Source of the DNA: Flavivirga jejuensis
GTDB lineage: Bacteria > Bacteroidota > Bacteroidia > Flavobacteriales > Flavobacteriaceae
Assembly: GCF_030540765.1 (NCBI RefSeq)
Contig: NZ_JAUOEL010000003.1
Span: forward strand, 620,001-684,000
Direction of reading: 5' to 3'
Length of the DNA: 64,000 nucleotides
Each line of letters opens with the position of its first letter. The first letter of the stretch is position 1. Shown one piece after another: positions 1 to 64,000 of this stretch. The notes under the pieces are model-generated. The model was not told where the DNA came from and did no database searches. It saw only the letters and a program-made list of their open reading frames with translations. A program made the translations under genes and the position numbers.

Positions 1-1059
1 CTGGTTTTAAGAGAACCAGATTCAGATAGATATGATGCAGATTTAGCAATCATGGCTGGTTTTGTAAACTTAGATTTTGGATTAAATAAAAGATTCTCTG
101 GGAATCTAGGGATAAGATATGAAAGAGATGAAATAAATGTATTATGGGATGTGGCTAACTATGTTGGTCGTGTTGGTTCTATAGAAAAAGAATATAATGA
201 TATATACCCAAGTGTTAATTTAAAATATGAGTTAAACGAGAAAAACTTTTTACGTTTTGCTTCAAGCTTTACCCAAACCCTACCTGAGTTTAAAGAATTA
301 TCTCCTTTTGAATACGTTTCTCCAACGGGGCGTGTTACAAGAGGTGATCCTGATCTGGAAAAATCGGATGTTTTTAATGTCGATTTAAAATGGGAACTTT
401 TTCCTAAACAAGGAGAGTTAATTTCAGCTACGACATTTTACAAACAAATAAAAAATCCAATTAATTTAGCCTTAACCAGAGGGTCTGCTGGAATTTTTCA
501 GTTTTCAAATACTGGTGATAAAGCCAATGTATTTGGTATTGAATTAGAAACACGACTGAATTTAATTGAAAATGAAGAAGAAGATCCAATCCTTAATTTT
601 AACACTAATATAACAAAGATGTGGTTTAATCAGGATTTACTGGAAGAATTCCAATATAAAGATGTTACAGAATCAGATTTACAAGGCGCTTCAGATTTAA
701 TTTTAAATGGGTCATTAAGTTACAATAATCAAAAAGAAAAGGAATTCATTGCTACATTAACGGGCAATTATTCATCAGACAAAATATTTGCCTTAGGATC
801 TCCAGAAGATTTTGTAAATAGTGATACATTTTATAATGATGAAATTATAGAAAAAGGTTTTTTTACTATGGATTTAGTAATTAGCAAAAAAATTACAGAT
901 AAGCTAACAGCAAAATTTATTGGAAGAAATCTTCTCAATCCAGATATAGAACAAACACAGTTAGTTAGAAACATTAATACAAGTGTTGAGACTAATGAAA
1001 CTGTAAGTTCATACAAAAAGGGAAGCTTGTTAAGCTTAAATTTAAAATATACATTTTAG
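1..1059 (+). CDS. TonB-dependent receptor, C-terminal part (5' end outside window)
   Basis: The frame is open from base 1, so this is the last ~352 residues of a larger outer-membrane receptor, not a gene starting at the ATG at 52. Visible features are alternating beta-strand patterning, a late segment with FIGRNLLNP (a near-universal motif before the last barrel strands of TonB receptors) and a terminal strand ending in LKYTF, with the aromatic C-terminal residue used by the BAM machinery. Plug domain and TonB box would lie upstream. Its neighbours (surface lipoprotein, phosphate porin, Pit transporter) suggest a role in phosphate or phospho-compound uptake; this is inferred from context only. 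Confidence 0.85.
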   Translation: MVLREPDSDRYDADLAIMAGFVNLDFGLNKRFSGNLGIRYERDEINVLWDVANYVGRVGSIEKEYNDIYPSVNLKYELNEKNFLRFASSFTQTLPEFKELSPFEYVSPTGRVTRGDPDLEKSDVFNVDLKWELFPKQGELISATTFYKQIKNPINLALTRGSAGIFQFSNTGDKANVFGIELETRLNLIENEEEDPILNFNTNITKMWFNQDLLEEFQYKDVTESDLQGASDLILNGSLSYNNQKEKEFIATLTGNYSSDKIFALGSPEDFVNSDTFYNDEIIEKGFFTMDLVISKKITDKLTAKFIGRNLLNPDIEQTQLVRNINTSVETNETVSSYKKGSLLSLNLKYTF

Positions 1060-1088
1060 CCTAAGTTAAAATCTGACATAATAAAATA

Positions 1089-1117
1089 CCTCAAGTTTAA
1101 CTTGGGGTTTTTATTTA
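1089..1117 (+). terminator. Intrinsic terminator after the TonB receptor
   Basis: A 7-bp stem (CCTCAAG with CTTGGGG, one G-T pair) with a TTTAA loop is followed by TTTTTATTT. It begins 30 bases after the receptor stop, so the lipoprotein downstream probably has its own promoter. Confidence 0.75.
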
Positions 1118-1186
1118 AATGACAAACTCGAATATCATTACAAAAAGCGTACATAATCCTAAGCATAAATTTGTATGCTTTCCCCA

Positions 1187-1203
1187 TTAACACTAAGGTA
1201 ACA
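1187..1203 (+). promoter_or_regulatory. Candidate PhoB-type 11-bp direct repeat upstream of the beta-helix lipoprotein
   Basis: TTAACA at 1187 and GTAACA at 1198 are spaced exactly 11 bp. The same TAACA pair at the same spacing precedes the porin (4305) and the Pit gene (5556). PhoB/OmpR-family regulators bind head-to-tail 11-bp repeats; assignment to a flavobacterial PhoB is inference. Confidence 0.45.
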
Positions 1204-1310
1204 AAACAGATATTTTTAATAAGAAAACGTAACCTATGCTTAATATTCTAATAAACATGAAGAGACACTAATCAATTTTCTTTGCATAATAATAAAACTA
1301 ATAAAAAAAA

Positions 1311-3365
1311 ATGAAAAATTTATCTTTAAAACTATTTGCTGTAGTATTATTAGCCTTTGCTACTATTAACTTAACTGGCTGTAGCTCTGACGACCCAGAT
1401 CCTATAGAAAAATCTGAAGAAGAAGTTATAGAAAATTTAGATTCTGGAATAATGAATGGTACTTTAGAAGAAGACTATACTCTTAATGCTTCAACTGTAT
1501 ATAATTTAACTGGACAATTTATTGTAACTGATGGAGTTACTTTAAATATTCCTGCAGGAACAAAAATTCTCGCTGATGATGGTGGTACTGAGGTATATAT
1601 AGCTGTTTTGCAAGGAGGTAAAATTAACATTAATGGGAATGCTACTAATCCAGTAGTAATGTCTTCTGCTAATGGAAACTCTGGAGATTGGGGTGGTTTA
1701 ACACTTTGTGGTAAAGCAACTACTACAGCAGGTGCAAATGCTGAAGCTGAAGTTGGTGGATTTATTTATGGCGGATCTGAAGATTCTGATAGTTCTGGAA
1801 TTATAAGGTACTTGCAGATTGTTGGCACAGGAGCTCAAATTAACACAGATTCTCAATATAATGGTGTTTCTTTTTATGCTGTAGGTTCTGGTACGTTGGT
1901 GGATAATTTAGCTGTTATAAATGGTGCTGATGATGGAGTAGAGTTTTTTGGAGGAACTGTTGAAGTTTCAAACCTATACTTGGTTAACAATGATGACGAT
2001 TCTATCGACTGGACTGAAGGATGGAATGGATCTGTAACTAATGCTTATATTTCTCATACTATAGCTAATTTCTCTACTGCTTTTGAGGGAGATAAAGACA
2101 ATGGAAATCCAACGTTTACTAACATCACAGCTATATCTACTGTAGGTGGAACTGCCTTGCAATTCAAATTAACATCTGGAGGAACTATCTCTGGTTTATC
2201 TTTAAGTGGATACGATATAGATTTAGATATGAAGGATGGTGTAAATCCTTCTGATAATATAATCTTCTCTGATGGATATACTCCTGTAGCAATGGTTGAA
2301 GATGACGATGAAACACCAGATGTAGATGAAAGTGCTTATACATTTGCTTTAAATACGACCGTTGTTCCTACTGTAGATGTTTCAGATTTTGATTGGGTAG
2401 ATTTTGATATATCTTTTGAAAGTAGTTTGTTACAAGGTGCTGTTACAGGTGAAGTAACTTTAAATGCTTCGATAAACTATATATTAAATTCGTCTTATAT
2501 AGTTCAAGATGGTGGTAAATTAACTATACCAGCAGGAACTAAAATTACTGCAAGAGATGGAGGAACAGGAGTTTATATTGCTGTTCTACAAGGTGGAGAA
2601 ATAGATATTCAAGGAACTTCTGATAATCCAGTTGTAATTGCTTCTGCAAATGCTGAACGTGGAGACTGGGGAGGATTAACAATATGTGGTAATGCAACAA
2701 CCTCTGCAGGTGTTGATGCCGAAGCTGAAATTGGAGGTTTTATTTATGGAGGGACTACAGATACTGATAATTCGGGATCTATTAAATACTTAATACTTAA
2801 AGGTACTGGAGCTCAAATTAACTCAGAGTCTCAATACAATGGTCTTTCATTATATGCTGTTGGATCTGGAACAACAATAGAAAACATTGCTGTTATAAAC
2901 GGTTCTGATGATGGAATAGAGTTTTTTGGAGGAACTGTTTCTGCAACAAATTTATATTTAGAAAACAACGATGATGATTCTATCGACTGGACTGAAGGGT
3001 GGAATGGCTCTGTAACGAACGCCTACATTTCTCATACTATTGCTGATTTTTCTACTGTTTTTGAAGGAGATAAAGACAATGGAAATCCAACGTTTACTAA
3101 TATCACAGCTATATCTACTGTAGGTGGAACTGCTTTGCAATTCAAGAAAACATCTGGAGGAATTATTACTGGTTTACATTTAAGTGGATATGATGTTGAT
3201 TTAGACATGGTAGACGGAGGCGCTTTATCTAACGTTCAAATAGAAGGAACTGATGCTAATGCTACTCTAATTTCAGGAGAGACTACTTTATACTCGCTTA
3301 ATTCAGGTAAAGATGCTACTGTATTAGATATTTCAGGGTGGACTTGGAAAGATGCGGGATTATAG
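1311..3365 (+). CDS. Surface lipoprotein with two beta-helix-like repeats
   Basis: A 684-residue lipoprotein: signal peptide, lipobox LTGC with Cys24, then SSDDPD, the acidic stretch that in Bacteroidota fits a lipoprotein export signal to the cell surface. The rest is two homologous ~265-residue units (about 50-312 and 376-640) offset by 326 residues. Each carries VYIAVLQGG, GDWGGLT, GGFIYGG, FFGGTV, NNDDDSIDWTEGWNG and AISTVGGTALQFK; the spaced Gly/Asn turns suggest a right-handed beta-helix. The Asp-rich loops might bind metal. It lies between a TonB receptor and a phosphate porin, under a TAACA repeat, so a role in capturing phosphate compounds is plausible but not shown. Substrate unknown. 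Confidence 0.8.
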   Translation: MKNLSLKLFAVVLLAFATINLTGCSSDDPDPIEKSEEEVIENLDSGIMNGTLEEDYTLNASTVYNLTGQFIVTDGVTLNIPAGTKILADDGGTEVYIAVLQGGKININGNATNPVVMSSANGNSGDWGGLTLCGKATTTAGANAEAEVGGFIYGGSEDSDSSGIIRYLQIVGTGAQINTDSQYNGVSFYAVGSGTLVDNLAVINGADDGVEFFGGTVEVSNLYLVNNDDDSIDWTEGWNGSVTNAYISHTIANFSTAFEGDKDNGNPTFTNITAISTVGGTALQFKLTSGGTISGLSLSGYDIDLDMKDGVNPSDNIIFSDGYTPVAMVEDDDETPDVDESAYTFALNTTVVPTVDVSDFDWVDFDISFESSLLQGAVTGEVTLNASINYILNSSYIVQDGGKLTIPAGTKITARDGGTGVYIAVLQGGEIDIQGTSDNPVVIASANAERGDWGGLTICGNATTSAGVDAEAEIGGFIYGGTTDTDNSGSIKYLILKGTGAQINSESQYNGLSLYAVGSGTTIENIAVINGSDDGIEFFGGTVSATNLYLENNDDDSIDWTEGWNGSVTNAYISHTIADFSTVFEGDKDNGNPTFTNITAISTVGGTALQFKKTSGGIITGLHLSGYDVDLDMVDGGALSNVQIEGTDANATLISGETTLYSLNSGKDATVLDISGWTWKDAGL

Positions 3366-3390
3366 AATATGATTCATTTGTTTGACAAAA

Positions 3391-3422
3391 AAAAGAGACT
3401 GCCTGAAAAGGTAGTCTTTTTT
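3391..3422 (+). terminator. Terminator after the beta-helix lipoprotein (bidirectional shape)
   Basis: AGACTGCC pairs with GGTAGTCT (one wobble) around TGAAAA, extended by A-run/T-run pairing on both sides. It starts 26 bases after the stop codon. Confidence 0.8.
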
Positions 3423-3559
3423 GTTTCTTCTTGATAGAGTCAATGTTGAAGATAAGGCTTATAGCTATAGCAGGCACACAACCTTAAAAAATATAGCTTA
3501 GCTTTTCTTTTGAATGATTTTTATCTTAAAATATCAGTGAAAATCACTAAACTAAACCT

Positions 3560-3595
3560 AAAAAAAAAATCGCCTAAAATTGCTTTTTAGACGAT
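3560..3595 (-). terminator. Terminator of the minus-strand MORN-repeat gene
   Basis: On the minus strand an 11-bp stem, with one G-T pair, is followed by ten consecutive T. It sits 30 bases past the stop of the gene at 3625-3978. Confidence 0.75.
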
Positions 3596-3624
3596 CTCTT
3601 TATATTTTTTTAGCCATACTAGGT

Positions 3625-3978
3625 TCAAAGACCGTTATTTCCTTTAGTTTCAGATTCCTTTAAACCAGCTATAACATTAGCACTATAATCTACTTCTTTT
3701 ACAGTTTTATTGTTCCAATAAAACCACTTGCCGACTTTTTTACCATTATCATAATTTGCAGAAACTACTTTTTTGCCTTCTGTGTTAAAACTCAACCACT
3801 CACCTTGTAATTTACCATCTGCTGTGTAAGTTCCTGTTTGACTTACAACACCATTGTCATGATAATAAACCACTTCAATTAAGTTCGTGTCTTTATTAAG
3901 TTTTAAATCTCTCTTTTGTTGACCAAAAGATACCACAGTAATTAAAAAGGCAAAATAAAATAAAATTGAGTTCTTCAT
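3625..3978 (-). CDS. Secreted MORN/YwqK-like repeat protein
   Basis: 117 residues, taking the second ATG as start because it puts a clean signal peptide (MKNSILFYFAFLITVVSFGQ) at the N terminus; an ATG six codons upstream is the alternative. The mature part has three repeats of the type YYHDNGxVxxTGTY, GKLQGEWLSFNTEGK and YDNGKKVGKWFYWN, the MORN/YwqK pattern. Such repeats fold as beta-hairpins and mediate binding; no enzymatic function is indicated. It is the only minus-strand gene in the phosphate-type locus. It could be an unrelated insertion; function unknown. Confidence 0.7.
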   Translation of the reverse strand: MKNSILFYFAFLITVVSFGQQKRDLKLNKDTNLIEVVYYHDNGVVSQTGTYTADGKLQGEWLSFNTEGKKVVSANYDNGKKVGKWFYWNNKTVKEVDYSANVIAGLKESETKGNNGL

Positions 3979-4020
3979 AATTATGGGTTTTAACATTATA
4001 TATCAAATATACAAATTAGA

Positions 4021-4064
4021 TAACACTAAATCAACCTTTCCATAACATTAAATTAACATTGAAA
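4021..4064 (+). promoter_or_regulatory. Four-unit 11-bp TAACA array
   Basis: Units starting at 4021 (TAACACTAAAT), 4032 (CAACCTTTCCA), 4043 (TAACATTAAAT) and 4054 (TAACATTGAAA) follow one another at exactly 11 bp; the second is weakest. Orientation is the same as at the porin and Pit genes, so the array points towards the terminator at 4255 and away from the minus-strand gene at 3625. Looser TAACA copies follow at 4091 and 4105. Confidence 0.45.
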
Positions 4065-4179
4065 ACATAAATAGCTGATTACAAGAAAATTAACACTAAA
4101 GATTTAACATTGAAAAACCTTAATAATTACTTAATATTCTCATTACATTTAGATCACTTTAAACTAAGAAATTTGTAAT

Positions 4180-4285
4180 GTCTTGAGACAAACAATTTAG
4201 TATTTCATTATAATCTATTAGTTTTTGTCGACTACATTATTATGATTTCTAATAGGCTGCCTTGGCCAAGGCAGCCTTTTTTATT
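4180..4285 (+). ncRNA. Candidate small RNA ending at an orphan terminator
   Basis: No open reading frame lies between the TAACA array and the strong plus-strand terminator at 4255, so the terminator needs a transcript of its own or a leader. An approximate 100-nt RNA would start near 4180, after an ATTTG-type -7 element at 4171. CTATTAG and CTAATAG (before the terminator) can pair into an upstream helix. Start site and function are inference; the alternative is an insulating terminator ahead of the porin promoter. Confidence 0.3.
4255..4285 (+). terminator. Strong intrinsic terminator without a preceding gene
   Basis: GGCTGCCTTGG is followed directly by its perfect complement CCAAGGCAGCC (11 bp, small effective loop) and then six T. 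It is the most GC-rich hairpin in the first 10 kb. Confidence 0.85.
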
Positions 4286-4304
4286 CGTTTTTATTTAATC
4301 CTTA

Positions 4305-4324
4305 GTTAACATTGAGTTAACATT
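4305..4324 (+). promoter_or_regulatory. Candidate PhoB-type direct repeat at the porin promoter
   Basis: Two identical 9-mers GTTAACATT start at 4305 and 4316, 11 bp apart. A TATTTG element at 4334-4339 could serve as the -7 region, placing transcription start ~20 bases before the ATG at 4364. Confidence 0.55.
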
Positions 4325-4363
4325 AGTATTGGTTATTTGCAGCGACAAAAACTAATACTTACA

Positions 4364-5551
4364 ATGAGACTTAAAATTACTCTAGTAGCAATATCTTTAT
4401 TTGCTCTTTTTTCTGTATGTGCACAAGAATCCAATGCTCCAAAATTTGGAAAAGGATTATTTAATCTGGTAGGAAAGGATAGTAGCTGGACCATGAAAAT
4501 TGGATTAAGAGCCCAAATACTAGCTACATCTACTTGGCCAGATGGCGAAAGCAATGAGTCAAACTTTTTGGTAAGACGTTCTCGTTTAAAATTTGATGGT
4601 TATGCATTTACACCAAAACTTAAATATAAAATAGAACTTGGATTATCAAATAGAGATCTTTCTGGAGCTTCTATATATACAAGTAACGCACCACGATATA
4701 TATTGGATGCGGTTATGAAATGGAATTTTGCACCAAATTTTGAGTTATGGTTTGGTCAAACAAAATTACCAGGAAATAGAGAACGTGTTATTTCATCTGC
4801 AAATCTTCAGCAAGTAGATCGTTCTTTATTAAATAGTAGATTTACGATTGATAGAGATATGGGAATTCAATTAAGGCATCAAACCGCTCTTTCAGATACA
4901 TTTATTATAAAAGAAATAATTTCTATTGCCCAGGGAGAAGGAAGAAATATAACAACAGGAAACTTAGGTGGTCATCAATATACAGGACGTATTGAACTAT
5001 TTCCATTTGGGAATTTTTCCAGCAAAGGAGATTACAAAGGGAGTGATTTAAAACGTGAAAAAACGCCTAAATTATCTGTTGCTGCAGCTTACGATTTTAA
5101 CAATAATGCTGTTAAAAATAGAGGAAATCAAGGTTCGTATATGGTTACAGATACTGGTTTTCATGAAACCAATATAAGCACCTTATTTATTGATGCCATG
5201 TTTAAATATCAAGGGTTTTCTTTTATGGCTGAATATGCCGATAGAGATGCTAAAGACCCATTTGCTAGAAACTCTGATGATTCTATTGCATATGTCGTTC
5301 AAGTTGGAAAAGGTTTAAACTTACAAACGGGTTATTTATTAAAAAGCAACTGGGAAATTTCTGGTCGGTATACAAATATCGAATTAGACAAAGTTATTAC
5401 TGGTGAAAATCCAGAAAACCAATATACTTTAGGGGTTTCAAAATATATAGCAGGTCATAATTTAAAGGTACAAACCGATATTAGTCATTTAGAGGTAGAC
5501 GGCAGTAATAATGAACTTATGTGGCGATTACAATTCGATATTCATTTTTAA
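4364..5551 (+). CDS. Phosphate-selective porin O/P family protein
   Basis: 395 residues. The ATG at 4364 is chosen over an upstream TTG (4337) because it begins a canonical signal peptide, MRLKITLVAISLFALFSVCAQ, and leaves the TATTTG element in the promoter. The mature protein has the OprO/OprP layout: WTMKIGLRAQI, FLVRRSRLKFDGY, ELWFGQTKLPGNRERV, then DRDMGIQLRH, and a final strand ending in FDIHF. These are 16-strand trimeric porins for phosphate or polyphosphate in Gram-negatives. The perfect 11-bp TAACA repeat upstream and the Pit gene 70 bases downstream support a phosphate-limitation role. Anion selectivity cannot be read from the sequence. Confidence 0.85.
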   Translation: MRLKITLVAISLFALFSVCAQESNAPKFGKGLFNLVGKDSSWTMKIGLRAQILATSTWPDGESNESNFLVRRSRLKFDGYAFTPKLKYKIELGLSNRDLSGASIYTSNAPRYILDAVMKWNFAPNFELWFGQTKLPGNRERVISSANLQQVDRSLLNSRFTIDRDMGIQLRHQTALSDTFIIKEIISIAQGEGRNITTGNLGGHQYTGRIELFPFGNFSSKGDYKGSDLKREKTPKLSVAAAYDFNNNAVKNRGNQGSYMVTDTGFHETNISTLFIDAMFKYQGFSFMAEYADRDAKDPFARNSDDSIAYVVQVGKGLNLQTGYLLKSNWEISGRYTNIELDKVITGENPENQYTLGVSKYIAGHNLKVQTDISHLEVDGSNNELMWRLQFDIHF

Positions 5552-5555
5552 AACA

Positions 5556-5576
5556 TAACATTTACTTAACATAACA
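5556..5576 (+). promoter_or_regulatory. Candidate PhoB-type repeat between porin and Pit genes
   Basis: TAACA at 5556 and 5567 (11 bp), with a third TAACA at 5572. A TATTTG element follows at 5594-5599. The Pit gene may therefore have its own inducible promoter even though it lies just 70 bases after the porin. Confidence 0.45.
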
Positions 5577-5621
5577 CATAGAAACACTTAAGATATTTGT
5601 AAACTTAATTTTAATTAAATT

Positions 5622-7925
5622 ATGGACAATATTTATTTATACATGATTATAGCCCTTGCTATTTTAGCTATAGCAGATTTAGTGGTTGGGGTTAGTAATG
5701 ATGCCGTAAACTTTTTAAATTCGGCCATTGGTTCCAAGGCCATTTCTTTTAAAACTATTATGATAGTCGCTAGTATTGGCGTAGCTGTTGGAGCAGTATT
5801 TTCAAGCGGTATGATGGAGGTCGCCAGAAAAGGTATTTTTAACCCTGGTGAATTTATGTTTAATGAGATCATGATCATTTTCATGGCAGTAATGATAACA
5901 GATATTCTATTATTGGACTTTTTTAATTCTGTAGGTATGCCAACATCTACTACAGTATCCATTGTATTCGAATTATTAGGTGCTGCTGTAGCTATGGCTT
6001 TAATTAAAATTGGTTCTGATGGAGGAAACTTTAGTGATTTAATAAACTACATTAACACATCCAAGGCATCACAGATTATATTCGGCATCCTTCTATCGGT
6101 CGTCGTCGCGTTCTCTATTGGCGCATTTGTACAATGGGTTTCACGGTTACTCTTGTCTTATAATTTTGAAAATAAAGCAAAATGGGTCGGTGCTCTATTT
6201 GGAGGGGTTGCCTTAACTGCTATTACCTATTTCATTTTTATGAAAGGTTTAAAAGGAACCTCATATGCAAAAGAATCTTTTAGTATTCTTGGGGGAGGCA
6301 CTATGAAAGATTTCTTAGAAAATCAAGTATTACCCATTGTTTTGGTTAGTTCTGTTTTCTGGTCACTGCTCTCATACACATTAATAACAGTAGCTAAAAC
6401 AAATATTTACAAACTAATTATTGTTGTAGGCACCTTTGCTTTAGCACTTGCTTTTTCTGGTAATGATTTAGTAAATTTTATAGGTGTACCAGTTGCTGCC
6501 TATAATGCTTTTTTAGAGTGGACCGCTTCTGGTGTTTCTGCCAGTGAATTCCCTATGGATGCATTAGCTGCTAAAGTACCAACAAATAACTGGTTATTGC
6601 TTGGAGCAGGTCTAATCATGGTATTAACCTTATGGTTTTCTTCAAAGGCAAAAGGAGTCGTAAAAACGTCTTTAGATCTGGCAAGCCAAGGAGAAACAAA
6701 AGAACGTTTTCAACCAAACTCATTGTCTCGTGGATTTGTAAGATCTGCTATGCTAATGTCTCAAATGTCATCTTATATATTACCAAAATCATGGCAAGAA
6801 AAAATTGAAAAACAATTTCAAGCTCCAGTCATTAAATTGTCTAAAGATAAAGTACACGAATTACCAGCATTCGATCTAGTTAGGGCGGCCGTTAACTTGA
6901 TGGTAGCTGCGGTTTTAATTTCTATAGCAACGTCGTACAAATTACCTCTTTCTACAACTTACGTTACATTTATGGTCGCCATGGGTACCTCTTTAGCAGA
7001 TAGAGCTTGGGGAGCAGAAAGCGCTGTTTACAGAGTTGCTGGTGTAATAAATGTTATTGGAGGTTGGTTCTTTACAGCTTTAAGTGCTTTCACAGCTGCT
7101 GCATTGGTAGCTTATTTATTGAACCTAAATCTAGAGGTTATGTTCCCTATCTTATTATTAACAGCTTTTGCGTTGTTAATAAGAAGTTCTATCGTACATA
7201 GTAAAAAATCTAAAGAAGTTAGAGCCGAAGATAGCTTAACAAAAGCAGAAAGCAGTTCTGTACAAGGCGTTATTCATGAAAGTGCAAACAACATTTCAAA
7301 TGTTGTTAAACGTGGAAATAAAATTTATTCTAATGCTATTAAAGGGCTTGCTAAACAAGATTTAGCATCACTTAAAAAGAATAAAAAGCAAGTTGATAAA
7401 TTATCGAATGAAGTTGATGATCTAAGAGATAATATCTTTTATTTCATTAAAAATTTAGATGAATCCAGTGTTGATGCAAGTAATTTCTATATTAATATTT
7501 TAGGATACTTACAAGATATGATACAGTCGTTAGAATACATTTCTAAAGTAAGTCATAAACATGTGAACAACAACCACAAAAAGCTTAAATTCAATCAGAT
7601 TAAAGAGCTTAAACAAATAGATGAAGCTATGGAAACGTTATTTAATACCACCAAAACAGCTTTCGATTCTCGATCTTTCGAACAAATTGGTGCTATTTTA
7701 AATAACAAAAAAGAAGTTTTTGACCTAGTCTCTGAAAAAATACGAAAACAAGTAGAACGTACCAGAACAGAAGAATCTAGTCCAAAAAATACGACCTTAT
7801 ACTTTAGTCTTCTTTTAGAAACAAAAGATTTGTTAACGGCAACCATGAACCTCTTAGAAGAATATCATAATGCTCATGACAGCTCTGTTGCACCTGCAAC
7901 CCTTACAATTCCTGAAGGGGAATAG
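5622..7925 (+). CDS. Inorganic phosphate transporter, Pit family, with PhoU-like C-terminal domain
   Basis: 767 residues. The membrane part (about 1-530) carries the two Pit signatures: GVSNDAVNFLNSAIGS at 23-38 and FSGNDLVNFIGVPVAA near 280. A long cytoplasmic tail from about residue 540 is helical and charged (KLSNEVDDLRDNIFYFIKNL) and resembles PhoU. Usual Pit proteins are ~490 residues, so the extra ~230 residues are this fusion, which is common in Bacteroidota. Function: symport of phosphate (with H+ or Na+) across the inner membrane, with the tail probably acting as a regulator. It ends the phosphate-type cluster and has a clean terminator. Confidence 0.92.
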   Translation: MDNIYLYMIIALAILAIADLVVGVSNDAVNFLNSAIGSKAISFKTIMIVASIGVAVGAVFSSGMMEVARKGIFNPGEFMFNEIMIIFMAVMITDILLLDFFNSVGMPTSTTVSIVFELLGAAVAMALIKIGSDGGNFSDLINYINTSKASQIIFGILLSVVVAFSIGAFVQWVSRLLLSYNFENKAKWVGALFGGVALTAITYFIFMKGLKGTSYAKESFSILGGGTMKDFLENQVLPIVLVSSVFWSLLSYTLITVAKTNIYKLIIVVGTFALALAFSGNDLVNFIGVPVAAYNAFLEWTASGVSASEFPMDALAAKVPTNNWLLLGAGLIMVLTLWFSSKAKGVVKTSLDLASQGETKERFQPNSLSRGFVRSAMLMSQMSSYILPKSWQEKIEKQFQAPVIKLSKDKVHELPAFDLVRAAVNLMVAAVLISIATSYKLPLSTTYVTFMVAMGTSLADRAWGAESAVYRVAGVINVIGGWFFTALSAFTAAALVAYLLNLNLEVMFPILLLTAFALLIRSSIVHSKKSKEVRAEDSLTKAESSSVQGVIHESANNISNVVKRGNKIYSNAIKGLAKQDLASLKKNKKQVDKLSNEVDDLRDNIFYFIKNLDESSVDASNFYINILGYLQDMIQSLEYISKVSHKHVNNNHKKLKFNQIKELKQIDEAMETLFNTTKTAFDSRSFEQIGAILNNKKEVFDLVSEKIRKQVERTRTEESSPKNTTLYFSLLLETKDLLTATMNLLEEYHNAHDSSVAPATLTIPEGE

Positions 7926-7946
7926 AAGAACAAATTTTAATATCAT

Positions 7947-7980
7947 TAAAAAAACACCTCTAAATTGAGGTGTTTTTTTG
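7947..7980 (+). terminator. Terminator of the Pit gene
   Basis: AACACCTC pairs perfectly with GAGGTGTT around TAAATT, flanked by an A-run before and seven T after; 27 bases past the stop. Confidence 0.85.
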
Positions 7981-8010
7981 TTTTGTACCTTAGCCATAAA
8001 ACACGCCATT

Positions 8011-8730
8011 TTGAAATCACTAGTCTTCACATTAACCTTTATTTGTTTCCTATCACATTTAAATTGCCAAAATTTAACTGGGACTCAACTTCTTGAAAAA
8101 GCTATAACCTATCATGATATAAATGGAAATTGGTCTTCATTTAATGAGATATTGAATGTGACTATGGAAACACCTAATAAGTCGCCCAGAAATAGTAATA
8201 TTATCATAAATTTACCTGAGGACTATTTTCAAGTTATTGCAACCAAAGACTCAGTAACTACCAGATATACTATTAATAAAGACAACTGCTATTTTTCTTT
8301 AAATAATTCAACAAATATTTCGGAAGAAAACATAAAAAAATATGGTCTTAGTTGTAAACGTGCTAAACTTTACAAAAACTATTATACATACCTATATGGT
8401 TTACCAATGAAATTAAAAGATCCTGGAACAATTATAGAGCAAAAGGTTGATAAGAAAGTCTTTAAAGGAAAAAACTATTTGGTTTTAAAGGTTTCTTATA
8501 AGGATGGTGTTGGAAGTGACCTTTGGTATTTTTACTTTAATCCAGAATCTTATGCCATGGAAGTTTATCAGTTTTTTAAAACTGATAAGAACGGGGAACA
8601 AATTAATGACTCTGGCGAATACATTATATTAACTGAAGAAAAGGTTATTAACGATATTAGAATACCCAAAAACAGAGCTTGGTATTATAACAAGGATAAT
8701 ACGTATTTAGGAACAGATATTTTAAAATAA
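8011..8730 (+). CDS. Secreted DUF6503-like protein
   Basis: 239 residues if translation starts at the TTG at 8011, which gives a signal peptide of MKSLVFTLTFICFLSHLNCQ type; no ATG is available near the N terminus. The mature protein begins with LTGTQLLEKAITYHD and has LNVTME, DYFQV, YGLPMKLKDPG, KGKNYLVLKVSY and DLWYFYFNPES, a pattern seen in a family of uncharacterised Bacteroidota secreted proteins with an LolA-like fold in outline. No catalytic motif is visible. It stands alone between the Pit terminator and a convergent DinB gene. Family naming is from memory of motifs. Confidence 0.65.
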   Translation: MKSLVFTLTFICFLSHLNCQNLTGTQLLEKAITYHDINGNWSSFNEILNVTMETPNKSPRNSNIIINLPEDYFQVIATKDSVTTRYTINKDNCYFSLNNSTNISEENIKKYGLSCKRAKLYKNYYTYLYGLPMKLKDPGTIIEQKVDKKVFKGKNYLVLKVSYKDGVGSDLWYFYFNPESYAMEVYQFFKTDKNGEQINDSGEYIILTEEKVINDIRIPKNRAWYYNKDNTYLGTDILK

Positions 8731-8833
8731 GAAATAATTTTAGATTCTTCTAGTCGTTACTCCTTGTCTGACCAACAGCTCAATGTCATTGAGTTGAACA
8801 ACGGCAGAGCTTCTTGATAACAGTCACACTTAT

Positions 8834-9280
8834 TCAAAGGCGAATTATTTGCTCTAAATGATGCTCTAAATGGTCTACATAATCTTTAATTAGAAATCTT
8901 AAATCGGATATTCCTCCATCATTGATCTCTATTTTATAACTAAGCGTGTCTTCTGTTTGTTGATTTATCAAACTCAATATTCTATTATTGATTGCTAACC
9001 ATAAACTAGTAATTTCTTTTAATTCGGCATTTTGATAATCATTCGCTTTTACCAATTCGTTCTGCTTATAGGGTCTTATTTTATAAGGTTTATTTTCAGT
9101 TTGAATTTCGGTAAACCGTTGTAGGTTATTAATTCCAGAGTCTATAAGATGTCCCAAAATCTCTTTTTTTGACCACTTCCCTGGTGATAATTTTTGAGTC
9201 AATTCTATTTCGGAAGATTGCGATAAACAGTCTAACCCTTTATCCATTAAGCTTTCTAATTTATAAACTGTTTCTTTCAT
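8834..9280 (-). CDS. DinB superfamily protein
   Basis: 148 residues, ATG start. The four-helix DinB/YfiT layout is visible: SPGKWSKKEILGHLIDSG near residue 33 and DYVDHLEHHLEQI at the C terminus supply the His residues that form the metal site of this superfamily. Members include thiol-dependent S-transferases (bacillithiol, mycothiol) and many with unknown substrates. The gene is monocistronic and its start lies 27 bases beyond the nrdA terminator hairpin. Exact substrate unknown. Confidence 0.75.
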   Translation of the reverse strand: MKETVYKLESLMDKGLDCLSQSSEIELTQKLSPGKWSKKEILGHLIDSGINNLQRFTEIQTENKPYKIRPYKQNELVKANDYQNAELKEITSLWLAINNRILSLINQQTEDTLSYKIEINDGGISDLRFLIKDYVDHLEHHLEQIIRL

Positions 9281-9306
9281 TTTATTTACAATTTATTATA
9301 TAAACA

Positions 9307-9334
9307 AGAAAGCACTCTTTTCAGAGTGCTTTCT
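9307..9334 (-). terminator. Terminator of nrdBA
   Basis: A perfect 12-bp stem (AGAAAGCACTCT with AGAGTGCTTTCT) and 4-base loop lies 28 bases past the nrdA stop; on the minus strand it runs into TTGTTTATA. Confidence 0.8.
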
Positions 9335-9361
9335 ACTTGATAAATATATTAAAATCTATTC

Positions 9362-11851
9362 TTAAGATCCACACATCAAGCAATCATCACCCTGTCCTGC
9401 TTTAGATTGCGCTATGAGCGCTTTCATTTCCTCTGCACTCATAGGCTCGACCTCTGGTGCATTTTGTTTAGCAAATTTAGCCGCATTTTTAGCTGCTACA
9501 CGTTTCTTTTTTGTTTCTTCTTTCAAATCAACTTGATCATCTACTACTTCAACAACTTCTGCTGCTGTAGGCTCTTCTTTTTTGGTTGTTTTTAAAGTAA
9601 ACTTAATAGCATCAACGGCACTCTTTGTACGCAAGTAATACATACCTGTTTTTAAACCGCTTTTCCATGCGTAAAAATGCATGGATGTTAGTTTAGCCAT
9701 CGTAGCTCCTTCTAAGAATAAGTTAAGTGATTGTGACTGATCTATAAAGTAACCTCTTTGACGAGACATATCTATAATATCTTTCATACTTAATTCCCAA
9801 ACTGTTTTATAAAGGTCTTTAATATCTTGAGGAATGATGTCAATATCTTGTACCGAACCATTGGCTCTCATGATATCTTGTTTTAAACTTTCATTCCAAA
9901 GACCAAGATCAACAAGGTCTTCCAATAAATGTTTATTCACAATAATAAACTCCCCAGATAACACACGGCGCGTATATATGTTAGAAGTATAAGGCTCGAA
10001 ACACTCATTATTACCAAGAATTTGAGATGTTGATGCTGTTGGCATAGGTGCTACTAATAACGAGTTACGCACACCATTTTTAAGCACTTGTTTACGTAAT
10101 TTCTCCCAATCCCAGTTACCACTTAATTCTTCGTCTTTTAAATTCCATAAGTTGTGTTGGAACTTCCCTTTGCTTATTGGAGACCCTTCATAGGTTTCGT
10201 AAGGGCCAAACTCTTTTGATTCCTCCATACTTGCAGTAACCGCTGCATAGTAAAGTGTTTCAAAAATATCTTGATTTAATTTTTTAGCAGCATCACTTGT
10301 AAAAGGCATGCGTAATTGAATAAACGTATCGGCTAAACCTTGTACGCCTAATCCAATTGGTCGGTGCTTTAAATTTGAATATTCTGCTTCAACAACAGGA
10401 TAGTAATTCCTATCAATAACTCTGTTTAAGTTTTTAGTAACGCGTTTTGTAATGCGGAATAATTCTTTATGATCAAATTCCCCATTTTTAACAAACATTG
10501 GTAATGCAATAGATGCTAAGTTACATACCGCCACCTCATTTGGAGCTGTATACTCCATAATTTCAGTACATAAATTTGAAGAACGAATGGTTCCTATATT
10601 TTGCTGATTAGATTTACGATTTGCCGCATCTTTATATAGCATATACGGGGTGCCCGTTTCAATTTGAGATTCTAATATTTTTTCCCAAAGTTCACGTGCT
10701 TTAATTGTTTTACGACCTTTACCTTCGGCTTCATATTTTAGGTATAAGGCTTCAAATTCTTCACTATGAGACTCATCCATTCCAGGACATTCATTAGGGC
10801 ACATTAGCGTCCAATCGCCATTTTCTTCAACACGCTTCATAAATAAATCTGAAATCCACATCGCATAAAATAAATCACGTGCACGCATTTCTTCTTTACC
10901 GTGGTTTTTCTTTAAATCTAAGAAATCAAAAATATCGGCATGCCAAGTTTCTAAATAAATAGCGAAACTTCCTTTACGTTTTCCGCCACCTTGATCTACA
11001 TAACGAGCTGTATCATTAAACACACGAAGCATAGGTACAATACCATTACTAGTCCCGTTGGTGCCTGCAATATAACTACCTGTAGCACGAACATTGTGCA
11101 TAGCCAGACCAATACCTCCTGCAGATTGTGAAATTTTGGCTGTTTGTTTTAAAGTGTCATAAATACCATCGATACTATCTTCTTTCATAGTTAAAAGAAA
11201 ACAAGACGACATTTGCGGTTTTGGTGTACCCGCATTAAATAATGTTGGTGTAGCGTGTGTAAAATATTTTTTAGACATGAGTTCGTAAGTCTCAATAGCA
11301 GCATCTAAATCATTTAAATGAATTCCTATTGAAACACGCATAAGCATATGCTGAGGACGTTCTGCAATTTCCCCATTCAATTTTAAAAGGTATGAACGCT
11401 CTAGTGTTTTAAAACCAAAATAATCGTAACCAAAATCGCGGTTATATATAATGGTAGAATCAAGACGTTCTTTATTCGCCATAATTACTTCGTATACATC
11501 GTCTGCTAAAAGTGGCGCGTCTTTACCTGTTCTTGGATTTACATATTTATGTAAATCTTCCATAACATCACTAAAGGTCTTTTTGGTGTTTTTATGTAAG
11601 TTAGAAACCGAAATACGTGCAGCTAACCGTGCATAATCTGGATGTGCTGTCGTCATAGTTGCAGCAATTTCTGCTGCAAGATTATCAAGTTCGCTTGTGG
11701 TAACACCGTCATACAATCCTTCAATAACACGCATGGTTACTTTTAATGGATCTACTAATTCGTTTAATCCATAACATAGTTTTCTCACTCTAGCAGTGAT
11801 TTTGTCGAACATGATTTGCTCTTTTCTTCCGTCTCTTTTTACTACATACAT
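9362..11851 (-). CDS. nrdA: Ribonucleoside-diphosphate reductase, class I large subunit
   Basis: 829 residues. An ATP-cone occupies about 1-90 ([18 protein letters not shown]), the site of allosteric on/off control by dATP. Catalytic residues are readable: Cys in QMSSCFLL (~217), the Asn-Cys-Glu triad in [11 protein letters not shown] (~427-431), the partner Cys in EVAVCNLAS (~444), the Tyr pair in KTGMYYLRT (~735) and the C-terminal CLMCGS redox pair (824, 827) that is re-reduced by thioredoxin or glutaredoxin. It makes deoxynucleotides with NrdB, whose gene is 215 bases upstream on the same strand. The region before CLMCGS is an Ala/Lys/Glu-rich flexible arm, as expected. Confidence 0.97.
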
Positions 11852-12066
11852 ATTTATTACACTTTTTAGATTTTCTGATACACCTTCAGAAAAATGGTTA
11901 GTCTGTTACTCTAAAATTTAGTTCTAATGATTAATTAGACAAAACTCAGTTACTCCGTTACTCCGTTTACTACAATAAAAGGTTGGTTCTTAATTTCCCA
12001 TATTATGGAAATATCATTCTAATTGAATTTTCAAAAAAAAAAGCTCTTTAAAAACTAGGGGCTCAA

Positions 12067-13047
12067 TTAAAAATCGGCGTCAAAACTGAATTTATCTTCA
12101 TCCTCTTCTTTATTAAGGACACCCGCTTTTTGATATTCGGACACCCGTTTCTCAAAGAAATTAGTTTTTCCTTGTAACGAAATCATATCCATAAAATCAA
12201 ATGGGTTTGCTGTATTGTATTCTTTATCGCAACCTAATTCAAATAACAATCTATCGGTTACAAATTCTAAGTATTGTGACATTAAAACAGCATTCATACC
12301 AATCAAACTAGCTGGTAATGACTCTGTTATAAATTCACGTTCAATATCTAAAGCATCTACTAGTATTTCTCTAATACGAGCTTTTGGAACTTTATTTATT
12401 AAATGTTCATTATGTAAGTGTACTGCAAAATCACAGTGTACACCTTCATCACGAGAGATTAGCTCATTAGAAAACGTTAAACCTGGCATTAACCCTCTTT
12501 TCTTTAACCAGAAAATAGAACAAAACGCTCCAGAAAAGAAAATCCCTTCTACGGCAGCAAAAGCGATTAAACGCTCTGCAAAACTTGGCGAATCAATCCA
12601 TTTTAAAGCCCAATCTGCTTTCTTTTTAATAGCAGGAAAATTTTCAATAGCATTAAATAGCAAATCTTTTTCATTTTCGTCTTTTACGTAGGTATCTATT
12701 AAAAGCGAATAGGTTTCACTATGAATATTTTCCATCATAATTTGAAATCCATAAAAGAATTTTGCCTCGCTATACTGTACTTCGTTAACAAAATTCTCAG
12801 CTAAATTTTCGTTTACAATACCATCACTTGCAGCAAAAAATGCCAAAATGTGTTTTATAAAATAACGCTCATCATCATTTAGCTTTGTAGACCAATCTGT
12901 AAGATCTTGATGTAAATCAATTTCTTCTGCTGTCCAAAAACTAGCCTCCGATTTTTTATACCACTCCCAAATATCGTGGTGTTGAATTGGAAAAATAACA
13001 AATCGGTCTTTGTTTTCTTGCAGAATCGGTTCTATGGACTGAGACAT
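12067..13047 (-). CDS. nrdB: Ribonucleoside-diphosphate reductase, class I small subunit
   Basis: 326 residues. Di-iron ligands are visible: Asp44 in TAEEIDL, Glu106 and His109 in ENIHSETY, a Glu in AVEGIFF, and Glu and His in SRDEGVHC. Tyr113 in the same ENIHSETY motif is the radical tyrosine, so this is a Tyr-radical enzyme and not a Mn/Fe variant lacking Tyr. The C-terminal tail ends FSFDADF, very like the eukaryotic R2 tail that docks on R1, matching the NrdA clade found here. nrdB is first in the operon; the 215-bp gap to nrdA holds two tandem GTTACTCC units (11949-11964) of unknown meaning. Confidence 0.97.
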
Positions 13048-13339
13048 TGTTTTTTTTAAATTTTATAAAATATTGGACGAAAATAGCATTCGATTTGGGA
13101 GTAACAAAGAACGAAAAATGTAGCGATAAAAGAAAGGCATAGTTATAAACATTGTCAACAAGTTTTTAACAAAACTAAACAAATTTATGTTTTTAAGGAA
13201 AACTTTGACAAGTTATAAGTTGCTTATTATCAGTGTTTTATATTTAACAGAATTCGCTCAACCCCTATAGAGTAAGGGTTCTTTGTTTGCAAAAATTACA
13301 AACAAATAAGTGTTCCATTTTAAAAATAAAAAGAAATTT

Positions 13340-13912
13340 TTATTCATTTTTTTTGGAATCTGCTACCTTTTCTAATTCCATATACCAATCTTCTCCAAAT
13401 TTTCTAATTAAGGCTTCTTTTACAAATTTATAGATAGGTATTTGCAATTCTTTACCTAATGCACAAGCATCGTCGCAAATTTGCCATTTATGATAATTTA
13501 CTGCTGAAAATTCACTATAATTTTGAACTCTTATTGGGTATAAATGACAAGATACTGGTTTTTTCCAAGAAATTTCGCCTTGGTTGTGAGCTTCTTCTAT
13601 ACCACAAAGGGCTACTTTTTTTTCATCAAAAATAACATACGCACAATCTGCTCCATTAATTAAAGGGGTTTCTAATTCGCCTTCTTGGGTCGTTATATAT
13701 GTTCCTTGAGATTCAATAGCCTCTACACCTTCTTTACGTAAAAAAGGCTTTACCTTAGGGTATATATCTTCAAGTATTTTAACCTCATCGGCCTCCAGAG
13801 GAGCTCCTGCATCCCCATCTACACAACACGCCCCTTTACATGCCGAAAGATTACACATAAAATCTTTCTCTATAATATCTTCAGATACGATGGTTTTTCC
13901 TAATTGAAACAT
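13340..13912 (-). CDS. DUF3109 cysteine-rich protein
   Basis: 190 residues, ATG start. Eight or more cysteines sit in conserved groups: MCNLSACKGACC near residue 19-30, DCAYVIF, LCGIEEAH, KPVSCHLYPIRV and ICDDACALG. This is the DUF3109 pattern, related to YkgJ-type zinc/iron cluster proteins. A bound metal centre is likely; the reaction is unknown. It is transcribed away from the MarC gene with a 90-bp shared upstream region. Confidence 0.85.
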   Translation of the reverse strand: MFQLGKTIVSEDIIEKDFMCNLSACKGACCVDGDAGAPLEADEVKILEDIYPKVKPFLRKEGVEAIESQGTYITTQEGELETPLINGADCAYVIFDEKKVALCGIEEAHNQGEISWKKPVSCHLYPIRVQNYSEFSAVNYHKWQICDDACALGKELQIPIYKFVKEALIRKFGEDWYMELEKVADSKKNE

Positions 13913-14002
13913 TAGGCAAAAATAGACAATCTTTAGAATTATTTAATGCAATAATTTCGTATTTAATACCGAACTTTGCCTACAAATTTAATAACCAAAA
14001 AA

Positions 14003-14590
14003 ATGCAATTAAACTTTAAAGAAATCTTTACGGCTTTTATGGTGTTATTTGCCGTTATAGATATTATTGGAAGCATTCCAATAATTATAGATTTACGAAA
14101 AAAAGCGGGTCATATACAAAGCGAAAAGGCTTCTATAATCGCTGGTATTATATTAATTCTATTTTTATTTTTAGGAAAAAGCATTTTAAACCTTATTGGT
14201 ATTGATGTAAATTCTTTTGCTGTAGCTGGCGCTTTTATTTTGTTTTTTATTGCTTTAGAAATGATCTTAGGTATTACGTTATACAAACAAGAAGAAAGCA
14301 ACGCTTTGACTACCGCTGTATTCCCTATAGCTTTTCCATTAATTGCGGGGCCTGGTAGTTTAACCACCTTATTATCGTTAAGAGCTGAATTTAGAACAGA
14401 AAACATTGTTGTTGCTGTAATAATGAATGTTATTATTATCTTTATAGTGCTTAAAACATCTGCTAAAATAGAACGCCTCATTGGGCAGAACGGTATCAAT
14501 ATAATACGTAAAGTATTTGGTGTTATATTATTAGCTATTGCTGTTAAATTGTTTGCTCATAATATTAAAGCGTTGTTTGAAATCACATAA
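14003..14590 (+). CDS. MarC family integral membrane protein
   Basis: 195 residues from the ATG at 14003; an upstream TTG at 13976 would add nine residues with no support. Six hydrophobic segments are evident, including FTAFMVLFAVIDIIGSIPIII and FPIAFPLIAGPGSLTTLLSL; the Pro-Leu-Ile-Ala-Gly-Pro-Gly motif is characteristic of the MarC/UPF0056 family. Despite the name, MarC is not an established drug exporter; its substrate is unknown. It heads a three-gene run with the small membrane protein and oxidoreductase that follow. Confidence 0.88.
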   Translation: MQLNFKEIFTAFMVLFAVIDIIGSIPIIIDLRKKAGHIQSEKASIIAGIILILFLFLGKSILNLIGIDVNSFAVAGAFILFFIALEMILGITLYKQEESNALTTAVFPIAFPLIAGPGSLTTLLSLRAEFRTENIVVAVIMNVIIIFIVLKTSAKIERLIGQNGINIIRKVFGVILLAIAVKLFAHNIKALFEIT

Positions 14591-14602
14591 AAAAATTTTA
14601 GA

Positions 14603-14806
14603 ATGAAATATTTAACTATTATTATAAGTATCATCGCATTGGGGCTAATGATTTTTAACTTTACAAAAGTAGATTTTAGTGCGCCTTTTAAAGATGATAG
14701 CTTAATTGCTTTAATTACGATTATAGCTTCTCTTTGTGTTATCCTTATGATGCTTATTTTAAGAACATCTAAGCGTATTGAGCAAAAAGTAAAAGAACGC
14801 AACTAA
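14603..14806 (+). CDS. Small two-helix membrane protein
   Basis: 67 residues with two transmembrane helices (about 4-20 and 34-53) and a basic C-terminal tail (RTSKRIEQKVKERN). It begins 12 bases after the MarC stop, and its TAA overlaps the next ATG (TAATG), so it is translated as part of the operon. No family function known. Confidence 0.8.
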   Translation: MKYLTIIISIIALGLMIFNFTKVDFSAPFKDDSLIALITIIASLCVILMMLILRTSKRIEQKVKERN

Positions 14807-15411
14807 TGTACGATGCTCTCATTATTGGTGGCGGTGCTGCGGGTTTATCTTGTGCTTTGGTTTTAGGATCTGCCAAAAACAAGCCTTTTGCCATGGACAA
14901 ACGTATTGGTATTATTGCGCATCAAAAAACATCACATCTTCAAACGGCTTTATTTAATAATGTATTAGGTTTAGCACCCGAAACTACGGGAGCTTCTATT
15001 TTAGAAAGTGGAAAAAAGCAGTTAATAGATTTATACCCGCATGTTGATCTTATTGAAGATGAAAAGGTTTTAGAGTTATCGAAACCTGGAGACTCTTTTA
15101 ATATAAGAACTAATAAAAACAGTTATACAGCAAAAATTGTTGTCGTTGCTGTAGGTTATACAAACTTAATGACGATTAAAGGACTGGAACATTATATGGA
15201 GCCACACCCAAGAACTCCTATTGAAAAAAATCGTATTTGGTTAAAGAACAATGATCACTTAATTGAAGAAAACTTATATGTTGCTGGCACACTTGCTGGA
15301 TGGCGCAGTCAGTTTGCGATAGCCTCTGGTAGTGGCGCACATGTAGCTACCGATATTTTAACCCTTTGGAACAACGGGAAGCATACCAAGGTACACGATA
15401 AGGTAGAATAA
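14806..15411 (+). CDS. FAD-dependent thioredoxin-reductase-like oxidoreductase
   Basis: 201 residues. The N terminus has the Rossmann FAD motif ALIIGGGAAGLS; IVVVAVGYTNL and LYVAGTLAGWRSQFAIASGSG give the second FAD-contact region. It is short compared with thioredoxin reductase (~310): the NADPH domain and the CxxC redox pair are missing. It may be a self-contained FAD protein of unknown electron partner. The one-base overlap with the upstream stop indicates translational coupling. Confidence 0.78.
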   Translation: MYDALIIGGGAAGLSCALVLGSAKNKPFAMDKRIGIIAHQKTSHLQTALFNNVLGLAPETTGASILESGKKQLIDLYPHVDLIEDEKVLELSKPGDSFNIRTNKNSYTAKIVVVAVGYTNLMTIKGLEHYMEPHPRTPIEKNRIWLKNNDHLIEENLYVAGTLAGWRSQFAIASGSGAHVATDILTLWNNGKHTKVHDKVE

Positions 15412-15413
15412 AA

Positions 15414-15566
15414 TTAATCTTTAGCTTCAAATCTGGCTCTAAAAACCAATCTTAATGACATTGAACTGGCGGTAGCATCAGATTTATTAATTGAAACTGT
15501 TTCATCTGAAGCTGTATACATATCAATTACATTATCTTTTTTCCTAAAACTACTTATGTAAAAGGA
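15414..15566 (-). pseudogene. C-terminal remnant of an unidentified protein
   Basis: In the 350-bp gap after the oxidoreductase, the minus strand is open for 50 codons and ends in a protein-like C terminus (DATASSMSLRLVFRARFEAKD). There is no plausible start with a signal or domain upstream, only an internal Met, and a stop precedes it. The alternating hydrophobic pattern resembles the last strands of a barrel or a beta-sandwich. I read it as the surviving end of a deleted gene. The rest of the gap (15567-15761) shows nothing I can name. Confidence 0.3.
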
Positions 15567-15761
15567 TCATAAAAATTAAAAAAGGCATTATCATATTTTC
15601 TTTAGAACCTTAGGAATATGGGTGTGTTATTATTTTATTTGAATCTTTAATATTACTAACACTATCACACACCCTTTTCCAAGGGTATGAAGTTTTGCCC
15701 CTTCCTAACCTTTGCTTTAAGTATTCTATCCTACTTAAAACATCTTCAATTTAACAGCTTT

Positions 15762-16451
15762 TTATTCTAAATCAGTTTTAAATCTATTATAAACTCTTTC
15801 TGCCATTACATTAAGAATATCTTTTTTACTTAATGTATTTTCAAAAGGAAACAGTCCATACACTCTATCTCCATAACTTATTTCATCAGGAAGGCTATTA
15901 TCATTATAATCTAAAAAATTACGATCGGTGTATTTATCTGCAACAAAAAACGGCTTGCTTCCATCATAAAAAGCCATTGCTTGTATTGTATTTGCATCAT
16001 TTCCAACAGATTTTGACATATGTTCTGAAAATGAATTTCCTTCATATAACACATTTAAAAATAAAACTGCAAAGTTTTTATCCATAGCTGCATCAAATCG
16101 ATATAAACTATAATCAGATTCTTCAGGTTTTTTTAGTTTAAATTCAAAATCGGTAGATTTAATAAGTTTTGATTGGTCTTCATTCCAAGTTATTATTTCA
16201 TACTTTCCTTCTGGTATTCTTTTTATCACAAACTCATTAGGTTTTACAACCTCTTTTATATAATAAATTTTACTAGGTGTACCATCTTTGTTTATTAATT
16301 CGAATGTTACTAAGAGGTTTTTTGTCCCTGTATTTATAACTTCGAATGATTGCCTAGGACCTTTTTGATTTTCATCAATTTGACCTAAAACCATAGCAAT
16401 TATAAACAATATCAGTAAACCTCCGCATCCTATTTTAAATACTTTTTTCAT
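15762..16451 (-). CDS. Membrane-anchored protein of unknown function
   Basis: 229 residues, ATG start. The N terminus (MKKVFKIGCGGLLILFIIAMVLG) is a single hydrophobic anchor or signal; the Cys at 9 is not in a good lipobox position. The remainder is soluble, with beta-rich segments such as LLVTFELINKDG, IPEGKYEIITWNED and later YDGSKPFFVADKYTDRNFLDYND. I do not recognise the family. It is the last minus-strand gene before the all-plus accessory region, and its codon use looks like the core genes. Confidence 0.6.
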   Translation of the reverse strand: MKKVFKIGCGGLLILFIIAMVLGQIDENQKGPRQSFEVINTGTKNLLVTFELINKDGTPSKIYYIKEVVKPNEFVIKRIPEGKYEIITWNEDQSKLIKSTDFEFKLKKPEESDYSLYRFDAAMDKNFAVLFLNVLYEGNSFSEHMSKSVGNDANTIQAMAFYDGSKPFFVADKYTDRNFLDYNDNSLPDEISYGDRVYGLFPFENTLSKKDILNVMAERVYNRFKTDLE

Positions 16452-16627
16452 CTTTATTATTTTTTTGCAAAATTGGGGAATTCAAACATCAATAATTAGT
16501 CAAAATACATCACAAATCAGTCAATTTTGAAATAAATGAGATATTTTGTTAAAAAAACAAGATAAATATGAATCTATATAATAGAACTCATTTAAACTTT
16601 TTTTAGGACAAGACAGTCCCTACCACC

Positions 16628-16752
16628 GCAAATTTTTAACTTGTAACATTAGATTGGCTATCAAGAGTAATAAAAAAGTTTAAAAACATAAAAGATTTAC
16701 TAATTTAGTCACTCACATAACGGAAATATAGTTACCGTGGTAACTATATCCA
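16628..16752 (+). repeat. Cassette-type repeat, second family, copy 1
   Basis: Shares GCAAxTTTTTAACTTG, ATTAGATTG, AAGAGTAATAAAAAAG and GTCACTCACATAACGG with the copy at 19132-19220, in the same order, but has two extra insertions (a short A/T tract and the palindrome at 16726). It lies directly before the first cassette gene. Its end (ATAGTT) joins the cassette-specific inverted repeat at 16753. Confidence 0.65.
16726..16749. other. Perfect palindrome inside the repeat (possible empty cassette)
   Basis: ATATAGTTACC and GGTAACTATAT are an 11-bp perfect inverted repeat separated by two bases. The GTTACC...GGTAAC core equals the flanks of the cassette at 20639-22146 but with no gene between. 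Confidence 0.5.
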
Positions 16753-16777
16753 GTTGTTATAAGCAATCCCAATAAAT

Positions 16778-17260
16778 ATGAAATCGAAAAAAATATTCTT
16801 ATTAATGACAATTGGATTGATGTTGTTAATAGTTCAAAAATCTTATTCTCAAGAATCGAATTGCTACAAAAAATATACTTTTGAAGAGTTCTTAAAACTG
16901 AAGACTAAAAATGATTATGAGTATGTGAGAACCATATACAAAAAACTGATCTATCCTTATTCTGAAAAGGATTTTATTGACGAAGGTGTTGAGGGAATAG
17001 TAAAAGTGATTTTAATAAATAACGGAAAAGATGATTTCGAAATAATACCTGTTGAAAAAGTTAATAATTTTCATAAGGATGTAATTCACGCTATAACATT
17101 AACTAATAATCAATTCTTAAATGAAGATAACGAGAAATATATGACTGAATTCTCGATAAAACTCGATTTTGAACCGCACGAAAAGAGGAATAGAAAAAAC
17201 TATAACGTAATTCATTTGTTTGGTCATAAAACAAAGAGGAAAGAGAAAGTTATGAATTAA
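16778..17260 (+). CDS. Secreted TonB-C-terminal-domain-like protein
   Basis: 160 residues: a signal peptide (1-24, ending KSYSQ) then a domain whose IYPYSEKDFIDEGVEGIVKV, VILINNGKDDFEIIPVEKV and HKDVIHAITLTN follow the TonB C-terminal fold (YP..A...G.EG.V.V.F...). It lacks the membrane anchor and proline-rich linker of a real TonB, so it is a stand-alone secreted copy. Perfect 12-bp inverted repeats flank the gene (16753-16764 and 17267-17278), which marks it as one cassette. Role unknown. Confidence 0.6.
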   Translation: MKSKKIFLLMTIGLMLLIVQKSYSQESNCYKKYTFEEFLKLKTKNDYEYVRTIYKKLIYPYSEKDFIDEGVEGIVKVILINNGKDDFEIIPVEKVNNFHKDVIHAITLTNNQFLNEDNEKYMTEFSIKLDFEPHEKRNRKNYNVIHLFGHKTKRKEKVMN

Positions 17261-17266
17261 AGAAAA

Positions 17267-17458
17267 GCTTATAACAACACCTATGCGATAATGAGAGGTT
17301 TGGGTTTAACCGAAAGGTCATTGTCTATTTGGTTTGTCGCCAAAGATTTAAATTTAGTATTTTAGAAAAGATAAAAACAAAACATAAACTTTCGCTAAGT
17401 GATAGTTCGAAAACCAGTGATTTTCTGCTTCCGCACTACGCATAGCTAAACGTTAGAC
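17267..17458 (+). repeat. Intercassette repeat with imperfect inverted ends
   Basis: Starts with GCTTATAACAAC (complement of the sequence before the gene) and ends AAACGTTAGAC. CCTATGCG near the left end pairs with CGCATAG near the right end with extra unpaired bases, giving a long imperfect palindrome of ~190 bp. The interior is unlike the 125-bp family, so this is a separate repeat type. Confidence 0.5.
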
Positions 17459-17473
17459 ACAAACGAAAATAAT

Positions 17474-17566
17474 ATGGCAAATAGAATCTCAAAAATTCCA
17501 AATAATGTTCAAAATGAAGATTCTATTGCTTGGAAAAAATTATGTGAACTTGTGAACTTACTTTAA
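17474..17566 (+). pseudogene. Truncated gene start (30 codons)
   Basis: ATG begins MANRISKIPNNVQNEDSIAW and continues KKLCELVNLL before a stop. It starts 16 bases after a repeat end, exactly where a cassette gene should begin, but breaks off after 30 codons. It looks like the N terminus of a longer cytoplasmic protein whose remainder was deleted. Confidence 0.4.
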
Positions 17567-17576
17567 AAGCAATAAG

Positions 17577-17944
17577 ATGAGTATTGAAACTGATAAAAAC
17601 GATTTTAAAGCTTTATTAAAAAAATGGAGTTTGTTCGTCTTTCAAGTGGAAAAGCTAACGAAACCCGAGTCTATGATGCTCATTCAAAACTTAGTAGTAA
17701 AATAAAAACATACTACGATGAAAATAATCATAACGTTAAAACTCTTTTTTTTGACTCAAATGAGTCATTAACAATGGAATCCATCCGTGAAAATAATTCT
17801 GATGGAAATTGCATCAAATTATCTATATATCATGCTAAAGATAGAAAATTAGTTAGTCAAACTTTAAACACCTACGATAGTAATGGTAATTTAATCGAAG
17901 ATGAAATATGGAGTCATTTAATTCAACAATTAAATAAATCTTAA
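17577..17944 (+). pseudogene. Frameshifted hypothetical gene
   Basis: An ATG at 17577 opens MSIETDKNDFKALLKKW; at an A7 run (17613-17621) the frame must shift to continue into the 106-residue open frame MEFVRLSSGKANETRVYDAH... that ends at 17944. The second part has TYYDENNHNVKTLFFDSN and TYDSNGNLIEDEIW, reminiscent of YD-type beta repeats. Either the gene is broken at the homopolymer, or translation simply starts at 17624. No function assigned. Confidence 0.4.
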
Positions 17945-17953
17945 AAAACTAAG

Positions 17954-18085
17954 CACAACAACTAACTATTTAGTTATTGCTTGTTCTCGCCTAATTCTGA
18001 AAACCCTTGAGGGTTTTCAGCTTGGTGTGTATTTGTAAAATTAAGTACTAACTCACACAACTACTTATAGCCAAAATCGTTGTAC
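17954..18085 (+). repeat. ~125-bp intercassette repeat, copy 1
   Basis: Shows the order shared by copies at 20518, 22301, 23246, 25179 and 26779: an A/T-rich TTATTGC start, a central hairpin (here an 11-bp perfect stem, 17997-18007 with 18010-18020), TTTGTAAAATTAAGT, then CACACAACTACTTATA and a CGTTG end. The hairpin carries paired changes relative to other copies (ACCC with GGGT). Confidence 0.65.
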
Positions 18086-18109
18086 ATATATAACAATCAA
18101 AGAAAACTA

Positions 18110-18850
18110 ATGAAGTTAAAAAATACTGATATTGAAAATCCTACCCCCTTTTTAATGGAAAAAATTGCCATTTACGCAAAGAAGTTCAAAGACTTTGATC
18201 CTCGAATCATTGAAGGTTGCGCTTTGTGTTATAAGCATAGTCCATTATACCGAAAGCACATAGCCTCATCTAATTTTGGAAAAACCATGGGGTGGCGCTT
18301 AACACATAGCTGGACTCAAAACCCTAAACATTATAGTGACCTTAAGATGATAGGCCCATTAGACTTAGGCTTATTTTCTGTAAGAATCGATGCTATTTTG
18401 GGAAACAACCAGTTAACTGAATTTATAGAACAAGCAAAACAACTACCCATCTTCACTAGCTATATTCATGCTACTCAAAACTTCATTCTTAATCTATTAG
18501 TAAATAAAGATATCCGTTGGTTAAACTTTGAAACTCATCCTTCCTATAAAAATTTTTTAGAGGTATGTAAAAGCTACAGCCCAACTTATAGAGAGATAGC
18601 TAAAAAAGGGAAAGACGATGGCTGGGAGTTAGTAAAAATATGGTCTGATAACCCCGAGAATATCACAGCTCTAAGAGCTATTTTCCCTTTAGATATTGCT
18701 CTTTACTCTGTTCGTTTAGACAGCATTATTCATCATACGGATCTAACAGATTTTTCTCACAAGATAAATACAAATAAGTATGCCTCAATACTACCAATGG
18801 AGGTTATGAGGTTTGTTTCCCAAATTCAAAACGAATGGGGAGTTTCTTAA
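18110..18850 (+). CDS. Cytoplasmic protein with internal duplication, function unknown
   Basis: 246 residues from the ATG at 18110 (an upstream TTG lies inside the repeat). No signal or membrane segment. Two related units are visible: KHSPLYRKH...MGWRLTHSWTQNP...IGPLDLGLFSVRIDAI (about 37-98) and SYSPTYREI...DGWELVKIWSDNP...IFPLDIALYSVRLDSI (about 153-214). The conserved W..NP and PLD.[AG]L[FY]SVR suggest a helical repeat domain. I do not recognise the family. After its stop the same frame stays open for 58 more codons. Confidence 0.55.
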   Translation: MKLKNTDIENPTPFLMEKIAIYAKKFKDFDPRIIEGCALCYKHSPLYRKHIASSNFGKTMGWRLTHSWTQNPKHYSDLKMIGPLDLGLFSVRIDAILGNNQLTEFIEQAKQLPIFTSYIHATQNFILNLLVNKDIRWLNFETHPSYKNFLEVCKSYSPTYREIAKKGKDDGWELVKIWSDNPENITALRAIFPLDIALYSVRLDSIIHHTDLTDFSHKINTNKYASILPMEVMRFVSQIQNEWGVS

Positions 18851-19131
18851 AATCGCTTTATCTATAAAAAAATAGATGCACTCTATTATTTCTTGAATTG
18901 CCAATTAGAACCTCGACAGCTCCAAAAAGGATGGAGCAATCGACATGAATCATTCATCTATCATGTTGGTCTGAATATTATTAGTAATAAATTGAATCGA
19001 AGTCGAAAAAATGTAAAAACAAATTGATTAACATAGGAACTTCTCCATTATTAAAATAATAAAAACGTTTTACAATCAAAATAGATCGGTAACAACTTAA
19101 AAATCCCCTGCTGTTCCCTGGTATATGCTAC
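18851..19131 (+). other. Non-coding stretch holding an in-frame remnant
   Basis: The frame of the preceding gene continues after its TAA to a TGA at 19025-19027, with protein-like content (LNCQLEPRQLQKGWSNRHES, then FIYHVGLNIISNKLNRSRKN). It may be a former C-terminal extension cut off by a nonsense change or a fragment of another gene. The rest, to the repeat at 19132, shows no gene. Confidence 0.3.
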
Positions 19132-19220
19132 GCAAGTTTTTACTTGTGGCGTTAGATTGACAGTTAAGAGTAATAAAAAAGATTTACTAACTTAGTCACT
19201 CACATAACGGAAATATAGTT
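19132..19220 (+). repeat. Cassette-type repeat, second family, copy 2
   Basis: GCAAGTTTTTACTTG forms a small hairpin, followed by GGCGTTAGATTG, AAGAGTAATAAAAAAG, GTCACTCACATAACGG and AAATATAGTT, in common with 16628-16752. It ends at the cassette-specific GTTAGCAAAC (19221-19230). Confidence 0.65.
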
Positions 19221-19293
19221 GTTAGCAAACATTTAAAACAACATTTCGGTAACATAAACAAACATTGCCAGACTTATAGGAAAACATAAATAA

Positions 19294-20349
19294 ATGAAGA
19301 TAATCGTTAGCGTAGTAATTTTATTAATATCAAATCAACTTGCTTTTGGGCAATCGCGAGAAAAAAAAATTGATTCAATTTGTCAGGCTATCCAAAATAA
19401 AAATCCAGAAGTTGCAATTAGTATAGGATTTATAGAAAACAGCAAAGAATATTTCTTTAATTATGGAAAAATCAGTCAGGAGAGTGATTTTAAAGTGGAT
19501 GAAAATACAGTTTATGAAATTGGTTCTATTACAAAATTACTGACTGCTAACTTAATAGTACAAGCACAAGACGAAAGGAAATTGAAAATTGTCGACTTTA
19601 TAGATAACTACTTACCGAAAGAATATATGTTGTCAGAAAAAATAAAAGGTAAACTTAAAATTTCCGATTTAGCTTCTCATCAATCAGGTCTGCCAGATTT
19701 TGATTTTGGTCAACTTATCGAATTAAATCCTAAACAACCTTTAGACATAAGCAAAGAGGCTATTCATTCGATTCTCAACGACAGTACGAAATTATCAGAT
19801 TATGGTAATTATAGATACTCAAATATAAGCTATGTTTTAATGGGCATTATATTAGAAAGTATCTACTCAAAAAGTTTTGACGAATTGGTAAAGGAAAAAA
19901 TACTCGTTCCTTCAAAAATGAAGAATACTTTGACAACGGACTTCAATGTTAAGAACAAAGTTGTTGGACATGATATAAATGGAGTAGAGCAAGATTATTT
20001 TGTTTGGAATTCACTATTTGCACCAGCAGGTTTGCTAAAGTCAAACACATCTGATATGTCGAAATTATTGAAAACACTTTTATCGAATAAAGGCAAAATT
20101 GGAAAAGCAACTTCAGTAACAGAGAAAACCTTCTATAAAAACACCCAAATGGAAATTGGTTTCGGACAGGAAATAGAACGAAACGGAAATGACACTTTCT
20201 TCTATAAAGCAGGCGACACATTTTCCTGTTCCTCAATTTTTGCTTACGACAGGAAATCAAATTGGGGAATAGTGATAATGATAAACCACAAAAATTCCGA
20301 TTTAATAAGAGAGTTGATTAATACGATTTATGAACAAGCATTGAGATAA
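19294..20349 (+). CDS. Serine hydrolase, beta-lactamase class C/PBP-like family
   Basis: 351 residues with a signal peptide (1-19, LAFGQ). All three motifs of the serine-active-site fold are present: SxxK as GSITK (Ser78, Lys81), YxN as YSN in NYRYSNISY (~173), and KAG in FYKAGDTF in place of KTG. The protein is in the EstB/Pab87/AmpC-like group, mostly esterases and D-amino acid peptidases; true AmpC resistance is not implied. It is a single-gene cassette, bounded by GTTAGCAAAC (19221) and its complement GTTTGCTAAC (20355). The ATG is 64 bases after that boundary. Confidence 0.85.
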   Translation: MKIIVSVVILLISNQLAFGQSREKKIDSICQAIQNKNPEVAISIGFIENSKEYFFNYGKISQESDFKVDENTVYEIGSITKLLTANLIVQAQDERKLKIVDFIDNYLPKEYMLSEKIKGKLKISDLASHQSGLPDFDFGQLIELNPKQPLDISKEAIHSILNDSTKLSDYGNYRYSNISYVLMGIILESIYSKSFDELVKEKILVPSKMKNTLTTDFNVKNKVVGHDINGVEQDYFVWNSLFAPAGLLKSNTSDMSKLLKTLLSNKGKIGKATSVTEKTFYKNTQMEIGFGQEIERNGNDTFFYKAGDTFSCSSIFAYDRKSNWGIVIMINHKNSDLIRELINTIYEQALR

Positions 20350-20368
20350 AAAACGTTTGCTAACACCG

Positions 20369-20517
20369 GTGGCTGTTGCACAACTACTTTTTTTGACTGG
20401 ATTAGGTTATTTCTGGCAACTTCAAAAGTAATAAATATTAATAATCAGCAACTTATCAATTGTTTGAAAATTAAAAACACATGATTTCCTAAAAATTTTG
20501 AGTTGCGCAACAGTCAC
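20369..20517 (+). mobile_element. 149-bp MITE-like element, copy 1
   Basis: Terminal inverted repeats of 17 bp, GTGGCTGTTGCACAACT and the complement of AGTTGCGCAACAGTCAC, two mismatches apart, enclose an A/T-rich non-coding interior. A copy of identical length lies at 22152-22300. It interrupts the junction between a cassette end (CTAACACCG) and a 125-bp repeat. No transposase is in the window; the ends recall DDE insertion-sequence termini. Confidence 0.65.
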
Positions 20518-20642
20518 AACGTGTATAATTAATTGCTTTAGCAAGTGCTTATTTGGAAAATTCCTTCGGAATTTTCTCTGGCAAGTTTTTGTTTGCTAAA
20601 TTAGTAGCTTAACCTCGCAACTAACCATACACAAACACGTTA
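20518..20642 (+). repeat. ~125-bp intercassette repeat, copy 2
   Basis: Runs from AACGTGTATAATTAATTGC to CATACACAAACACGTTACC. The two ends are imperfect inverted repeats (ACGTGTAT against ATACAC..ACGT with extra bases). The central hairpin is GAAAATTCC with GGAATTTTC (9 bp). Confidence 0.7.
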
Positions 20643-20660
20643 CCACACATAAAAACTAAC

Positions 20661-22145
20661 ATGAAACTAGAAAAAATAGTCATAGTAATTTTCATCATTG
20701 GACTTATTGGTTGTTCAAAAAAGAATCATGAAATAATAATCACTGGAAAGACTATTGGAAATATTCCAGATAAAATCGAATATACAGTGCCAATTAATGG
20801 AACTTGGTTTTATGGTGCAAAAAAATCAGTTGTTCCAGATTCATTAGGTGATTTTACTATTTCTTTAAAGTCCGACTCAGCTTCGTTTGTAACCTTATTT
20901 GTGCCTAAGCAGACTGCAACAGTCTTGTTAGTTGAACCAGATAAAAAATATGAAATTGATTTCCACTTAAATTCAAAAGAGAATAAAATTAAAGGAGAGA
21001 GCAACGAAGCTCAAACTTTATACAAATCATTTGCTTTTCCAGATTTTCATGTACTTAGTTCTTCCAACGAATTGCTGAAAGATTCGGTTTTTACAACTAT
21101 ATCATCAAAGATAAATACCCTAAAAGAAAAAGAAATATTTCAGTTTAGAGAACAATTAGAAAAGAAGAGCATTACTAAAGCCTTTTATGATTTAGCAGAA
21201 TTGGATAGAAAACACTACTATGCTGCATTGGAAACCTCAATTTCTAAAGTTAAATATAATGGAAATTTTGATAGTTCAGAGACACAAAATGCTCAAATTA
21301 TAAAACTTTGGAAGAAAACATTTCATCAAACTCCACCTACTGAGTCTTTTGATATCCGCTCTCCATGGTCATTTGTTTTGATAAATAACTATATAGAGGT
21401 CAATCAATTCAATTTTGGCACATTAGACCTTGAGGGAATGAAAAAAATCTTCAAACAAAGACAAAATCATTCTTTCAACGTCAAAGAAGCGAAAAAATAT
21501 TTAAAGGGACAGGTTCTAGAATTTTATCTTGCCAACTATATTTTAAGCAATAGTTTTAGGAACAAAGAAAATTCCAAAGAATTAATTGATTTATATGATG
21601 AATTTAAAATAGAATACCCTAATAGCAATTATAGCGAGTACTTAACGTCCTTTATAAAACCTATAATAGACTTTCATAAAAAGATTGAAAAATCTATGAC
21701 TAATGAAAAAATCAAGTTTATCGAAAATTATAAGAATATTGACACTTTCGATGAACTTACAAAGAACTTAAAAGGCAAAAAGGTTTTTATTGATATTTGG
21801 GGGACTTGGTGCGCACCTTGTAAAGAGGAATTTCAACATAAAGACAAGCTCAACAAACTTCTTAAATCTAAAAATATCGAGGTGCTTTATATTTGTGAAG
21901 GTAAAAACAGTAAGGAAAAAGTTTGGAAAGAGATGATAAAATTTTACAATTTAGAAGGGTCTCACATTAGAGCTAATAATAAGCTATTAACTGACATAAT
22001 TAAAAAACTTGAAAGAGTTGGTTCCTTTTACTATCCATATTATATTTTAATTGACGAAAATGGAGAAATTGTAAAAAACCCTGCCAAAAAACCTTCTCAA
22101 TTAAGCGAATTAGAAAAGGAAATAAGTGAAAATTACGTGTGGTAA
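20661..22145 (+). CDS. Lipoprotein with DUF4369-like domain and TlpA thioredoxin domain
   Basis: 494 residues. Lipobox IIGLIGC puts Cys18 as the lipidated residue, followed by SKKN. An N-terminal beta domain (about 25-110, IIITGKTIGNIPDKIEY, GDFTISLKSD) resembles DUF4369, a helical middle follows, and a C-terminal TlpA-like thioredoxin fold has the redox motif WCAPCK (Cys ~384 and ~387) in FIDIWGTWCAPCKEEF. Expected role: periplasm-facing thiol-disulfide exchange. The cassette is bounded by GTTACCACAC (20639-20648) and GTGTGGTAAC (22137-22146), the latter containing the stop codon. Confidence 0.82.
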   Translation: MKLEKIVIVIFIIGLIGCSKKNHEIIITGKTIGNIPDKIEYTVPINGTWFYGAKKSVVPDSLGDFTISLKSDSASFVTLFVPKQTATVLLVEPDKKYEIDFHLNSKENKIKGESNEAQTLYKSFAFPDFHVLSSSNELLKDSVFTTISSKINTLKEKEIFQFREQLEKKSITKAFYDLAELDRKHYYAALETSISKVKYNGNFDSSETQNAQIIKLWKKTFHQTPPTESFDIRSPWSFVLINNYIEVNQFNFGTLDLEGMKKIFKQRQNHSFNVKEAKKYLKGQVLEFYLANYILSNSFRNKENSKELIDLYDEFKIEYPNSNYSEYLTSFIKPIIDFHKKIEKSMTNEKIKFIENYKNIDTFDELTKNLKGKKVFIDIWGTWCAPCKEEFQHKDKLNKLLKSKNIEVLYICEGKNSKEKVWKEMIKFYNLEGSHIRANNKLLTDIIKKLERVGSFYYPYYILIDENGEIVKNPAKKPSQLSELEKEISENYVW

Positions 22146-22151
22146 CCACCG

Positions 22152-22300
22152 GTGGCTGTTGCACAACTACTTTTTTTGACTGAATTAGGTTATTTCTGGG
22201 AACTTCAAAAGCAATAAGTATTGATAATAAGCGACTTAATAATTATTTGAAAATTAAAAACACATGATTTCCTAAAAATTTTGAGTTGTGCAACAGTCAC
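22152..22300 (+). mobile_element. 149-bp MITE-like element, copy 2
   Basis: Same length and the same 17-bp ends as 20369-20517, with scattered base changes inside. It too lies directly between a cassette end (GGTAACCACCG) and a 125-bp repeat. Either this junction is the preferred target, or the element and repeat were copied together. Confidence 0.65.
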
Positions 22301-22430
22301 ATCGTATAAAATTAATTGCTAGCCCTATACTACTTACGAAAATCCTTGCAGGCTTTCTATATGTGATTTATTTGCTAAATTTAATGCTTAATTCACGCAA
22401 CGAAATCATACACAAATACCTTAGCGGTAA
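22301..22430 (+). repeat. ~125-bp intercassette repeat, copy 3
   Basis: ATCGTATAAAATTAATTGC at the left and CATACACAAATACCTTAGC at the right. The central hairpin is degraded: the GAAA/TTTC ends still pair but inner positions do not. Confidence 0.6.
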
Positions 22431-22448
22431 TTAAAAAAGTGAACATAC

Positions 22449-23237
22449 ATGAAACTTGAACTATATCAAATAGATGCATTTACAGATAAAACATTTGGTG
22501 GAAATCCAGCTTGTGTTGTTCCTTTAAAAGACTGGCTACCTGATGAAATAATGTTGAAGATCGCAAAAGAAAATGCAGTCGCTGAAACTGCTTTTTTTGT
22601 AGACAAAGGAGATAAAATACATTTACGGTGGTTTACTCCAGAAATTGAAATGGATCTGTGCGGCCACGCAACTCTTGCAACAACACATTGCTTAAAGTCA
22701 ATTTTAAATTACCCTAATGACAAGATAATATTTGAAACATTAAGTGGTGATTTAACTGTTTTAGTAGAAAATGATTTATACTATTTAGACTTTCCATCGC
22801 GAATGCCTATTGCTTCAGAACTACCTGAAACGATTAAAAAATCTATAAATATACAACCGAAAGAAATTTATAAGTCTAGAGATTATTTATTGGTCTATGA
22901 TACAGAGCAGGAAATCGAAAACATCAAAGTTGACAGACAAACATTTGATAAAATAAATCTTGATCCTGGCGGAGTAATCGTTACAGCAAAAGGAGAAAAT
23001 TGTGATTTTGTGTCGAGGTTTTTCACACCACAAGCATCAATATTAGAAGACCCTGTTACTGGTTCAGCACATTGTTCATTAATTCCCTTTTGGTCATCAA
23101 GACTTGAAAAAAATGAATTAAATGCAATACAAATTTCTGATAGAATTGGAAAATTACATTGCCAAAATAGAAAAGATAGAGTAGTTATAAGTGGAAAAGC
23201 GAAAACATATTCAATAGGAAACTTATGGACAGAATAA
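22449..23237 (+). CDS. PhzF family isomerase/epimerase
   Basis: 262 residues, ATG start. Hallmarks: TFGGNPACVV near 15-24, catalytic Glu46 in NAVAETAFF, DLCGHATLA, and DPVTGSAHCSL in the second half, the pseudo-symmetric diaminopimelate-epimerase-like fold. PhzF itself isomerises a phenazine precursor; most homologues have unknown substrates, and no other phenazine gene is present. Cassette context: a 125-bp repeat lies on either side. Confidence 0.88.
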   Translation: MKLELYQIDAFTDKTFGGNPACVVPLKDWLPDEIMLKIAKENAVAETAFFVDKGDKIHLRWFTPEIEMDLCGHATLATTHCLKSILNYPNDKIIFETLSGDLTVLVENDLYYLDFPSRMPIASELPETIKKSINIQPKEIYKSRDYLLVYDTEQEIENIKVDRQTFDKINLDPGGVIVTAKGENCDFVSRFFTPQASILEDPVTGSAHCSLIPFWSSRLEKNELNAIQISDRIGKLHCQNRKDRVVISGKAKTYSIGNLWTE

Positions 23238-23245
23238 AAACTACC

Positions 23246-23376
23246 ACCAATACAGTAAATAATTTAATGCTAGTTCGAGCCTATTTACAAAACCCTCCGC
23301 CGATTTCTATTCTGTTTTTCTGCTAAATTAAATGCTTAAAACACCCAACAAACCATATACAAACACATTAGCGGTA
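23246..23376 (+). repeat. ~125-bp intercassette repeat, copy 4
   Basis: CACCAATACAGTAAATAATTTAATGC to ACACATTAGCGG. The hairpin is largely lost, but the right half (TGCTAAATTAAATGCTTAAA, CATATACAAACAC) is well kept. An open frame from 23332 runs from this repeat into the next gene, which can mislead start calling. Confidence 0.6.
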
Positions 23377-23790
23377 ATGAACAAAATGACATTCTATCAA
23401 AAAGAAATCAATCGAATTAAAGGAATTTGCTATTCTAATGATAGACAAATTCAAACCGTAATTGGAATGCGAAATTATATTGAGAATAACTTCGACAAAG
23501 AATTGAACTTGGATTTACTCTCGCACATCAGATTTACTTCAAAGTTTCATCTTCTGAGATTGTTCAAAAAATACTATGGACAGACACCAAGACAGTATTT
23601 AATAGACAAAAGGATTACAAAATCAAAAATCTATTTAAGAATGGGAATGTCGGTATCAGAAACTTGTTATTCGGTCGGATTTGAAAGCCCAAGTTCATTC
23701 AGCACACTTTTCAAAAAAAAGATTGGAAAAACACCAACTGATTTTCAAAAAGAGCAATTTTCACAAAGTCAATCTAAAGTTAATTCTTGA
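23377..23790 (+). CDS. AraC-type DNA-binding protein, HTH domain only
   Basis: 137 residues from the ATG at 23377; upstream codons belong to the repeat, and Met4 is an alternative start. It has both helix-turn-helix units of AraC: LNLDLLSHIRFTSKFHLLRLFKKYYGQTP and MSVSETCYSVGFESPSSFSTLFKKKIGKTP (given in parts: first helix DLLSHIRF, second SETCYSVGF). There is no ligand domain, so it may sense nothing itself or act through the VOC protein encoded 32 bases downstream, a pairing seen often in bacteria. Confidence 0.85.
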   Translation: MNKMTFYQKEINRIKGICYSNDRQIQTVIGMRNYIENNFDKELNLDLLSHIRFTSKFHLLRLFKKYYGQTPRQYLIDKRITKSKIYLRMGMSVSETCYSVGFESPSSFSTLFKKKIGKTPTDFQKEQFSQSQSKVNS

Positions 23791-23822
23791 AATTTGGAGT
23801 GTCTAATTAAAAATCAAAAAAG

Positions 23823-24218
23823 ATGAAAATAAAAGTATTAAGTATTCCTGTTCAAGACCAAGAAAAAGCTCTAAAGTTCTATACCGAAACATTGGGGTTT
23901 ATAAAAAAAGTGGATGTTCCGTTAAGCGAAGAAAATAGGTGGTTAACAGTTGTAAACAAGGAGGAACAAGACGGAACCGAAATATTATTAGAACCTTCAC
24001 CCAAACATTTTGAACCTGCCAAAACTTATCAAAAGGCACTTTTTGATGCTGGGATTCCATATACTCAATTTAATGTTGAAAATGTGCAACAAGAATATGG
24101 CAGACTGAATAATCTTGGAGTCGAATTTAGTGTAAGCCCAACAGAAATGGGAACTGTAAAAATTGCTGTCTTCAATGACACTTGCGGAAATAAAATACAA
24201 ATAGTCGAAATGCTATAG
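23823..24218 (+). CDS. VOC (glyoxalase/bleomycin-resistance) family protein
   Basis: 131 residues. The betaalphabetabetabeta modules are clear: MKIKVLSIPVQDQEKALKFY and TETLGF at the N terminus, then a second module with GIPYTQFNVENVQ and CGNKIQIVEML at the end. Candidate metal ligands of the fold are partly replaced, so catalysis (metal-dependent lyase or dioxygenase) is uncertain and binding or sequestration is possible. It forms a two-gene unit with the AraC gene 32 bases upstream, the only clear two-gene cassette here. Confidence 0.82.
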   Translation: MKIKVLSIPVQDQEKALKFYTETLGFIKKVDVPLSEENRWLTVVNKEEQDGTEILLEPSPKHFEPAKTYQKALFDAGIPYTQFNVENVQQEYGRLNNLGVEFSVSPTEMGTVKIAVFNDTCGNKIQIVEML

Positions 24219-24271
24219 GATAAAACACTAGCACCAACAAGATAGCAAACATTTAAGCAACATAAAACTGA

Positions 24272-24709
24272 ATGGGAATATTTGACAAAATATTTGGAAC
24301 AAAAAAGAAAAATGCTGATATCGACTTTAACCAAATTGGGCTGAATTTATCTGAAAATGGGAAGGAATCTATTCGCAAGTTCATAAACAGAACGGACAAG
24401 GAACGAATGGGAGACATTATCCTTTTGGGAGACAAAGGTGACCAGAATTTCTTTTATTTAATTTACTATTCTGTTTTATTTGATTCGGATATAAACGTTC
24501 GCTTTGCAGCCTTAAAAAGAATACCGAATTTTCAAGGTAACCCAAATTTCGAAAAGCTAATTAACAAATTAAAAGAAGCCAATGTTGGAGAAATTTTAGA
24601 ACCGTATTATTCAATGATGTTATTTAGGCTTGGAAAAATATCTGAGACTGAGTTAAATGATAAATTGAACAATGAACAAGAACAAAATGTAAATCAAAAA
24701 AACCATTAA
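24272..24709 (+). CDS. Hypothetical cytoplasmic protein
   Basis: 145 residues, ATG start 53 bases after the VOC gene; the gap holds only a short degenerate boundary (CACTAGCACC, ATAGCAAAC). Sequence starts MGIFDKIFGTKKKNADIDF, a basic leader common in small flavobacterial proteins, followed by a helical segment with SDINVRFAALKRIPNFQGNP, which looks like a HEAT-type helix pair. C terminus is Asn/Gln/Glu-rich. No family recognised. Confidence 0.55.
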   Translation: MGIFDKIFGTKKKNADIDFNQIGLNLSENGKESIRKFINRTDKERMGDIILLGDKGDQNFFYLIYYSVLFDSDINVRFAALKRIPNFQGNPNFEKLINKLKEANVGEILEPYYSMMLFRLGKISETELNDKLNNEQEQNVNQKNH

Positions 24710-24797
24710 AAACACTCGAAGAAGCAAGAATCTTTACACGATAAAACTTCAGTAATAAAGAAGAAACCTTATTAATTTCTGATGGAAATGATTTTTT

Positions 24798-24968
24798 ATG
24801 GAAAATCAGAAAGAAATCAGTTGGAATGAAACATATAATACACCACTTGGAATTCCTATACAACACGTTAACGGAGGTCAACTCTTAATTATTACCATAG
24901 GTTTTTCTCGTTCATATTTTGAAGAAAACAATGAATTCCCAATTACCCCTTCATTAATTGAAAAATGA
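24798..24968 (+). CDS. Small hypothetical protein (56 residues), first of a coupled pair
   Basis: MENQKEISWNETYNTPLGIP begins a 56-residue frame with GGQLLIITIGFSRSYFEEN in the middle. It overlaps the next gene by ATGA at 24965-24968, the classic coupled stop-start. Upstream (24710-24797), another frame also looks coding (LEEARIFTR, EETLLISDGNDFLWK), so this may be the remains of one longer gene broken by frameshifts. Function unknown. Confidence 0.35.
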   Translation: MENQKEISWNETYNTPLGIPIQHVNGGQLLIITIGFSRSYFEENNEFPITPSLIEK

Positions 24969-25135
24969 AATATTATTACTTAAATAACTCGACTGAATTA
25001 GATGATATTTGTTTCTATTCACAAACAAAGATAATTAGTGGAACAACTGTGTTCAAGGAAAAACCTAATTATGACCAAAACTTTATTGAAAAAGGAAAAA
25101 TAGAAATTAAAAGCAAAGTTCGATTTAAAAAATGA
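24965..25135 (+). CDS. Small hypothetical protein (56 residues), second of a coupled pair
   Basis: MKYYYLNNSTELDDICFYSQ begins a 56-residue frame ending KSKVRFKK. Start codon overlaps the previous stop by four bases. Short, soluble, basic at the C terminus. The pairing of two tiny genes in one cassette is reminiscent of toxin-immunity or antitoxin layouts, but no motif supports that. Confidence 0.35.
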   Translation: MKYYYLNNSTELDDICFYSQTKIISGTTVFKEKPNYDQNFIEKGKIEIKSKVRFKK

Positions 25136-25178
25136 AATTACAGATTTAAGAAAGAGAACCGAATAAAAAACCAGTTCT

Positions 25179-25306
25179 CAACACCTTATATAATTTATTG
25201 CTAATTCTAGCCTACTTACGAAAATCCTCGCGGATTTTCTATTCGGTTTTTATTTGCTAAATTACATGCTAAACAACGTAGCAAAGCATATACAAACACA
25301 CTACAG
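25179..25306 (+). repeat. ~125-bp intercassette repeat, copy 5 (best hairpin)
   Basis: CAACACCTTATATAATTTATTGC at the left, hairpin GAAAATCC (25220-25227), loop TCGC, GGATTTTC (25232-25239), then TATTCGGTTTTTATTTGC and CATATACAAACACAC. The T-rich sequence after the hairpin could also make it act as a weak terminator for the upstream cassette. Confidence 0.72.
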
Positions 25307-25340
25307 GTAGTGCTAATACTAGAAAATCATTGAACATAGA

Positions 25341-26765
25341 ATGGATAAAATTGCAGTAATTGGAGGCTTAGGAGCTTTATCTGGAGCTGATTTGTTTTTT
25401 AAACTTCTGAAAAACAAATCAGCTTTAAAAAATCAAAAGCACTATCATTTTATTTTTGAACAACAACCTTTTAGTCAGATTGAATCTGCTTTATTTGAAG
25501 AGCAGGATATAAAATCAAGGAAATTCTACACTTTCACTTTATGCAAAAATTTTGAACAAAAAAATGTGTCTAAAATTTTACTGCCTTGCTTTGCTAGTCA
25601 TTCATTTTTAGAAGAGCTACAAAAGGAAACATCCATTTCCATTGTTAATATTTTTGATGCTATAGCCAACTATCTAAGTTTGAAATTTGATAAAGGAACT
25701 AAAATAGGAGTGCTTACATCTAGTTTTGTGAAAGAATCATTCTTGTTAGAGAAATATTTTCAAGACTATGAATTGATATATCCTACAAATCAAACCCAGT
25801 TAATGCATGCTATATATGATGAATCAGGTATAAAAAATGGATATTTAGACGGTTTACCTTTAGAATATGTGTACGAGGCCTGTATAGAGCTAAAAACAAA
25901 AGGTTGTGAAGTGATTTTACCGTGTATAACTGAAATTTCTCTATTGGTAAATCAGCTTTGGACAAGAGGAATTTCTATTATAGACGTTAATGAGATATAT
26001 GCAGATTATGCACTATCTAAAGAAGATATCCCACAGCCTAAACCTTTTAAACTTGGTATTATTGGAGGAGTTGGACCTTCTGCAACAGTCGATTTTATGA
26101 ATAAAATCATTCAAAATACAACAGCGAAGAAAGACCAGGACCATATAAAAATGATAGTGGAGCAAAACCCTCAAATTCCTGATAGAACAGCCAATTTGAT
26201 TCATAATCAAACAGACCCAACTATTGCGTTATTTTCAACTTGTAAAAAATTAGAAGCCGCTGGTTCAAATGCAATAGCAATACCTTGTAACACAGCGCAT
26301 GCTTTTGTAAAAGAAATACAAGAACACCTTAATGTGCCCATTGTTAATATGATAACAACTACAGCAGAATATATTTTAGAAAATTTTGGAAAGGATACCA
26401 ACGTAGGGCTATTGGCAACAAATGGTTCTATTCAAAGTAAAGTTTATTTTAATGTACTTACGGCTTTTGGACTTCGGGTAGTTATTCCAGATGAAACTCA
26501 TCAAAACTATGTAATGGAAAGCATTTATGGGAAATTTGGTGTAAAAGCGGGTTATACAGATGGGCTTTGCAAAGAACAAATTCTTAATGGAGTTAATCAC
26601 CTTATTAAAAGAGAGGCACAGGTAATTATTTTAGGGTGTACTGAATTACCCCTTCTGTTCCCTAAAAATAAAGAACTTAGAGATAGCAAAAAATCAGTTG
26701 AACTAGTTGACCCTACTTTAATTTTAGCAAAGAAAGTAGTAAATTTAGCTACATCAAACTTATGA
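25341..26765 (+). CDS. Two-domain aspartate/glutamate racemase-like protein
   Basis: 474 residues, about twice the usual racemase. The C-terminal domain (about 237-474) is canonical: FKLGIIGGVGPSATVDF, IPCNTAHAF (Cys ~316) and LGCTELPLL (Cys ~433), the two catalytic cysteines of this fold. The N-terminal domain (1-230) has the same plan, MDKIAVIGGLGALSGADLFF, LPCFASHS (Cys83) and LPCITEIS (Cys ~195), with both cysteines kept but the Asn-Thr of the first motif changed. It may be a fused heterodimer or a regulator-enzyme fusion. Substrate unknown. Single gene between two 125-bp repeats. Confidence 0.82.
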   Translation: MDKIAVIGGLGALSGADLFFKLLKNKSALKNQKHYHFIFEQQPFSQIESALFEEQDIKSRKFYTFTLCKNFEQKNVSKILLPCFASHSFLEELQKETSISIVNIFDAIANYLSLKFDKGTKIGVLTSSFVKESFLLEKYFQDYELIYPTNQTQLMHAIYDESGIKNGYLDGLPLEYVYEACIELKTKGCEVILPCITEISLLVNQLWTRGISIIDVNEIYADYALSKEDIPQPKPFKLGIIGGVGPSATVDFMNKIIQNTTAKKDQDHIKMIVEQNPQIPDRTANLIHNQTDPTIALFSTCKKLEAAGSNAIAIPCNTAHAFVKEIQEHLNVPIVNMITTTAEYILENFGKDTNVGLLATNGSIQSKVYFNVLTAFGLRVVIPDETHQNYVMESIYGKFGVKAGYTDGLCKEQILNGVNHLIKREAQVIILGCTELPLLFPKNKELRDSKKSVELVDPTLILAKKVVNLATSNL

Positions 26766-26778
26766 AAACACGACCTCT

Positions 26779-26904
26779 AAGACGTATATAATTTATTGCT
26801 AATTCCAGCCTACTTACGAAAATCCTTGTGGATTTTCTATTCGGTTTGTATTTACTAAATTAGGTGCTTAAAACACCCAACAAACCATATAAAATCACGT
26901 TACC
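26779..26904 (+). repeat. ~125-bp intercassette repeat, copy 6
   Basis: Runs GACGTATATAATTTATTGC to AAATCACGTTACC. Hairpin GAAAATCC (26818-26825), loop TTGT, GGATTTTC (26830-26837). Closest in sequence to copy 5. Confidence 0.72.
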
Positions 26905-26924
26905 AGCAATTCAGAATAACATAA

Positions 26925-27264
26925 ATGAAAGAAGAAATTGAGAGAATAAAGGACAAACTAAACCGACTGAAAAAGTTGGATAGGAATTTTGACGCTTTTG
27001 GCTCTCAACGTCATAAATACAAGTTAAATAGAACCAAATTCGAAGAAGAATTAATTGATTTTGAAAAAGCACACTCAATATCATTACCTGAAGAATATCG
27101 AGAATTCTTAAAAAATATCGGAAATGGGGGCGCAGGACCTTATTATGGACTCGAACCTATAGAAAATGGAAGATTTACTGATTTAGATTATAAAAGAGAA
27201 GAGGATTTAATTTCTGGATTGGTATGAATCATGGCTAGACAAGGAATTAAAAGAAAAAAGCTAG
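26925..27264 (+). pseudogene. SMI1/KNR4-like protein with internal deletion
   Basis: The first 100 codons give an SMI1/KNR4 N terminus (ISLPEEYREFLKNIGNGGAG, GPYYGLEPIENG) and stop early. In another frame just before and beyond that stop is DWYESWLDKELKEKS with a stop at 27262-27264, the usual C terminus of this family. The central ~70-100 residues are missing, so two ends have been joined out of frame. Intact members often act as immunity proteins of contact-dependent toxins. Boundaries GTTACCAGC (26899) and GCTAGTAAC (27260-27268) are an inverted repeat with one mismatch. Confidence 0.7.
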
Positions 27265-27300
27265 TAACAATAGCATAAAAAACACCAGAATACAAATTGA

Positions 27301-27843
27301 ATGATAGAAAAGAAAAATATAATTGGAATTTGTGGAAGTGCTAGTCGAAATTCTGCAAATCTATCAATTCTCAAGTGGATAGCTAAATCGGAAAAATCAG
27401 ATTTCAATTTGGAGATTATAGATAATTTGACCGAATTACCGCATTTTAAAACAGAACTGACTGATAAAAATACACCTAAACAAATTGTTGACTTTAGGAA
27501 TAAGATTGCAAATTCAGACGGAATTATCATTTGTACACCAGAATATGTTTTCAGTATTCCGAGTGGTTTAAAAAACATGATTGAATGGTGTGTATCGACA
27601 TCTGTTTTCTCTAACAAACCAATTGGATTTATAACTGCTTCGGCAAGTGGAGAAAAAGCACACGAGGAACTGAAATTGATTATGAAAACTATCCAAACTA
27701 AATTTACAGAGGAAACAATTCTTTTAATTAAAGGAGTAAAAGGGAAAGTTGGTAAAAACGGAAAAATATTAGACAAGAAAACAGAAACAGAGTTGAACAT
27801 ATTCGTTGAGTCCTTTGAAAAGTGGGTGGAAAAACCATCATAA
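27301..27843 (+). CDS. NADPH-dependent FMN reductase family protein
   Basis: 180 residues, ATG start. Flavodoxin-like fold: IIGICGSASRNSANLSIL is the phosphate-binding loop, and IIICTPEYVFSIPSGLKNMIEW is the FMN/active-site motif (usual form PEYN.S.P..LKN). Likely a soluble flavin or quinone/chromate-type reductase; electron acceptor unknown. No 125-bp repeat follows it; after its stop there is AACAACGATATAAAGC, possibly the beginning of an eroded boundary. Confidence 0.85.
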   Translation: MIEKKNIIGICGSASRNSANLSILKWIAKSEKSDFNLEIIDNLTELPHFKTELTDKNTPKQIVDFRNKIANSDGIIICTPEYVFSIPSGLKNMIEWCVSTSVFSNKPIGFITASASGEKAHEELKLIMKTIQTKFTEETILLIKGVKGKVGKNGKILDKKTETELNIFVESFEKWVEKPS

Positions 27844-27943
27844 CAACGATATAAAGCATAGTTAGTAAGAGCTAAATGAAAGGTAAGTGCTTTTACTGCG
27901 AAGTAACCCGACACAAGCTTAACACTTAAAGAAAAACAGGACA

Positions 27944-28316
27944 TTGATTTTATGGCTAAATGTGCTTAACGCAATAATTTGGTTTGCTATTTTTTATAGT
28001 TTGAAAGTTTTAAGTCCCGCAGTATTCGCATGTTTGTTTCTAAGAGCTATTCCAATTAACCTGTTTATTTTTGAATTAAGAAAGTCAAAAGCTAGTAATA
28101 AAAGTAATTTTACTACTGCCACACTTTTTATTGACAATGCTCGTTTTAATGTTGTTACTAGTGCCTTAGGACATGAGTAAAGCTAATTCCTTTCAAATAT
28201 TGAAATATAGTGCTATAATAACGGTTATAGGAGGTGTTGTTGCAGCATTTATTATGAAGAAAACATCTAAGGAGTTAGCGATTAAAAACCCGATAGTGCA
28301 GATTTGTAATCTATAA
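27944..28316 (+). pseudogene. Eroded membrane transporter (EamA-like) remnant
   Basis: A frame opening at a TTG (27944) gives about two transmembrane helices (WLNVLNAIIWFAIFYSLKVL, SPAVFACLFLRAIPINLFIF), typical of the first half of an EamA/DMT module. After its stop a second frame continues (NSFQILKYSAIITVIGGVVA, then AFIMKKTSKELAI). No frame is long enough for a transporter (~290 residues), so this is a deleted and frameshifted remnant. Family naming is tentative. Confidence 0.45.
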
Positions 28317-28320
28317 TCTT

Positions 28321-28436
28321 AAAAAACACCAAAGGTTTAGAAATTCATCCTAAAAAACTGTTTCGTATTGAATTTGAATATAACTAATTACATTTTACTC
28401 CTTATTCAAATGTTTTAAATCCGTTAGATTTGTAGA
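28321..28436 (+). repeat. Dispersed repeat, copy 1
   Basis: TTTAGAAATTCATCCTAAAA, CTGTTTCGTATTGA, TTTGAATATAACTAATTACA and CCGTTAGATTTGTAG match 30013-30144 in the same order and spacing at roughly 85-90 percent by eye. It is preceded by AGATTTGTAATCT, a small palindrome also recognisable in other copies. Confidence 0.6.
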
Positions 28437-28493
28437 GATCTATAATAGATATATGACACATATACATACGTTACCCTCAAGCAAAACTAAGCA

Positions 28494-29096
28494 ATGAAGA
28501 AAATACCATTCTTACTTATATATAGTAGAATATTAATTGGCATAATGATAGGATTATTAGCCATTTATAAAATTGAAAATTATCATATTATTATAGTTCT
28601 CCTAATGTCTATTGGGTTAATAACTGACATATTTGACGGGATTATTGCTCGTAAATTAAATATTTCAAGTGAAAAACTACGAATATGGGATTCGAATGTT
28701 GATCAATTTTTTTGGATCGTAACTATTACTTCAATATTCTATATAAATAAAGGGTTTGTAAAAGAGAAATTTATATGGATAGCAATTATTATTTTACTTG
28801 AACTTTTATGTTACTTAATTAGCTTTTGGAAATTTAAAAAATCAATCGCAACTCATTCTATATTAGCTAAATTTTGGACTTTATCTTTATTAGGCTTTTT
28901 AATTGATTTAACTCTTAATTCTACAAGTCAAATCCCTTTTTCTATTTGTATTATTCTAGGTATTATATCTAGAGTTGAAATAATCTTAATTATTAAAAAG
29001 TTAAAAAAATGGACAACTGATGTGCCTTCAATTTTAGCTGTATCAAAAATTAATCAAGGAATTCCAATTAATAAAAATAAATTATTTAATAGTTAA
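28494..29096 (+). CDS. CDP-alcohol phosphatidyltransferase family membrane protein
   Basis: 200 residues, about five or six transmembrane helices. The family signature D..DG..AR is present (Asp45, Asp48, Gly49, Ala52, Arg53), with the later Asp66 and Asp70; the second Gly of the motif is replaced by Leu62. With all four metal-binding Asp kept, activity (joining a CDP-linked lipid to an alcohol) is still plausible. The ATG lies 24 bases after ATACGTTACCC (28466-28476), which looks like a cassette boundary. Alcohol substrate not predictable. Confidence 0.8.
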   Translation: MKKIPFLLIYSRILIGIMIGLLAIYKIENYHIIIVLLMSIGLITDIFDGIIARKLNISSEKLRIWDSNVDQFFWIVTITSIFYINKGFVKEKFIWIAIIILLELLCYLISFWKFKKSIATHSILAKFWTLSLLGFLIDLTLNSTSQIPFSICIILGIISRVEIILIIKKLKKWTTDVPSILAVSKINQGIPINKNKLFNS

Positions 29097-29570
29097 AAAT
29101 CAGTGTTTAACACAGGTAATCCTTGCACAAGACTCTAAACACACACACAATTTAAACACCCGATAACGCGGATTTGAGGTTGTAACCCGTGATTCTTTGC
29201 CTTACACCTAAAAAACATGCAATAAAGCAACATCTAACTCACTATCTAAACTAGCATAATTTCTTGCCAAACTAAAAGCATAAAATTTCTTACATAAAAA
29301 ATATTGATTAATAAAAGAGAAAAATCAAAATACACTCGTAATGGTAAAGAATTTGCGGCAAATATTACTCTAAACTGGAGTTTTTAATACATGCTATTGA
29401 ATTTAACCTAGAAAACCAACTCAAAATACTCTTGTAGAAAGATTTTAATAGCAGCTATAGAAAAGGTATCTTAACAGGTTTGAAATCTAAAAAAAGATAA
29501 ATTTTATATAAATTTCAAAAAGTTAGTCTTACTTGAATATAGTAATGAAAAATATACTAATGATAAAATA
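29097..29570 (+). other. 474-bp stretch without a gene
   Basis: Contains GCGGATTTGAGGTTGTAACCCG (29168-29189, an imperfect palindrome akin to REP-type CGGATTTGCAATCCG), the phrase ACACCTAAAAAACATGC, and A/T-rich sequence thereafter. No frame with protein-like content was seen on either strand. Confidence 0.4.
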
Positions 29571-29927
29571 ATGGATATTGCGTCAAGATTTTTCCTTATC
29601 CAAAAATCACCTAACGGCCATGGTTATGTAACAAAAGTTTGTAGAGGAATAAATGGATTAGAAAAAAAATCTAAAAAAGATTACACCATATTAGAAGCTG
29701 TTTTATATGATGCAATTTATAATAGGGTTGTTGACGAGAAAAAAGATGAAGCTGAATTTTTAAATAGTCTATATAAATACATAGAAGATATAACAGAGAA
29801 AGAAGATAATATAGAAATAATTAGACAGTATATCTTTTCATCAATGGCTAGTGATGAAAATTTAAATAATTTTATATTCAGTTATTTAGAAAAGAATAAG
29901 GACAACATTCCTTTTGAAGTTGAATAA
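29571..29927 (+). CDS. Small cytoplasmic protein of unknown function
   Basis: 118 residues, ATG start. N terminus MDIASRFFLIQKSPNGHGYV, then a predicted helical acidic remainder (VVDEKKDEAEFLNSLYKYIE, ASDENLNNFIFSYLEKN). No signal or membrane segment. I do not recognise it. It lies between two dispersed repeats in the plus-only accessory region. Confidence 0.5.
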   Translation: MDIASRFFLIQKSPNGHGYVTKVCRGINGLEKKSKKDYTILEAVLYDAIYNRVVDEKKDEAEFLNSLYKYIEDITEKEDNIEIIRQYIFSSMASDENLNNFIFSYLEKNKDNIPFEVE

Positions 29928-30012
29928 ATAACTATCGATAATAACTAAGTGTTCATCTGGTTTGTAAAACCCCACAGCCCAATTTGCAATCCGTGATTTA
30001 ATATCCTAAACT

Positions 30013-30144
30013 TAAAAAAACATCAGAGCTTAGAAATTCATCCTAAAAAGCTGTTTCGTATTGAGTTTGAATATAACTAATTACATTTTCACTCATTATT
30101 TAAACATTTTTATAAACATTAAAAATCTGTTAGATTTGTAGGGA
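30013..30144 (+). repeat. Dispersed repeat, copy 2
   Basis: Same sequence order as 28321-28436. Copy 2 ends in TAGATTTGTAGGGATATA and runs into the probable promoter of the AraC gene. Confidence 0.6.
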
Positions 30145-30146
30145 TA

Positions 30147-30167
30147 TATATTTGGGGTATATATACC
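30147..30167 (+). promoter_or_regulatory. Probable -7 element and 12-bp palindrome before the AraC gene
   Basis: TATATTTG (30147-30154) matches the Bacteroidota -7 consensus TAnnTTTG exactly. It touches the perfect palindrome GGTATATATACC (30156-30167), placed over the expected start point, which is a plausible operator for autoregulation. No well-spaced -33 TTTG was found. Confidence 0.4.
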
Positions 30168-30195
30168 GATGAATGTACCCCTATCTTGGGTATAA

Positions 30196-31092
30196 ATGCA
30201 CTATGTGTTTCCCCATACGTTGTGCATAATTTTGATAAACGACCTGAAATCAATGGCATTTGCAACCAGAAAAACAAAATCAAGTATATTAAAAAAGTAT
30301 ATTTCTTACTACTATTTTCATTCTGCCAGAAAACAAAATCAATCAGAAGAAATCGTTTTTTATCCTAATACAATAAATGCAATTACAATTTATCAAAAAT
30401 CAAAACTTACTTTTGGAGAAAATTGGTCTGTAGCTGAAGTTACTAAGGACAAAACTTATAACTCGTATTATTCTGGATTAAACAAGCAATTTAAAATTTC
30501 CAAAATGAAATCTCCATTCAATAAACTAGGGATTGCGTTTAAACCACTGGGAATAAATTCGTTTCTAGATAGTCCTTTGGCAACTCTAATTTCAAAAACT
30601 AATGATAAGAGTTTTAATTATTTTGACAACTCTATAAAAAGTACAATTATAGAAGTCTTCAATACATGTGATTTTGATAAAAAAATAGATTTATTAGATA
30701 GCTATTTCATTACAAAACTTAATGATTTCGAGGATACTATTTTACAGTCGGCTATAGAAATAATTAAAAAATCAAATGAAAAATATAAAGTTTCGGAATT
30801 ATCAGAATTGTGTTTTACTACTCAGAAAACATTAAACAGGAAATTTAAAAAACATTTAAACTGTACTATTAAGGAATATCTTGATATCGCTCAATTTCGA
30901 AAATCATTCAACTACTATCAAAATCTTGAAAAACCAAATAAATTGGTTGATTTGGCTTATGAATTTAATTATTACGATCAAGCAGAATTATCCAATCGAT
31001 TTAGACAAATTACTGGAGTTAACCCAAAAAAACTCTTTAAGAATACACAAAAATTTGGAGATGTAAATCTATTTTGGAATAAGGGTATATAA
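30196..31092 (+). CDS. AraC family transcriptional regulator
   Basis: 298 residues from the first ATG; Met20 (30253) is a credible alternative. The N-terminal ~180 residues include LKKYISYYYFHSARK and IVFYPNTINAITIYQ, the sensor-domain type common in Bacteroidota AraC proteins. The C terminus carries the double HTH: KVSELSELCFTTQKTLNRKF and LVDLAYEFNYYDQAELSNRF, then FRQITGVNPKKLF. Targets unknown; it is followed by the esterase gene 65 bases downstream on the same strand, the obvious candidate. Confidence 0.85.
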   Translation: MHYVFPHTLCIILINDLKSMAFATRKTKSSILKKYISYYYFHSARKQNQSEEIVFYPNTINAITIYQKSKLTFGENWSVAEVTKDKTYNSYYSGLNKQFKISKMKSPFNKLGIAFKPLGINSFLDSPLATLISKTNDKSFNYFDNSIKSTIIEVFNTCDFDKKIDLLDSYFITKLNDFEDTILQSAIEIIKKSNEKYKVSELSELCFTTQKTLNRKFKKHLNCTIKEYLDIAQFRKSFNYYQNLEKPNKLVDLAYEFNYYDQAELSNRFRQITGVNPKKLFKNTQKFGDVNLFWNKGI

Positions 31093-31157
31093 ATGTCCTC
31101 TTTTACCAATTTTAGTTGAGCTCTAAAATCTATTTTTGTTATAAAATTTTAAATGAA

Positions 31158-32813
31158 ATGAAAAATTTATACTTCTTGATTTTAGTCTTTGTTATGTATA
31201 CTTCCTATGGTCAAAATATCATAACTATTACATGCTCTGTACCCAAAAATACTGACGATGTATATATTGTTGGAAATCAAGAAAGCTTGGGGAATTGGAA
31301 TCCTAAAAAAGTTAAAATGACTAAAATATCAGATTTCAAACGAGCAATAACATTGGAACTTCAATTTCCAGCAGAATTCAAATTTACTCGAGGAAGCTGG
31401 GAAAGCGTAGGAGTTATAAAAAAATTTCAAGATGACCCTAATCTGAAAATTGATAGTTATAATGAAAATAATTTCTCTTACAAAATAAAAAATTGGGCTG
31501 ATTGGATGGCCTCTGAAACCACTTGCACAAGCTATCAAATTAAAAAAATTAATTCTCATTTCTTAGAAGAAGAAAGGATTTTAAAGATTTATGTCCCCGA
31601 AGAAAATGATTTAAAATACAAATTCCCTGTTTTTTATCTTACCGATGGAGACGTTGGGCTTCATTTTGATTTAGCGTTGCAGTTCATAAAGCAATTGGAA
31701 CGATTTAATATTATTCCCAAATCTATTTTAGTTGGAATTTCGCAAAAGAATAGAGGTAATGAACTCGATGTTTTTTATTCTGAGAATGGAGAGAGGTTTA
31801 AGAATTATATTTTTGAAGAAGTTGTTCCATTCATTAATAATAATTATTCAACAACAGGTTTCAATTCTATAATAGGACATTCAGACGGGGCTACTTTTAA
31901 TCATATATTAATGACTCAAAACGAATCACCTTTTAGAGGTTACATAAACATAAGCGAGAATTTATTCAATAATCAACTTGAAGTGCTTGAAAATAAAATT
32001 AAGAAAAATCAGGACAAACCTTCTTATGTTTTTATCGCAAGTGGTGAGTATGACTCGATCGACCGAATTGCCTCTGGGAAGAAATTAGACACTCTATTTA
32101 ATCAAATTTCTAATGAAAAAATAAAACATCAACATAACATTTATAAAGCTGATCATAATGACCTATTTATTAAATCATTACTAGATGGCATTCAATTTGT
32201 CTTTTCTGATTATCAACACTTAGGGTACGATGAAAATAAATTAAAAACACTTGCTCTTTCTAAAATTAACGCCATTGATTTTTGGGATAATCACACAAAA
32301 GCGATAAAGGAAATTTACGGAATCAATTTAGAAATGAATATTTATGACTATTACTTTATAAAAAACATTGCGGTTTTTGCAAAAGACAAAAAAATGTATG
32401 AGGATGTAGTAAAACATTTTAATCGAGACAAAAAAGACGATTTTCACTATTATACAACAAAAGCACAAGAGTTTGAAAGAATGGATTTAAATGATGAAGC
32501 ACTTCATTATTGGCTCCAAAATATTGAAGAGAAAAGGGCAATAAATCATATATTTTATTATCGAAGACCATACGAATTGATGATAAATAAGCTTAACAAA
32601 CCGATAGAAGCTATAAATTTTTTGGAAAAATCTAAAAAAACCTTCCCAGAAGGAACATTTTATATCAACTATTATATTGCAAAGGCTGCTGTAGCAAATA
32701 ACATCAAAAAAAGGAAAGCAAAAGAAAATTTAGAATACTGTATCAAAAACTTTAAGGAAAATAGATATTTTACATTAGAAGATGTTCAAAACTTGATGGA
32801 AAAATTAAAGTAA
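31158..32813 (+). CDS. Secreted esterase with N-terminal CBM20-like and C-terminal helical-repeat domains
   Basis: 551 residues from the ATG at 31158, chosen because it starts the signal peptide MKNLYFLILVFVMYTSYGQ. Residues ~20-110 resemble a starch-binding CBM20 (VYIVGNQESLGNWNPKKVKM). The central domain is an esterase D-type alpha/beta hydrolase: VFYLTDGD, GHSDG with Ser ~242 as nucleophile, and His in KADHNDLF (~331). The C-terminal ~200 residues look like TPR-type helices (NDEALHYWLQNIEEKR). Possible ester release from glycans or siderophores; substrate unknown. Last gene of the plus-only region. Confidence 0.82.
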   Translation: MKNLYFLILVFVMYTSYGQNIITITCSVPKNTDDVYIVGNQESLGNWNPKKVKMTKISDFKRAITLELQFPAEFKFTRGSWESVGVIKKFQDDPNLKIDSYNENNFSYKIKNWADWMASETTCTSYQIKKINSHFLEEERILKIYVPEENDLKYKFPVFYLTDGDVGLHFDLALQFIKQLERFNIIPKSILVGISQKNRGNELDVFYSENGERFKNYIFEEVVPFINNNYSTTGFNSIIGHSDGATFNHILMTQNESPFRGYINISENLFNNQLEVLENKIKKNQDKPSYVFIASGEYDSIDRIASGKKLDTLFNQISNEKIKHQHNIYKADHNDLFIKSLLDGIQFVFSDYQHLGYDENKLKTLALSKINAIDFWDNHTKAIKEIYGINLEMNIYDYYFIKNIAVFAKDKKMYEDVVKHFNRDKKDDFHYYTTKAQEFERMDLNDEALHYWLQNIEEKRAINHIFYYRRPYELMINKLNKPIEAINFLEKSKKTFPEGTFYINYYIAKAAVANNIKKRKAKENLEYCIKNFKENRYFTLEDVQNLMEKLK

Positions 32814-32949
32814 AAACTATGTACAAACTAAGGTAGACGTTGCACAAGCCCAACAAAATGATAAAAAGAAGTTTTCTAGCTCCTTTTTTAAGAAGGTTTA
32901 GCCTATAGCAAGAAAGATACTAAGTAGGCAGATAAAGTTGAAATTTAAA

Positions 32950-34545
32950 TTACTCTCCTTCCCCTTCACTCAACTTAATAACCTCATCAATCATGATATC
33001 ACGTTGATTGAAAACCTCATCGAAAGCACCACCTCCGTAAAGTTGATCTGCTAATATTGCTTTAATATATTGTTTTACTTCGGTATGATACGCCACAAAA
33101 GTAATTTCAGAATCGATACGTACATTTAAGTAGTCTTGAAAAGCAAACACTAATTCGTCGCCTACTTCAAACGAACTAATAAAATCTTCTCTTGATATTC
33201 CGTCGTAAAGATGTCTGTCTTTTTCTAATTCTTCAAATACAAAATACGCAATAAAACCTCTTCTTTGTAAAAAACTGAGTGTTTCATTTTGCATGCTATT
33301 GTCTATTGGCACAAATACATCTGGAATAATACCACCGCCTCCATACACAACTTTCCCACCTGGTGTTGTGAATTTTAATGAGTCGGCTACCTTAATTTTT
33401 TCAGGGTCTAAAAGCTCACCGCTATTTAATCTATCAAAATACTCATCGTAATAATCTTTATTTCCATTTTTGTATGAGCGTTGAATGGAACGACCTGTTG
33501 GTGTATAATAACGAGAAACCGTTAAACGCACTGCACTACCATCGCCTAGATCCATTTCACGCTGCACTAAACCTTTACCGTAAGAACGGCGCCCTACAAT
33601 GGTGCCTTTATCATTATCTTGTAATGCCCCAGCAACAATCTCGCTTGCCGATGCAGAATTCTCGTCTATAAGTACATATACAGCTCCTTTTTCAAAATCT
33701 CCTTTGTTTGTAGCAAAGCTTTTTTCTATATTTCCGCGCTTATTTTTAGTAAATAATATGAGTTTATCATCTTCTAAAAATTCATCTGCTATTTTCTCCG
33801 ATATACTCAAAATTCCACCAGGATTATTTCGCAGATCTAATGCGATCTCGGTGGCTCCTAATTCTAAAAGTTTATCTAAACCTTTTTTAAATTCTTTATA
33901 AGTAGATTCTGCAAAACGATTCACTTTTATATACCCCAACTTTTCAGTTAGCATATAAGCAGCATCTACACTTTTTATAGGTATATTACCTCGCTTTATT
34001 GTAAAGTTTAAAAGTTCTGGTTCGCCTTTTCTATATATTTTTAAATTGACCTTAGTATTAATAGGTCCTTTTAGCTTTTTCACCATCTCACCATCATTCA
34101 ATCTATCACCAAAAAGCGTATCATTATCTGCCATAATAATCCTATCACCGCCTCTAATTCCTGCTTTATCACTTGGTCCGCCTTCAATCGGTCTAATAAC
34201 CGCAATAGTATCTTTATAAGGGTAAAAACTAACACCAATGCCAACAAAATCACCTTTCATTTCTTCAGCAACCCGTTCCATAGCTTCTTTAGGAATGTAT
34301 ACAGAATGCGGATCTAGATTCTCCAAAATCCCATTAACTGTAACATCTACAATACTATCGGTATTTATTTCGTCAACATAATCGTAATCAATGTAATCTA
34401 TAAGTCTATTAAGCTTATCTTTTTTACTATTTGTAGAAAATAATCTATCGGGGGAATCTCTAAAATCTAGTTTTCCACCAATAAAAATACCTGTTGCTAT
34501 CGCAACACCTAAAATTAATGGTAAATATTTTTTTTGAAACGACAT
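32950..34545 (-). CDS. S41 family carboxyl-terminal processing peptidase
   Basis: 531 residues. N-terminal membrane anchor or signal (LPLILGVAIATGIFIGG), helical region, PDZ domain (FVGIGVSFYP ... GPSDKAGIRGGDRI), then the catalytic core: Ser ~303 in DENSASASEIVAG and Lys ~328 in GRRSYGKGLVQ form the Ser-Lys dyad. CtpA/Prc enzymes trim periplasmic and outer-membrane proteins. Its ATG overlaps the stop of the upstream dCMP deaminase gene by one base, so the two are translationally coupled. Confidence 0.93.
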   Translation of the reverse strand: MSFQKKYLPLILGVAIATGIFIGGKLDFRDSPDRLFSTNSKKDKLNRLIDYIDYDYVDEINTDSIVDVTVNGILENLDPHSVYIPKEAMERVAEEMKGDFVGIGVSFYPYKDTIAVIRPIEGGPSDKAGIRGGDRIIMADNDTLFGDRLNDGEMVKKLKGPINTKVNLKIYRKGEPELLNFTIKRGNIPIKSVDAAYMLTEKLGYIKVNRFAESTYKEFKKGLDKLLELGATEIALDLRNNPGGILSISEKIADEFLEDDKLILFTKNKRGNIEKSFATNKGDFEKGAVYVLIDENSASASEIVAGALQDNDKGTIVGRRSYGKGLVQREMDLGDGSAVRLTVSRYYTPTGRSIQRSYKNGNKDYYDEYFDRLNSGELLDPEKIKVADSLKFTTPGGKVVYGGGGIIPDVFVPIDNSMQNETLSFLQRRGFIAYFVFEELEKDRHLYDGISREDFISSFEVGDELVFAFQDYLNVRIDSEITFVAYHTEVKQYIKAILADQLYGGGAFDEVFNQRDIMIDEVIKLSEGEGE

Positions 34546-34976
34546 TATGCTTTTAAATCTTCTATTATGTTAAGGTCAATCCCTGCCTTTTCTAAGAATT
34601 TTAATCCAGAATCATCTTTATATGCTTCATGGTATACCACTCTTACAATTCCTGATTGGTGTATTAATTTACTGCATTCCTTACAAGGCGACATTGTTAT
34701 GTATAATGTTGCTCCTTTGCATGATTGTGTAGATGCTGCTACTTTTAAAATAGCATTTGCTTCGGCATGTAATACATACCATTTTGTGTAGCCTTCATCA
34801 TCTTCACAAAAATTCTCAAATCCAGATGGGGTTCCATTATACCCATCAGAGATTATCATTCTATCTTTTACAATAACCGCGCCAACTTGCCTGCGCTCAC
34901 AATAAGATAATTTTCCCCATTCTTTTGCTATTCTTAAATAGGCTTTATCGTACTTAAGTTGTTTATTTTCTGGCAT
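34545..34976 (-). CDS. Deoxycytidylate (dCMP) deaminase family protein
   Basis: 143 residues from the ATG at 34976; open sequence upstream to 35063 has no better start. Zinc site of the cytidine deaminase fold: His70 and catalytic Glu72 in VLHAEANAI, Cys98 and Cys101 in MSPCKECSK. Length and NGTPSGFENF match dCMP deaminase (or the late-competence ComE-type group), supplying dUMP for thymidylate. TAATG overlap with the S41 peptidase gene. Confidence 0.9.
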   Translation of the reverse strand: MPENKQLKYDKAYLRIAKEWGKLSYCERRQVGAVIVKDRMIISDGYNGTPSGFENFCEDDEGYTKWYVLHAEANAILKVAASTQSCKGATLYITMSPCKECSKLIHQSGIVRVVYHEAYKDDSGLKFLEKAGIDLNIIEDLKA

Positions 34977-35080
34977 CAATTTATTTATAATAATGACGTC
35001 CTGCAAAACAGCAAACAGACTTTCTGTAAACACGACTCGATAAAACCGAGAACACTTCAACAAATACCTGAATTTCCCTT

Positions 35081-35266
35081 ATGCAAAACATTATAACGAA
35101 GATACTTGGTTCGTATTTTAATTACAACGTAAGTTCGTTAAATTTTTACGAAAGTTTCTATTTAGACAAGAAAGAGGCTGGCTATAAAAATGAAATGCTG
35201 GTTGCACTTTTCGACATAGTTTGTCTTGGATTGCAATCGAGAACTAAAAACACCTTATTAACATGA
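35081..35266 (+). CDS. Possible small protein
   Basis: 61 codons from an ATG, with protein-like composition (SYFNYNVSSLNFYESFYLDK, LVALFDIVCLGLQSRTKN) and no shadowing gene on the other strand. No signal or family. It may be a fragment. Divergent from dCMP deaminase with a ~100-bp gap. Confidence 0.3.
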   Translation: MQNIITKILGSYFNYNVSSLNFYESFYLDKKEAGYKNEMLVALFDIVCLGLQSRTKNTLLT

Positions 35267-35332
35267 ATTCGACGTAAATTAAAAAAGGCAAATAATGTTT
35301 ATATTATTAACAAACAATGTTTTATCATATCG

Positions 35333-35446
35333 ACAGAGCGAAGCATAAGTGACGAGACATCTCATAAAGATGAGATTCCTCCTCAAAAGCTACGCTTCAT
35401 ACCTTCAAACAAAATATATTTTGTTTTCGATAGCATTCGGAATGAC
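35333..35446. repeat. Intergenic palindromic repeat
   Basis: GCGAAGCATAAGTGACGAGA and ATCTCATAAAGATGAGAT (a palindrome), then GCTACGCTTC and ATTCGGAATGACA. GAAGC(A/G)-type left and GCTTC right parts are complementary. This resembles a dispersed repeat I know from flavobacterial intergenic regions; only one good copy is in the window. Confidence 0.4.
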
Positions 35447-35573
35447 AAAATTACATTATTTATACACGCAAATTACTTATTATCAATAATTAACATGTCG
35501 AACTGACGTTATTAAATATTAAAGAATAACCCCTTTTATTTAATTTCCAGTAAGATTGAGGGGTTCTTTTCAA

Positions 35574-36164
35574 CTAAGACAAGAAATCGCTATTTAATAT
35601 CATTGGAATAACTAAGCCAACAACTATGGCAGACACTACCATAATCCAATCACGTTTAGAAAATCTAAAAATAGTCTGTACTATGTAGCCTAAAAACAAT
35701 ACTAAAAATACAATAATAATTTGTGCAAGTTCTATTCCTAAAGCAAACTCCAATAACAAGATTAACTTGCTATCTGAATCTCCTAATAACATTTTAAATT
35801 CGCGCGCAAAACCTAAACCATGTATTAGTCCAAAAAACAAGGTTGACAAAAACAATACGCCTACTTTTTCTTTTTGCGCTCCTTTGCCAGATGTAAAGAC
35901 ATTAAAAAACGCTACAATTAAAATAGTAATAGGAATTAAAAATTCTACAATTTGCGCATTTATACGAACCACACTATAGGCAGCTAAAACGAGCGATAAC
36001 GTGTGCCCCAAAGTAAACATAGAAACCAATAACAATATTCGTTTCCAATCTTTAAACATATACGGAACGGTTAAAACAATAAGAAACAAAACATGGTCGT
36101 ATGCATTAATATCTAATACATGATTGATACCATATTCTACATTAAACCAAAAATTTCCAAGCAT
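35574..36164 (-). CDS. HupE/UreJ family membrane protein
   Basis: 196 residues, six or seven transmembrane helices. The family's metal-site motifs are visible: GINHVLDINAYDHVLFL at 13-29, FTLGHTLSL, and FFGLIHGLGFARE. HupE/UreJ proteins are linked to nickel (or other divalent metal) uptake. No hydrogenase or urease genes lie in the window, so the metal is unassigned. Its leftward end is near a weak AACCCC...GGGGTT hairpin (35528-35565) that may be its terminator. Confidence 0.85.
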   Translation of the reverse strand: MLGNFWFNVEYGINHVLDINAYDHVLFLIVLTVPYMFKDWKRILLLVSMFTLGHTLSLVLAAYSVVRINAQIVEFLIPITILIVAFFNVFTSGKGAQKEKVGVLFLSTLFFGLIHGLGFAREFKMLLGDSDSKLILLLEFALGIELAQIIIVFLVLFLGYIVQTIFRFSKRDWIMVVSAIVVGLVIPMILNSDFLS

Positions 36165-36311
36165 AATAATATAAGATTAGGGGATTGCCCAAATATACAA
36201 TTAATTAAATTCTTTTAAATAATATTGTATTTTAAAAGTTAGATATTGATTTCTAATTATTAAACAGAAGATAAACTATATCTTTGTATAGCACTTTTTA
36301 AATGAATTTCA

Positions 36312-36830
36312 ATGCACATTAAAACTTTAAGTATTTTAAGCCTATTAGTCATATTTTTTTCTTGTAAAAAGATTGGCGAAAGTAATACAGGAGATGAAGC
36401 CCAAGATAATCAGGACAAAGAAATAACAGAAAAGGACATTTCTAAAATTGATTACATCGAGTTTGCCTTAGATTTAAAAACAGAAGATGTTATAAAAGAT
36501 TGGCAAGAATATGAGCAATTACAAGAAGTTGTAACAAATATTAAAAAAGGTGATTTAAGTTTTTTTTATGATAATAGTCTAACAATTAATACGCTGTTAA
36601 AAGATTTAAAAAAAACTATTCCTATAGAAATAAATGCACCTTCCATTTTTGCTAGAATTACAGCATTAGAAACTAACCTTTATAAATTGGAGAGTTTGTC
36701 AAATTTATCTACCACAAGCAAAAAAGAACTTATTGCTACTATTAAAGGCTTTTTGGTTGCTTTTTCTAGTTTAAATTTACAAATAAATAAAAAAATAGAG
36801 TACGATACTCGAAAAATTGAAAAGCCATAA
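36312..36830 (+). CDS. Small lipoprotein of unknown function
   Basis: 172 residues. Lipobox IFFSC gives Cys18, followed by KKIGES and an acidic low-complexity stretch (DEAQDNQDKEITEKD). The rest is helical. A TATCTTTG element at 36279-36286 matches the -7 consensus and would start transcription ~20 bases before the ATG. Family not recognised. Confidence 0.65.
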   Translation: MHIKTLSILSLLVIFFSCKKIGESNTGDEAQDNQDKEITEKDISKIDYIEFALDLKTEDVIKDWQEYEQLQEVVTNIKKGDLSFFYDNSLTINTLLKDLKKTIPIEINAPSIFARITALETNLYKLESLSNLSTTSKKELIATIKGFLVAFSSLNLQINKKIEYDTRKIEKP

Positions 36831-36847
36831 ACGGTATATTATAGGCA

Positions 36848-36884
36848 AAAAAAGAGGTTAGTACATTTAGTACTAACCCTTTCT
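36848..36884. terminator. Bidirectional terminator between convergent genes
   Basis: GGTTAGTAC and GTACTAACC form a 9-bp perfect stem around ATTTA, with A-run on the left and CTTTCTTT on the right. It serves the lipoprotein (plus) and the TPR protein (minus). Confidence 0.85.
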
Positions 36885-36903
36885 TTATCAACACTTTTAT
36901 TTA

Positions 36904-37617
36904 TTACTTTTTTGCTTGTGCAGCTTGTGCCTGCATCACCTGTTTTTGTCTTAATAATTCATTTTTTGTTATTTGAACTAAATTAAAACCAGGCGCCATT
37001 TTTAAAGTTTCGTCTAAAACATCGACAGCCGCATCAATATTCGTTTTTGTGTCTTTATTATAAATAACTAGCGCATTTATATACATAAATGCAGCCTTTA
37101 AAGATACTTCATAAGGTGTTTGTGTTTCGTAAAAAGCTTTCTTCATATCATCTTTCGAATTTGCTAACCCGTATGTAATATGCTTTTCTGCTTCTGCTAG
37201 TTTTTGAGTTTGCAAATTAAGTTCTGCTAATTCGTAAGCAACTAAAGCATTCGGATTTCTTGCAAACATTTCTTCAAAAAACCCTATGGCTAATTTTGGT
37301 TGTTTAACAGATTTTAAAGACAATGCTTTTACTTCTACTGCAATATCAGAATCTGCAGTGCTTTTCTCTATTCCAATAGTATTAAGCGCCTGCATATACT
37401 TCCCTTCACTCATATATAAATAAGCTAAAGTATCTTTTCTTGCTTGGGATGGTGATAATAAATTTAGATGTGTCATCCCATTTATAATACCTTGCACATC
37501 CCCTTGAGTTTTCATTTGTTTATAATAAGCTTCATAATGTTTTATTAATTCTGAGTTACTTTGAGCATTTAACATAAAGCTACTCACTAATAAAATCAAT
37601 CCAAATAATCTTTTCAT
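36904..37617 (-). CDS. Periplasmic TPR-like protein
   Basis: 237 residues with signal peptide MKRLFGLILLVSSFMLNAQ. Helical repeats with TPR-like spacing: DTLAYLYMSEGKYMQALNTI, PKLAIGFFEEMFARNPNAL and VAYELAELNLQTQKLAEAEK. C terminus rich in Gln/Ala/Lys. A scaffolding role is likely; partner unknown. Confidence 0.72.
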   Translation of the reverse strand: MKRLFGLILLVSSFMLNAQSNSELIKHYEAYYKQMKTQGDVQGIINGMTHLNLLSPSQARKDTLAYLYMSEGKYMQALNTIGIEKSTADSDIAVEVKALSLKSVKQPKLAIGFFEEMFARNPNALVAYELAELNLQTQKLAEAEKHITYGLANSKDDMKKAFYETQTPYEVSLKAAFMYINALVIYNKDTKTNIDAAVDVLDETLKMAPGFNLVQITKNELLRQKQVMQAQAAQAKK

Positions 37618-37836
37618 TCCTCTTATATTTATTTTAATGTGTTAAAACTATAAAAAAATAGCATTTAAACTCTTAAAAGAATGCTAATTATTTCTGCTTA
37701 AGTTAACAGGTAGTCTTTTTTCATAAAATTATAGCATTATACATCGTTATTATTCAAATATTCAACTATGAATAAATACATTTTTATGAAAATTTAAAAA
37801 AAATGACTATATTTAAGATTACTAAACTTTATAGTT

Positions 37837-38307
37837 ATGGGAATAAAAAGCTTTCTAGGTTCACGAAAAAAAACACAAAAAGACACACCTAACATCCCCA
37901 TTAAGGTTAGTGATTATATGACTCGAAATTTAATTACATTTAAATCTGATCAACGTATTGAACAAGTAATTGATGCTATAATAAAAAATCGTATTTCTGG
38001 AGCTCCCGTAATAAATGATAAAAATGAATTAATAGGTGTTATATCTGAAGGCGATTGTATTAAACAAATAAGTGAAAGCAGATATTATAATATGCCAATG
38101 GATAACGACACTGTTGAAAAGCACATGGTTAAAGATGTTGAAACCATAGATGGTAATATGAATATTTTTGACGCTGCCAATAAGTTTCTAGCATCTAAAC
38201 GAAGACGTTTTCCTATTATTGAGAATGGTAAACTAGTAGGTCAGATAAGTCAAAAAGATATTCTTAAGGCAGCATTAGCTCTAAAAGGACAAAACTGGAA
38301 ACAGTAA
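37837..38307 (+). CDS. CBS-domain pair protein
   Basis: 156 residues comprising two CBS motifs: VSDYMTRNLITFKSDQRIEQ through GAPVINDKNELIGVISEGD, and VEKHMVKDVETIDGNMNIFD through RRFPIIENGKLVGQISQKD. Such pairs bind adenine nucleotides and regulate other proteins; no effector domain is attached. Its stop codon abuts the stop of the convergent gene with no base between them and no terminator. Confidence 0.9.
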   Translation: MGIKSFLGSRKKTQKDTPNIPIKVSDYMTRNLITFKSDQRIEQVIDAIIKNRISGAPVINDKNELIGVISEGDCIKQISESRYYNMPMDNDTVEKHMVKDVETIDGNMNIFDAANKFLASKRRRFPIIENGKLVGQISQKDILKAALALKGQNWKQ

Positions 38308-39051
38308 TCAACGTCTTCTTTCAACTAGTTTTATCGCTTTAGGATGATCTGTAATAATTATTTTTTGATTTATGCTACTTTCTAATGCAGCAATTTTAGA
38401 GTAATTATGTCCATTTATAGGTGTTTCTAATGTTTTCCATTTTGCAATACCTCCAACTGTTATTGTTTCACCTATCTCTATAATTCTTTCTGTATACTTT
38501 AAGGTTTTATTAAACCCTAACCAGTTTTCACTTTCAACTCCAAATGATTCTAATACCTTTTGAAACTCTGGAGTTGGATCGTTAAATGTACCAGAAGAAA
38601 CCCGTTTATCTTCAACCATAAAACTATAATAATTATTTGTTTCCCGAGAAGGTTTAACCATAACCAATTCACCTTCTTTCTCAAGAAAAAAATCTTGAAT
38701 ATCTTCCTTTAAAACTAAGCTATCCCACCGAGAACTCTTCCCCGATGAAACTTTTTGTTTTATTTCAAAAATATAAGCAACACATTTTCGTTTGCTAAGC
38801 GGTGCAACAAACGGTTCTTGCACTTGTAATACTTTCCCCGACACTTTAGTGAGTTCGTTTGTTCTAAATTGGGTAATTCGTCTTGCCTTAAATTTAGATA
38901 GCTTTCTTAAAATAGTATATTTTTTACCGAAATAAATCGCTGAAAAAATAATGCCACCTATTATACAAAACATTAAAACAGGGATAATAAATTTAAAACT
39001 CTCAGTCATTGAAACTATTTTATTATTAAATACTTGAATATCTATTCTCAT
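38308..39051 (-). CDS. Membrane protein with GIDE-like domain
   Basis: 247 residues (Met15 is an alternative start). One N-terminal transmembrane helix (FIIPVLMFCIIGGIIFSAIY), then a soluble domain with VSGKVLQVQEPFVAPLSKRK and CVAYIFEIKQ, the pattern of the GIDE domain named after a eukaryotic E3 ligase, here with no RING. Bacterial role unknown. Overlaps nothing; stops tail to tail with the CBS gene. Confidence 0.7.
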   Translation of the reverse strand: MRIDIQVFNNKIVSMTESFKFIIPVLMFCIIGGIIFSAIYFGKKYTILRKLSKFKARRITQFRTNELTKVSGKVLQVQEPFVAPLSKRKCVAYIFEIKQKVSSGKSSRWDSLVLKEDIQDFFLEKEGELVMVKPSRETNNYYSFMVEDKRVSSGTFNDPTPEFQKVLESFGVESENWLGFNKTLKYTERIIEIGETITVGGIAKWKTLETPINGHNYSKIAALESSINQKIIITDHPKAIKLVERRR

Positions 39052-39286
39052 TAATATGCTACGAAACTAATATCTTATATCAATTATTATTTAAAATGAG
39101 CTATAAATAATTTGAATTATATTTTGTTCAGATAAGATAGTAAATTCAATCATAGATTTAGTTATCGTTTTATTTTATATTGTAACATGAGCGAAATAGA
39201 AATCGAAGATTCATGAACTCCTATTTCTAAAATAAGAGCTAGTGAACTAAACAAATTATATGGATTTTTTTGAGTTTTAATTGGTG

Positions 39287-39634
39287 TTATTCTCGTTTTA
39301 CCAATGCATAATAATCTCCCTCCAAAGGTAAGTATCCTTGATCGTACACAAAATAATAGACAGTCCCAGCTTTGGTAGTGTAAATACTTGTAAAATAATT
39401 GAAATCGAAACCCGCTTCTATTAGCTTAGCGCGGGATGTTTTTGTTTTTTGGTTTGGATTGAGCGCCTCTAATATTCTATAATTTTTGCGCAACCTGTTA
39501 TTGGTATTACGTATTAAATTTTTACTGTCTTTATTTACTTTATTATTATAAGCATTTCGGCAACCATCGCTACAGAATTTTTTATCTATTCTACCAACGA
39601 TATTATCACCACATTCTAAACATTGTTTTTGCAT
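39287..39634 (-). CDS. Zinc-ribbon protein
   Basis: 115 residues. An N-terminal zinc ribbon, CLECG (5-9) and KFCSDGCRNAYNN (Cys21, Cys25), is followed by a basic helix (NLIRNTNNRLRKNYRILEAL) and a small beta region (TVYYFVYDQGYLPLEGDYYA). It might bind nucleic acid. Two bases separate it from the GNAT gene upstream, so it is co-transcribed. Confidence 0.75.
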   Translation of the reverse strand: MQKQCLECGDNIVGRIDKKFCSDGCRNAYNNKVNKDSKNLIRNTNNRLRKNYRILEALNPNQKTKTSRAKLIEAGFDFNYFTSIYTTKAGTVYYFVYDQGYLPLEGDYYALVKRE

Positions 39635-39636
39635 AA

Positions 39637-40167
39637 TTATTTATTTTCAATTTTATACCAACGCAATTCCAGGTTCTCTTTTTCATAAATAAAATCTTCT
39701 TGATAATGTAATCCCACTTTTAGCAGGATGTTATGTGATGCTTGGTTTTCTTTCTCTGTAATGCCATATACCGTTTTTAGTTTCATTGAATTAAAAGCAT
39801 AATTTAAAGCAGCAAAGCTAGACTCTGTAGCATATCCTTTCCCCCAATACCTTGGAATGAGTCTGTAGCCAATATCTATAAAATTAGAATAGCCATTCAT
39901 GGTATCTTCTGTATTGAGTTTTAATCCAGACCAGCCTATAAAATCGCCAGAAGATTTTTCAATGGCTGCCCATCGACCAATATTATGTTGATTGTATTGG
40001 CTTATAACACTTTCTATAATTTTTTGCGATTCTTCTTTAATTTTTACTGGTTTATTACCTAAATACCTATGTACTTCTGGATCTGAATCTAACTCGAACA
40101 TCCCGTCTAAATCCGACATTCGTAATTCTCTTAAAATTAATCGTTCTGTTTCTATACTAAATTGCAT
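39637..40167 (-). CDS. GNAT family N-acetyltransferase (RimJ-like)
   Basis: 176 residues. RimJ/RimL-type layout: FSIETERLILRELRMSDLDG at the start, then DIGYRLIPRYWGKGYATESS, where the RxxxGxG acetyl-CoA loop reads PRYWGKGYA, then GITEKENQASHNILLKVG. Acetylates an amino group on an unknown protein or small molecule. Confidence 0.88.
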   Translation of the reverse strand: MQFSIETERLILRELRMSDLDGMFELDSDPEVHRYLGNKPVKIKEESQKIIESVISQYNQHNIGRWAAIEKSSGDFIGWSGLKLNTEDTMNGYSNFIDIGYRLIPRYWGKGYATESSFAALNYAFNSMKLKTVYGITEKENQASHNILLKVGLHYQEDFIYEKENLELRWYKIENK

Positions 40168-40172
40168 TGTGA

Positions 40173-40334
40173 ATTATTTTTAACTGTTCATCAGACGATA
40201 ATAACACTTGTCTAAATATGATAATAGTTAATCTAGATGATCCAGAAAACATTAAACGAGCGGTAGACTGTGGATTAAGTCCAACCGAACCATTAGGAAT
40301 AATTTGGGTTTCTAGCAATTATTTAAAATATTAG
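40173..40334 (+). pseudogene. Remnant of a short lipoprotein gene
   Basis: The frame reads IIFNCSSDDNNTC and continues for 53 codons in all to GLSPTEPLGIIWVSSNYLKY. CSSDDN after a hydrophobic stretch is the usual Bacteroidota lipoprotein start, but the signal peptide and start codon are absent: a stop lies directly before, at the junction with the divergent GNAT gene. The remainder of the gap to 40543 shows nothing else. Confidence 0.4.
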
Positions 40335-40543
40335 TTTTTTAATTGAATATAAATTTAGTAATTAATTATTTCCCTTATTCAATTTTTTTGAAAAACGATT
40401 TACATAAATTTATATTTAAGGCAAGTCAAGCATGCTTAAATTATCAGAGTTAATATAGTCTAGAATTATAAAAGTTACGTAACAATAAAAAGAAAACAAT
40501 ACAATTTCAACGAATGAAACAAATTGGAGTATTCATTATAAAT

Positions 40544-40687
40544 TTACTGGAATAAATAAAGACAAAACACGTAAATCCAATAAAAAATCCCAATTATAAA
40601 AACCAAGGCTGCTCCCGTGGTAAATATTTCTACATATTTATTTTTATAATCACTGGGGTTATTGCCTTTTTCTTTAAAAAATTTCAT
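40544..40687 (-). CDS. Small membrane protein, paralogue 1 (47 residues)
   Basis: Starting at the ATG at 40687 the product is MKFFKEKGNNPSDYKNKYVE followed by one hydrophobic helix (GAALVFIIGIFYWIYVF). A longer frame to 40840 is open but its extra residues are not conserved in the paralogue. Charged N-terminal tail, single helix: topology of a small inner-membrane modulator or leaderless peptide. No known family. Confidence 0.55.
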   Translation of the reverse strand: MKFFKEKGNNPSDYKNKYVEIFTTGAALVFIIGIFYWIYVFCLYLFQ

Positions 40688-41131
40688 TTGATTGGTATAG
40701 TTAGTTGGTTCGCTTAAATTAAAGAAAAGCATCCATTGTCGCAAAATGAGTCGACAACAGTAAGATTTATCTGATAAAATACTTATATGCCTTATCTTTT
40801 TTAAGGTTAAGTCCAATCGTACAAAAAGTATTTTACGCATAATTCGTGTAATATCACGAGAACCTTACACGTGTGTGTTTTCATCTTTTAGGAATACGTA
40901 CCGTTCATTTAAGTTACCCTCAAATAAAGGGTATTAAACCTAGATGATTCCGTTAAATACTGAAACAAGTACAGCACAGGAAACAAGAGTAGCCTACCAC
41001 AACAAAGGCGTGGTTCAACTTACAATTTAAATACTCCTACAGACTTCTCTAAATTGGGTTTTCCTGACACACAATAACGTGGATTAATAAATTGAAAATA
41101 AAGAATTTGGAGTATTTCAATATAAAATTCA

Positions 41132-41272
41132 CTAAAACAGATGTAGACAAAACATACAAACCCAATAAAAAATTCCAACTATAAAAACCAAGGATACCCC
41201 CATGGTAAATGTTTCTACATATCTATTCTTATAACTATTGTGCTTAGTGTATTCTTTTTTTAAAAAACTCAT
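41132..41272 (-). CDS. Small membrane protein, paralogue 2 (46 residues)
   Basis: MSFLKKEYTKHNSYKNRYVE followed by GVSLVFIVGIFYWVCMF. It aligns end to end with paralogue 1 (YKN[KR]YVE.FT.G..LVFI.GIFYW), which supports both being real genes. Substitutions are mainly conservative, consistent with protein-level selection. Confidence 0.55.
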   Translation of the reverse strand: MSFLKKEYTKHNSYKNRYVETFTMGVSLVFIVGIFYWVCMFCLHLF

Positions 41273-41528
41273 TTGGTAATATATTCTTGGTTAGTTCGCT
41301 TAAATTAATAAAAAACGTCCACTACCACAAAATCAGTCGATTATGGTACGATATCTATGATGAAAGGACACCTGTTTACGAATTATATGATTACAAACGA
41401 CTACAAACACTTACAAACGTGTTTAAATATTTATTAACCGAATAAAATTTGAATACCGTTTCATATTTGCAGTGTTGAATCGATACAGGTTCAATAGTAT
41501 TAACTGTTTAACAATAAAATTTAAAATT

Positions 41529-41861
41529 ATGAACACGCTTAGAAACAAAGTACAGTTGATTGGTAACTTAGGAAACGATCCAGAAATTATTAATCTAGAA
41601 TCGGGAAAATCTTTAGCTAAATTCACTATGGCTACTAACGAAAGCTACACGAATAATAATGGTGAAAAAATTACCGATACGCAATGGCACAATATTGTGG
41701 CTTGGGGTAAAACGGCTCAAATAATCGAGAAGTATGTCGTTAAAGGTAAAGAGATTGCTATTGAAGGCAAATTGACTTCTCGTAGCTATGATGATAAAGA
41801 AGGAAACAAACGATATATCACAGAAATTGTGATTAATGAATTGTTGCTGCTAGGTAAATAA
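41529..41861 (+). CDS. ssb: Single-stranded DNA-binding protein
   Basis: 110 residues from the ATG at 41529; an upstream start in the same frame (41472) has no support. OB-fold landmarks: NKVQLIGNLGNDPEI, GKSLAKFTMATNES, TQWHNIVAWGKTAQIIEKYV and KGKEIAIEGKLTSRSYDDKE. It is shorter than replicative SSB (~150-180) and lacks the acidic C-terminal tip, ending INELLLLGK. It is therefore probably a secondary SSB, used for recombination or uptake, and not the main one. Confidence 0.92.
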   Translation: MNTLRNKVQLIGNLGNDPEIINLESGKSLAKFTMATNESYTNNNGEKITDTQWHNIVAWGKTAQIIEKYVVKGKEIAIEGKLTSRSYDDKEGNKRYITEIVINELLLLGK

Positions 41862-41937
41862 TTTAGATCATTTTAGACTTCTTTTAGGTTTCCTAAAAGT
41901 TTTAATTTAATTAATTTAGTTGTATAATTATAGAACT

Positions 41938-42171
41938 ATGGATTTACAAGCAGAAAAAATAGAACTAGTAAAATTATTACTTGAAACCCAAAAGAAGTCT
42001 TTAATTAAAAAAATTAAAACTCTTTTTAAAGACGAAAGTGAGAATAAAGCTTTTGAATTGCCCGGATCTCAAAAAGAAGAATTAGATAGACGGCTATCTA
42101 GAATGGAAAAAGGAGAAACTAAATTCTATACTTGGGAACAAGTGGAACAAAAGCTAAAACAGGCTTTATGA
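41938..42171 (+). CDS. Addiction-module-like small protein
   Basis: 77 residues from the ATG at 41938. N-terminal helix LQAEKIELVKLLLETQKKSL and a C-terminal half (QKEELDRRLSRMEKGETKFY, TWEQVEQKLKQAL) resembling antitoxins of RelE/ParE modules (TIGR02574-like). No toxin gene follows, so it is an orphan antitoxin or the toxin has been lost. Confidence 0.6.
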   Translation: MDLQAEKIELVKLLLETQKKSLIKKIKTLFKDESENKAFELPGSQKEELDRRLSRMEKGETKFYTWEQVEQKLKQAL

Positions 42172-42513
42172 TTTAAAGACACCATATCCAATAAAATATA
42201 CAGCTATTAAAATTGCAATAATCGCAAAAGAAACATCTATAAGGGTCTTTTTGTTATCATAAATTCTGTCTATATATTAATAAAATTAAAACAATATTAA
42301 AATTAGTGTAGAAATATGGTTTTTATTTTGCCTAATGTCAATGGAAAATTGATTTATTAGAAATAGGAAATCCTATATTGAAAAAAAATCTAAAGATTAG
42401 GCTTGCTTACTTGACTAGTGGATTGCTGCCTTCGCAGGAATGATAAAGCAATTCATTGAGATGTGTCCAGACGGTAGGTCTCAAGGGTCAGAAAATTTTT
42501 AGATTAAAAGATC
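42172..42513. other. 342-bp intergenic stretch
   Basis: The minus strand near 42166-42280 encodes a hydrophobic segment (DVSFAIIAILIAVYFIGYGV) without a usable start codon, probably a membrane-protein remnant. The rest (42390-42500) contains a degenerate dispersed repeat (TTCGCAGGAATGA) and no gene. Confidence 0.3.
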
Positions 42514-44082
42514 TCAGATCTCATTATTTTTTACATTATCAACATTGTAATAACCGCCTTTATTTTCTTTTCTATCTAAAGATTGTCTAATAATTAAGTG
42601 AGACACATTAATCATATTTCTTAATTCGCAAAGCGAAGTTGTTATTTTAGATTCTTTGTAAAGATCTTCAACTTCATTATAAATTAAATCTAAATGTTTT
42701 ATGGCTCTTTTTAATCGCTTATTACTTCTTACAATCCCTACATAATCTCGCATTAGCGCTTGTAATTGCTTTAGGTTATGTTGTATTAAAATATGCTCTT
42801 TTTCGATAATGGTACCTTCGTCATTCCAACCTGGGATTATTAAATCTGTCGGTTTATAATCACATTCACTATGATGCTTAAAAATGTTATGAGCAAAAAC
42901 CAAAGCTTCTAATAATGAATTTGATGCCAACCTATTAGCACCGTGCAAACCAGTTCTTGTACACTCACCACAGGCAAATAAATTATCAATAGTTGTTTTT
43001 CCTTTTTTGTTTACCTTAATACCACCACATAAATAATGAGATGCAGGAATTACAGGGATCCAATCGGTTTCAATATTTATATGATGCTCTAAGCATTTTT
43101 TATAAATATTAGGAAAATGATCTTTAAACGCTTCTATATCTAAATGTGTACAATCTAAATACACATGGGGATCACCAGATTTTTTTAATTCGCTATCTAT
43201 ACTTTGAGACACAATATCTCTGGAAGCTAACTCAGCACGCTCATCATAATCTGGCATAAAACGGTAACCGCTTTTAGTTCGAAGATAAGCACCAAAACCT
43301 CTAACAGCTTCAGAAATTAAAAATGAAGACTCCCCTTTTTCTTCATATAAAGCTGTTGGATGAAACTGAACAAACTCCATGTCTTTAATACGCGCTTTAG
43401 CTCTGTAGGCCATCGCAATACCATCGCCTGTTGCAATAATGGGGTTCGTTGTATGCCCATAAACACATCCAATACCTCCAGAAGCTAACAACGTGCTGTT
43501 TGCTTTTATTGTAAAGATATCTCCTGTATTTTGATTAAATATATAGGCACCAAAACACGATAAGGTTTCAGACTCATAGTCTTCTATATGGTGATTGGTA
43601 ACTAAATCTATAGCAAAATGATGTGGTAAAATAGTGATATTTGATAGTTGATGTGTGCGTTCTAACAGAGCGCGCTCTATCTCGTAACCTGTAATGTCTT
43701 TATGATGAACCACTCTGTATTCCGAATGTCCGCCTTCTTTTCCTAAATCGAATCTTCCGCTGTCATTTATATCAAAATTTGCTCCCCAAAGCAACAATTC
43801 TTCCAATCGTTTAGGTCCTTCTTTTATAACAAGCTTAACAACCGATTCCTTACATAAACCATCGCCAGCCATTAAAGTATCTTTAATATGTTTTTTAAAG
43901 GAATCTTTTTCTTTATCTAAAACAATAGCAACCCCTCCCTGGGCATATTTAGTATTGGATTCGTCCTCATTAGATTTCGTAACGATAACAACCTTTCTGT
44001 CTGGAAATTTTTCTGCTATTTTAACCGCAAATGTTAATCCTGCTATTCCAGAGCCAATGACTAAATAATCTGTAGTAACCAT
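42514..44082 (-). CDS. nadB: L-aspartate oxidase
   Basis: 522 residues. FAD-binding N terminus YLVIGSGIAGLTFAVKIAEK, then SNTKYAQGGVAIV, GGHSEYRVVHHKDITG and HPTALYE with the usual succinate-dehydrogenase-like architecture. Oxidises aspartate to iminoaspartate, the first step of de novo NAD synthesis. Located three bases after nadA in the same operon, which hands iminoaspartate straight to NadA. Confidence 0.96.
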   Translation of the reverse strand: MVTTDYLVIGSGIAGLTFAVKIAEKFPDRKVVIVTKSNEDESNTKYAQGGVAIVLDKEKDSFKKHIKDTLMAGDGLCKESVVKLVIKEGPKRLEELLLWGANFDINDSGRFDLGKEGGHSEYRVVHHKDITGYEIERALLERTHQLSNITILPHHFAIDLVTNHHIEDYESETLSCFGAYIFNQNTGDIFTIKANSTLLASGGIGCVYGHTTNPIIATGDGIAMAYRAKARIKDMEFVQFHPTALYEEKGESSFLISEAVRGFGAYLRTKSGYRFMPDYDERAELASRDIVSQSIDSELKKSGDPHVYLDCTHLDIEAFKDHFPNIYKKCLEHHINIETDWIPVIPASHYLCGGIKVNKKGKTTIDNLFACGECTRTGLHGANRLASNSLLEALVFAHNIFKHHSECDYKPTDLIIPGWNDEGTIIEKEHILIQHNLKQLQALMRDYVGIVRSNKRLKRAIKHLDLIYNEVEDLYKESKITTSLCELRNMINVSHLIIRQSLDRKENKGGYYNVDNVKNNEI

Positions 44083-44085
44083 TTT

Positions 44086-45012
44086 TTATTTAGATAATTC
44101 TAACATCCGCTCAATAGGTAATAATGCTTTTTTTCTAATAGGCTCGGGGACTTCAACTTGTGGTGATTCGTTTGATAAACAATCATACAATTTTTGCATG
44201 GTATTCATTTTCATAAAATGACACTCGCTACAAGCACAGGTATTATCTTCTACTGCAGGAGCAGGAATAAGCTCTGTATTTGGCATTTCTTGTTGCATTT
44301 TATGCAAAATACCAGCTTCTGTAGCAACTATAAATTTTTCTTCTTGATGTTCTTTTACGTAATTTATCATGCCCGAGGTAGATCCAACATAGGTTGCAGT
44401 ATTCAAAATATGTTCCTCAGATTCTGGGTGCGCTATAATTTTATAGTCTGGATATTTTTTATGCAATTCAATTAATTTATCCATTGAAAAAGCTTCATGC
44501 ACAATACAACTACCATCCCAAAGCAACATATCCCTTCCTGTTTCTTTAATAACATACTTTCCAAGATTCTTGTCTGGCGCAAAAATAATAGGTGTGTCTT
44601 TTGGTACCGATTCAACAATCTTTAAAGCATTTGAAGAAGTACATACGATATCGCTTAAAGCTTTAATTTCTGCCGAACAGTTTACATAAGTAATAACAAC
44701 ATGATCTGGATGTTGTTTTGTTAATGCCGAAAAACTTTCTGGTGGACAAGCATCTGCTAGAGAGCATCCCGCATTTAAATCGGGCAGCACGACTGTTTTT
44801 GATGGATTTAATATTTTAGCTGTTTCTGCCATAAAATGCACACCAGCAAATACAATAATATCGGCATCTGTTTCGGCTGCTTTTTGTGATAAGCCCAAAC
44901 TATCCCCTACATAATCAGCAATATCTTGTATTTCTGGAACTTGATAATAATGTGCCAGAATTACAGCATTCTTTTCTTTTTTAAGACGATTTATTTCTTT
45001 TACTAAATCCAT
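44086..45012 (-). CDS. nadA: Quinolinate synthase
   Basis: 308 residues from the ATG at 45012; an upstream in-frame TTG (45048) would add 12 unsupported residues. NadA landmarks: [46 protein letters not shown] (Cys83), [18 protein letters not shown] and [12 protein letters not shown], supplying the three Cys that hold the catalytic 4Fe-4S cluster. Condenses iminoaspartate with dihydroxyacetone phosphate to quinolinate. First gene of nadA-nadB. Confidence 0.97.
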
Positions 45013-45325
45013 TTTATTAATCTTCTTCACGTTACAAAAACAACCCAATGCTTTATAACATCTTTATTTATGCAAATATCTGAATTAAAGCTGTATTGAA
45101 AATAAGATTGTATTAAAAATTGTGAAGAAATTAAGCATCCTCAAAAAAACCATGACATAAAGGAATCTAACTCAAGCGAACTCTTTAATATTTAATAAAA
45201 ATAGAATGAAAATCTATAAAGTGGTTTAAACTTTTTTTAATGACCTGTAAAATGTCCTTTTTTTACTCAATTTTCGTCTTTTTATAACTCCATAGCACTA
45301 ACTATAAATAGTAAAAACACTTTAA

Positions 45326-45339
45326 TTGATTTACATCAA
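45326..45339. promoter_or_regulatory. FNR/CRP-type box
   Basis: TTGAT-TTAC-ATCAA matches the FNR half-sites and spacing exactly. It lies ~315 bp upstream of nadA and 53 bp beyond the stop of the 602-residue gene. The surrounding 45013-45391 gap holds no gene; AAGTGGTTTA and TAAACCACTT (about 45220 and 45350) are inverted repeats flanking the box region. Confidence 0.35.
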
Positions 45340-45391
45340 TCCAAAAAACCTAAACCACTTCTCTTTAAAATAAAATCCTTTTGATCACATT

Positions 45392-47200
45392 TTAGTTTAT
45401 AACAGACAAACTTTCAATCTCAAGTTTAATAGAATTTAAAGTGGTATCGCTTTTATCTAATTCATATAAAATAACATCTCTAATGTCTTCAAAAACATGT
45501 TTCAATTCACAAAACATGGTTTTATAATATGAAACTCCTTCTTTCATATTGTTTGTAAAAGTTAGCAGGTATTTTTCCTCTTTTTTTGTTATTGATTTTT
45601 TTACTTCATCTAATTTATTCTTTAAAAAATCTATATAAATATATAATTCTTTGATAAATAAATTTGGTCTATCATCTCTGGAAATCATATTATCTCTTCC
45701 GTAAATATGGTCTGTAATATTCTTTAAACTCATAATATTAGAATAATATGCCATATTTGGACCAGGGCAAACAGATACCCCTTCGCCTTCTACTTTTGTA
45801 TCTAAATTATATGCTAATAATGCAGAAGTCCCTAAACCAACACAGGTACAAGATTTCTCTATTATTTTATTAAACTTAGCTTGATAATCTTCCAACGGTA
45901 ATTCTTGCGCATCCAACTCTTTTATTTTTAAATGTTGGTATTCTCTGGAAGCAGTACATATCCCTTTTTCTTTAAATTCTTTATTTAAAGCCACAAACTT
46001 CTTTGGGCAAGCACTACCTGGTCTTCCTTTATTAATAAGCGCTTCCTTTTCGAGATCTTTGGTATTATCTCTAAGGTTATTAAATGGAATGCCTAATGGC
46101 GAAATATCACTTAAATATAAATCGGCTTCTTTAGCTTTAGCTAACTTGTCTAATGTTTTTTCATCTACAGTTGTTGCTTCTGGGACTAATAAAAAAGGCG
46201 TCCCCCAACCAACGGAGTCTAATTGATATTCATTTATTAAAAACTCATGTTCTTCTTGAGTCCCAACACCACCTTGTGCAGAAATTTTCATAACTAAAGG
46301 TGTTTCGGGAATTACACGCCCTTGATTCATCAATTCTTGATTTAAAAGTTCTTGAATTGACTCTTTTAATTCCTCTCTCTTTTCTTTAAATTCGGCTAAA
46401 ACAGGTCCTAAAAGATAGCCGTTTGTAGCAAAAGCATGGCCCCCACAATTTAACCCAGATTCAATTCTATATTCCGAAACCCATAATCCTTTTTTTGCCA
46501 AAAATTTACCTTGGATTAATGCCGATTTATAGTCACTTACTTTTAAAATAATTTTCTTTTCAAAAGCACCATTTTCTGTAGGATAAAAATCATCAAACTG
46601 TCCCATATAACTATACAGTCTAGGGTTTAATCCCGCAGAAAGCACCACAGAAGAATTTAACTTACTATTTACAAAACCTCTTAATGCAGCATGCGCATCA
46701 TTATATTCGGTAGATAACTTTTCGCCTTTAACATAGTTATCTTTATCTACTTTGGTCATAATATTAACGTCAATACTACCTTTAACCAAATTTTTAATGG
46801 TCCATTTTTTAATTTCAGAAATATTAAAGCCCTTTTCTGTGAGTTTTTTAAATTCTGTTTTTAACGAAGCACCATTGGGAAGCATGTTTATATAGGCTTT
46901 TAAATCGTCCGTTTTTTTAATTCCTATATTCTTTAAATCTTCAAATTTTTTATCGGCTAAATCATTAACCAAATTCAAATATGATGTGATTCGTTTAGCT
47001 CTAAAATCTTGTACTTTATCTGTTATCTCGTTATAAGGAACCTCAAATTTCTCGCTATACATCTTTCTTAACTTCTCAAGTAAAATATCGTCTACTAAAG
47101 AAATCACAGAATCCATACCGTATTGGGCAACTTTTACTGGTGTATCAACCGTAAAGCCTATACCCATAACTGGGATGTGAAATGAATGCACTTTTTTCAT
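45392..47200 (-). CDS. Conserved protein of unknown function with cysteine clusters
   Basis: 602 residues, ATG start, no signal. The N terminus MKKVHSFHIPVMGIGFTVDT and the segment LVMKISAQGGVGTQEEHEFL through SVGWGTPFLLVPEATTVD look like a TIM-barrel enzyme with a glycine phosphate-binding loop, in the style of nitronate monooxygenase or glutamate-synthase FMN domains. Cysteines occur in SGLNCGGHAF, GSACPKKF, GICTAS, KSCTCVGLG and VSVCPGP, enough for one or two Fe-S clusters. C-terminal ~100 residues are helical. It appears to be a flavin/iron-sulfur enzyme, but I cannot name it. Confidence 0.7.
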   Translation of the reverse strand: MKKVHSFHIPVMGIGFTVDTPVKVAQYGMDSVISLVDDILLEKLRKMYSEKFEVPYNEITDKVQDFRAKRITSYLNLVNDLADKKFEDLKNIGIKKTDDLKAYINMLPNGASLKTEFKKLTEKGFNISEIKKWTIKNLVKGSIDVNIMTKVDKDNYVKGEKLSTEYNDAHAALRGFVNSKLNSSVVLSAGLNPRLYSYMGQFDDFYPTENGAFEKKIILKVSDYKSALIQGKFLAKKGLWVSEYRIESGLNCGGHAFATNGYLLGPVLAEFKEKREELKESIQELLNQELMNQGRVIPETPLVMKISAQGGVGTQEEHEFLINEYQLDSVGWGTPFLLVPEATTVDEKTLDKLAKAKEADLYLSDISPLGIPFNNLRDNTKDLEKEALINKGRPGSACPKKFVALNKEFKEKGICTASREYQHLKIKELDAQELPLEDYQAKFNKIIEKSCTCVGLGTSALLAYNLDTKVEGEGVSVCPGPNMAYYSNIMSLKNITDHIYGRDNMISRDDRPNLFIKELYIYIDFLKNKLDEVKKSITKKEEKYLLTFTNNMKEGVSYYKTMFCELKHVFEDIRDVILYELDKSDTTLNSIKLEIESLSVIN

Positions 47201-47597
47201 CTAATTATGTTTTATTTCTAATTGCTATAAATTTATTAAACGCCGAAGGTATTAGTTTAACATAACATCAAGTATGACTTTTATCATACTATTCTTAACA
47301 GAATTAGTGTTGGTGAAATACAGAATTTCAAGAAATTCTGTATTTTGTAGTGCGTTTTCACAGGAATAACAATTTCAACGAAAACCCAGAAGCAAAGCCA
47401 AAAATTCTTTTCGATTAAATAATATCGTTATTTAAAGCACTTTATGAATTATAAAGAATCTGATTAATTTGGTGTTTTTTTTAATTATTCACAATAAGAA
47501 TTCATCAAACTAAAAAAATCAATAAATCTTTATCGAGTCTACATGCTTTTATGAAAGCTTCACTACTTTTACGGTTAATTTTCAATAGAACGAAACT
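47201..47597. other. 397-bp stretch with a 14-bp perfect palindrome
   Basis: Shared upstream region of the divergent 602-residue gene and ppc. AAATACAGAATTTC (47316-47329) and its exact complement (47332-47345) are separated by two bases; no T-run follows, so it is not a standard terminator. The rest is A/T-rich with no gene. Confidence 0.5.
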
Positions 47598-50186
47598 ATG
47601 TCGGTAGAGCCTAAACTAACACGATTTAAACAAAATGTATTGTCTAAATATCAAATATACAATAGTATATTTATGACCTTACCTTTCGATACTATTACAA
47701 AAACTGGAATACTACTTCCTTTATTTCATGAAACCTGCGAGAAAGGTTTTGAATGGGGTGATGATCCCACAACTATTGTTGATACATTTTTTAAAAAATA
47801 CCAAGGTAGACGTTCTAAAGAAAGTCAAATAAACTTACTATTTCGTTTTATTCAATATATAGAAAGACAAGTGGTTTTATTTGATGCTATTGAAGATGCT
47901 GCTTTCCCAATAGTTAATAACATGGAAGGTATTGGTACTTTAAGAAATCTTAAAGAGACTGCCATTTCAGAGAACAGATTAGAAGAACTACAAAGTTACC
48001 TTGAAGAGTTTAAGGTGCGTATTGTTTTAACAGCACACCCAACGCAATTCTATCCAGGTTCTGTTTTAGGAATCATCACAGATTTAACAGAGGCTATTAA
48101 AGAAAATAACCTGTCTGGTATAAATAATTTATTTGGTCAATTAGGAAAAACACCTTTCTTTAAACATGAAAAACCAACGCCTTACCATGAGGCAAAAAGT
48201 TTAATTTGGTATTTAGAGAATGTGTTTTATCAATCGTTTGGTGAAATTTACAATTACATTCAGCAAAATATTTATGATGACGGGAAAAAACATAATGAAA
48301 TTATAAATATTGGTTTTTGGCCTGGAGGCGATCGTGATGGAAATCCGTTTGTAAAACCAGATACCACTATAAAGGTTGCTAAAAAATTAAAGCAAGCTAT
48401 CTTAAAAAAATACTATTCCGACCTTAAAAATTTAAGACGCAAACTTACTTTTAAGGGTGTAGAAAAACGTATTATAAAATTAGAAACCATACTATACAAC
48501 TTTAGTGTTAATTTAAACACAAAAAAAACTATTACGTCCAAAGAGCTTATCTTAGAATTATTGAGTATTAGAAACCTTGTTGTAAAAGAGCATCAATCTT
48601 TATACGTAGGCGAAATAAATAACTTAATAAATAGAGTACGCCTTTTTGGTTATAATTTTGCTACGCTAGATATTAGACAAGACAGTAGAATTCATCATAC
48701 TGTTTTCACCACAGTAATAGATCATTTAATTAAACAAGAAAGTACTTCATTCCCTAAAAATTATCATGATTTATCTGAAGAAGAGCAAATTAAAATATTA
48801 TCTGAAGTTACAGATGAAACTATCGATATAAGTGTTTTTAAAGATGAAATGGTTTTTAATACTTTAAAAACTATTGAAGCTATTAAAGATATTCAAGAAA
48901 GTAATGGTGAGCGTGGTGCTAACAGATATATTATAAGTAACAATCAAACCGCTTTAAATGTTATGCAGCTTTTTGCGATGCTTAAGCTAATTACATTCAA
49001 AGATAACTTAACGGTTGATGTTGTTCCTCTTTTTGAAACTATTCCCGATTTAGAAAATGCACCAGGTGTTATGGAGCAACTCTATACCAACCCTGCGTAT
49101 ATGGCTCACTTAAAAAGTAGAGGCAATAAACAGACCATTATGCTAGGATTTTCAGACGGTACCAAAGACGGTGGGTATTTAATGGCAAACTGGGGTATTT
49201 TTAAAGCTAAAGAATTACTAACAGAGATGTCTAGAAAATATGATATCACTGCCATATTTTTTGATGGTAGAGGTGGTCCACCAGCAAGAGGTGGTGGTAA
49301 AACACATCAATTTTACTCGTCGCTCGGTCCAACCATTGAGGATAAAGAAGTACAGCTAACGATTCAAGGACAAACTATTAGTTCTAATTTTGGAACCTTA
49401 GATTCTTCGCAATATAACTTAGAACAGTTAATAAGTTCTGGGGTTTCTAATCGCTTAAGCAAAAATCAATCTGCCATGTCTCCAGACGATAAGGTTGTTA
49501 TGAATGATTTAGCTGAAATAAGCTATAAGACCTATAAAGACTTTAAAAGCCACCCTATGTTCATTCCTTATTTAGAAAGAATGAGCACCTTAAAATATTA
49601 TGCTAAAACGAATATTGGTAGCCGTCCTTCAAAAAGAGGTACTTCAGATAAATTAGTTTTCTCAGATTTAAGAGCCATTCCTTTTGTAGGCTCATGGAGT
49701 CAATTAAAACAGAATGTTCCTGGGTTCTTTGGTGTTGGTACGGCTCTAAAAGTTTATGAGGACAATGACGAATTCGATAAAGTAAAACAACTTTATAATA
49801 ATTCGAAATTCTTCAAGACCTTATTAGAAAATAGTATGATGTCTTTATCAAAATCGTTTTTCAATTTAACGAAGTATATGGCTAAGGATCCAGAATTTGG
49901 TGAATTTTGGAATATTATCCACGATGAATATATCACGACCAAAAGGCTTCTTTTAAAGCTTACTGGGTACAAGAAATTAATGGAAAACGAGCCTTCTGGA
50001 AAAGCTTCTATTGAGGTGAGAGAATCTATAGTTTTACCATTGTTAACCATACAACAGTATGCGCTTAAAAAGATTCAGGAGTTAGAAAAAGCAGAGGTAA
50101 GAGACGAAGAACAAATACAAATTTTCGAAAAGATTGTAACACGTTCTTTATTTGGTAATATTAACGCTAGTAGAAATTCGGCTTAA
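47598..50186 (+). CDS. ppc: Phosphoenolpyruvate carboxylase
   Basis: 862 residues. Catalytic motifs: VLTAHPTQ (catalytic His ~152), GFWPGGDRDGNP, RLFGYNFATLDIRQDS, MLGFSDGTKDGG and the mobile loop FDGRGGPPARGGG. It fixes bicarbonate onto phosphoenolpyruvate to give oxaloacetate, feeding aspartate (and through it nadB and amino-group metabolism). The usual C terminus ...NTG is here NINASRNSA. Monocistronic. Confidence 0.96.
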   Translation: MSVEPKLTRFKQNVLSKYQIYNSIFMTLPFDTITKTGILLPLFHETCEKGFEWGDDPTTIVDTFFKKYQGRRSKESQINLLFRFIQYIERQVVLFDAIEDAAFPIVNNMEGIGTLRNLKETAISENRLEELQSYLEEFKVRIVLTAHPTQFYPGSVLGIITDLTEAIKENNLSGINNLFGQLGKTPFFKHEKPTPYHEAKSLIWYLENVFYQSFGEIYNYIQQNIYDDGKKHNEIINIGFWPGGDRDGNPFVKPDTTIKVAKKLKQAILKKYYSDLKNLRRKLTFKGVEKRIIKLETILYNFSVNLNTKKTITSKELILELLSIRNLVVKEHQSLYVGEINNLINRVRLFGYNFATLDIRQDSRIHHTVFTTVIDHLIKQESTSFPKNYHDLSEEEQIKILSEVTDETIDISVFKDEMVFNTLKTIEAIKDIQESNGERGANRYIISNNQTALNVMQLFAMLKLITFKDNLTVDVVPLFETIPDLENAPGVMEQLYTNPAYMAHLKSRGNKQTIMLGFSDGTKDGGYLMANWGIFKAKELLTEMSRKYDITAIFFDGRGGPPARGGGKTHQFYSSLGPTIEDKEVQLTIQGQTISSNFGTLDSSQYNLEQLISSGVSNRLSKNQSAMSPDDKVVMNDLAEISYKTYKDFKSHPMFIPYLERMSTLKYYAKTNIGSRPSKRGTSDKLVFSDLRAIPFVGSWSQLKQNVPGFFGVGTALKVYEDNDEFDKVKQLYNNSKFFKTLLENSMMSLSKSFFNLTKYMAKDPEFGEFWNIIHDEYITTKRLLLKLTGYKKLMENEPSGKASIEVRESIVLPLLTIQQYALKKIQELEKAEVRDEEQIQIFEKIVTRSLFGNINASRNSA

Positions 50187-50191
50187 CGTTT

Positions 50192-50472
50192 TTATTTAGC
50201 AGTTTTCAACCATTCTGATAGACCATCAAGCTCGGCATATGGGTAATTACTAAAAAGTAGTTTGCTAAGCCAATACATGCTGCTTTGCATTTGCTCGTTC
50301 TTATATTGCTTTTTTCTAATTGAGACAGAAGTAATATAAATTCAAGCAATGATTCCTGCATATAGCTGAGCTCATTTAGATCTGCAATAGGCAGTTTTAT
50401 ATAAACTTGATTCGTTTTAGGATTTGTTTGTAGTGTGTCACCATAGCTTGCTGTAAATTCGTTTGGTTTCAT
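50192..50472 (-). pseudogene. Small gene with a one-base frameshift in an A6 run
   Basis: From the ATG at 50472 the frame reads MKPNEFTASYGDTLQTNPKT and onward to LLSQLEK, after which the zero frame becomes atypical and stops at 50206. Adding one A at the minus-strand A6 (50310-50315) continues into MYWLSKLLFSNYPYAELDGL and SEWLKTAK, which looks genuine and ends at 50192. So the intact product is ~92 residues. Sequencing error, real frameshift or slippage cannot be separated here. Function unknown. Confidence 0.55.
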
Positions 50473-50739
50473 TTTTGTGATTTTTACTATTTCACGAATC
50501 TAAATTCTGTTTTTCTTATCGATATAATAAACACATATATGTACTATTTTGTTATATTTTAAATAAGCATCCAAATCTATATAACACAAATAGGTACAAG
50601 CATTTGGTATGCACTTGAGAAAATTAAGAAAGGAACATAATTTATCTTGGCAATCTTTTTTCCCTTACATAACTGAAGATACAGATATTTACATAAAGCC
50701 TGTGTAACAAGCATGGTGAGGCATTAAAACAAAAATAAA

Positions 50740-51003
50740 ATGGAAGATTTATACAGTTACTTAAACGCTATTTCACCAGTTCAAGAAACGACTTGGAATG
50801 AGCTAAAAATAATTTTTACTGAGCAATCATTAAAAAAAGGAGAGTATTTCGTAAAAGAAGTTAAAACTGCTAAAAAATTTGGTTTTATTAGAAAAGGCAT
50901 AATTCGAGCTTTTTATCGCAATAATGAAGGCGTTGAATACAACAAGCACTTTTTTGTAGATAATAATATGATTGACGCTTATTCTTCTTTAATTACTCAG
51001 TAA
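50740..51003 (+). pseudogene. Truncated Crp/Fnr family regulator
   Basis: 87 codons give the start of a cyclic-nucleotide-binding-type domain (WNELKIIFTEQSLKKGEYFV, FGFIRKGIIRAFYRNNEGVE, NKHFFVDNNMID) and stop at SSLITQ. Family members are ~190 residues, so half the sensor domain and the whole DNA-binding domain are missing. No continuing frame was seen before the amt terminator at 51091. Confidence 0.75.
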
Positions 51004-51090
51004 CCTAATACCATAAACCTATGGTATCACTCGTCTGAACCTAGTAACGACAGTATGTCTCCTCCTAAAAAGTTCACATTATTATATAAA

Positions 51091-51129
51091 AAAAAGGATG
51101 TCTTACACAATAAGTAAAACATCCTTTTT
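51091..51129 (-). terminator. Terminator of the barrel-P-II-amt operon
   Basis: AAAAAGGATGT pairs with ACATCCTTTTT, with inner TTAC/GTAA pairing. On the minus strand eight T follow. It is 20 bases past the amt stop. Confidence 0.85.
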
Positions 51130-51148
51130 ACAAAAACTAAACTAATTA

Positions 51149-52390
51149 TTAATGTTCATTCATTCTAAAGTCTGGATATGCATCCATACCGTGCTCATGA
51201 CCATCTAATCCTTCTAATTCTTCTTTTTCAGAAACTCTTATTCCCATTGTTTTCTTCAACGCGAAGATTATAATAAACGAGGTTACAATACAGAAAACGG
51301 CATAGGCACCTACACCTGTTAACTGACTAATAAACTGATCCATTCCTGCTAACGCTCCAAAAATACCTACTGCTAATGTTCCCCAAATACCACATATTAA
51401 GTGAACTGCAATAGCACCAACAGGATCATCTAATTTAATTTTATCAATAAAACTTACTGCAAAAACAATAATTGCTCCTGCGATAGCTCCAATTAAAATA
51501 GCATCTGTAGGGCTCATTTGGTCTGCACCAGCTGTAATACCAACTAAACCACCAAGTATTCCGTTTAAGAACATGGTTAAATCTAAGTTTTTAAACATCA
51601 CCGTAGAAACCAACATCGCTACTACACCACCTGCTGCAGCTGCTAAACAAGTCGTCACTAAAGTTAAAGACGTTAAGCTTGGATCTGCTGAAAGTACAGA
51701 ACCACCATTAAAACCAAACCATCCTAACCATAGAATTATAACCCCAGCAGTTGCTAAAGGAATGTTATGTCCAGGAATAGCTTGTGGTTTTCCATCTTTA
51801 AATTTACCTATACGAGATCCTAGTAACCAAACTGCTACTAATGCTGCCCATCCACCAACTGAATGCACTAAAGATGATCCTGCAAAATCATAAAAAGGCG
51901 TTTCTAATGTATCTAAAAATCCACCTCCCCATTTCCATGAACCAGCTATTGGATAAACAAATCCTACGTATACTATTGTAAAGATCATAAATGGTACAAT
52001 CTTCATACGCTCGGCCACTGCACCAGAAACAATCGTTGCTGCTGTTGCTGCAAACATCCCTTGAAATAAGAAATCTGTCCAGTAAGTATACCCTTCATTA
52101 TAAGTTAAATCTAAAGCTCCTTCAGCTGTTAAAGGCGAATCTAATCCAAATCCTGCAAAACCAAAGATTCCAGACGAACCTTCTGCAAAACCAGGATACA
52201 TTAAGTTAAAACCAACTAAACAATATAATAGTAAGCCAACCGTGATAATAAATATATTCTTGAAAAGAATGTTTATAGTATTCTTTTGTCTTGTTAATCC
52301 AATTTCTAAAAATGCAAAACCTAAGTGCATGAAGAAAACCAGAGCTGTACAGACCATCATCCATACATTATTTGTTGTAAGTAATTCCAT
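51149..52390 (-). CDS. amt: Ammonium transporter
   Basis: 413 residues with 11 transmembrane helices. Amt motifs: MHLGFAFLEIGLTRQKNT, GLLLYCLVGF, DFAGSSLVHSVGGWAALVAV (signature with the first pore His), AVHLICGIWGTLAVGIFG (second pore His). A C-terminal tail (GIRVSEKEELEGLDGHEHGM) is the P-II contact region, unusually His/Glu-rich at its end. Third in the operon after the barrel and P-II genes, 27 bases after P-II. Confidence 0.95.
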   Translation of the reverse strand: MELLTTNNVWMMVCTALVFFMHLGFAFLEIGLTRQKNTINILFKNIFIITVGLLLYCLVGFNLMYPGFAEGSSGIFGFAGFGLDSPLTAEGALDLTYNEGYTYWTDFLFQGMFAATAATIVSGAVAERMKIVPFMIFTIVYVGFVYPIAGSWKWGGGFLDTLETPFYDFAGSSLVHSVGGWAALVAVWLLGSRIGKFKDGKPQAIPGHNIPLATAGVIILWLGWFGFNGGSVLSADPSLTSLTLVTTCLAAAAGGVVAMLVSTVMFKNLDLTMFLNGILGGLVGITAGADQMSPTDAILIGAIAGAIIVFAVSFIDKIKLDDPVGAIAVHLICGIWGTLAVGIFGALAGMDQFISQLTGVGAYAVFCIVTSFIIIFALKKTMGIRVSEKEELEGLDGHEHGMDAYPDFRMNEH

Positions 52391-52417
52391 AATATGTGTA
52401 TATATTTTAAATGGTGA

Positions 52418-52756
52418 TTATTTTAAAGTGTCTCCACCTTTTTCCCCTGTTCGTATTCTGTAACATTCATTAATATCTGATACAAATATTTTCCCATCTC
52501 CTACTTCACCTGTTCCGGCCGAATTAAGAATTGCTTGAATAGTTACTTCTTCAAAATCATCATTTACAACAATTGATATATGTCTACGTTGAATATCACT
52601 TGTACTGTATGACACTCCTCTGTATACATGACCTTCTTTTTCATTCCCTAAACCAGTAACATCCCAGTAAGAGAAAAAGTTCACTCCAACATCATGTAGT
52701 GCTTCTTTAACAACACGATATTTAGATTTTCTAATAATTGCTTCAATTTTCTTCAT
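52418..52756 (-). CDS. glnB: P-II nitrogen regulatory protein
   Basis: 112 residues. MKKIEAIIRKSKYRVVKEAL opens the ferredoxin-like fold; the T-loop is GNEKEGHVYRGVSYSTSD, with Tyr50 in the place of the uridylylated Tyr51 of enteric P-II; GDGKIFVSDINECYRIRTGE holds the ATP/2-oxoglutarate contacts. It senses 2-oxoglutarate and ATP/ADP and blocks AmtB when nitrogen is plentiful. The gene's place directly before amt makes it the GlnK-type partner; the symbol follows common usage. Confidence 0.93.
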   Translation of the reverse strand: MKKIEAIIRKSKYRVVKEALHDVGVNFFSYWDVTGLGNEKEGHVYRGVSYSTSDIQRRHISIVVNDDFEEVTIQAILNSAGTGEVGDGKIFVSDINECYRIRTGEKGGDTLK

Positions 52757-52780
52757 GATTGTATCTATTATTTAGTTTTG

Positions 52781-53824
52781 TTAGAAAGAATATATAGCAG
52801 CCAAAGTAAAAGCAGCTAAACTTTTTGTAGCTTCTGAATCGTTATCAAAGAAAGCACCATCTTCCGATCCACTATCTAAACGTAATTCTGGTTTGATAAC
52901 AAGATTTTCAATAGTATAACTTCCTGTTAAAGTAGTTGCAAATACACTAGCATCTCCGTCAGCATCAGTAACTCCTAAGCCAATCACTCCATAGTCGCCA
53001 TTTTCTGCAAAATACTCTCCTCTAAGACCTAAAGCAAAAGCATCAGAAAATGAATATTGAGGATATAATGCTACACCGTAAAATCCAGTATCTAAATCAT
53101 CATTTTTTTGATAAGCAGCATTAATACCTAAATAAAATTCATCAGAAACATCAAAACCACCTGTGTAGTCAATTTCGAATCCTAATTTAGCATCGTTATC
53201 ATAATAGAAGTTTAAGAATTGCCCCTTATAACCTAATTGTGTTCCTATAGAGTATGCACCAGGAACAGAACCACCACTTGTTCCATTAAAATTCTCATCT
53301 GTAACATTCATAACAGCCAACATTAAACTAAAATCATCAGATAAAGCAAAATCTGCTTTTAAACCAACATGAGAAAATGGACCATAAGAAAACATGAAAG
53401 ATGTACTGTAGTTAAAATTTCCCGTAGGAGATATAACTTCGTATCCTAAATACGTATTAAAACGACCTAAAGTTAAAGTAGTACTTTCAGACACATTCCA
53501 GTAAGCATACAATTGATTAACAAAAATAGCATCATCACCACCAACTGCTTCTAATCCTCTTGGTCCAAAAGCTAAATCTGCAACAGCACCTGTTTTTTCA
53601 CCTTCATAACTAGCAATAACATTAGCCATACCTAAAGCAAAGCCTGTCTCATTAGCAAATGATGTTCCTGTATTTTGTGATCCTACGTCTGTAGATGTTA
53701 AATTAGTTTTGTAGTAAGCATCTACACTACCACTAATATTTAATTTTTTCTCAGTAACCTCTTCTTCTTGTGCAAATAAAACTGTTGCCATAAAAAGCAT
53801 TGAAAGCGTAAATAGTTTTTTCAT
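52781..53824 (-). CDS. Outer-membrane beta-barrel protein of the ammonium operon
   Basis: 347 residues: signal peptide MKKLFTLSMLFMATVLFAQ, then ~16 amphipathic strands (LNISGSVDAYYKTNL, SSTTLTLGRFNTYLGYEV-type strand, FYLGINAAYQ) and a final strand ending IYSF with terminal Phe. Resembles the outer-membrane beta-barrel protein of DUF1597/BBP2 type. As first gene of the operon with P-II and Amt (24 bases to P-II), it probably brings ammonium or a nitrogen compound across the outer membrane. Confidence 0.82.
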   Translation of the reverse strand: MKKLFTLSMLFMATVLFAQEEEVTEKKLNISGSVDAYYKTNLTSTDVGSQNTGTSFANETGFALGMANVIASYEGEKTGAVADLAFGPRGLEAVGGDDAIFVNQLYAYWNVSESTTLTLGRFNTYLGYEVISPTGNFNYSTSFMFSYGPFSHVGLKADFALSDDFSLMLAVMNVTDENFNGTSGGSVPGAYSIGTQLGYKGQFLNFYYDNDAKLGFEIDYTGGFDVSDEFYLGINAAYQKNDDLDTGFYGVALYPQYSFSDAFALGLRGEYFAENGDYGVIGLGVTDADGDASVFATTLTGSYTIENLVIKPELRLDSGSEDGAFFDNDSEATKSLAAFTLAAIYSF

Positions 53825-53902
53825 AATTGTTTTGAGTTTAGTTATTTAACTTTTGATTTTATTTCTAATCAACGAGGCTAATCTATACAAAAAACAAATA
53901 CA

Positions 53903-53972
53903 CCCCATAAAAAATAGGGTTGATTGAATTAATTTTATCAATATTTCATTTTTTACCCTATTTTTTTATAGG
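53903..53972. promoter_or_regulatory. Paired palindromic operators in the divergent nitrogen promoter
   Basis: CCCCATAAAAAATAGGGT (53903-53920) and ACCCTATTTTTTTATAGG (53955-53972) are near-exact reverse complements of each other, and each is itself palindromic (CCC..AT...AT.GGG). They sit 80-150 bp upstream of the barrel gene and ~320 bp from gltB. A related half site ACCCCTTATT occurs at 54211-54220. Regulator unknown. The rest of 53825-54287 shows no gene. Confidence 0.45.
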
Positions 53973-54287
53973 TATTATTTTTATTATGTGTTTTTTTGAA
54001 TTTTTAACAACTCAATTATTTGAATTATCGTCAATATTTTATATGCTTTAATGATATTATCCCTAGCAACTTGACTCTTTATTAGCATTAATTCACATAT
54101 CCGTATTTATTACTGAAAATTATAGATTTGAATATTTATTAAAAAATGCGTTTAATATTGATATATACTTATTTTTATCTCAACTTCGCTTATATAATCG
54201 GAATAATGAAATACCCCTTATTGTAATTCGAGTCTTAGTGCATATCTTAGCTCTTCAACTCAAGTTTTAAACCAAAATTTGTCGATT

Positions 54288-57200
54288 ATGCTGAAGAAAC
54301 AAGGACTATATTTACCCGAATTTGAACATGAAAACTGTGGCGCAGGTTTTATTTGTAATCTTAATGGAGATAAGACAAATCAAATCATTCATGATGCCTT
54401 AGAAATTCTCGTAAAGCTAGAACACCGTGGAGGTGTAAGTGCCGATGGAAAAACTGGTGATGGTGCTGGTTTATTAATTGATATCCCTCATGATTATTTT
54501 AAAAGAGTTTGCGATTTTAATATCCCAGCTCAAAGAGAATATGCCGTAGGTATGGTATTCTTACCAAAAACATCAAACCAATACCTATTTTGTAAAAACA
54601 CTTTTGAAGAAGAAATAAAAACACAAGGGCTTTCTATTTTAGGATGGAGAGAAGTTCCTGTAGATTCTACACAATTAGGTCAGATAGCTTTAGCTTCAGA
54701 GCCTAATATTGAGCAACTTTTTGTTGGTAAAACCGAAACGATTAGTGAAGCTGATTTTAAAGCTAAATTGTATGCTGCACGTAAAATTACTGAGCATATA
54801 ATTAGAAAATCAAAAATCTCGGAAAGCGCCTATTTTTATGTACCAAGCTTATCAACCACAACTTTAATATATAAGGGCATTATAATGCCTGAAGATATCG
54901 GTCCTTATTATACCGATTTACAACAAATAGATCTAGTAACACGTCTGGCATTAGTACACCAGCGTTTTTCTACCAATACGATGCCTACTTGGGAATTAGC
55001 ACAACCATTCCGTTTTATGTGTCAGAATGGTGAGATTAACACCTTACGTGGTAATGTTAGTAGAATGCGTGTTCGTGAAGAAATCATGAAAAGTGATGTT
55101 TTCGGACCTCAAATAGATAAATTATTCCCTATCATATTACCTGGTAAGTCCGATTCTGCTTCTATGGATATGGTGGTTGAATTATTAACGCACACAGGAA
55201 GATCGTTACCAGAAATTATGATGATGATGATTCCTGAAGCATGGGAAAAGCACAAAACCATGTCTGCCGAAAGAAAAGCATTCTACGAATACAATGGTTC
55301 TATTATGGAGCCATGGGATGGCCCAGCATCTGTACCTTTTACAGATGGTGATTACATTGGTGCTTTATTAGATAGAAACGGACTAAGGCCTTCTAGATAT
55401 ACCGTTACCAAAAGTGGTAAATTAATTATGTCGTCTGAAATCGGTGTTGTAGAAATAGAACCTGAAGATGTAGAAAAACATGGTCGATTAGAGCCTGGAA
55501 AAATGTTCTTGGTAGACATGAACAAAGGACGTATTATTGAAGATGAAGAAATTAAAAGTAAAATTGTTTCTGAAAGACCTTATAAAGAATGGTTAGACAA
55601 AACAAGATTACACCTAAAAGACGTTCCTTACACAAACGAAACCTGTCCTATTGAAACGATTGATATAAAAACAAGACAGCGTTTATTCAATTACACATTC
55701 GAAGATATCCAAGAGGTTATTACACCTATGGCCGTTGTTGGAAAAGAAGCTTTAGGCTCTATGGGAATTGATACACCTTTAGCCGTTTTGTCTGATAGAC
55801 CGCAACTTATCTCTAATTACTTCAAGCAATTGTTTGCCCAAGTTACAAACCCACCATTAGATGGTATTCGCGAAGAGATTGTAACAGATATTAGTTTAAA
55901 TTTAGGTAAAGACCGAAACATTTTCAGCATTACCGACAGACAATGTAGAAAGCTTAGAATTCAAAACCCTGTTATCTCTAATGCCGATTTAGAAAAAATA
56001 AGAAGTATTTCTATTGAAAGTTTTAAAGCTGAAACTATTGAAATACTTTATCCAAAAAATCAAGGGCTTAATGGACTTGAAGAGGCTCTTGAAAATATTA
56101 TAATACAAATTGAAAAAGCATTAGATAGAAAAACAAATATTATCATTTTATCAGATAGAGGTGTTAACCAAGAATTAGCTCCTATTCCTGCTTTATTGGC
56201 TTGTTCTTATGTAAATCATCAAATGAATCGTTTACGCAAGCGTTCTTATTTTGATATCATTATAGAATCTGCAGAACCCCGTGAACCACATCATTTTGCT
56301 ACCTTATTTGGTTATGGAGCCAGCGCTGTTAACCCTTATATGGTAAACGAAATTATCAGAATGCAAGTAAAAGAAGGTTTCATTACTGATATGGACGAAC
56401 AAAAGGCCGTTGATAATTTTAACAAAGCTATTGGAACAGGGATTTTAAAAATAATGAACAAAATAGGAATCTCTACCTTACATTCTTATAGAGGTTCTCA
56501 AATTTTCGAAATTGTTGGCTTCAATTCTCAATTTGTTGAAAAATACTTCCCTTATACCGCTTCTAGAATTGAAGGTATAGGCTTATACGAAATTGAAAGA
56601 GAAATCAATGAACGTTACAAACAAGCCTATCCAGATAATTTAATTGATAAACGTTTAGGCTTAAACATTGGAGGTGATTATAGATGGAGACGTAATGGCG
56701 AACGTCATTTATTCAATCCAACTACCGTTGCAAAATTACAACAAGCCGTTAGGTTAAGCGATCAAGCCAGCTACGATGTTTATTCAAAAGCAATTAACCA
56801 ACAGTCTGAAAACTTAATGACCATCCGTGGTTTATTTGAATTTGATAATTTAGACCCTATTCCTTTAGAAGAAGTAGAGCCATGGACAGACATAGTAAAG
56901 CGTTTTAAAACAGGCGCCATGTCTTACGGGTCTATTTCCAGAGAAGCTCATGAAAATTTAGCCATTGCCATGAACCGAATTGGTGGTAAATCAAATTCTG
57001 GTGAAGGCGGAGAAGATAGAAAACGTTTCCAAAAAGATATAAACGGTGATAGCCGTAACTCAGCAATAAAACAAGTAGCATCAGGTCGTTTTGGAGTAAC
57101 TTCGCACTATTTAACAAATGCGAAAGAAATTCAAATTAAAATGGCTCAAGGGGCAAAACCTGGCGAAGGTGGACAATTACCTGGTGAAAAAGTATTACCA

Positions 57201-58802
57201 TGGATTGCTTCAGCCAGAAACTCAACACCTTTTGTTGGCTTAATTTCACCACCTCCACATCACGATATTTATTCTATTGAAGATTTAGCACAATTAATTT
57301 TCGATTTAAAAAATGCAAACCGTGAAGCTAGGGTTAATGTTAAATTGGTTTCAGAAGTTGGAGTTGGGACTATTGCTGCTGGGGTTTCAAAAGCCAAAGC
57401 CGATGTGGTTTTAATTTCAGGATACGATGGCGGTACAGGAGCGTCACCATTAACCTCATTAAAACATGCAGGATTACCATGGGAACTTGGTTTAGCCGAA
57501 GCACAACAAACCTTAGTTTTAAATAAATTACGAAGTAGAATTGTAGTAGAGTGTGACGGTCAATTAAAAACAGGTCGGGATGTTGCTATTGCCGCTTTAC
57601 TAGGCGCTGAAGAGTTTGGATTTGCAACAGCACCATTAGTAGCCTCAGGTTGTATTATGATGCGTAAATGCCATTTAAATACATGCCCAGTAGGGATTGC
57701 TACTCAAGACAAAGAATTACGTAAAAACTTTAAAGGTACACCAGAACACGTTATTAATTTCTTCTTTTATATCGCTGAAGAATTAAGAGCAATCATGGCT
57801 CAATTAGGGTTTAGAACTTTAGGAGAGATGGTAGGACAAACACATAAGATAAATGCCAATAAAGCCATTAAACATTATAAAGCAAAAGGCTTAGATTTAT
57901 CTTCTATTTTACACAGACCAGAGGTTTATAAACAATTAACGGTTAAGAATACCGAGCAGCAAGATCATAATTTGGAGCATGTTATAGACTTCCAAATATT
58001 AAAAGATTCGCATAGAGCTTTATACAGAAAAGAAAAAACGATATTAGAATACCCTATTAAGAATACAGATCGTTCAGTTGGAGCCATTGTAAGTAATGAG
58101 ATTTCTAAAATTTATGGTCATTTAGGTTTACCCGAAGATACATTAAACATCAATTTTACTGGATCTGCAGGGCAAAGTTTTGGAGCCTTTGGAGCACACG
58201 GATTATCTTTTACTGTTGAAGGGAATACAAACGATTATTTAGGAAAAGGTTTATCTGGAGCTAAACTAATCATCAAAAAACCAGCTAAGGCAGATTTCAT
58301 AGCAGAAAACAATATCATTGTTGGTAATGTTTGTTTATTCGGTGCCGTTCAAGGAGAAGCTTATATTAATGGAATTGCTGGCGAACGTTTTGCAGTACGT
58401 AACTCTGGAGCTGTAACAGTTGTTGAAGGTGTTGGAGATCACTGTTGTGAATATATGACTGGTGGAAAAGTAATTGTACTAGGCAGCACTGGAAGAAACT
58501 TTGCAGCAGGAATGAGTGGCGGTATTGCTTATGTTTACGATCCTGATAATAAATTCGTTAACGGTTTATGCAATACAGAAACGATTGAGTTTGAAGACAT
58601 TTCTGCAGAAGATGCAGCAGATTTAAAACAAACCATAGAAAAGCATGTACTATATACAAATAGTAAATGTGGTGAAAGGTTATTAGCAGATTGGGATACG
58701 AGCTTAAGCAATTTTATAAAAGTAATGCCAATCGAATACAAACGTGCCTTAAAACGTTTAGAGACTGAAGAACCAATGGTAGAAGAATTAACAACAGCAT
58801 AG
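54288..58802 (+). CDS. gltB: Glutamate synthase (GOGAT), large subunit
   Basis: 1504 residues from the ATG at 54288; the in-frame TTG at 54279 is possible. Glutaminase domain: the propeptide ends before Cys17 in [11 protein letters not shown], the N-terminal nucleophile. The FMN/3Fe-4S region has [15 protein letters not shown], then [15 protein letters not shown] with the cluster cysteines; the C-terminal part is the GXGXG beta-helix ([31 protein letters not shown]). Converts glutamine plus 2-oxoglutarate to two glutamates. Followed by gltD after four bases. Confidence 0.97.
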
Positions 58803-58806
58803 TGTC

Positions 58807-60270
58807 ATGGGAAAAGTAACAGGATTTAAAGAATTTGAAAGACAAGATGAAACATACACGCCTGTAAAAGATCGTGTAAAACATTATAAAGAATTTACAG
58901 TTCCTTTAAGTGAAACTGAAATCACAAAACAAGGGTCTCGTTGTATGGATTGCGGAATTCCATTTTGCCATAGTGGTTGCCCTCTTGGTAATTTAATTCC
59001 AGATTTTAACCATATGGTACACCAAGGTGAATGGCAAAAAGCCTCATGGTTACTACATTCAACCAATAATTTTCCAGAATTTACAGGTCGCTTATGTCCT
59101 GCACCTTGTGAGAAATCGTGTGTGCTAGGTATTATTGAAGATCCTGTATCTATAGAAAATATAGAAAAAAATATTGTGGAGCGTGCCTTTAAAGAAGGTT
59201 GGATTAAACCACAACCTCCTAAAGTACGATCTGGTAAAACTATTGCCATAGTGGGATCTGGACCTGCTGGTTTAGCTGCAGCTCAACAATTAAACAGAGC
59301 AGGACATACTGTTACTGTTTTTGAAAGAGATGATGCTATTGGAGGCTTATTACGTTACGGTATTCCAAACTTTAAAATGGAAAAAGGGATCATTGATCGT
59401 CGTATCGCTATTTTGGAAGCAGAAGGCATTACGTTTAAAGTGAATGTGAATGTTGGTGTAAACTACGACGTAGACCAATTAAAAGCTTTTGATGCTGTTG
59501 TTCTATGTGGTGGCGCAACAGAAAGACGTAGCTTACCAACACCAGGTATTGATGCTGATGGTGTGGTGCAAGCCATGGATTTCCTAACACAACAAACGAA
59601 AGTATTATTTGGACAAGAAATTAAAGACCAAGTATTAGCAACAGATAAAAATGTTATTGTAATTGGTGGTGGTGATACAGGTTCAGATTGTGTAGGAACA
59701 TCAAATCGTCACGGAGCAAAATCGGTAGTGAATTTTGAAATCATGCCTAAACCTCCTGGACACCGTTCGCCAACAACACCGTGGCCTTATTGGCCTTTAC
59801 AGCTAAAAACATCGTCTTCTCATCAAGAAGGTGTCGAAAGGAACTGGTTAATTAATACTAAGGAATTTGTAACGGATAAAAACGGAAAACTGACTGCTTT
59901 AAAAACAGTTAAAGTTGAATGGAAAATGGTTCCTGGTCAACGTCCTCAGCTTATAGAAATTGAAGGCTCTGAAAAAACGTGGCCTTGCGATTTAGCATTA
60001 TTAGCACTTGGTTTCACAGGTCCTGAAAGTACACTAGCCGATAAATTAGGCCTGGAAAAAGATGCACGCTCTAATTACAAAGCCGACTATGGAAAATACC
60101 AAACCAATGTTCCAAATATTTTTGCTGCTGGCGATATGCGTCGTGGACAATCTTTAATTGTTTGGGCAATTGCCGAAGGTAGAGAAGCTGCTCGTCAAGT
60201 AGATATTTATTTAATGGGTAAATCAAATTTACCGTCTAAAGATATGGCTGGTGATTTGGTTGGTTTGTAA
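58807..60270 (+). CDS. gltD: Glutamate synthase, small subunit
   Basis: 487 residues. N-terminal cysteine clusters SRCMDCGIPFCHSGCPLG and LCPAPCEKSCVLG bind the two 4Fe-4S centres; then FAD site IAIVGSGPAGLAAAQQL and NADPH site VIVIGGGDTGSDCVG, and a C-terminal FAD motif FAAGDMRRGQSLIVWAI. Supplies electrons from NADPH to GltB. A decayed duplicate of its last ~55 codons lies at 61160-61329. Confidence 0.97.
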   Translation: MGKVTGFKEFERQDETYTPVKDRVKHYKEFTVPLSETEITKQGSRCMDCGIPFCHSGCPLGNLIPDFNHMVHQGEWQKASWLLHSTNNFPEFTGRLCPAPCEKSCVLGIIEDPVSIENIEKNIVERAFKEGWIKPQPPKVRSGKTIAIVGSGPAGLAAAQQLNRAGHTVTVFERDDAIGGLLRYGIPNFKMEKGIIDRRIAILEAEGITFKVNVNVGVNYDVDQLKAFDAVVLCGGATERRSLPTPGIDADGVVQAMDFLTQQTKVLFGQEIKDQVLATDKNVIVIGGGDTGSDCVGTSNRHGAKSVVNFEIMPKPPGHRSPTTPWPYWPLQLKTSSSHQEGVERNWLINTKEFVTDKNGKLTALKTVKVEWKMVPGQRPQLIEIEGSEKTWPCDLALLALGFTGPESTLADKLGLEKDARSNYKADYGKYQTNVPNIFAAGDMRRGQSLIVWAIAEGREAARQVDIYLMGKSNLPSKDMAGDLVGL

Positions 60271-60297
60271 ATAAGCTTTACATAAAACCAAAAAATC

Positions 60298-60930
60298 ATG
60301 TTTGGAATAATAAATTTTGAGGTTTTTTTAGTAGCAGGGATCATTTTAAATTTGACTCCTGGTACAGACACCATGTATATTTTGGGAAGAAGTATTTCTC
60401 AAGGAAAAAAAGCGGGTATTTTATCTGTTTTAGGAATTGCATCTGGTGCACTGGTTCATTGTCTTTTTGCTGCATTAGGACTCTCCATAATTCTTGCTAA
60501 ATCTGCACTTGCCTTCGAAGTAGTTAAGTATGCTGGAGCAACATATTTGATTTTTTTAGGAATTAAAATGCTAATCTCTAAATCTAACGAAAAGTTTGAA
60601 CTAAACGAAAAAAAGGAAAAACCAAATTACCGAAAAATTTATATCTCTGGAATTTTCACAAATATTCTCAATCCAAAAGTAGCCTTGTTTTTTCTTGCTT
60701 TTTTACCCCAATTTATTAATCCTCACTATACGCAAAGTCCAATCCCTTTCCTGATTCTTGGCTTAACTTTTGTCTCTACAGGAACGCTTTGGTGCTTAAC
60801 TTTAGCGATCTTCTCTTCAAAATTATCGAATCGAATAAGACAAAACTATAAAATCAAAAAATGGTTAGATAAGATCACAGGAGGACTATTTATCTCACTA
60901 GGAATTAAATTAGCTTTGTCGAAAAAATAA
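60298..60930 (+). CDS. LysE family amino-acid exporter
   Basis: 210 residues, six transmembrane helices. LysE/RhtB motif LNLTPGTDTMYILGRSISQG near residue 18-37 and GIFTNILNPKVALFFLAFLP in the middle. Exports amino acids or derivatives. It is 27 bases after gltD and before the operon terminator, so it is probably co-transcribed with gltBD, but the gltD fragment beyond it indicates that it was inserted there. Confidence 0.88.
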   Translation: MFGIINFEVFLVAGIILNLTPGTDTMYILGRSISQGKKAGILSVLGIASGALVHCLFAALGLSIILAKSALAFEVVKYAGATYLIFLGIKMLISKSNEKFELNEKKEKPNYRKIYISGIFTNILNPKVALFFLAFLPQFINPHYTQSPIPFLILGLTFVSTGTLWCLTLAIFSSKLSNRIRQNYKIKKWLDKITGGLFISLGIKLALSKK

Positions 60931-61159
60931 CAGCTATAGAATTAAGAGTAAATAACGTTCATTAAATATCCTATAATCGGGATATTACTGCAATAATGTT
61001 TATGAGATTTGGAATAAAACCAAGATATAACAAAATTTAGAAAAGAAAACTGGACAGCAATTAATATGTCTATTAACAAAAATGATTGTATTAAATCAAA
61101 AAACAATGTTGCTGAATAAAATTATTTTGCCACTTCTAACATAAACGCTTCCGCTTTTT

Positions 61160-61329
61160 CAACCATGTTTTTACTTCTGGAGATTTTGCCTAACGGACTA
61201 TCTTTAATTGTTTAGGTAATTACAAAAGATAGAGAATCTACTCTTTAAGAAGATATCTACCTAATAAGTAAACCAAATTTACCATCTACAAATATAGGAT
61301 ACAACTGGCGATTTGGTCGGTTTGTAATA
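61160..61329 (+). pseudogene. Decayed duplicate of the gltD 3' end
   Basis: 61160-61329 aligns with gltD 60103-60270: ATCTTTAATTGTTT, then GTAGAGAA/ATAGAGAA, AAATTTACC.TCTA, TGGCGATTTGG/TGGTGATTTGG and a matching ...GGTTTGTAA stop. Several in-frame stops and base changes show it is non-functional. The gap 60931-61159 before it has no recognisable gene. Confidence 0.8.
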
Positions 61330-61345
61330 ACATTATTATATTTAT

Positions 61346-61385
61346 AATAATCCCTTTGCTTTTATTAGCAAAGGGATTATTTATT
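61346..61385. terminator. Terminator of the gltBD operon, shared with the convergent VWA gene
   Basis: AATAATCCCTTTGC pairs perfectly (14 bp) with GCAAAGGGATTATT around an 8-base loop; T/A-rich on both sides. It is 17 bases after the decayed gltD stop, the normal distance for a terminator after that gene. Confidence 0.85.
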
Positions 61386-61404
61386 CTACTAAGACCACCT
61401 TAAT

Positions 61405-62910
61405 CTATAAAGTATCTATTAATGTTTCTAGATTAAAGAATATTAATGAAAGGGAAGATGATGCGTTTTTATCCCAATTATTCGGATCTTTCTTAATATA
61501 CTTAGCACATTTACTTAAACCAGACTCAATCGTATTACAAAGTCTTTCTTTATTTTTACTTTCTAATCCTAACTTAGAAAGTAAATCTTTATAATAAAAT
61601 TCTTTTTCTTTAATAAACCCCATGAACTCATAGGCCAAAGCAAGACTTTCTCCATTTTGGATTTTTTTAAAATGTAATTCTAAATACTCCAAATCTGTTT
61701 TTAAAACTTTTTTAGTAAAATCAAAAAAATGAAGCATATCATTTTGCAGTAACAAAATTTGTTCTAGCACCCAATCTTTATCTTCAGCATCTGGTTGAAG
61801 GCTTAAATACTGTTCAAATTTTTCAATAGCTTGCAAGTGAAAATCATTTGCTTCATACATTAATGCTAAATTAAATAGCGCATTATAATCTTCTGGGCTT
61901 TCCATACAAAAATCTTCAAATAATTGCTGAGCTTTTCTATACACCTCTTCTTCAATAGCTTCTACCCCTGTTAAAAACTGATGTTCTCTTTCAAAATTTA
62001 AATTTGGAAGACTACTATTGGTTTTTGGGTAGTATACTTTAAAAAATTTGGTAAAAGCTCTGGTTAATTCAAATTCATTCTGTGTATTTAGATATTTCCC
62101 TCCTGTCTGACCCGCCAAGTATTGTAAATCTCGTTCTGCTGGCGACCCTGGCTTTATATCAAAACCTATTGTATAATATTTTATTGGAATAGTATTCCCT
62201 ACAAGTGAATTTGTGTTTTGTGAAATACTATTAGAACTACTGGCCGTATTACTATTATTTGTTGTATTTGGATACCCGCCATTATTATTATTATTATTAT
62301 TATTATTAGTAGTAGTAGTAGTGGTTCCTCCATTAATAGTAACCATTGTTGTTCCTGTCCCATATACTTCTTTAGGTCTTATTTGACCACAAGTTGCTAC
62401 TCCATCACTTAAAACGATTAATTTAGATACATCTCCATCACCATAATTAGCACTATAATACTGCAATTTTTTTTTGGCAGAAATCACTGCTTCATGTAAA
62501 GGGGTTCCCCCTCCAGGTTTACCTATAGCGTTTAGCTGTTGTTGTACCATTTTATAATCACTACTAAATTTTAAGGTTTGTTGTTTCGTTGGGTCTTCTA
62601 CACAACCACCTGAAAAGGTTAAAAAAGCCACTTGTTGGTTTTCACTGTCTCCCTTTAAAATAGAAGATGTTGCCTTTAATGCAGCTTCTTTTGCTTCCTC
62701 CCATTTAGTTTTGCCGCTTTTTCCTTTTAAACCCATACTTCCAGATTTATCAATAAGAAAAATAGTAGATGATTTGTTTACAATAGAGTCATTAACAATA
62801 TTTTTTTGGCTAGAAAAGGCTGTAACATTATAGGATTCTTTATCTGGAACATATTCTATAAAAGAAAAAGTTATACTACATAAAATGCATAGTGCTATCA
62901 ACTTTTTCAT
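61405..62910 (-). CDS. Von Willebrand factor A and TPR protein, secreted
   Basis: 501 residues. Signal peptide at 1-~17, then a VWA domain with a full MIDAS, DKSGSMG (Asp54, Ser56, Ser58) and GGGTPLHEA, ending near YYTIGFDI. Inside it is a low-complexity insertion of six Thr and nine Asn encoded by a trinucleotide repeat. The second half is TPR-like (YNALFNLALMYEANDFHLQA). Likely an extracytoplasmic adhesion or assembly protein. It is four bases after the M48 protease gene, forming an operon. Confidence 0.82.
   Translation of the reverse strand: MKKLIALCILCSITFSFIEYVPDKESYNVTAFSSQKNIVNDSIVNKSSTIFLIDKSGSMGLKGKSGKTKWEEAKEAALKATSSILKGDSENQQVAFLTFSGGCVEDPTKQQTLKFSSDYKMVQQQLNAIGKPGGGTPLHEAVISAKKKLQYYSANYGDGDVSKLIVLSDGVATCGQIRPKEVYGTGTTMVTINGGTTTTTTNNNNNNNNNGGYPNTTNNSNTASSSNSISQNTNSLVGNTIPIKYYTIGFDIKPGSPAERDLQYLAGQTGGKYLNTQNEFELTRAFTKFFKVYYPKTNSSLPNLNFEREHQFLTGVEAIEEEVYRKAQQLFEDFCMESPEDYNALFNLALMYEANDFHLQAIEKFEQYLSLQPDAEDKDWVLEQILLLQNDMLHFFDFTKKVLKTDLEYLELHFKKIQNGESLALAYEFMGFIKEKEFYYKDLLSKLGLESKNKERLCNTIESGLSKCAKYIKKDPNNWDKNASSSLSLIFFNLETLIDTL
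62281..62322. repeat. Trinucleotide microsatellite inside the VWA gene
   Basis: Nine ATT followed by five AGT on the plus strand, coding for Asn9 and Thr5 on the minus strand. Slippage would change protein length in whole residues without frameshift. Confidence 0.9.
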
Positions 62911-62914
62911 AGCT

Positions 62915-64000
62915 CTATTCTTTAAGTTTTCTCATATGCTTATCAAAAGATTCTTTACCAACTTCTAACTGGTAAAAATCTGTATTTGTATAAGTTGTAC
63001 TTAATAAGTGATTGATATCTCCAAGCCTTTTTATAACAAGAGGGTGCGATGTGTATACAGTTTCTAAAATACTCTTTACCAATACACCCATACCATCTTC
63101 ACCCAAATCATCGTAATCTGTCGTGCCTAAATCTGTTTCAATATTGTTTACCATACCTAATGTAGAAGTAAAAACTTTATTCATAAATTTCTGGTTTCCT
63201 GTATTTTCCATCATAATTTTCCAGAAACTCGCTGCTTCTCTTGGATCGTAACCAGCTTCTAACATATAATAAAGACCAACTCTATCAGATTGTGTTTCAT
63301 TCTTTTTATTAAATAAACTCATAACCGTTTCGGGAGTGGTGTATTCTAAAGTTGTATTTAAAGCGTTACCAACTAAAGTCCCTTCCATATTTATTTTCTT
63401 TTTAAAGGTTTTTTTTAACCATTTAGAAGTTTTCTCACCTAAATTACTATTAGTAAATCTGGTTGTTTTATACTTTCTTATCCCATGCTCGTATGTAACA
63501 TGAGCAATTTCATGTCCTAATACAGTAGCAATTTGTGCTTCATTTTCCATAAGTCTTAGTAATCCTGTATGAATGAATATCATTCCATTAGGTAAAGCAG
63601 AAGCATTTGGCACATCGCTTTCGATAACATAAAATCTAAAAATCACTTCATGTTCTTCAGAAAAACTTTCTTCTTTAGCGTAAGTAGGTAATATACGATT
63701 CCCTATCATGTTAATGTAGCCTTGAACACGGATATCATCTAATAACTTAAATTCTAAATTTCCCAACTTTATAGTACCATTATGTAAACCATTAGCAGCT
63801 TTAAACACATCTGCTGGTATATTTTTGAATTGATTGAGATTAGAGGCATTAAAATCTTTAGATAAGTTTAGCATGTATTCCTGGTCTACTTTGCCATGGG
63901 TGTTTTTACAAACCTCTATTTCAGATGCCATATATACGCCATCACCATTTTGTTCTCCATAAACGGTTAAAAAACTTCCTAATTGAAGTTCATCAAAACC
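62915..64000 (-). CDS. M48-type metalloprotease (5' end beyond window)
   Basis: The frame is open to the window edge (24 codons beyond the first internal ATG at 63931), so the N terminus lies outside. Zinc motif HEIAH in VLGHEIAHVTYEHG, the downstream Glu ligand in KNETQSDRVGLYYM, and PLVIKRLGDINHL near the end place it with M48/BepA-like periplasmic proteases that handle outer-membrane assembly. Co-operonic with the VWA/TPR protein. Confidence 0.88.
   Translation of the reverse strand, partial: GFDELQLGSFLTVYGEQNGDGVYMASEIEVCKNTHGKVDQEYMLNLSKDFNASNLNQFKNIPADVFKAANGLHNGTIKLGNLEFKLLDDIRVQGYINMIGNRILPTYAKEESFSEEHEVIFRFYVIESDVPNASALPNGMIFIHTGLLRLMENEAQIATVLGHEIAHVTYEHGIRKYKTTRFTNSNLGEKTSKWLKKTFKKKINMEGTLVGNALNTTLEYTTPETVMSLFNKKNETQSDRVGLYYMLEAGYDPREAASFWKIMMENTGNQKFMNKVFTSTLGMVNNIETDLGTTDYDDLGEDGMGVLVKSILETVYTSHPLVIKRLGDINHLLSTTYTNTDFYQLEVGKESFDKHMRKLKE

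Follow-up and report, generated by a model that had tools for sequence, protein, structure and literature searches.

A cassette array of Flavivirga jejuensis, probable remnant of an integron-like gene-capture system of Bacteroidia

Closest described systems

Integrons with an IntI integrase carry one gene per unit, all units in one orientation, with complementary R'' and R' boxes, recombination at G^TT, sites that form bottom-strand hairpins and an attI adjoining the integrase gene. In Treponema denticola-type integrons, intI has the same orientation as the cassettes. An additional domain of IntI is held necessary for its activity. The related recombinases XerA, XerC and XerD act at chromosome dimer sites and, to our knowledge, are not known for cassette arrays.

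The closest known system is the rAID (recombinase-associated acquired interbacterial defence) array, which has been described in Bacteroidales as a system of immunity genes. Here a tyrosine recombinase lies 5' of a co-oriented array with a conserved intergenic motif, and units start at A^TTA. The words integron, attC and cassette each occur 0 times in the main text of the paper that gives this description. For integrons proper, the available part of the IntegronFinder 2.0 paper states that an earlier survey by its authors had detected only integrase-only elements (In0) in Bacteroidetes, to which the new version adds one complete integron, in Salinibacter (PMC9024848). Bacteroidota are also named among integron carriers, without detail in the parts of the texts available (PMC8618304, PMC2426708). 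In Acinetobacter, an ISCR2-linked unit combines tet(X3) with a recombinase gene, tpnF; its spread is ascribed to ISCR2 in the available part of the source (PMC7722449). No description of the system reported here, beyond rAID, was found among the literature matches listed, the original rAID paper being outside that scope.

The array in the window

We analysed a stretch of 64,000 nucleotides of F. jejuensis DNA, referred to as the window. Gene units in one orientation, with attC-like sites between them, extend from 16.58 to 27.27 kb. This agrees with the interval (16500-27270) given in a preceding sequence-only reading, and the plus-strand, repeat-separated array observed there is confirmed as real. 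Plus-strand location, claimed for all genes, holds for 11 of 12 accepted ORFs (at least 90 aa, start in 16500-27270); the sole minus-strand call (27261-27944) overlaps a plus-strand FMN reductase gene (27301-27843). The flanks had been called mixed. This is true of the left one (++-+++----++-), but the right one stays on the plus strand up to 32.8 kb and is mixed only beyond. Likewise, most units are single-gene as claimed, except for the two-gene AraC and glyoxalase unit and a degenerate unit (24241-25180). Pfam-matched cargo comprises beta-lactamase-family, redoxin, PhzF, AraC plus glyoxalase, racemase and SUKH-1 proteins.

The reported six related ~125-bp repeats were found near 17946, 20524, 22285, 23249, 25167 and 26765, as were both other repeat types. 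One of these has two copies (16631-16733 and 19134-19220). The other, 174 nt long with copies at 20364 and 22147, proved to be a MITE inside two of the six ~125-bp repeats. The features are as follows (window coordinates).

16631..16755, + strand: attC-like site of the second type, copy 1 (repeats D6/D7, sequence)
16731-16755, + strand: possible geneless mini-unit within that site (sequence)
16756..17275, + strand: cassette 1, hypothetical protein 16778-17260; start GTTATAAGC, end GCTTATAAC
17271..17450, + strand: attC-like site of a third, longer type, arms CTATGCG...CGCATAG (sequence, by eye)
17451..17945, + strand: unit 2, ORF 17624-17944; ends poorly kept, weak complementarity not counted
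17946..18080, + strand: attC-like site, ~125-bp type, copy 1 (repeat; repeat-model match C23:637960)
18081..19133, + strand: unit 3, ORF 18110-18850 without Pfam match; end uncertain
19134..19220, + strand: attC-like site of the second type, copy 2 (repeats D6/D7)
19221..20364, + strand: cassette 4, beta-lactamase-family protein 19294-20349 (Pfam, PF00144); boxes GTTAGCAAAC-A / C-GTTTGCTAAC, exact with A/C mispair
20365..20638, + strand: attC-like site, ~125-bp copy 2, with MITE inserted at ~20371-20520 (repeats)
20639..22146, + strand: cassette 5, redoxin/thioredoxin-like protein 20661-22145 (Pfam); boxes GTTACCACAC-A / C-GTGTGGTAAC, exact with A/C mispair
22147..22419, + strand: attC-like site, ~125-bp copy 3, with MITE at ~22154-22303 (repeats), absent from a related unit of species G005 (L130, 74% identical)
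22420..23245, + strand: cassette 6, PhzF-family protein 22449-23237 (Pfam); boxes decayed; related gene in G003, 78% identical
23246..23366, + strand: attC-like site, ~125-bp copy 4 (repeat, model match)
23367..24241, + strand: cassette 7, AraC-type regulator (ORF 23332-23790, first ATG upstream of the unit boundary) and glyoxalase 23823-24218 (Pfam); cognate box weak
24241..25180, + strand: unit 8, degenerate, ORF 24272-24709; no complementary end seen
25181..25298, + strand: attC-like site, ~125-bp copy 5 (repeat, model match)
25299..26778, + strand: cassette 9, Asp/Glu racemase family protein 25341-26765; homologous to G005:C143
26779..26898, + strand: attC-like site, ~125-bp copy 6 (repeat, model match, homology to G005)
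26899..27271, + strand: cassette 10, short SMI1/KNR4 (SUKH-1) protein 26925-27227 (PF09346, 31.5 bits); boxes GTTACCAGC / GCTAGTAAC, one mismatch; right end of the array

By eye only, the site at 17271..17450 is similar to long intergenic sites of locus L094.

Short inverted repeats, exact or nearly so, flank four units (16756/17275, 19221/20364, 20639/22146 and 26899/27271), the number already reported, and weaker ones bracket three more. Over these seven units, the summed complementarity of cognate ends is 61, whereas permutations average 48.7; 2 of 5040 permutations, cognate arrangement included, reach the cognate score. End windows for this test were picked by eye. The cognate end is the best partner for five of seven starts; one start is tied and one (23367) is beaten. 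A scan run without guidance (11 nt, one mismatch allowed) detected no excess in the array (9 pairs vs 8.1 in shuffles) and more pairs in a control stretch, window positions 1-11000 (16 vs 7.1). The exact box with A/C mispair is kept by just two of about ten units.

Whole units recur elsewhere. Two of them are found in G005 between different flanks: cassette 7 is 97.8% identical to a segment of G005:C27 (L129), with homology bounded at both ends, and cassette 9 plus its attC-like site is 95.6% identical to G005:C143 (L128), with homology spanning 25289-26889. The edges of recurring units coincide with the boxes, fall no more than 10 nt from them, or lie immediately beyond R''. A model of the ~125-bp repeat gave 22 matches in the whole genome (six being training copies), of which 21 are followed by a same-strand ORF and one is overlapped by an ORF call; some matches stand alone. 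Two outcomes would have refuted the sequence-only reading, namely genes that never move as repeat-bounded units, or repeats found equally within core operons and in intergenic spacers, without link to single-gene units. Neither was met, given the units bounded near their ends in G005 and the 21 of 22 matches preceding ORFs. For one attC type, a genome-wide pattern gave 2 matches, equal to control.

In three contexts, the AraC/glyoxalase unit stops directly behind R''. Plain excision of a cassette does not account for this end, which remains unexplained.

Boxes, folded sites and recombinases in relatives

In relatives, similar arrays start shortly after the gene of a 370-400 aa tyrosine recombinase in the same orientation. 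Downstream of 19 such genes, 91 exact 10-nt start/end pairs were detected (18.3 expected), 70 of which continue with an A/C mispair (0.94 expected). Upstream, 13 pairs were found against 15.3 expected, one of them with A/C. The box reads GTT-N7-A-NNN opposite NNN-C-N7'-AAC, with the fixed mispair at position 11. This rule was read off the output of the first scan (loci L078-L097) and checked on 80 loci, possibly including species of the derivation set; A/C is present there in 58 of 88 pairs downstream and in 1 of 52 upstream. An 11-nt scan with one mismatch gave only a weak excess in relatives, and the result is decisive only with exact 10-nt boxes plus A/C. Pairing extends past the positions used for selection: the three pairs beyond the mispair are kept in 122, 121 and 104 of 124 units, the fourth and fifth positions in 27 and 11. 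On the bottom strand the A/C mispair reads as a G-T wobble, so it would mark the strand.

Tandem cassettes in one orientation with complementary start and end, as in integrons, are thus present. The attC consensus RYYYAAC...GTTRRRY is not met; GTTRRRY fits just 12 of 124 units, GTT being demanded by the search. This bears out the earlier remark that RRRY is not kept, its place being taken by GTT-N7 and the fixed mispair. No exact A/C unit was seen in 2 of 19 first-set loci, nor in 10 of the 31 named loci of Bacteroidota that could be tested, and the first unit of L089 has no exact partner. The rule applies beyond Flavobacteriaceae, in other Bacteroidota. Next to related recombinases outside Bacteroidota, no such array was seen in 32 testable loci; the recombinase family alone therefore does not imply cassettes.

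Folding of the attC-like sites favours the bottom strand in 56 of 56 cases (mean z -4.9), and still in 53 of 56 with boxes removed. Because sites within one array are homologous, these folds are not independent, and they concern folding only, not strand use. To this extent the integron feature of a folded attC is met. Taken alone, the six window repeats give only a weak consensus fold (-3.5 kcal/mol, covariation term +0.7), and one of four folded window copies folds no better than shuffles. For attI itself, 32 loci gave a mean z of only -1.0, and no folded site is claimed.

In two congeneric species, synteny spans recombinase and attI and ends exactly at G^TT, which meets the integron feature of insertion at an attI beside the integrase gene. 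At L086 and L089 the site adjoins the genes for aspartate-semialdehyde dehydrogenase and prolyl oligopeptidase. The first exact A/C unit lies at most 300 nt from the recombinase end in 32 of 97 scanned loci (median 77.5 nt), many other loci being short contigs or outside Bacteroidota. Several recombinase loci break off where their contig ends, an effect that repeats would have.

Best library family for the recombinase is NF040815 (XerA), with 189-230 bits for eight full-length proteins, one of which passes the cut-off of 220; among solved structures, XerA 5hxy ranks first in the sequence comparison. An extra N-terminal part (~95 residues, compared with IntI) distinguishes it from Xer proteins and integrases alike. 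Patch III and box II are separated by 64 residues in 13 of 13 A3 recombinases vs 106 in IntI (11 of 12 IntI loci, one giving no sequence). The recombinase is thus 42 residues shorter here and lacks the IntI-specific additional domain. In the tree, 13 IntI rows form one clade (100/100) with the recombinases outside it, the 13 A3 rows lying across a weaker branch (80/95). All ten recombinase proteins supplied score below the TIGR02249 cut-off of 265 bits. It should be noted that the 80 of 99 relatives counted include weak matches to ~300-aa ORFs, probably Xer proteins.

No integrase had been seen near the window array, and no intact recombinase of this family was found in its genome, although it adjoins the arrays of relatives. 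The best of the remnants, L018, lacks its N-terminal part and has AGLC instead of AGLR; C29, C31 and C1 hold C-terminal pieces. At the orthologous chromosomal site the flanking genes are there, and recombinase and array are absent. A search for intI gave 29 TIGR02249 matches in this genome, none above cut-off, and IntI was rejected as a candidate there. C29 contains the 3' end of the recombinase gene together with attI six times, each time ahead of a different unit, which is unexplained.

Origin and meaning of the array

We consider it highly probable that the window holds a CALIN-like remnant cassette array of an integron-like gene-capture system of the class Bacteroidia, driven by the recombinase in relatives, recombination itself being inferred. 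Each unit would start at G^TT and end in its own attC-like site. Once a unit is circular, its two ends would anneal to give a long hairpin, more favourably on the bottom strand; the XerA-like recombinase, encoded 5' of the array in the same orientation, would insert such circles at attI, just 3' of its gene, and excision would proceed by recombination between attC-like sites. That this recombinase moves units by single-strand recombination of the bottom strand, attI x attC activity included, is an inference. No recombination has been observed, and the enzyme lacks the domain held necessary for IntI; both speak against the explanation, as do the few exact A/C boxes and the lack of a scan excess in the window array, the loci of relatives without an exact A/C unit, the missing partner of the first L089 unit, the absence of arrays in the 32 testable loci outside Bacteroidota and the end of the AraC/glyoxalase unit. 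Only broken recombinase pieces were found in the genome, so the array has probably become immobile, unless a recombinase acts on it in trans.

The sequence-only reading had proposed a CALIN-like array or a separate system of Flavobacteriaceae. Both halves find support: the array here has no recombinase, and that of relatives is not IntI; the restriction to Flavobacteriaceae does not, since other Bacteroidota have the system too. The likeness to CALINs consists in an attC-like array in a genome with only recombinase fragments, but the sites go with another recombinase family. Judged from sequence, the system would work like an integron yet fail the defining IntI test.

Could the array be a true integron CALIN with ordinary attC sites, its IntI residing on another replicon or lost from the lineage? 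Unit logic, orientation, folded site and G^TT point are shared, and TIGR02249 does match the eight full-length recombinases (181-211 bits), if as two stretches. We regard this as unlikely, given the lack of any above-cut-off match among the 29 in this genome, the non-IntI recombinase adjoining arrays in relatives and the rarity of GTTRRRY. Moreover, the TIGR02249 cut-off is exceeded in 84 of 296 genomes drawn from the phylum, and of 85 genomes matching at 1e-60, one belongs to the window's class and none to its family. A phage- or ICE-type island, with a recombinase that integrates larger elements and unrelated insertions piling up at one site, is very improbable. Relatives of the recombinase do occur in 53 phage records, though none covers 80% of it (33-42% identity among the 15 matches listed), and loci stopping at contig ends would fit. 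However, the units have their own boxes and sites and mostly one ORF, and the annotated loci L144 and L145, the only ones whose cargo bears on this, carry small genes without phage or transfer functions (L144 has an IS element downstream).

Passive repeats, i.e. RNA elements, terminators or REP-like MITEs that merely resemble attC amid co-oriented acquired genes, can hardly be maintained as an explanation. The 174-nt element is indeed a MITE, strong hairpins could be terminators and some repeat-model matches are solitary. Yet spreading of one repeat cannot give unit-specific complementarity of start and end, nor does it account for the exact synteny break at attI, the recurrence of whole units or pairing beyond the selected positions. 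Equality of cognate and non-cognate pairing was tested in relatives, the window and L145, and was not found.

Locus L145 (Bacteroides ovatus), regarded as a rAID array because of the genes it carries, follows the start/end rule (79 of 90 vs permutation mean 62.1, reached by 0 of 100000 permutations), and the recombinase encoded there shares 40% identity with the L091 enzyme. The remnant array shares with rAID the logic of conserved boxes, not the motif itself, and in relatives the 5' recombinase, which has no counterpart beside the window array. It differs in its G^TT starts and longer sites, in its host group and in cargo of mostly other functions; orphan immunity genes are not met as a feature, only one of about ten units (SUKH-1) fitting. 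TpnF is an N-terminally short member of the recombinase family (53.6% identical to the L091 enzyme over 62% of the latter, with 64-residue spacing), and tet(X3) sits at the position of a first cassette, but its boxes are imperfect (3 of 10 mismatched, by eye). We lean, with some reserve, towards a broader view: Bacteroidia may have their own kind of integron, with an XerA-like recombinase, no IntI domain, a 14-nt box and a fixed A/C mispair, rAID being a specialised branch and tet(X3) an escaped cassette. On this view, integron function either arose more than once or predates the IntI domain.

Integron surveys depend on IntI and the attC model. If the arrays are active, a large gene-capture system has been overlooked in an abundant phylum, the IntI additional domain is not needed for cassette capture, rAID gets a mechanism and the origin of tet(X) units can be put to the test. 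Cassettes can be sought, and strand choice examined, simply by way of the fixed A/C mispair. The Bacteroidota system may represent a second major bacterial route of gene collecting and trading.

Cassette-like array and its relatives in the genome

The sequence-only reading had proposed a plus-strand, cassette-like array at 16500-27270, and such an array was indeed found on the plus strand at ~16.58-27.27 kb. Its genes are separated by six ~125-bp repeats and two copies of a second repeat type. Cargo with a Pfam match comprises beta-lactamase-family, redoxin, PhzF, AraC plus glyoxalase, Asp/Glu racemase and short SUKH-1 genes, the remaining genes being hypothetical. Seven units have definable ends. 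Their cognate complementarity sums to 61 (permutation mean 48.7), a value reached by 2 of 5040 permutations with end windows picked by eye, and the own partner is the single best one for five of the seven unit starts. At 16731-16755 lies GTTACC-GT-GGTAAC with a short spacer between it and the next boundary, an arrangement that resembles a geneless mini-cassette.

Two of the six ~125-bp repeats harbour a MITE (20371-20520 and 22154-22303; ends GGCTGTTGCACAACT), which also occurs at loci L134, L135, L137, L139, L020, L023 and L017. Read by eye, seven of 11 MITE ends lie directly behind an R''-like AAC box and two more adjoin an L'' arm, as if the MITE targeted attC-like sites.

A covariance model built from the six ~125-bp copies gave 22 matches at E up to 1 in the genome (6.02 Mb, 33 contigs, completeness 99.99%), training copies included; 19 are below 1e-6. 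The next downstream ORF is on the same strand for 21 matches, the remaining one being overlapped by an ORF call, and the upstream ORF is on the same strand in 18 of the 21 matches that have one. The TIGR02249 (IntI) profile has zero matches above cut-off in this genome. Contig C29 carries 3'-end copies of the XerA-like tyrosine recombinase that precedes arrays in relatives, each closing in an attI-like G^TT ahead of different sequence:

L017 3496-17943 (C29, 215.5-229.9 kb): six copies of recombinase 3' end plus attI, ~530 bp each, with 73-99% ungapped identity over the left 300 nt
L017 13986, 14408 and 15037: separate from these copies, three short attC-like repeats of 58 bp, same genome as the window

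The longest recombinase remnant found in the genome (in L018) is missing its N-terminus, and the AGLR of the family reads AGLC in it.

Arrays beside the recombinase and their boxes

With a recombinase fragment as query and a 1e-10 threshold, 80 of the 99 relatives gave matches, part of which are probably Xer. Twenty places were fetched, and gaps between genes were read in three loci. In most of the 20 loci, the recombinase is followed on its 3' side and strand mostly by small co-oriented ORFs. Units start with GTT-N7-A and end with C-N7'-AAC. Nineteen loci offered enough sequence for counting. Downstream (144.8 kb), they hold 91 exact 10-nt pairs (18.3 expected from shuffles), 70 of them with an A/C mispair (0.94 expected). 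Upstream (138.5 kb), there are 13 exact pairs (15.3 expected), one with A/C (0.88 expected). At least one exact A/C pair is present in 17 of the 19 loci.

Since the A/C position had been derived from a looser earlier scan, it was tested on 80 named loci, using only segments longer than 600 nt. A/C was found in 58 of 88 downstream pairs (1.2 expected) and in one of 52 upstream pairs (1.3 expected). Among loci with at least 1 kb downstream, assigned to taxa by record title, an exact A/C unit is present in 21 of 31 from Bacteroidota and in 0 of 32 others. Left out as too short were 14 Bacteroidota and three other loci; one too-short locus, L164 (a contig titled 'bacterium'), has one exact A/C pair. 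A small DUF2116-like treble-clef protein, a possible partner of the recombinase, is encoded divergently about 320-1080 nt upstream (e.g. L086 5459-5824) in seven of 20 fetched loci, 12 of 44 named Bacteroidota loci and 0 of 31 others.

Box statistics rest on 124 units with different starts, pooled from both sets (some pairs share a start). Three pairs past the mispair, not selected on, are kept in 122, 121 and 104 units, the next two in 27 and 11; the box therefore spans 14 positions including one fixed mispair. This is A/C on the top strand and T/G, able to wobble-pair, on the bottom strand. GTTRRRY occurs in only 12 of 124 units, which bears out the earlier view that the RRRY part of the attC rule is not kept. 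The window as a whole retains just two pairs of exact boxes with the mispair, 19221/20355 and 20639/22137; a looser unguided box scan detected no excess of pairs in its array.

Site length, taken from the box to the next G, was determined for the 56 units whose following boundary is defined: 49-65 nt in six, 121-131 nt in 37 and 185-210 nt in 13. When the site is connected to the start of its own unit, the bottom strand gives a better fold than the top strand in all 56 (z < -2 in 55); with the next unit's start instead, the bottom-strand fold is less stable in 55. Because boxes pair by selection, cores were also folded alone: the bottom strand then has the better fold in 53 of the 56, with a mean z of -3.4. 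Independent cases are fewer than 56, since sites within one array are related.

Movement of units

Window positions 25289-26889 (racemase and its site) are 95.6% identical to contig C143 of G005, a genome of another species, with different flanks. Homology edges lie at most 10 nt from both boxes; attC-like ends are alike there anyway. Positions 23368-24241 (AraC/glyoxalase) are 97.8% identical to C27 of G005, from R' to just past R'', again with different flanks. The latter unit (23367-24241, L129 and L133 4720-4812) has the same end just after R'' in three contexts with different sequence beyond, which, judged from sequence, suggests exchange of the site body.

Recombinase loci of two Flavivirga species (L086, L089) align over 6.86 kb with 88% identity, a stretch that includes the recombinase. 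One base differs in the final 70 nt through GTT, where colinear homology ends; beyond it, one ~550-nt gene (79%) and attC-like repeats have counterparts in different positions. Genes flanking this site are present in the window's genome, and recombinase and array are absent there.

Relation to integrons and rAIDs

The recombinase (370-400 aa) consists of ~95 N-terminal residues followed by Phage_int_SAM_4 and Phage_integrase domains. NF040815 is the top-scoring family for eight full-length members, at 189-230 bits, and one of these passes the cut-off. TIGR02249 ranks second and aligns in two stretches, at 181-211 bits. Top structure matches of an AlphaFold2 model (pLDDT 81.8, pTM 0.53) are XerA and integron integrases. 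According to an archaeal integron paper (PMC9668308), the IntI additional domain is defining and necessary for recombination. Patch III and box II are 64 residues apart in all 13 recombinases measured, versus 106 in 11 of 12 IntI loci, the remaining one yielding no sequence for measurement. Thirteen IntI form one clade at 100/100, with Bacteroidia recombinases elsewhere in the tree and proteobacterial recombinases without arrays among the latter; bootstrap had not settled and the deep branch has 80/95. In this tree, recombinases of genomes from the window's family group among those of named Flavobacteriaceae, which makes that family the likely one.

PMC12247911 describes rAIDs as arrays of short genes in one orientation, with conserved motifs in the intergenic spaces and a predicted tyrosine recombinase. 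The immunity array of Bacteroides ovatus (L145 9060-17062), with attC-like sites of ~50 bp, is by its immunity genes a rAID array. It meets the unit start/end rule (79 of 90, permutation mean 62.1; 0 of 100000 permutations); its boundaries are A^TTA instead of G^TT. No treatment of such arrays as integrons was found in the literature searched, which did not include the original rAID paper. TpnF upstream of tet(X3) (L142 8052-10110, Acinetobacter indicus p80-1-2-tetX3; L147) is a short member of the recombinase family; tet(X3) occupies the attI position relative to tpnF, with imperfect cassette boxes.

In its logic the array system works like an integron, recombination itself being inferred. 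It is kept apart from IntI integrons because it failed the tests for integrase domain, integrase clade and attC consensus. The boldest reading the data allow is an independent integron-like lineage of Bacteroidia.
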